From the IMG/VR virus record IMGVR_UViG_3300033148_008625, positions 1 through 20,950 of that record: a stretch of 20,950 bases of DNA; one strand, given 5' to 3'. Origin of the DNA: a virus. The position numbers were made by a program, and so were the translations under genes. Positions 1 through 20,950 of this stretch are shown here, piece after piece. Each line of letters opens with the position of its first letter. Positions within the stretch are counted from its first letter, which is position 1. Under the pieces are notes generated by a model, which worked only from the letters and a program-made list of their open reading frames with translations, searched no databases and was not told where the DNA came from.

Positions 1-1
1 C

Positions 2-220
2 GATGAGGTTATTGCCAGTGATGCTGGGCAGAGCATAAGTCTTCTGCTACCAGGAACATGGGGGGTTAAAGACACAAGGCGTTTTGGTGCGGGCGGTCCC
101 ATTGGTGAAATTGTGGCGGAAGATGAACGAGGAGTGATTGTACTATTCAATGCACGGGAGGTTAAAGAATATCTACTGCAATTATGCGCTATAGAAAATC
201 AGGTTAAGAGAAAGGAATAA
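2..220 (+). CDS. C-terminal part of an unrecognised small phage protein (5' end outside window)
   Basis: An open frame runs from the left edge to a TAA at 218-220, giving 72 visible residues with no stop. The start lies outside the window. The segment has a Gly-rich middle (GAGGPIGEIV) followed by alternating hydrophobic residues, suggesting a small beta-rich domain, then a short Lys/Glu-rich tail. I do not recognise the family. The stop overlaps the next start by one base (TAATG), so the two genes are probably translationally coupled. The reading frame itself is well supported by the coupling; the function is unknown. Confidence 0.6.
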   Translation, partial: DEVIASDAGQSISLLLPGTWGVKDTRRFGAGGPIGEIVAEDERGVIVLFNAREVKEYLLQLCAIENQVKRKE

Positions 221-522
221 TGCAGATGAAACAATTATCTGAAGAAGAAGCCATTTTAGTATATGAAAGTGGGAAATGGAAAGACTGGTCTGATAGAGCT
301 TTAGTTGGCTATCAGCTTTTTCAGAAGCGGCTATGTGTGCCTTTTGATGTATTTCATGCAGCTATTGAAAGAGTTCTCAATCGTCCTGTATATACGCATG
401 AATTTGGTCTTAATTGGGATGGTTTAGTGGCTGAATATCTTGGTAAAGCCGAAAAACCTACTCTTAAGGAGATTATAGACTTAATTCCAGAAGACAAAAG
501 AATTGTTGTTATGTGTGAGTAA
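220..522 (+). CDS. Conserved small phage protein, 100 aa, unknown function
   Basis: The product is acidic and soluble, with no membrane segment. The first two-thirds read like a recurrent small phage domain: an N-terminal LSEEEAI motif, a central QLFQKRLCVPFDVFH segment, and then RPVYTHEFG. From memory this resembles a domain of unknown function in phage accessory regions (possibly DUF7736), but I cannot confirm the family. The start overlaps the upstream stop (TAATG), and AAGAGAAAGGAA upstream could serve as the ribosome binding site. A second in-frame ATG lies two codons downstream and is the main start uncertainty. The next gene follows after 15 bases. Confidence 0.8.
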   Translation: MQMKQLSEEEAILVYESGKWKDWSDRALVGYQLFQKRLCVPFDVFHAAIERVLNRPVYTHEFGLNWDGLVAEYLGKAEKPTLKEIIDLIPEDKRIVVMCE

Positions 523-537
523 AAGGAAGATACAATA

Positions 538-909
538 ATGTGCTTAGATGAACTGGCAAAATTCAAAGTTGCCAAAGATTATGGCTGGGGAGTGTTTCGG
601 GAAGAGGACGGACAGCTCTTTCAGCGTTTTGGTTGTAAATCGCTAGTGCCAGAGGAAAAGTGGCAAACAGACCCAAATGATTATTCACTTCAAACGGAAT
701 ATGATGGGAAACCCTATAGGACTGGCTTTCATCTGTTTATAAGGGAAGAAGACGCTTTGGGTTATGTTAGCCCGTTTCGCAATGATGAAGTAATCAGAAA
801 AGTAAGATTTAGAAGAATAGTAGCCAAAGGGAAGCAGTATCTTCCTTATACGCTGTCGTCAAAAGCCAATGTCGTTGTTGTAAGGGAAAGGTATGTTGAG
901 AAAGAATAA
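538..909 (+). CDS. Small phage protein of unknown function, 123 aa
   Basis: The product is soluble, about equally acidic and basic, and rich in aromatic residues. It has short beta-strand-like stretches (YGWGVFRE, VRFRRIVAKG, NVVVVRERY) and a central YRTGFHLFI segment. Small phage proteins with a comparable GFHxF motif are common in early regions, but I cannot assign a named family or activity. AAGGAAG at 522-528 lies about 9 bases before the ATG and supports this start. The gene is part of the close-packed plus-strand operon and precedes the next gene by 12 bases. Confidence 0.8.
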   Translation: MCLDELAKFKVAKDYGWGVFREEDGQLFQRFGCKSLVPEEKWQTDPNDYSLQTEYDGKPYRTGFHLFIREEDALGYVSPFRNDEVIRKVRFRRIVAKGKQYLPYTLSSKANVVVVRERYVEKE

Positions 910-921
910 AAGGAGTTTAAG

Positions 922-1110
922 ATGGGAGAACTAAGGAATTTAACCGAAGAAAATGTCGATGAGCTAAAGGCAACTCTAAAGCGAATGCAGAAAGAGAATC
1001 CAGACCTCGAATATTGGTTCTTTCCTCAGAAGGAGGAGACAGAATCGGATACGTTAGAGTTGATTGAAATCACGAAAGAAATTAAAGCTTGGCCTGATAT
1101 TCGATTTTGA
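922..1110 (+). CDS. Small acidic helical protein, 62 aa, unknown
   Basis: The start is supported by a strong AAAGGAG ribosome binding site 6 bases upstream. The product is mostly charged and predicted helical, with a Glu-rich middle and a Trp/Pro-containing C-terminus (KAWPDIRF). I see no catalytic motif and no membrane segment. Long ORFs on the opposite strand at this place are shadows without ribosome binding sites. It belongs to the same operon as its neighbours. It is the last normal-length gene before an unusually sparse stretch. Confidence 0.65.
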   Translation: MGELRNLTEENVDELKATLKRMQKENPDLEYWFFPQKEETESDTLELIEITKEIKAWPDIRF

Positions 1111-1186
1111 CGGCCATGTCTTGATAGACGGTGTTTTGGGAAGGCATTTAGCAAGGAAGTGGAAATTGAGAATATAGGAGGGGATA

Positions 1187-1264
1187 ATGAGCGCCAGCCA
1201 GATTGCGATAACTGGAGAAGAGCTTTTGGCATTAGGGCTCACAATTGCTCAACTTCAACAATAA
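1187..1264 (+). CDS. Tiny ORF, 25 aa (MSASQIAITGEELLALGLTI...)
   Basis: This ORF is too short for most gene callers, but it has one of the best ribosome binding sites in the block: ATAGGAGGGG ends 3 bases before the ATG. The 25-residue product is hydrophobic and helical with an IAQLQQ end, and carries no Cys, Trp or charged cluster. It could be a micro-protein or a leader that couples translation to the next ORF, whose ATG is 3 bases after this stop. Without codon statistics on so few codons the call rests on the ribosome binding site and the position in a gap. Confidence 0.4.
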   Translation: MSASQIAITGEELLALGLTIAQLQQ

Positions 1265-1267
1265 GCA

Positions 1268-1375
1268 ATGGAGTTACCTTATTATAGCCAACATAGAAAA
1301 CTACTAGAAAGTTTGCTTGTAAATTTAGAAAGGGCTCAAAAAGAGTGCCTAAGACGGTTGCAGAGAGCATGCTGA
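1268..1375 (+). CDS. Tiny basic ORF, 35 aa
   Basis: The ATG is 3 bases after the stop of the 25-aa ORF, so re-initiation is plausible; there is no good ribosome binding site of its own. The product is a basic amphipathic helix with two Cys near the C-terminus (KECLRRLQRAC). Function is unknown. It is immediately followed by a non-coding segment with a strong hairpin. It could be spurious. Confidence 0.3.
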   Translation: MELPYYSQHRKLLESLLVNLERAQKECLRRLQRAC

Positions 1376-1474
1376 ATTAGGGACAGTGGATGACGGACAC
1401 CACATAAAAAACGGCTATCAATAGCATGTGCGTCCCCTCTGCGACCGCTTAGCCAATTGAGAGCATAGAAAAAG
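1376..1474 (+). other. Non-coding spacer containing a strong hairpin (1395-1435)
   Basis: No gene-like frame fits here. Bases 1395-1435 fold into an extended hairpin with three stem segments. GGAC (1395-1398) pairs with GTCC (1432-1435), CACAT (1401-1405) with ATGTG (1426-1430), and GCTAT (1414-1418) with ATAGC (1421-1425). An A-rich bulge, AAAAAACG, lies on the 5' side. There is no U-tract after it, so an intrinsic terminator is unlikely. It may be a regulatory RNA element, a processing site or the leader of the gene starting at 1475. Bases 1436-1474 show nothing else I can name, and the same is true of 1111-1186 upstream of the tiny ORFs. Confidence 0.4.
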
Positions 1475-1663
1475 ATGACCGAGAAACAGCAAGCAATAGA
1501 CTTATTTAAGAAAAGAATTGAAGAATTGATTGAAAAGAATCCTCGACAACTGCCTCAGTGGACATATGCTGACCTAATAGGAGCGGCATATCTAATTGAG
1601 GAGTATTCTTATCAGTTGGATTTCATTGCTCGACTGGAGAAGGCATTGTCGAGGAGGGTTTGA
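1475..1663 (+). CDS. Small helical protein, 62 aa, unknown
   Basis: The product is a soluble, charged helical protein: a Lys/Glu-rich first helix (residues 3-22), a QLPQWTYAD turn, then a second helix with several Tyr. No family is recognised. The ribosome binding site is weak: GAGAGC lies about 10 bases upstream of the ATG, and it follows the hairpin at 1395-1435, so its translation might depend on RNA structure. This is inference only. Confidence 0.6.
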   Translation: MTEKQQAIDLFKKRIEELIEKNPRQLPQWTYADLIGAAYLIEEYSYQLDFIARLEKALSRRV

Positions 1664-1703
1664 ATAGTAAGTGAAAGGAAATAATAAAAGTGAAGGAGAA
1701 AGC

Positions 1704-1901
1704 ATGAAAATGTTAGCCTTATCTATAATCATAGTAGCACTTATAGGCAACACACTAAATACAGCCTATAAGCTATATAAACTGCAATATCGAATAGAGC
1801 GGATAGAAAATAACTACCAGCACCTTTTACATCGAATAAACGCAATCGAATATCCAGAAGTGCTTGGAAAGGGAGATCGAAAGGCAAGCAATGGTGGCTA
1901 A
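1704..1901 (+). CDS. Small single-pass membrane protein with coiled coil, 65 aa
   Basis: I prefer the ATG at 1704 over the in-frame GTG at 1671, because GAAGGAGA lies just upstream of 1704. With this start the protein begins directly with a hydrophobic segment (residues 2-17, including LALSIIIVALIGN). A tyrosine-rich helix and a heptad-like stretch (about residues 28-52) follow, typical of a small inner-membrane protein with a cytoplasmic or periplasmic coiled coil. The layout recalls phage Rz1-like, RexB-like or superinfection-exclusion peptides, but no family motif decides. It overlaps the next gene by 11 bases. Confidence 0.65.
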   Translation: MKMLALSIIIVALIGNTLNTAYKLYKLQYRIERIENNYQHLLHRINAIEYPEVLGKGDRKASNGG

Positions 1902-2121
1902 AGAGATTGACAATTACAAACCATATAAAGGTTTCTACGACCTCCGGGACTTCAAGTTGCCTAAAAAGATCTTTATTCGATTGTGGAAGTGTCAGGCTAT
2001 CCTATCTGAAATGAGCGAGAACTCTGATTACTATCAGAGATGGCATCCCTTTCAATGGGAGGCAGCGCAGGAGTTAAGTGCAACGTATCAGTCAATTCTT
2101 TTTACAAAGAGAAAAAGATGA
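1891..2121 (+). CDS. Small aromatic-rich phage protein, 76 aa
   Basis: The ATG at 1891 has GAAAGG about 6 bases upstream and overlaps the previous gene by 11 bases. An in-frame TTG at 1864 would add nine residues and is less likely. The product is soluble, basic and rich in Tyr, Trp and Phe (YYQRWHPFQWEAAQEL in the second half). I do not recognise a family. It ends with a basic KRKR tail and is followed 12 bases later by the next gene. Confidence 0.65.
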   Translation: MVAKEIDNYKPYKGFYDLRDFKLPKKIFIRLWKCQAILSEMSENSDYYQRWHPFQWEAAQELSATYQSILFTKRKR

Positions 2122-2133
2122 AGGGAGATCTAA

Positions 2134-2343
2134 ATGAAAGACCCATCCGAGGTGGTCAAAGCAATATTGGATAACTATGAACCTATTGAGCCAGGGAACT
2201 CCATTGGAGATAGCGCTCAACTAATAAACGGGCAATGGTACGCTCCCAAGTGGGGATGTGATACGTTGCAGCATGTTATTGAGACTATTGAGCAATTAAG
2301 CGGAGAAGAAGGGGAAAAGAATAATGAAAATCAAAATCTTTAA
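2134..2343 (+). CDS. Small phage protein of unknown function, 69 aa
   Basis: AAGGGAG lies about 6 bases before the ATG. The product is acidic and soluble, with a helical N-terminus, a loop-rich middle (NGQWYAPKWGCDT) and a helical Glu-rich end. There is one Cys and no recognisable active site. The last 20 bases overlap the next gene in another frame, and that overlap encodes only the Asn/Glu-rich C-terminal tail. Confidence 0.65.
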   Translation: MKDPSEVVKAILDNYEPIEPGNSIGDSAQLINGQWYAPKWGCDTLQHVIETIEQLSGEEGEKNNENQNL

Positions 2344-2512
2344 AAGAGTAATACGTTATACATTTGATAAATTCCAAAAAGATCAACAAAAAGCGTGGCA
2401 GCTATTAGATCAATTAGATCCTTTTTATAAAGAACCTTTATCTCCTAACAAGCTAATCAACTCTGACCTGGATTCCGCTGCGCTTAAAGCTAAAGGAGGG
2501 TTAAGCATATGA
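2324..2512 (+). CDS. Small basic helical protein, 62 aa, unknown
   Basis: The ribosome binding site AAGGGGAAAAG lies inside the previous gene and ends just upstream of the ATG. The N-terminal third is basic (KIKIFKRVIRY), which could bind nucleic acid or a membrane surface. The rest is an amphipathic helix and a Pro-containing loop. The stop overlaps the next start by 4 bases (ATGA), so the two are probably coupled. No family is recognised. Confidence 0.6.
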   Translation: MKIKIFKRVIRYTFDKFQKDQQKAWQLLDQLDPFYKEPLSPNKLINSDLDSAALKAKGGLSI

Positions 2513-2883
2513 AAGCATTTTTTGGTTGGTATTCAATAATATTCAGCGTTCTATCTTTATTGATATATATTGTTGATAAATCGCCAATTCAGGCAAACTA
2601 TTTTATGTTGGTAGCAGTTTTAATCTTGGCTAAAGAATGGAGGGTAGATAAAATGATACACTATAAAGAAACAAAATACGGTTTTGAGTTTGGCGATGCA
2701 AAAGTTAGTCGCTTCTTTCAAGACGAGAAAAAAGGCTGGGTTACTTTGGGTATAGAATCATCAAAATATCAGGGTAACAGAGCTATACAAATTTATGTAA
2801 CCAAAACAGGGAAAATCAGGATTTTTTCACGTGAAGGTGAATGGTTTCCCAAAGACAAAAGTAAAGATAAAAAAGGAAGATGA
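2509..2883 (+). CDS. Two-TM membrane protein with a small soluble C-terminal domain, 124 aa
   Basis: AAAGGAGG upstream of the ATG and an ATGA overlap with the preceding gene fix the start. Residues 4-21 and 30-43 are hydrophobic and can form a membrane hairpin. From residue 45 a soluble domain begins, with several beta strands (GWVTLGIES, AIQIYVTKTGKIRIF) and a basic Lys-rich tail (KDKSKDKKGR). If the tail is cytoplasmic this would be an inner-membrane anchored regulator or exclusion protein; that is inference. I cannot name the family. Its beta-rich domain and position beside the 65-aa membrane protein make it the best candidate in the early block for an envelope function. Confidence 0.7.
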   Translation: MKAFFGWYSIIFSVLSLLIYIVDKSPIQANYFMLVAVLILAKEWRVDKMIHYKETKYGFEFGDAKVSRFFQDEKKGWVTLGIESSKYQGNRAIQIYVTKTGKIRIFSREGEWFPKDKSKDKKGR

Positions 2884-2892
2884 GGATTGATA

Positions 2893-3132
2893 ATGAGTTA
2901 TATGAATACAGATAGATATAAAAGGATAACTCCCGAGGTTGCTATAGAATATGATGAACATTGGGCAGAGGTGCTGGAACTTGCTGAGAAATATGGTTTT
3001 ATTAGGCAAGGATACGGTGGAGTTGCTATATTAGCAACACATCAAAATATTGATGAGATAGAAGTCCGTCAGGTGCAACCGAGCTATGAGGAAACTATAC
3101 GATGGATTACAATGGACTCAAAACAAAACTAA
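2893..3132 (+). CDS. Conserved small phage protein, 79 aa
   Basis: I choose the ATG at 2893 over the in-frame TTG at 2887, because AGGAAGATGAGGA lies directly upstream. The body (residues 15-50) contains ELAEKYGFIRQGYGGVAIL followed by ATHQN, a pattern I associate with small uncharacterised phage proteins of mobile regions. There is no membrane segment and no catalytic motif. The stop overlaps the next ATG by one base (TAATG). Confidence 0.7.
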   Translation: MSYMNTDRYKRITPEVAIEYDEHWAEVLELAEKYGFIRQGYGGVAILATHQNIDEIEVRQVQPSYEETIRWITMDSKQN

Positions 3133-3287
3133 TGGATGAGTTGCTCAAAGCTTTTGCAAAGCGCTATGACATTGAAAATTGCGATGACTGGGCTATCATA
3201 GAGTTGTATCTTGCAAGGGCGTGCAGTGTGCTTGAGCAAGCAGGATGGAAAAAGGAAGGGAAAGATGAAAAAATTAAAAACACTTAA
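3132..3287 (+). CDS. Small protein, 51 aa, unknown
   Basis: The ATG at 3132 overlaps the upstream stop as TAATG, the usual coupling in this operon. An upstream in-frame ATG at 3102 would create a 31-base overlap and has no better ribosome binding site, so I prefer the shorter form. The product is helical, with a CDDWAIIELYLARAC core and a basic Lys-rich tail. No family is recognised. Confidence 0.55.
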   Translation: MDELLKAFAKRYDIENCDDWAIIELYLARACSVLEQAGWKKEGKDEKIKNT

Positions 3288-3307
3288 CAAATTTAAGGAG
3301 GTAAAAA

Positions 3308-3613
3308 ATGGATAGAGGCATTTTAAGAACACCTATTATGGAAGGGTCTTCTGAGCCGGAAAGGACTCCACAGGTTGAAGAACAAGTGAAGCATGCTTAT
3401 GGAGCTTTGGGAGATTTAACATCTGTTGTAAATGAATTGGGAGAAAGGCTTACAAAAGTAATGAGGGAACCCTATCCAGAGCAAAAAGATGAAGAAAAGG
3501 AGCGCCTTGGAAAAGTACTTGTACCTTTAGCTGGAGATATAAGGTCAATTTCTGAGCATATTGAAGCACAAACTGCTAAGCTCAGGGATTATCTGAATCG
3601 GCTTGAGTTGTAG
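3308..3613 (+). CDS. Helical coiled-coil protein, 101 aa, last gene of the plus-strand operon
   Basis: A near-perfect AAGGAGG sits 6 bases before the ATG. The product is highly charged and almost entirely helical after residue 20. It has two amphipathic stretches (about 25-50 and 65-99), consistent with a small oligomerising protein. No membrane segment or motif gives a function. It is followed by a structured spacer and then by the convergent lysis block. Confidence 0.75.
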   Translation: MDRGILRTPIMEGSSEPERTPQVEEQVKHAYGALGDLTSVVNELGERLTKVMREPYPEQKDEEKERLGKVLVPLAGDIRSISEHIEAQTAKLRDYLNRLEL

Positions 3614-3641
3614 ATTGGCTTGAAATATTAGACTCTTGAAT

Positions 3642-3715
3642 ATCCTTGTGGGTAGCCTTTTAACGACCTTGGCCTTTTTGCTCCTAAGTTCGGTCAGCTT
3701 GGAGACCACAAGGAT
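3642..3715. terminator. Long inverted repeat between convergent operons, possible bidirectional terminator
   Basis: ATCCTTGTGG (3642-3651) is perfectly complementary to CCACAAGGAT (3706-3715), separated by 54 bases. Inside, GACC (3665-3668) can pair with GGTC (3692-3695), so the RNA may form a branched structure in either orientation. The right arm overlaps the last base of the holin stop codon. The place, where two operons meet, fits transcription termination. The long loop and lack of a clean U-tract are not typical of an intrinsic terminator, so a structured RNA remains possible. Confidence 0.35.
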
Positions 3716-4236
3716 TATTTATTAGCTAAAAGTTTTGTCTTATCGGCTGAAGACCTTGAACTCCCATAAAAATAATTAAGTACCATCCCAAAGCCAGCGG
3801 CAAGAGCACCAAAGAGTTGATTGATTGGCCCTATTGCGCTTTCTGGTAATGGCTTGAAATACATCATTCCAGTCATCACAAAAAAGCCTGCTATCACCGT
3901 CCAAGCCAAAGCATAGAGATTAATATCCCTTTTCCCAGTAACTTTTGTAATTTCAATTTCCCTTTGTCTGGCATTCCTTAGATCATCAAAATATAGTCGT
4001 TTAATCTCCAATCCATAATCAGCTTCAATTTCCTTTAATTTAACTAATTGGTCTGGATTGGCAGCTATATTTGTAATATTAGCAGGCGTGAGGTTCTTCT
4101 CTTCAATGCCAAGTTTGGAACTGATTAAAGAAAGCGCTGTTTTTGCTGCCAGTCCGCCCGCCGGGCCGCCTAATGCAGTCCCCAAAGCGGGAAGACCTAT
4201 ATTTAATAGCTTTTTGCCGACTTCTTCCCAACGCAT
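3715..4236 (-). CDS. Holin, three-TM type (GTA_holin_3TM-like), 173 aa
   Basis: The product probably forms inner-membrane lesions that release the endolysin at the end of infection. The N-terminus has a Gly/Ala-rich hydrophobic helix (about residues 12-40), then a charged helical linker, then two clear membrane helices (about 106-127 and 134-157). The end is the hallmark YFYGSSRSSADKTKLL, which is the C-terminal pattern of the GTA_holin_3TM family as I remember it. TAGGAGGG upstream supports the start. It is the last gene of the minus-strand block, 30 bases after the serine protease and two genes after the M23 peptidase, the normal place for a lysis cassette. No separate spanin genes are visible. 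Confidence 0.85.
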   Translation of the reverse strand: MRWEEVGKKLLNIGLPALGTALGGPAGGLAAKTALSLISSKLGIEEKNLTPANITNIAANPDQLVKLKEIEADYGLEIKRLYFDDLRNARQREIEITKVTGKRDINLYALAWTVIAGFFVMTGMMYFKPLPESAIGPINQLFGALAAGFGMVLNYFYGSSRSSADKTKLLANK

Positions 4237-4266
4237 AATCTACCCTCCTATAAATATTCCAATGCC

Positions 4267-5157
4267 TTATTTCTCCTTATTCTTTTTCTCTTCTATCTCT
4301 TTCTTTCTAATTTCAAGACATTGATTTTCTGTTTTCTCTGGATTGAAAATAAAATCATAATGTTCTTTTTCAAGCCACTTATAGATTCGTTCAATAGGTA
4401 TAAATAACCCCATATGAGGGACAGGATTTCCCCAGCCAACAATAGGAACTAAAGAAGGTATTCCTATCAATTCACCTGTCTCTGCTAAAAACATAGCTCC
4501 GCCTGAATTGCCATATATTATTTGACTTGAACTCATATGAAATGGGAGAGAATCTATCTGAAAATTTAATCGAGTAATACATCCAGTAGTAGGTATAGGC
4601 GGAAAACCCAAGCTACACCCACAGGCAACAGTTTCATCCATTACTTTATATTGTACATCGGGTTTTGGAAGAACAGCAACATAATCAATTTTCTCTTCTG
4701 ATCTCAATTTGATAAGCGCCATATCTTCATTTTTATTGTAGAGAACAATTTCTGCCTCAACCTTGAGAGTACCTATCGGAGTAGAAAGATTACGATATTT
4801 AAATATCTCAACATAAACTATGCCTCTCTTTTCTTTTTTAACATCTTTTTGTAAATTGCTGTCCCATTCTTTTGTTATGGTAATAGCACCATCTATGACA
4901 TGATAGTTAGTCAGAATATAGGTTGAATAAATTGAAGAATCTGCCTCAGTTTTTTGTGAGTATACCAATGTTCCTGAACCGCCAACCAGACCCTGTGTTA
5001 CTCTCACAATGGGATAGATGTATTTCTCATGAGCTTCCTTACCATTCATATAAGCAAACACCATGCTTGGCATTACCGAAAGGCAAATAAGTATTAAAGC
5101 CCCCAATGTAATGCCTATGGTTATTAGCCACGATTTTGTTTGAGTAAAATTTCTCAT
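4267..5157 (-). CDS. Membrane-anchored trypsin-like serine protease, 296 aa
   Basis: This is a chymotrypsin/HtrA-fold protease. The triad can be read directly: His86 in ILTNYHVIDG, Asp145 in NEDMALIKL, and Ser218 in IYGNSGGAMF, with an early GGSGTLVY strand. Residues 10-37 form one hydrophobic segment after a basic N-terminus, so the protease domain should sit in the periplasm on an inner-membrane anchor. A Lys/Glu-rich helix closes the chain; no PDZ domain is present. I choose the ATG at 5157, preceded by GTGGAGGAT, over an in-frame GTG at 5169. It lies between the M23 peptidase and the holin, so a role in envelope breakdown, virion protein processing or cleavage of host envelope proteins is plausible. 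The substrate is unknown. Confidence 0.85.
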   Translation of the reverse strand: MRNFTQTKSWLITIGITLGALILICLSVMPSMVFAYMNGKEAHEKYIYPIVRVTQGLVGGSGTLVYSQKTEADSSIYSTYILTNYHVIDGAITITKEWDSNLQKDVKKEKRGIVYVEIFKYRNLSTPIGTLKVEAEIVLYNKNEDMALIKLRSEEKIDYVAVLPKPDVQYKVMDETVACGCSLGFPPIPTTGCITRLNFQIDSLPFHMSSSQIIYGNSGGAMFLAETGELIGIPSLVPIVGWGNPVPHMGLFIPIERIYKWLEKEHYDFIFNPEKTENQCLEIRKKEIEEKKNKEK

Positions 5158-5182
5158 TTTATCCTCCACTAAAAATTAATAT

Positions 5183-5650
5183 TTAATCTATTTCCTGATG
5201 GTTGTCGATGAAAATTTCGGGGTCGCACCTCACAACCTCCACGTGAATATGCGGAGTTACCAAAGGATATTTTTTGCCTATATCCTGTGCAAGCCCGATC
5301 TCATCACCCATTTTTACTACTTTACCTATTAACTCAGGAAAAGGCTGCAAATAAAACATTTTAAGAGTTAACCGTTTTGCAGCAATTACTAATCCGCTAT
5401 ATTCCCCCTGCACATATGGTTTGGCTATTCGTACTATTATACCAGTCATAGGACTTCGGACTATTTGCCCGGGTACACATTTATAATCAGCCCCTTTATG
5501 GAGATAACGCTGGATTTTACCGTTAGCTAATTTCCGTGAGCGTGGCGAACCATAGTATCCCTTTCCCCCTGCATCATTTCTAATCCCTAAGCCTGTGGGG
5601 TTGCCACAACTACCTATGATTGTTTTTTTCTTCTTCCTGCACCAAAACAT
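5183..5650 (-). CDS. M23 family zinc metallopeptidase, likely endolysin, 155 aa
   Basis: The family cleaves peptide cross-bridges in peptidoglycan. The LytM-type zinc and catalytic residues are visible: His51 and Asp55 in HKGADY, and His134/His136 in TPHIHVEV. The supporting glycine-rich elements are also present (VRSPMTGIIVRI, and GKVVKMGDEIG before the final strand). The chain is a single compact catalytic domain with no cell-wall binding domain. The N-terminus (FWCRKKKKT) is basic and not a signal peptide, so release probably depends on the holin. I use the ATG at 5650; an in-frame TTG at 5659 would add three residues. The ribosome binding site is weak in both cases. A tail-associated peptidase is the alternative, but the neighbouring holin favours lysis. 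Confidence 0.85.
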   Translation of the reverse strand: MFWCRKKKKTIIGSCGNPTGLGIRNDAGGKGYYGSPRSRKLANGKIQRYLHKGADYKCVPGQIVRSPMTGIIVRIAKPYVQGEYSGLVIAAKRLTLKMFYLQPFPELIGKVVKMGDEIGLAQDIGKKYPLVTPHIHVEVVRCDPEIFIDNHQEID

Positions 5651-5666
5651 CTTCTTCAACTGATTT

Positions 5667-6665
5667 TTAAAAGGCTAAACTCGGTTGAAAGGGTTTTTCC
5701 AGTTTAGCATTTTTTATGTTATTCTTTCTTGCTGGCAATAATTGGAGATTACTTAATGCCCAACATTTCTGAAAATCTATATCCGTTGGCTTTTTAAAAT
5801 TAAAGGCTGATTTTGGTATTTTGTGATCAATCTGAAGTTTACCATTAAAATAATCATCCCAAGTATAACCTATAGGAATTGTCTTTGCCAAATGTTTAAT
5901 AAGTTCATCTAATGTATAAGGGACTAAAGATTCCCAATGATACCCATTTTTATTTCTTTTTAACGCTTTATACATTGAAGTTGCCATATTTTGGCTTAAT
6001 CTACCTTTCAGTGTAGATCGACTTTTTATATAATAGTTGCGTTTCTTTTCTTTCAATCTCTCTGGATAATTTTCTTTATATTGTTTTCTACGTTTTATTA
6101 CTTTTTCAGGATTATTTGCCCGCCATTCTTTTGCTTTTGCTCTCATTTTTTCACGATTTTCAGCATAGTATTTTCTTGCATTTTCGTTCACTCTTTCACG
6201 ATTATTTTTTTGCCAATTCCTGTTAAGAGTTTTTAGCTTTTCAGCATTGTTTATTCGATATTGTCTTCCATACTCTTTTATGTATTCCGAATTATTTTCA
6301 TCATACTGTTTTTTGTATTTCTTTCTTTGTTCTGAATGACTTTCTCGCCAAAGTTTATTCTTCATTAATTCTTTATCTCGATTTTTAATATAGTATCTTT
6401 TTCTTGCTTCTTTTGCTTTTTCAGGATTGTTTTTTAACCATTTTCTATAAGAAGCTAATGCCCTTTCTCTGTTAGCTTCTCTCCATTCTCGTTTTTTAGC
6501 TAAAATATGTTCCTTATTCTTTCTATACCATTGCAAATATACGCTATTTGTGCATTCTTTACATCGAGATGCTCTACCATCCTCAGCCGTTTTACAATGA
6601 TGAAATTCTTCAAGGGGTTTCTCAATTCCACACTTAGAGCATAGTTTAGTTTTTATTTGTATCAT
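5667..6665 (-). CDS. HNH endonuclease with zinc finger and twelve-unit aromatic repeat, 332 aa
   Basis: A treble-clef-like zinc site opens the protein (Cys9, Cys12, Cys35, Cys38). A long, strongly basic helical array follows (residues 43-215), built from 15-residue units. Each unit starts with Trp or Tyr and most contain an NNPEK-like helix cap. The C-terminal domain holds the HNH core: Asp280-His281 in LQIDHKIPKSAF, Asn306 in SNLQLLPARKNN, and a final Lys/Asn cluster. This is the layout of free-standing phage homing-type nucleases, which cut double-stranded DNA and copy themselves into new sites. It overlaps the end of the upstream gene by 20 bases, has almost no ribosome binding site, and is AT-rich (28 % G+C over 6241-6300). 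These signs fit a mobile insertion. Confidence 0.85.
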   Translation of the reverse strand: MIQIKTKLCSKCGIEKPLEEFHHCKTAEDGRASRCKECTNSVYLQWYRKNKEHILAKKREWREANRERALASYRKWLKNNPEKAKEARKRYYIKNRDKELMKNKLWRESHSEQRKKYKKQYDENNSEYIKEYGRQYRINNAEKLKTLNRNWQKNNRERVNENARKYYAENREKMRAKAKEWRANNPEKVIKRRKQYKENYPERLKEKKRNYYIKSRSTLKGRLSQNMATSMYKALKRNKNGYHWESLVPYTLDELIKHLAKTIPIGYTWDDYFNGKLQIDHKIPKSAFNFKKPTDIDFQKCWALSNLQLLPARKNNIKNAKLEKPFQPSLAF

Positions 6666-7065
6666 TTTTAATATTTTCTTTGTCGATAATTCTCTTTATT
6701 ATATATCCACTTTTAGGACTTCCTTTACAAAACGGACAGGTGAAGACCCCCATCTCCCGGCCCGATGGCATCTGAATAGGAATGTAACCTCTGCCTTCAC
6801 AATCAGGACATTTTACGAATTGATGTTTGATCATCTTACCTTCAAATAACTTGCAATGACTTTTATCCTTCAACTGGGATTTTAATGCTTTCTTTTCTAT
6901 CTTCTCCATTCTTTGTTTACCAGCCTCAAATCGCTCTTCTGTTTTCTGGATGTGCTCTCTTAACGTTTCTTGAGTCTTAATTCCTGTTTCAAACAGAATG
7001 CCTAACTTGGCATCCGTATTTTCAAGTTTATCAAAGTCCGCTCGATTTACAACCCCATTACTCAT
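6646..7065 (-). CDS. Coiled-coil protein with DnaJ-like CxxCxGxG zinc cluster, 139 aa
   Basis: Residues 10-62 form a charged helix likely to be a coiled coil. Residues 86-114 hold two Cys pairs: CPDCEGRGY (Cys86, Cys89) and CPFCKGSP (Cys110, Cys113). This is the zinc-binding pattern of the DnaJ central domain, but with only two half-sites. A basic Lys/Asn-rich tail follows. It lacks a J-domain, so it is not a DnaJ co-chaperone as such; a zinc-bound structural or assembly protein is more likely. The start overlaps the stop of the barrel gene as ATGA, indicating coupled translation. The HNH gene begins inside its last codons. Confidence 0.7.
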   Translation of the reverse strand: MSNGVVNRADFDKLENTDAKLGILFETGIKTQETLREHIQKTEERFEAGKQRMEKIEKKALKSQLKDKSHCKLFEGKMIKHQFVKCPDCEGRGYIPIQMPSGREMGVFTCPFCKGSPKSGYIIKRIIDKENIKNDTNKN

Positions 7066-7706
7066 AACTGAACCCCCAATGCTAACACTAAACTTAAATC
7101 ATTCTTTTCACCTATTGACATTGACCTATATTGGTCGGTTAATATCAATTTTAAAGATAGCTTCGATGTAATGTCTTGTTTAAAAGAAGCCTCTCCAGTG
7201 AAAATGTAATCGTCAAAATCCTCAAGATTTGGCTGGTAAAATATTACTGCCTTAAATTGATTTATTTTACCTTTAAGCCTAAACGAAAGTCTATTCATAT
7301 CAAAGGTGTCATTCTCAAGTTTTTTGTGGTGTTGGAGAAGCCCAGCGGAGATAGAGAAGTCTTTGTAAAAGGTATACTTTGGCCCTCCGCCAAAGAAATT
7401 CTCAAAGTCTATGTTTCTGATTTTGTTATATCCAACTTGATCATAGAACCAAAGAGACCATTTCTCATTAAGTTTCGGGTCATATCCTAAACGCAGGAAA
7501 GCCTTATTTTCAACTTCTATATCATCCTGCTCGCCATAATTCAGTTTACCTGTTAAGCCGATTCCCCTAATCTTGGTATCAACTCCAAGATATAATGACT
7601 GAGAGTCTGTAACTCCTGATTTGCTGGATAAGCCTAAATCAAGATTACCTGCAAAAACAGGGTTGATTGATAAAAGTAATCCTAATATGATTGGTATTAG
7701 TTTCAT
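7062..7706 (-). CDS. DUF481-type outer-membrane beta-barrel protein with Sec signal, 214 aa
   Basis: The signal peptide ends at a textbook site (residues 1-19, NPVFA then GNLDLG). The mature part is a run of amphipathic strands with alternating aromatic and polar residues (LRLGYDPKLN, GGGPKYTFYKDFSISAGL, FTGEASFKQDITSKLSLKL). It ends in a typical barrel C-terminus, although the last residue is Leu rather than Phe. Strand layout and the GPKYTFY segment match what I know of the DUF481 (YdiY-like) family. CAACAGGAGACAC supports the start. It should sit in the host outer membrane. Such proteins are rare in phage genomes; receptor masking or superinfection exclusion is possible, but that is inference. 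Confidence 0.8.
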   Translation of the reverse strand: MKLIPIILGLLLSINPVFAGNLDLGLSSKSGVTDSQSLYLGVDTKIRGIGLTGKLNYGEQDDIEVENKAFLRLGYDPKLNEKWSLWFYDQVGYNKIRNIDFENFFGGGPKYTFYKDFSISAGLLQHHKKLENDTFDMNRLSFRLKGKINQFKAVIFYQPNLEDFDDYIFTGEASFKQDITSKLSLKLILTDQYRSMSIGEKNDLSLVLALGVQL

Positions 7707-7851
7707 AGTGTCTCCTGTTGTAAAATCTGCTTCCGTTTGGCATGGGTTTCCTTTTTTAGATTTAGTTGTCCTTTTATGCTCTATTCATAACTGTAGTATT
7801 CGTTGAAACTGAGCAAGTTGAGAATATTTTAATTGGCCGCAAGTTCATTAG

Positions 7852-9894
7852 TTATGGTGTTGGATCAGTCCAATATGGCACATATTTTCCTGGCGAAACT
7901 TCTATCCAACCATTAGAAGTAGAATTATTTACAGACCCCATTTTAACAGTACCTGTACCAGTTGAAGCGGCTATAAAATACTTGTCTGCATAAAAAGCGG
8001 CAATTGACCAATAAACAGATGAATCATATTTAATAACTGTAAGAGCATCAAGCCTGCCAGTCAACGTCACTGTTGCACGATCACCAACTCTCTCTGATTC
8101 ATTTCCATCAATAATTAAGTTATTATTTGGAGAGATTTTGACAAACGTATAGGTTTTACCCTCTGCTACATTTGCCAGTGGAGGCAAAGTAATTGTGATG
8201 TCGTTATCATTGGTATTACAAACTATAAATTCGTCATTTTTACTTGGTGTATACGAAGAATTGGCTGAAGTAACATGGTGGAAACTTTTTCTCTCATTCA
8301 GTCCATCCGTAACATCGAGTGTAGCAAAATTTACGGCATCTCTCCCTATATATTGCACTTCTCCGGAATTGGTTTTATACTTTGTAAGAGTTGCTCCAAC
8401 ATCGCCGATAACAATAATGGGTTCTCCTGCACCAGAATAGTTTGTTAATTCTGCTGCGTCTTGATCCTCCACCTCTTCCCAATAATTTCCTTCAAATGTA
8501 GTACGAGTATATTGACCATCCAATTCGACTCTATCGCTACCAGCAGCTCTTTCTACTCCACCATCAGTTGCCTTGTAAAAAATATTGAATTTAAGTAAAT
8601 TGCCATTCCCATCATCTATACGGAGATGGGTATAGTTATGTTCAAAGGCGTTTAGTTTAACAATATTTGTATCAAATAAACCACCAGATACATTTTCTCC
8701 GTGCAGACGCAGTCCATATCTCCAATTATAGAAATGACATTGGAATATTTCATTAAAGTTTGAGCAATTATTACCAAGGCCTTCGGGATCTGCGCCATTA
8801 ATTTCTAATCCAGTTGCATTATGCGTTGTATCATCTCCGCTCCCGCAAAAATAGATTTTGCTGATTTTGCATTTTCTCATACCGTAGCGGGCATGAATTC
8901 CAATTCCACCATTATTAAGATCAGCACCATTCAGATAAAAGTTTTTATATTCATTGTCTATCAAGCGACCATCAAAACGTATCCCGTAATCTGATCCAGA
9001 GGTGATTTTGAGTTCTGAAGTCCAGAAACTATCGCCAATGATACTTAAATATCGAGATGTAAAAGTAGCTTCAGATATATAATAAGTACCTCTGGATATA
9101 TGTAGCGTGCCATCTCCTGCTGCATCTCCTGCCGATTGAAACCCCGCAGGTGTATTAGGAAACCAAACCAACTCTACGGCACTAACGGCTGCCCTCCCAA
9201 AACTCACACTCCCATCCCCACTAAAACACTGAGACAACCCATGGTTAAATGGGCCATTGATGGTAATCCTATACCCAGCCTTCACATAATCTTCTGCTTT
9301 TCCATCTGGGTCTGTGCTATCTGAAAGCCGTACATAAACCGTACTGTAACCAAGAGTATCATTATCCGCCCAGTCCCATTCACCTGCTGCAAGAGAACCC
9401 GCAGTCCCTGCTGTTAGATCAGAACCGTCCTCAGTACAAACATAAGGCTCACTTATTCCAGGGTCTCCGCCTGCTGCCGCTTCAAGATAGTATTCACTTG
9501 TCCCACTTCCACTTGCAGTCCATTTGTAACTTGCATTACGGATAGAAATATCATTGTTAATAACAGCTCCATTTTCTATCTCAAGGGTAATGTTGGAAGG
9601 TATGGTTTCGCTGGTAGATAGTTGGTAGGTAGTCGTATTTCCTGTGCCATTATGAGTTAATTTAATAGTCGCTTTCTTATCCGTGCCAATAGCATCTACA
9701 TAGGCTTTTATAGTTCTACCATTCCCGGTAGCCCCTTGATCTGTCTCACCTGCATTGGGATAGTATGTCTGTGAATTTACCACGTTAGGCCATGGGATAT
9801 AAGTAGCATAGGTATCTGGCTGTATTACCACAGAACCTACAAATCCGCCAATGGCAAAAGCTAAAGCAATTAGTAGTATAGTTAATTTTTTCAT
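7852..9894 (-). CDS. Secreted beta-helix fibre or tailspike-like protein, 680 aa
   Basis: A basic start and long hydrophobic stretch (residues 2-24) form a signal peptide or membrane anchor. The mature protein begins with a phage-fibre-like segment (GNGRTIKAYVDAIG, about 57-70). It continues with a Thr/Asn-rich region including YSTVYVRLSDSTDPDG, also familiar from phage fibres, and a right-handed beta-helix of pectin-lyase type (about 262-480). The C-terminal segment (about 535-630) has the NDITITLPPLA pattern common near the ends of viral fibres. It fits host-surface or polysaccharide binding, possibly cleavage, though I cannot place catalytic acids. The signal sequence is odd for a virion fibre. 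The ribosome binding site (GAAGAG) is modest. Confidence 0.8.
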   Translation of the reverse strand: MKKLTILLIALAFAIGGFVGSVVIQPDTYATYIPWPNVVNSQTYYPNAGETDQGATGNGRTIKAYVDAIGTDKKATIKLTHNGTGNTTTYQLSTSETIPSNITLEIENGAVINNDISIRNASYKWTASGSGTSEYYLEAAAGGDPGISEPYVCTEDGSDLTAGTAGSLAAGEWDWADNDTLGYSTVYVRLSDSTDPDGKAEDYVKAGYRITINGPFNHGLSQCFSGDGSVSFGRAAVSAVELVWFPNTPAGFQSAGDAAGDGTLHISRGTYYISEATFTSRYLSIIGDSFWTSELKITSGSDYGIRFDGRLIDNEYKNFYLNGADLNNGGIGIHARYGMRKCKISKIYFCGSGDDTTHNATGLEINGADPEGLGNNCSNFNEIFQCHFYNWRYGLRLHGENVSGGLFDTNIVKLNAFEHNYTHLRIDDGNGNLLKFNIFYKATDGGVERAAGSDRVELDGQYTRTTFEGNYWEEVEDQDAAELTNYSGAGEPIIVIGDVGATLTKYKTNSGEVQYIGRDAVNFATLDVTDGLNERKSFHHVTSANSSYTPSKNDEFIVCNTNDNDITITLPPLANVAEGKTYTFVKISPNNNLIIDGNESERVGDRATVTLTGRLDALTVIKYDSSVYWSIAAFYADKYFIAASTGTGTVKMGSVNNSTSNGWIEVSPGKYVPYWTDPTP

Positions 9895-9935
9895 GGTTTA
9901 CTCTTCTATCTGTTTATAGTTTAATATATCAATTT

Positions 9936-10313
9936 TTAATAGACAAATCCACCATTACCCGTCAAATAAATTGTAATACCTTGGTAATCTTGATTCAATA
10001 CATAGTTGGCAATCATTATCCTTGGATTAGTGGCACTCCCTGAATTTTCATCTTCCGTTGAAATTATAATTGACCTTGCTGCTGCTGTATTATCCACAGC
10101 TATGATGTAATCCGTAGTTAATGTCGAGGGATTATAATCCGCTGTTCCGACTGCGGTGCGTTTCCCAAAAAGGCTTGTGTGGTATATCGCCGCTGGTGTA
10201 TCGCTACCGATTGCTCCCGGGGAAGCAGCGTTAAATCTTATCTCCGGTCCCGCATAGACAATATTAATCCCTAACAAAAGTATAAGCGAAAAGAATAAGG
10301 TAAATCTTTTCAT
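9936..10313 (-). CDS. Small Sec-exported structural-type protein, 125 aa
   Basis: TTTAAGGAGG just upstream fixes the ATG at 10313; a longer in-frame start at 10349 lies inside the previous gene and is rejected. The signal peptide is clear (residues 1-21, NIVYA then GPEIRF). The mature part has about 100 residues of Ser/Thr/Ala-rich beta sequence ending in ITIYLTGNGGFVY. This resembles the short beta-sandwich or head-decoration-like proteins found beside phage fibres, but no family is certain. The mature N-terminus (GPEI) resembles that of the upstream fibre (GPAI), hinting at a common design. Confidence 0.7.
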   Translation of the reverse strand: MKRFTLFFSLILLLGINIVYAGPEIRFNAASPGAIGSDTPAAIYHTSLFGKRTAVGTADYNPSTLTTDYIIAVDNTAAARSIIISTEDENSGSATNPRIMIANYVLNQDYQGITIYLTGNGGFVY

Positions 10314-10324
10314 GGTATACCTCC

Positions 10325-11569
10325 TTAAATTTCTTGTATTTCCAACCAAACGGTGGCTGTATCAATACCTGCTGACTCCGACTTTGATTTAGCTGATATT
10401 GCTATACCTTTGTTGAAAATAAATTCTGTTCCTGATGGAAAATTCGCAACCTTTCGCTTATTAACATTAGCCTCGCCCTCTACTTGAATATCCATAAACG
10501 TAGTTGTGCCATCATAGAGTTTTATTCTAAATTTTTCACTTGCATCTGCTTCAACGTGGATACCTGTAATTCTAAAAGGTTTAGTTGCGCTACCTGCTGA
10601 TCTTAATTCTACCCATGAGCCTGACCAAGTATCAGCTCCATCTCCGGTAGCTACGTTAATCCCTGTGAAATTATCCGGGGCAGTTTTGATAGGGAATGAT
10701 CCGATTATCCCATCCCAATGATGATCTCCCACTACATCATCAATATTAACTGTATTTCCATGAAACCTCAGATTTGAGAAGTGCTGTTCATTACCAGCAT
10801 CAAGATCTAATCCTAATGTGCAATCACCAATATCTATCGTATCAAAAAAATTCTCATCGCTACTTGCATGGATAATTTGGATACCCGTTAAACAGTCATG
10901 TATATGCAAATTCATTAATTCATTCCGTGAAGCATTATCCAACAATATTCCTGTCATGTGGGTTTTGTGGCCAACAAAATCAGAGTCATAAATCCTTCCA
11001 TGTTTAGCTGTTGCACCATCTATGTGTAATGCTGTTGCTGCACCTCCCAAATCCTCCCCTACAAACATGCAGTCATAAATCCGAAAACCACCATGAGTTA
11101 TTATAACGCCATTTCCGCTACCTGTGCCTAAATTAAAATTCAGTTTGCTCAACATCACTTTGCCTGTAAATTTCATAATAGAAGTAGCAGAGGCATGTGT
11201 ATTTTTTATCTTAGCCCAACTTCTTGAAGCTCCAGCAAGGATATAATTGCCTGTCCATGTAGGATCGCCTGCGGTATCAATATCATAATTGGTTGTATGA
11301 GGACTTATCATTATAAGGGTGCAATCATCAGCATCGGTGGAAGCGGCATCTAAAGCATCTTGTATCGTAGTATATGCTGTAGCCCAGGTTAAACCATCTG
11401 CCCCGCTACCATCAGGAGATACAAAGAGAGTAGCGGTAACTGCCCTACCAATGATACCTGCTCCACTTTCACTTTGACCAGGATTATGTGGAGAAGTAAT
11501 TGCAGGCCCCGCAGAGACAGAACTACTTAAAAAGAATGTCGCTAATAATATATAAAGATATTTTTTCAT
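10325..11569 (-). CDS. Secreted pectin-lyase-like beta-helix protein, 414 aa
   Basis: The ATG at 11569 overlaps the upstream stop as TGATG and opens directly into a signal peptide (residues 1-20, SSSVSA then GPAITS). A longer in-frame start at 11620 would bury that signal and is rejected. After a VSPDGSGADGLTWATAYTTIQDAL segment (split here as two motifs, residues about 50-73, the usual opening of pectin-lyase-fold exoproteins), short strands with turns such as GNGVIITHGG and RNELMNLHIHD build a beta-helix to about residue 290. A separate beta domain closes the chain. It probably binds or degrades surface glycans. Catalytic residues cannot be assigned by eye. Confidence 0.78.
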   Translation of the reverse strand: MKKYLYILLATFFLSSSVSAGPAITSPHNPGQSESGAGIIGRAVTATLFVSPDGSGADGLTWATAYTTIQDALDAASTDADDCTLIMISPHTTNYDIDTAGDPTWTGNYILAGASRSWAKIKNTHASATSIMKFTGKVMLSKLNFNLGTGSGNGVIITHGGFRIYDCMFVGEDLGGAATALHIDGATAKHGRIYDSDFVGHKTHMTGILLDNASRNELMNLHIHDCLTGIQIIHASSDENFFDTIDIGDCTLGLDLDAGNEQHFSNLRFHGNTVNIDDVVGDHHWDGIIGSFPIKTAPDNFTGINVATGDGADTWSGSWVELRSAGSATKPFRITGIHVEADASEKFRIKLYDGTTTFMDIQVEGEANVNKRKVANFPSGTEFIFNKGIAISAKSKSESAGIDTATVWLEIQEI

Positions 11570-12156
11570 CAGTATAAGATAAGTTTGATAGTTCCCGCTA
11601 TTGTTCCATCGATCATACAATAGGCGTTTCTTTCAGTTGTGTTATCCACCTGATCAACGCCATTTCCTTCAAGAATATCTAATCCACCTTGGTAAATATA
11701 TAAATCGCTATCTTCCGTTGGTTCAGCCGCTATTGTATAGGCATCTCCGACATCCCAGTCATTGTCTGTTCCGCCGGTAAGAGTAGCCGTTACAGTTGAG
11801 GCAGTATTGGCTGTAATAGTCCCGCTTGAGCCATCAGTAGTATTTGATATAGTATATCCTACAAATTGATTTACATCGAAACCAGCGTCGGTATCTGTGA
11901 GGACAGAGGCGTTAGCACTCCCGTCATGCGCTCCCGCATGGTCTCCATCAATAATGACCTGAAATAGAGACCAATATTTTAAGGGATAATACCTATTTAT
12001 GCCAGCGGTTGTATCATTGAGCGTCAGATCAGGTATTGAACCATCTGTGTGAGAGGCAACAAAGGTAATAGTGATTACCCTTATTACATCTCCAGTGTGT
12101 TCGTTTTTTACCGGGCCAGTGTCCATGAAATATAAAAGCCTAATTAATTTTTTCAT
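11569..12156 (-). CDS. Phage structural protein with Ig/beta repeat, 195 aa
   Basis: AAAGGAGTAAATAG precedes the ATG. The N-terminus (MKKLIRLLYF) is only weakly hydrophobic, so unlike its downstream neighbours this protein is probably not exported. Residues about 85-145 carry the FVGYTISNTTDGSSGTITA pattern followed by DWDVGDAYTI. This small beta repeat is common in phage structural and fibre-associated proteins. The C-terminus is a short beta strand (TIKLILY). It is the first gene after the giant polyvalent protein and overlaps the 414-aa secreted protein by one base, so it most likely belongs to the fibre or tail-tip set. Confidence 0.72.
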   Translation of the reverse strand: MKKLIRLLYFMDTGPVKNEHTGDVIRVITITFVASHTDGSIPDLTLNDTTAGINRYYPLKYWSLFQVIIDGDHAGAHDGSANASVLTDTDAGFDVNQFVGYTISNTTDGSSGTITANTASTVTATLTGGTDNDWDVGDAYTIAAEPTEDSDLYIYQGGLDILEGNGVDQVDNTTERNAYCMIDGTIAGTIKLILY

Positions 12157-12174
12157 CTATTTACTCCTTTCTTG

Positions 12175-15100
12175 TTATTCGTTGACGGCTTTTAATCGTT
12201 TTTCGATTTTTGGCGATTTGACAATAAGAGATTTATTCAATGCAAATCTTGCCAAATTAATCATATCCCAACAGTTCTCATTCATAAGTCTGCGTTTTTC
12301 TTCTGGTTCTAATTTATCATTTTTATATATTAATTGCACTACTTTTCTTTTTACACTTAAAGCCTTTGCTATTTCTTCATCATCAACGAGGCTCTGTGGC
12401 TTTGGCACACTAATGCCATATCCTCGTATTCCTGCCCTTTCTTTAGCGCTTTCCCATTTTCGTTTGCGCTTAATATATCGCTTATAGAATGTTTCTATGC
12501 TTCTTGTGTTTGCAGTAGGAAATCTTCCTGAAAATGCACGGATTCCAGGGATATCTGAAATAGTCATTGAAGGCTCAGGAGGAACATCGATTAACCCAGT
12601 TTTTTCAAGCAAACTGTCTATTCCTTCAAGGACAATTCTCCCAGCTCCACCCGTATATCCTCTGATAAGGTTTTGAATCTTAGCCGGAGATGCGTACTCT
12701 TTTAATCCAGGGATTTTGCTCATACCTTCCGCCAGAAGTTTAATAGTTTCAGAAGTGTAGGGAGCATATTGCAATTTAGGTTCAAGCTCTTCTCTGCTTC
12801 TCGGAACTACCGGACGGTCAAAAAATAATGTCCGGTTTGCAAACCATTCTATAGGGCCTATCGCAATTGTGGGGACTAAACTCGGAGTAGTTGATCGGAC
12901 TAAAGCCTTCAGGGTCTCTTTAAATCCTTCGGGATTTTTTGAATAGTACCAGTCTAACGCCAACTCTGGCACACTTCCAAATAAAACACCAGGCTCAAAT
13001 GGTTTGGGAATTGACCAGATGTGAACTCTTTTGTCTCCAATCTTCAACTCCCATTTAAACCCACTTTTACCTTTGAGTTTACCTATAAGGTCTTCTTTTT
13101 TAATTGTTCCAGGCCTACCATCCGGATATGTGATAATATTCCAAAATCCTATCCGTCTCCATAGCGGTATCTCCTCATAAACAGGATCATCTTTCTGAGC
13201 ATAAAACAGTAAAAGAGAGGGTAAAGTAATACCAAGTGCCACTTTTATCGAAGTCCTTGCAGGATGATCTTTAAACTCTCGCACCATTTTATCTACACCA
13301 TTGATCTGCGCTTGGAAAAAAGCAGTCATAGAGTTCATAGCTCTTGTTTTTAAACCAAGTTTTTGAAAATCTAAGGTAATATCTCTTGCAGCATAGGCAC
13401 GCTGGAGCAAAGCGTCTAACTCTGTCTGTTTTCCTTTCTTTACCTTTTTAGCTTCGTATTTCCTTCCAGCAAGAAACTCACCCATTCGTGTGCCTTCTTC
13501 AAACAATTCTGAAACAATCTGTACTGCTTCAAGGGGATGTTTAATCAGATGAGGAATATTTTTTACTCCTTTCCTCATTAACTCTCGAAGGTTTTTTCCA
13601 AGATAATTTCTGTCGATAGATACCAATGTCGCATGCGCAGCTCCGCTTGCATTAAATTCCTGCCAGTCTTTACTTTTTGCTATAATATGAAAAGCACCTT
13701 TCAGGAAATCATAGCCAGGGGTGAGACCATATTTTGTATATAGAAACGCTGTTAGTTGATCTCTTATAGGGTTTCGGATAGCAAACTCAGGACTAAATCT
13801 TGTCGCCCCAGCCCGCAACCATTTGGCTGGCATAGACGCTATCTGGGTTAAGGTACTTAATGATTCCTTATTAAGTGATAGAACGGCAGCATAAAGGTCT
13901 TTATCAAGTATAAATAGCTTTGGTTCTCCACGTTCATAAAAAATAACTTCTCCTTTTTGAGGATTATAATTCGGTCTGAATGTTAAAAGCATATTATCCA
14001 AGTCGATTTGATCAAGTCCAAATTCTGCAATGAATGTATTAAGATCGAGCCCCTGATCTTTGGCGATAGCTCTCAGAGCTTCTTTGCTTTTCATTTTAAC
14101 AGGTTTTAAGGGAAATGGAAGTTGCTCTATAACATCCCCCATTCCCTCCATTTTAGATATCTTTATAAGCGCTTCTCCCACCCTGTTTCTTTCAGCTATG
14201 TTGATCATGGCATAAGTGTTATACATAAGGCTCTCAATAGGATCGTGGATATCCCTTGACGAACCCTTCAATCTTTTGATAGGATTAAAAAGATTAGCAT
14301 ATTTTGTTCTGCTTAAACTTTTAAGAGAGGCTTCCCCATCCATCACACGATAGAGTGGTGTATAAAACAGATTCTTTTCTTTTATTCTGTCGGCCAATTT
14401 TTGGCTTATGCGCCCGGAGTCTACAAGAAACTCAATAAGATTATCAGAATACTCATAAAGTTTTTCCGCAGTTTCTTTGAACTCAGGTTCAAGCTCCTTT
14501 ACCGCTTGCTCAAAATCTTTTTTTGAGATTATTCCCTCAAATCCCTTTAAAATTCTGGGGTCGTTTATGGCTCTTTTGGCTACCAGATAGGTACTCAGCA
14601 TTTGTCTTTTGCCTTCTCTCTCAATAGGTGCAATAATATCATAGAGGGCTTCGCCTTGAAACACAACTCCTTTATCTTCTTTAAGCTGAAAGGGTTGCCA
14701 TCTTAAATATTGCTCTGCTTTTCTCACCCATCCTCTTGTATAAGTTGACAAGAGATAAGTACTTTCCGATGCTCTAAGTGCCTTTCCCGTCCGTTTCTTA
14801 ACTAAATTATCTAATACCTGAAAAGCTCTGATTTCATCCACTATCCAAGTGTACATTTCATTTATGGTAGGCAGTTGCTTCCGGCCATTTCCCTCAACAA
14901 TAAAAGAACTCACCTTAGCCACAGAGGGAGATGCTACCCAGTGCTCCCATGCCTGCCTTGCCTGAACAAGAGTATCTTGAACATCGGTATATCTAGCTAA
15001 TCTTTCCTCGAAGACCCGATAGAAGCCCGGAGCCTCTTTCTGTGCTTTCTTTTGATCAGTTACATAAAACCTAACAAACTCTGCGAAACCTTCTTGTGAT

Positions 15101-18100
15101 TTATTCTTAGCACCTTCATAGGCAAGGTTCATTACTTCTTTCGGCATCTTAGCAGGAAAGCCCAAAAGGTTTTGTATATGGTGTCCCACTTCATGCAGAG
15201 CATATTCAACATCATTGGCTTTTTTAATACGAACAACCTTTGCTTGTGGTTTATAGATTCCGCCAATTTTTACCTTACCCCTCTTGGCTCTGAATCTTCC
15301 TACTCTGATAGGTAATTCAAGGCGGTGAGATATTGTTTCAAGGATATTGTTTCTTTCAGCCCCTTCAGGTACTCGACCACCTTTGAGAGGGATACCCTCC
15401 TCTATTTTTCTACGACCAGATTCCGCCATAGCCATGACGCCAGAAGTAGTGGTTTCTTCCTCTTTCATTTCCCCATATTTTTTATCCCATGCCTGTTGTC
15501 TGCGTAGTTGCTTATCCTGTTTTAAAGCACTTGCATGAGGATTGACTAAAGGGCGTGGCGGGATTTTTCTTCCAGATATAGCACGCTTTTTAATTTCCTT
15601 TTTAGATAATTTCTCCTCAATTGTTATTTGTTCACCTTTCTTTTTGGGTAATAGAGATACCTGTTCGCCAGTTGTTTCTGTTTTGATTTTTTCAGTGGGA
15701 AAAGTGACTGTGGGTTTCGCTTTCTGTTTATACTCTTCCCAGAGTTCCTGAGTTACATAATCAAATTCACCTTCTTTTAATTTGGCAATCTGATTAATTA
15801 AGGCGGGGGCTTCAATGGATTTAGCGCTTGCTTTTTTAAGTCTATCCTCTAAATGCTTTATTTGTCTTTGAATGAATTGTTGTCTTAATTCTTTTTCAGC
15901 AATTCCCCTCCCCCTCAACTTCGGAGGAGCTTCTTCAGCCTTGAGTTTAAACTTGGGTTTAGCTTTAAGGATGGTAGTTTGGGTGGGTTTTTCTATCTCT
16001 TCAGGCTTAAAACTTATATCTTCTTCGAAGAAGGAATTGGTTTCTCTTTGGATTGATTCTCTTTCGGCTTTTGCAAATTCAGCCTCTTTCGCAATCTCAT
16101 CCGTAATCTCTCTTTTAAGAGATTCTTCCAAATCTCTCTCTTTGATACCATCGGCTTTTGCCTCCTCTATAGCTTCTTCACGTATTTTAGCATATTCTTC
16201 TACATCATGTCTATATCTTTCTTTAGCCTCTGATAAGGCAGCGTCAACTATCTCCTGTTGACGCACTCCTAACTTTTCACCTTTTAGTTCTAATTCAATC
16301 GCACGTGCAACTTCTTTGCCTGTCCATCCTTTCTTTTGCATGAACTCAGGGTAAGTTGAGGCTCTCCTGTATCCCCCTTCTTCATGTGGAATTCGTACTA
16401 CTCCACCTTCTTTTACTTCATCTAAGAGGATGTTAAGATAGTCATGGTAAGGGGGTTTCGCCTTCGGCGTGGGTTTAACCTTCGGAGCTACCTTTACTAA
16501 CGAAGACGGGGATTGTTTAGGAAGATATTTAGGTTCTATCACAGATATATCTTCAACTATTCTAAATAAATTTTTATTTGGTTTAAATACATAATTATAA
16601 AATTGTTTTTCATTGTAGTTTTTACTGTTTTTAAAACTTTTAAATTTATCATAAGTTTTTTGGGTTATTCTGATTTCTTCAACTTTATCCCAAAAATCAT
16701 TATCCCCCCTAAAGGATGTTCTAAATTCATCCCATCCATAAAATTTACCTGAATCTGCATCTACTGGTGAATATTTCCCTATTTTATTTTTGACATTTAA
16801 GACAAGGACTGTTCCTCTTCCATGTGAACCACCAAAAACTCTATTTGAATTCCTTGCTGTTGCAAAATTAATAGTTTCATGAGGTGCTACAAATTGTTTC
16901 AAATTTAATAATCCATCCCAAGTTGCAGCATGATATATTTTGCCAGAAAATTTTACTGGTTTTAAACTTTCTCCAAATCCACCCTTAACATGAAAAGTTT
17001 CTATAGGTTTATTTGTTTCGGGATCAACTATTTTCCATTTTTCTTTCCCCCCTTCGGCCTTCTTTTCCTCAAACTCCTTCGGTGTTACCTTTTTTTCAAC
17101 CTCTGTAGCCTTACCTATGGCTTGTGGATATTCTTTATAGTATTCCTTCGCCTGTTTGATAGCCTCTGCATCCGTTTTTGCATTAACAGCATCATACCAA
17201 CTACCATCTTTGAAATGGATAGTTTTACCATTTGCAAATGTACTAATAGATTTTACTTCTTTGTTATCAATTATAATTGATGTATCCTTACCTATTGCTT
17301 TTGGCTTTTCTTCGATTGTAGGGGCTATTTTGGGCTTCTCAGGCGGTTTTTTCGACCATTCCTCAAATGTAGGTGTCTTTGGTATCTCAATGCCTTCCTT
17401 CTTTAATGTTGCCGATGTGACTGTGCTCTTATCCAGTCTGCCACCTTCCACGTTGTATAAGGCTATATGATCGCCCTTTGCGGTCTCTCGCCAGCCTTTA
17501 AAAACAGCGGTAGGTTTAACCTCAACTGCGGATTTAGCAACTGGCTCACTTATAATAGGTTCTTTGGAGGGAACAGCTTCTTTAGCAATTTCGCCTTTTC
17601 TATATCCTTTCTCAGCTACAAACTTTTCAAATTCTCCCATATCCTGTTTTTTCAGTACCCGTAATATTTGAGCATCTTTTAGTCCTGCTTTCTGCATGGA
17701 TTCTATGCTTTGAACTATAAGACCACGTTCTTTATTGGTTAACCTTCTAAACCAGTTAGATTCAGTTAAGAACTTGCCAATAGGTTTATCTAAATTATTT
17801 TTTAAGAAAGGTATCTTCTGTAAGGCTACCCCTGCAAGTTTACCCACTCCTTTAAATACAGGCGGTGCAATCGCCCATCCTAATGTTTCTCCTAATATTT
17901 CATTCTGCTGTTCTTCTGTTGATTTCTTTTTAAATTCTTCCCAATCGGTCGGAGAAGTGAGCCACATCATTCCAGGCACAAGCCTTTGTGGAAATAGTTT
18001 CATAATAGCATATCGAGCAGCCATAAGATTAGGATTCTTGCGAGCCATTTCCATTTCATCTTCTGGTGTCCAATCTGTTTTCTCAGTTATGGCACTAACT

Positions 18101-18660
18101 ATCGTATCTGCTGCTTTCCCAGGCATTTCTTCAGGGAAATGCTTCATGTATTTTGGCTTTACTTTTTCTTCGATTTCAGCTTTCTTTTCGGGTGGTAGCT
18201 CAACAAGTGATTTTCCTAAAAATTCTGGCATCTCTGCTGATATGAGAGGATCAATATATTTTTGTTTAAAAGATAATTCTTCAGAAGGTCTCTCTTCTTC
18301 TACTTGCTCAGTCTCTAATGGTTTGGACTCAAGAGATTCCTTTACATCAGACAAGACTTTTTGTTTTATCTCTTGATATGGCTTGCGTGGTATTTCCTCT
18401 GTAGGTATAGGTGCGCCTATTTCATTGGCTAAGTCCATTGCTTTTGATGTGGGTGTAGTAAAAGCTGGTTTTGGTAACCCTCCTAATAGACCCTTTGCTT
18501 TTTCTACATAGGGTTTATATGGTTTAATAGATATATCAAGAAGACGTTCTTCTTCTGGTTCACCTGTAGCGCCTAAATCAACACCCTGGGCGTGCAGGAA
18601 GTTGGTTTTTATCTTTCTTTGTTCATCAACAGGTAAAGCCCTGAATTCATCATCGCTCAT
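12175..18660 (-). CDS. Giant polyvalent internal virion protein with metallopeptidase and LPD38-like domains, 2161 aa
   Basis: In this family one long chain carries several enzymatic and structural domains, probably packed in the virion and ejected with the DNA. In order:
- N-terminal EFRALPVDEQ motif and hydrophobic helices (about 210-290).
- A short YNVEGGRLDKSTVT module (400-425).
- A possible ADP-ribosyltransferase-like region (575-705; IYHAAT, NFATARNSN, VEEIRIT).
- A Pro/Lys linker and a YPEFMQKKGW module (about 740-800).
- Long charged coiled coils (800-970).
- A zincin with His1156, Glu1157 and His1160 in HEVGHH and a downstream Glu in EGFAEF.
- An LPD38-like region (about 1270-1900; AIRNPIRDQLTAF) with one membrane-like helix (1805-1821).
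Functions are inferred from these signatures. The start is 1 base after a tiny ORF and has a weak ribosome binding site. Confidence 0.85.
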   Translation of the reverse strand: MSDDEFRALPVDEQRKIKTNFLHAQGVDLGATGEPEEERLLDISIKPYKPYVEKAKGLLGGLPKPAFTTPTSKAMDLANEIGAPIPTEEIPRKPYQEIKQKVLSDVKESLESKPLETEQVEEERPSEELSFKQKYIDPLISAEMPEFLGKSLVELPPEKKAEIEEKVKPKYMKHFPEEMPGKAADTIVSAITEKTDWTPEDEMEMARKNPNLMAARYAIMKLFPQRLVPGMMWLTSPTDWEEFKKKSTEEQQNEILGETLGWAIAPPVFKGVGKLAGVALQKIPFLKNNLDKPIGKFLTESNWFRRLTNKERGLIVQSIESMQKAGLKDAQILRVLKKQDMGEFEKFVAEKGYRKGEIAKEAVPSKEPIISEPVAKSAVEVKPTAVFKGWRETAKGDHIALYNVEGGRLDKSTVTSATLKKEGIEIPKTPTFEEWSKKPPEKPKIAPTIEEKPKAIGKDTSIIIDNKEVKSISTFANGKTIHFKDGSWYDAVNAKTDAEAIKQAKEYYKEYPQAIGKATEVEKKVTPKEFEEKKAEGGKEKWKIVDPETNKPIETFHVKGGFGESLKPVKFSGKIYHAATWDGLLNLKQFVAPHETINFATARNSNRVFGGSHGRGTVLVLNVKNKIGKYSPVDADSGKFYGWDEFRTSFRGDNDFWDKVEEIRITQKTYDKFKSFKNSKNYNEKQFYNYVFKPNKNLFRIVEDISVIEPKYLPKQSPSSLVKVAPKVKPTPKAKPPYHDYLNILLDEVKEGGVVRIPHEEGGYRRASTYPEFMQKKGWTGKEVARAIELELKGEKLGVRQQEIVDAALSEAKERYRHDVEEYAKIREEAIEEAKADGIKERDLEESLKREITDEIAKEAEFAKAERESIQRETNSFFEEDISFKPEEIEKPTQTTILKAKPKFKLKAEEAPPKLRGRGIAEKELRQQFIQRQIKHLEDRLKKASAKSIEAPALINQIAKLKEGEFDYVTQELWEEYKQKAKPTVTFPTEKIKTETTGEQVSLLPKKKGEQITIEEKLSKKEIKKRAISGRKIPPRPLVNPHASALKQDKQLRRQQAWDKKYGEMKEEETTTSGVMAMAESGRRKIEEGIPLKGGRVPEGAERNNILETISHRLELPIRVGRFRAKRGKVKIGGIYKPQAKVVRIKKANDVEYALHEVGHHIQNLLGFPAKMPKEVMNLAYEGAKNKSQEGFAEFVRFYVTDQKKAQKEAPGFYRVFEERLARYTDVQDTLVQARQAWEHWVASPSVAKVSSFIVEGNGRKQLPTINEMYTWIVDEIRAFQVLDNLVKKRTGKALRASESTYLLSTYTRGWVRKAEQYLRWQPFQLKEDKGVVFQGEALYDIIAPIEREGKRQMLSTYLVAKRAINDPRILKGFEGIISKKDFEQAVKELEPEFKETAEKLYEYSDNLIEFLVDSGRISQKLADRIKEKNLFYTPLYRVMDGEASLKSLSRTKYANLFNPIKRLKGSSRDIHDPIESLMYNTYAMINIAERNRVGEALIKISKMEGMGDVIEQLPFPLKPVKMKSKEALRAIAKDQGLDLNTFIAEFGLDQIDLDNMLLTFRPNYNPQKGEVIFYERGEPKLFILDKDLYAAVLSLNKESLSTLTQIASMPAKWLRAGATRFSPEFAIRNPIRDQLTAFLYTKYGLTPGYDFLKGAFHIIAKSKDWQEFNASGAAHATLVSIDRNYLGKNLRELMRKGVKNIPHLIKHPLEAVQIVSELFEEGTRMGEFLAGRKYEAKKVKKGKQTELDALLQRAYAARDITLDFQKLGLKTRAMNSMTAFFQAQINGVDKMVREFKDHPARTSIKVALGITLPSLLLFYAQKDDPVYEEIPLWRRIGFWNIITYPDGRPGTIKKEDLIGKLKGKSGFKWELKIGDKRVHIWSIPKPFEPGVLFGSVPELALDWYYSKNPEGFKETLKALVRSTTPSLVPTIAIGPIEWFANRTLFFDRPVVPRSREELEPKLQYAPYTSETIKLLAEGMSKIPGLKEYASPAKIQNLIRGYTGGAGRIVLEGIDSLLEKTGLIDVPPEPSMTISDIPGIRAFSGRFPTANTRSIETFYKRYIKRKRKWESAKERAGIRGYGISVPKPQSLVDDEEIAKALSVKRKVVQLIYKNDKLEPEEKRRLMNENCWDMINLARFALNKSLIVKSPKIEKRLKAVNE

Positions 18661-18661
18661 C

Positions 18662-18718
18662 TTAATCTAAGTCTCTAAATTCAGGGTCTTGTTCCCATAT
18701 TTCAGAAAGTTCTGTCAT
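18662..18718 (-). CDS. Tiny 18-aa ORF bridging two virion genes
   Basis: The ATG overlaps the stop of the 333-aa gene as ATGA, and the TAA is one base before the ATG of the 2161-aa gene, so this ORF exactly fills the gap. The peptide (MTELSEIWEQDPEFRDLD) is acidic, and its DPEFRDL resembles DDEFRAL at the start of the giant protein, which lies in another frame. It may be a coupling leader, a genuine micro-protein, or the true N-terminus of the giant protein split off by a frameshift. Confidence 0.35.
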   Translation of the reverse strand: MTELSEIWEQDPEFRDLD

Positions 18719-19716
18719 CTTTTAAATTCTCTCCAATCTGGTACTTTCTCTTTGAGTTTCTCATATCCCTTTAAGCCATAAGCATTTATAAGTGCCTGAA
18801 TTTCCTTATCGTATACTTTCCTTACATAATCGAGATCATCCGCACTTAATTTCTTGCCTTTAAGAGACCCAAGTAATATTTGAGCATCCGATGATAATAG
18901 ACTTAACTCAGACTCACCCACACCTTTTGTTTTAAGGTTTGCGTAATCTTTTTCTATTTGAGATATTCGTTTTCTTGCAGCAGCTCTATCTTTTTCAGTT
19001 ATCTTTTCGGGCTTTTCCAATGCTTTTTTGCTAATAAACTGCCTACCTCCATATGTAAACGTTGTACCCTTAGCTTCTAAACCAGTAAGTAATCCGCTTT
19101 TAGGTACTTCCTCCACCTCTCCTTTTGCAAGCCAATTCGCTATAGTTTTCTCAACTTCGTATTCTCTTGTTTTTTTCTTTTCTTCCTTACCTCTACCATA
19201 TGCCTTTTCATCTTTTAATAAAGTTTTGGCGTGGTCTAAGAAAGACTTCGCCCCTGGCAGTTTACCATATTCAATCATCATCCCGCTTAGAAATTTATCC
19301 GCTTCTTTCCACTTCTTTTTAGCCACTAAATCAAGCAATTTATCGTTATCTTCCCTAAATCCCTGCATTGCTTCTTTACTGTGGACAGCAAGCGTACCGA
19401 TAAACTGAGATACATCGTCTTGGTTTGTCCCCTCTGGCAATCCACCAACCTTAGCAAGCATAGGCAGAAGTGCTCCAGTATATAATTTCATACGGGCTTC
19501 TGGCGTTAAGTCATCACCCATCTTTGTATAGAGATTTACAAGAGAAAGGGTTTTTGTAAATTGTCTTTCTTTTCTCTTTTCTTCCCTTTCTTTCTTTTCT
19601 ATATCAGCCTTTCTGCGACTCTCTATAGCTCCGCTCACACCTTGACCCATAGCCAAAAGACCTTGCCCTATTGTTCTGCCCCTTTGAGCTGCTATGTTAT
19701 ACACATCATATGCCAT
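18715..19716 (-). CDS. Probable internal virion / ejection protein, 333 aa
   Basis: CTAAGGAGATAATACA places a strong ribosome binding site before the ATG. A Gly/Ala-rich N-terminal helix (residues 10-30) is followed by a very charged Lys/Glu coiled coil (38-52). Two more long helical regions follow, rich in Lys and Glu. There is no enzyme motif and no signal peptide. Position directly upstream of the giant polyvalent protein and downstream of a Gly-rich coiled-coil virion gene matches the internal core proteins of podovirus-like phages. I infer the role from composition and context, not from homology. Confidence 0.65.
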   Translation of the reverse strand: MAYDVYNIAAQRGRTIGQGLLAMGQGVSGAIESRRKADIEKKEREEKRKERQFTKTLSLVNLYTKMGDDLTPEARMKLYTGALLPMLAKVGGLPEGTNQDDVSQFIGTLAVHSKEAMQGFREDNDKLLDLVAKKKWKEADKFLSGMMIEYGKLPGAKSFLDHAKTLLKDEKAYGRGKEEKKKTREYEVEKTIANWLAKGEVEEVPKSGLLTGLEAKGTTFTYGGRQFISKKALEKPEKITEKDRAAARKRISQIEKDYANLKTKGVGESELSLLSSDAQILLGSLKGKKLSADDLDYVRKVYDKEIQALINAYGLKGYEKLKEKVPDWREFKR

Positions 19717-19728
19717 TGTATTATCTCC

Positions 19729-20067
19729 TTAGCTTAGTAAATATCCTGCTAAAAGACCTGCGCCACCGCCTATGACTGCACCTGGAACACCGCCTACGGT
19801 CGCTCCTATTTGTGCGCCACCAAGAGCACCGCCCATCATAGCCTGTATTCGCCCTGCCGCTCGCCCTTGACTTGCAGCCCATTGATCATATCTTTGTTTC
19901 TGATAATAATTCCGTAAATCAGATATACCAGCCATAGCAGAGCCACCGCCTGACATTAAACCTTGCGCTATGCCGCCACCCGCAGATATTCCCGCTCCTG
20001 TAGAGCCGCCGCTTTTCGCCAGCCATAACGCCTCTGGCTGATAAATACTGGCTTCCTGCTGAGGCAA
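19729..20067 (-). pseudogene. C-terminal part of a frameshifted virion gene (Gly-rich membrane-active tail)
   Basis: This segment reads in the same frame as the piece starting at 20658. It encodes a Gly/Ala-rich chain ending in two glycine-zipper-like stretches (GGALGGAQIGATVGG and AVIGGGAGLLAGYLLS), typical of phage proteins that insert into membranes during DNA ejection. The only upstream start in frame is a TTG at 20067 without a ribosome binding site, so it is unlikely to be an independent gene. Between it and the 5' piece the meaningful sequence lies in the -1 frame. The stop overlaps the region just before the ribosome binding site of the 333-aa gene. Confidence 0.5.
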
Positions 20068-20314
20068 TAGCTCTTTGTTGCGCCTCTTCCCTTAGCAAAT
20101 TGGCTTTTGTATCAAAATCAGACAAAGCCTGAATACCAGGCGTGGTTGCCCGCCAATTTGGCCCCAACCTTCTCGATAAATCTTCTTCTAATTTTGCTCT
20201 TTCCTTTGCTAACTCTGATTCCAGGTAGGGGGAAACGCCTTCTTCACCTGCTATTGTTTTGGTATATCTTTCTTCAAGCTGTGCAAGGAGAGGGTCTTGT
20301 TCGCCTCTAGGGCT
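19919..20314 (-). pseudogene. Middle part of the frameshifted virion gene, in the -1 frame
   Basis: From 20314 to about 20030 the -1 frame reads through as protein-like sequence: GEQDPLLAQLEERYTKTI, then GVSPYLESELAKERAKLEED, then RRLGPNWRATTPGIQALSDF. In phage virion proteins I know, a Gly-Pro-Gly/Asn-Trp/Tyr...TPGIQAL motif lies after such a helical stretch, so this is real coding sequence. It has no ATG or plausible start (a TAG lies just upstream at 20315-20317). Beyond about 20030 the frame degenerates to low-complexity Arg/Trp-rich residues and ends at 19919, while the protein-like reading returns to the original frame. Confidence 0.5.
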
Positions 20315-20658
20315 CTATTTCGCTCTGTTTCTGATTTTATAGCGTCTAACTGAAGACTCTGTAATTCGACACCCTTTTTAGCGAGTTCGGTTTGAAGAGG
20401 CTGAAGCTCTTTAGCAGCCTCTAATTGCAATTGGCTGTAGTCAATTTGGCCTGTATAGTATTTTTCTAATGTTGGCCACAGTCTCTCAAGCATGTCATTC
20501 TGTCTGGTAAGCTGCTTAACCTGTTGCTTTACAAGTTCTGTTTGAGTTTTAGTTAATTCTTTCTCTTCAGCAGAGGGTGTCGGAAGTGTTGGTTGATCTT
20601 CATCGCCAAAAGCAAGTTTAACCCATGGGAGTTTCGAAAATGACTTTAGTAAACTCAT
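20251..20658 (-). CDS. N-terminal part of the frameshifted virion gene, 135 aa
   Basis: AAAGAGGTGATTTTTA precedes the ATG. The chain starts with a short hydrophobic helix (SLLKSFSKLPWVKLAF), a Pro/Thr linker, and a Gln/Lys/Leu-rich coiled coil (about residues 37-115). It is the 5' portion of a gene whose continuation lies in other frames. After about residue 118 (NRALE) the remaining 17 residues before the TAG do not look like part of the fold. The complete gene would be about 310 codons. The role is probably an internal or tail-channel virion protein, inferred from composition and from its place ahead of the 333-aa and polyvalent genes. Confidence 0.65.
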   Translation of the reverse strand: MSLLKSFSKLPWVKLAFGDEDQPTLPTPSAEEKELTKTQTELVKQQVKQLTRQNDMLERLWPTLEKYYTGQIDYSQLQLEAAKELQPLQTELAKKGVELQSLQLDAIKSETERNRALEANKTLSLHSLKKDIPKQ

Positions 20659-20731
20659 TAAAAATCACCTCTTTCAATTTTTTTAAATATACTTCTTTAT
20701 AATCTTCTGGTTTGTAAGAGCGGATTATCAT
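20618..20731 (-). CDS. Small overlapping ORF, 37 aa, doubtful
   Basis: The ATG at 20731 overlaps the stop of the edge gene as ATGA. The ORF runs through the ribosome binding site of the next gene and 41 bases into it. The N-terminus (MIIRSYKPEDYKEV) resembles the opening strand and helix of GNAT acetyltransferases, but the chain ends after 37 residues, so no active enzyme is possible. It may be a coupling ORF or a chance frame. Confidence 0.25.
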   Translation of the reverse strand: MIIRSYKPEDYKEVYLKKLKEVIFNEFTKVIFETPMG

Positions 20732-20950
20732 TTTTCTAATTTCTTGGATTTATTTGTCAGTTGTTTGTGTTTCAAATAATCTTTTCCCATTGCTATCATT
20801 AATCTTGAGAAAGTTTTATTTACTACATCCATTCTGTTTCTTTGTTCCTCTTGACTTTTTTCAACACCAATAAATCTATTATGTAATTCTTGTATCATTA
20901 TAAAGGTTCGTTTAGGAGCACAATCTTTTATAAGAATAGGTTCTTTTTTA
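20728..20950 (-). CDS. C-terminal part of an unrecognised gene at the right edge
   Basis: A frame read leftwards from base 20949 runs without a stop to a TGA at 20728-20730, giving 73 visible residues. The product is basic, Lys/Asn/Gln-rich and helical, with no motif I recognise. The stop overlaps the next ATG (ATGA). The start lies outside the window. The reading frame is plausible because it is long for this AT-rich sequence and fits the coupling pattern of the block. Confidence 0.5.
   Translation of the reverse strand, partial: KKEPILIKDCAPKRTFIMIQELHNRFIGVEKSQEEQRNRMDVVNKTFSRLMIAMGKDYLKHKQLTNKSKKLEK

Follow-up and report, generated by a model that had tools for sequence, protein, structure and literature searches.

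Double-stranded DNA tailed phages are taught as assembling wholly in the cytoplasm. Why, then, would a tailed, lysing phage place Sec-type signals on one late gene product after another? The question is raised by an uncultured virus whose entire IMG/VR record, itself a fragment, was analysed here (IMGVR_UViG_3300033148_008625, 20,950 b; hereafter the window).

Signal-bearing genes of the late block

The genes concerned lie on the minus strand and are transcribed in the order small proteins, a 2161-aa polyvalent virion protein (12175-18660; phrog_9854, 8.5e-95; without a signal peptide score), p195 (11569-12156), p414 (10325-11569), p125 (9936-10313), p680 (7852-9894), a DUF481 outer-membrane barrel (7062-7706), two small genes, an M23 endopeptidase (5183-5659; PF01551, 1.1e-6; no signal), a trypsin-like serine protease (4267-5169; Trypsin_2, 8.2e-12) and, at the end of the late block, a holin-like membrane protein with a hydrophobic C-terminal half (3715-4236; phrog_1544, a family of unknown function, 2.2e-16). 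This order matches that of podovirus late genes; in T7 the fibre gene sits between gp16 and the holin. The 2161-aa protein, encoded directly upstream of the block, is probably ejected on infection, a role taken from its gene position, and the M23 protein is a probable endolysin. The protease scores 8.7 from an ATG at 5157 and, with this N-terminal signal or anchor, is a possible sixth exported protein. A 57-kb relative (G002, also L014) encodes at 1171-3396 a protease-like protein with an N-terminal signal or anchor that is longer than, and different from, the trypsin-like protease of the window.

The original prediction of four consecutive Sec-signal proteins within a virion and lysis block is borne out. 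p414, p125, p680 and the DUF481 protein begin with a basic n-region followed by an uncharged hydrophobic core, and score 8.7, 9.4, 9.6 and 8.6, respectively, with a hand-made scorer of n-, h- and c-regions for which 8 was the threshold in gene surveys. The three near-ideal cleavage sites with Ala before Gly were likewise found, namely VSA/G in p414, VYA/G in p125 and VFA/G in the DUF481 protein, all of the Ala-X-Ala type with small residues at -3 and -1. p680 combines a strong hydrophobic core with the absence of an ideal site, and its N-terminus could therefore be an uncleaved anchor. No lipobox cysteine follows the signal in the block proteins, the sites being of the signal peptidase I type, and a ribosome-binding-like site precedes most of the signal-bearing starts.

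In calibration, the scores of 13 E. coli signal peptides lay at 6.7-11.9 and those of a few cytosolic proteins below 0; lacY, one of two membrane proteins checked, reached 4.6. Scores of at least 8 were obtained for 57 of the 1970 non-redundant genes of at least 80 aa in related contigs (2.9%), which is probably an upper estimate since the gene set was collected around signal-bearing genes. At this background four consecutive signals would be expected with a probability of about 7e-7, so that chance is an unlikely explanation. Among the 135 CDS of the reference phages T7, P22, lambda, HTVC010P and Ab31 only Lom and three Rz spanins reach 8, and none of the virion proteins, fibres and spikes included, does, in keeping with the earlier statement that tailspikes normally carry no signal peptide. 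As the Rz anchors score equally high, the scorer cannot prove cleavage or separate anchors from cleavable signals.

Over about 14 kb the window has a near-identical counterpart in a sibling contig (3300033149_004619; L002/L023), from which it differs, without any SNP, only by nine clean indels at window positions of about 12123, 11595, 10009, 6859, 4499-4532, 3861, 2694, 1083 and 161. In the sibling the p195 ORF comprises 237 aa (p237) and begins with the signal peptide MKKLIRLLYFMIFLLMPLSAFGAAS, which the window has lost through a clean 57-nt deletion at the 12123/12124 junction; the window ORF for this small beta protein is also short of 69 nt near its 3' end, at about 11595. The 57-kb relative, whose homologue bears a signal too, supports the sibling's version, and the run is thus five signals long. 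Likewise, p125 has 139 aa in the sibling and a 42-nt deletion in the window, and the sibling protease is short of 34 nt that include the GNSGG motif. Because the indels are clean, gene-breaking and SNP-free in both contigs, they are likely to be assembly errors. At 6646-7065 of the window, loss of 32 nt has probably fused two genes into a 139-aa ORF; in the sibling, an 88-aa coiled coil that ends in a hydrophobic stretch and a 62-aa zinc-ribbon protein are encoded separately.

Folds and families of the block proteins

The AlphaFold2 model of p414 is a right-handed beta-helix of moderate confidence (pLDDT 71.7), which is followed by a C-terminal beta domain. It aligns with the tailspike domain of cyanophage Pam1 over 229 residues (VIA-align Z 24.1, rmsd 2.4), with alginate epimerases at similar Z and with periplasmic VexL at lower Z. 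Since enzymes match as well, the fold does not prove a tailspike role, and no virion-attachment domain is recognisable in signal-bearing p414. Of the two beta-helices originally predicted, only that of p414 is upheld by a model; the p680 model has a pLDDT of 32, and a helix in this tailspike-like protein is supported only through relatives, such as a 754-aa protein of G002 (tail spike phrog_7458, 4.9e-5; Beta_helix 4.3e-5, below cut-off). Residues 117-207 of p680 form a mobile 90-aa domain that recurs in many phages (L004-L012) on unrelated virion proteins. The short beta-rich domain of p125 has no Pfam match and looks like a fibre C-terminal domain, a type assigned by inference. The DUF481 barrel (PF04338, 1.7e-15; 58 bits versus a cut-off of 21.1) holds a position equivalent to that of Lom, which sits between the lambda tail-fibre genes; in all likelihood it is an outer-membrane protein of the Lom kind, distinct from the appendage proteins.

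Searches of the block proteins against PHROGs, and of the small signal-bearing proteins against PHROGs and Pfam, gave no match of weight. By tblastn against INPHARED no cultured relative was found for p414, p680, the DUF481 protein or a 173-aa protein of the GEVT family, and the archaeal tailed virus MetMV was the sole match of a 170-aa protein.

The original prediction had proposed looking for the signal in homologues. In the p414 family, compiled from 30 viral loci and one contig of a metagenome-assembled genome (MAG), it is present in L002/L014, L015, L131 and L137, and most copies lack it. A maximum likelihood tree built from the core alone, with the N-terminus left out, needs four signal changes, of which at least three gains or losses are forced by well-supported branches: signal-bearing L131 pairs with signal-free L136 (100/98), and signal-bearing L137 groups with signal-free L128 and L132 (99/95), which are themselves joined at 99/94. 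Signal-bearing copies inside signal-free groupings rule out a single signal-bearing clade. Moreover, 10 of 27 genes flanking signal-bearing p414 carry a signal themselves, as against 3 of 132 beside signal-free copies (Fisher 8e-7; locus permutation 0.003). These three all belong to L144 (JAHOYV010000039.1), a phage-like contig of 42 kb binned into a Gemmatimonadales MAG, where they flank a signal-free p414. L144 was the sole genome match; as its ORFs are apparently wholly phage, it may be mis-binned and does not give the host of the window.

In the p237 family the signal has drifted to 42% identity (first 25 columns) versus 85% in the mature part, with charge, core and site retained. The family is signal-bearing in five lineages (the window clade, G003, L082, L189/L190 and G004), and in each the next gene bears a signal as well; it is signal-free in MetMV, L191 and L192, and so is the next gene in each. 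An insert in p237 (GYTISNTTDGSSGT..., L002:1985-2698, residues 93-161) recurs in about 75 viral contigs and is another mobile domain, which the other members of this small family lack.

Recurrence in other uncultured phages

In at least five more uncultured phages, two to five signal-bearing proteins form a run, either in the fibre slot or next to capsid genes. The pattern was seen in some ten contigs that derive from several samples, counts of independent phages resting on contigs of a few metagenome series. In G002 p237, p414, the 754-aa spike-like protein and the DUF481 protein all have signals, the last with a score of only 6.4. A separate 349-aa signal-bearing fibre-like protein adjoins the portal gene of this phage, with a BppL_N-like stretch directly after the signal (2e-4, below cut-off). 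Neither the portal nor the capsid proteins of G002 carry signals, nor do the ejection-type proteins just upstream of the block. Among phages unrelated to that of the window, G003 encodes signal-bearing proteins of 173, 170 and 416 aa between capsid and connector genes, G004 two of 158 and 1148 aa, L082 four in a row, L189/L190 up to four, and L131 five, with one signal-free gene (249 aa) inside the run. In the window and the podovirus-like G013/L131 the block lies between ejection-type proteins and lysis genes, that is, in the T7 fibre slot. The signal-bearing families also occur without a signal in virion gene blocks of other phages; the GEVT family, for instance, has it in G003 and L170 and lacks it in L018 and L138.

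The most telling case is a 1290-aa protein of L170 (3300033144_001010; 6281-10153), whose residues 23-1290 match the phrog_376 tail protein (tail tubular protein B) with an E value of 2.9e-182 and which is present in a single copy in the 30.5-kb contig. Its start is preceded by an AGGAG-type site, and its N-terminus reads MKRFLILLLLCSVAFA/ENPYRILSNFNAGE, with a cut predicted before E (MKRFLILLLLCSVAFA/E). In tblastn searches of 180 phage records the top matches start at query residue 21 or later. HTVC010P, HTVC203P, Ab31 and vir555 have 7-10 residues ahead of the conserved [NS]FxxGE motif, and the cleaved L170 protein would have 8. Two further signal-bearing proteins are encoded nearby. The 653-aa fibre of L170 is free of a signal, and this, together with the signal-free protein inside the L131 run, rules out that all appendages of such phages are exported. 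In view of the L170 fibre and of a short signal-free fibre-like ORF in G002 (19741-20358), other receptor-binding proteins may exist.

Probable export and the possible fate of the proteins

The signals, their drift under constraint and their repeated and linked gain or loss are most simply read as export, which on these sequence grounds is likely for the signal-bearing set. As to what is exported, we tentatively favour, while rating it at somewhat below an even chance, that the block is a tail-appendage cassette in export form, and that the exported appendages join virions at lysis. Fibre and spike-family proteins with Sec signals would be translocated late in infection, signal peptidase I would cleave most of them to give a mature N-terminus that equals the protein's normal start, and folding would take place in the periplasm or at the envelope. 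DNA-filled heads would remain cytoplasmic until holin, endopeptidase and disruption of the outer membrane bring both pools together, and would gain their appendages at or after lysis. Translocation, cleavage and attachment at lysis are inferred steps. That the proteins are virion parts which come together with heads at lysis is favoured by the signal on tail tubular protein B, by the origin of the families and by their place in the fibre slot. P22 tailspikes attach to heads in vitro, and late attachment of appendages is thus physically plausible. We know of no precedent in dsDNA tailed phages for the attachment of exported proteins to heads.

But would the exported proteins have to reach the virion at all? 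It is a serious possibility, if a somewhat doubtful one and only slightly less likely than the first, that fibre-derived proteins have been redirected to act during infection in the periplasm or outer membrane, covering receptors, trimming glycans or keeping out other phages, instead of being virion parts. The clean signal peptides, the DUF481 barrel and signal-bearing protease nearby, the absence of a recognised attachment domain from p414 and its similarity to glycan-active beta-helix proteins (alginate epimerases, periplasmic VexL) as well as to tailspikes speak for such action, and lambda Lom and superinfection-exclusion lipoproteins, the latter encoded within structural gene clusters (PMC11893012), are precedents. 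However, action in the envelope alone leaves unexplained both the signal on the sole tail tubular protein B of L170 and the fibre slots filled mainly with signal-bearing proteins, and in a diderm host a Sec signal by itself leads to the periplasm, not to the cell surface. The original prediction had the proteins exported instead of built into the virion. This part is not supported, as the families are of virion-module type and signal-free elsewhere, the block fills the fibre slot and L170 has a signal-bearing tail tubular protein B; the unusual assembly route, which it gave as the other option, is at least as well supported.

That the hydrophobic N-termini do not serve export at all, acting as membrane anchors during assembly or remaining on the virion protein without cleavage to help in trimerisation, in contact with membranes or in ejection, we consider unlikely. 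Signal anchors such as Rz do score as high, p680 lacks an ideal site, and P22 gp7 and lambda B are annotated as virion proteins that are N-terminally processed outside Sec. Yet sites of the Ala-X-Ala or a similar type lie at the right distance in most copies and are retained despite sequence drift, and the signals are found on unrelated folds, clustered with other signal-bearing genes. Finally, chimeric assembly, misplaced starts or N-termini that are hydrophobic by chance are a very improbable source of the pattern, given its presence across some ten contigs and several samples, the RBS-like sites before most starts and the clean reference-phage control, even though the SNP-free, gene-breaking indels reveal imperfect contig quality and the scorer is hand-made.

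How would an exported appendage cassette compare with known systems? With the podoviral fibre and tailspike cassettes (T7 gp17, P22 gp9, Pam1 tailspike) the block shares the beta-helix fold of p414, the late slot between ejection-type and lysis genes and a small partner gene upstream of the large appendage gene; these known appendages, however, assemble in the cytoplasm without a signal peptide, whereas several consecutive members of the block carry one. Envelope morons (lambda Lom, Bor, mEp superinfection-exclusion lipoproteins) are likewise signal-bearing and encoded inside or beside structural genes, and the DUF481 protein is an outer-membrane barrel that resembles Lom in type and position. 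Morons differ in being single genes unrelated to virion proteins, whereas here it is the fibre-family proteins themselves that bear the tags, as many as five in succession. The L170 protein is a full-length homologue of the tail tubular protein B or nozzle proteins of phrog_376 (T7 gp12, HTVC010P gp13), but has a 16-residue Sec-type signal in front that five relatives lack. Signal peptides on virion proteins are known from phages whose coat proteins depend on Sec, filamentous ones among them; these phages, however, assemble in membranes and are extruded, whereas the window phage is tailed and lyses its host. Among the papers searched, few of them from subscription journals, none was found that deals with tailed phages whose tail appendages carry Sec signals.

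In more general terms it is possible, though on balance we would rather doubt it, that some lysing tailed phages finish their tails outside the cytoplasm, with Sec-exported appendages, and in one lineage tail tubular protein B, joining DNA-filled heads at lysis or already in the periplasm. If whole sets of appendage proteins have repeatedly gained export signals, either there is a second compartment for assembly or fibre genes have widely been turned into envelope effectors, and either would alter the annotation of signal-bearing phage genes in structural blocks.
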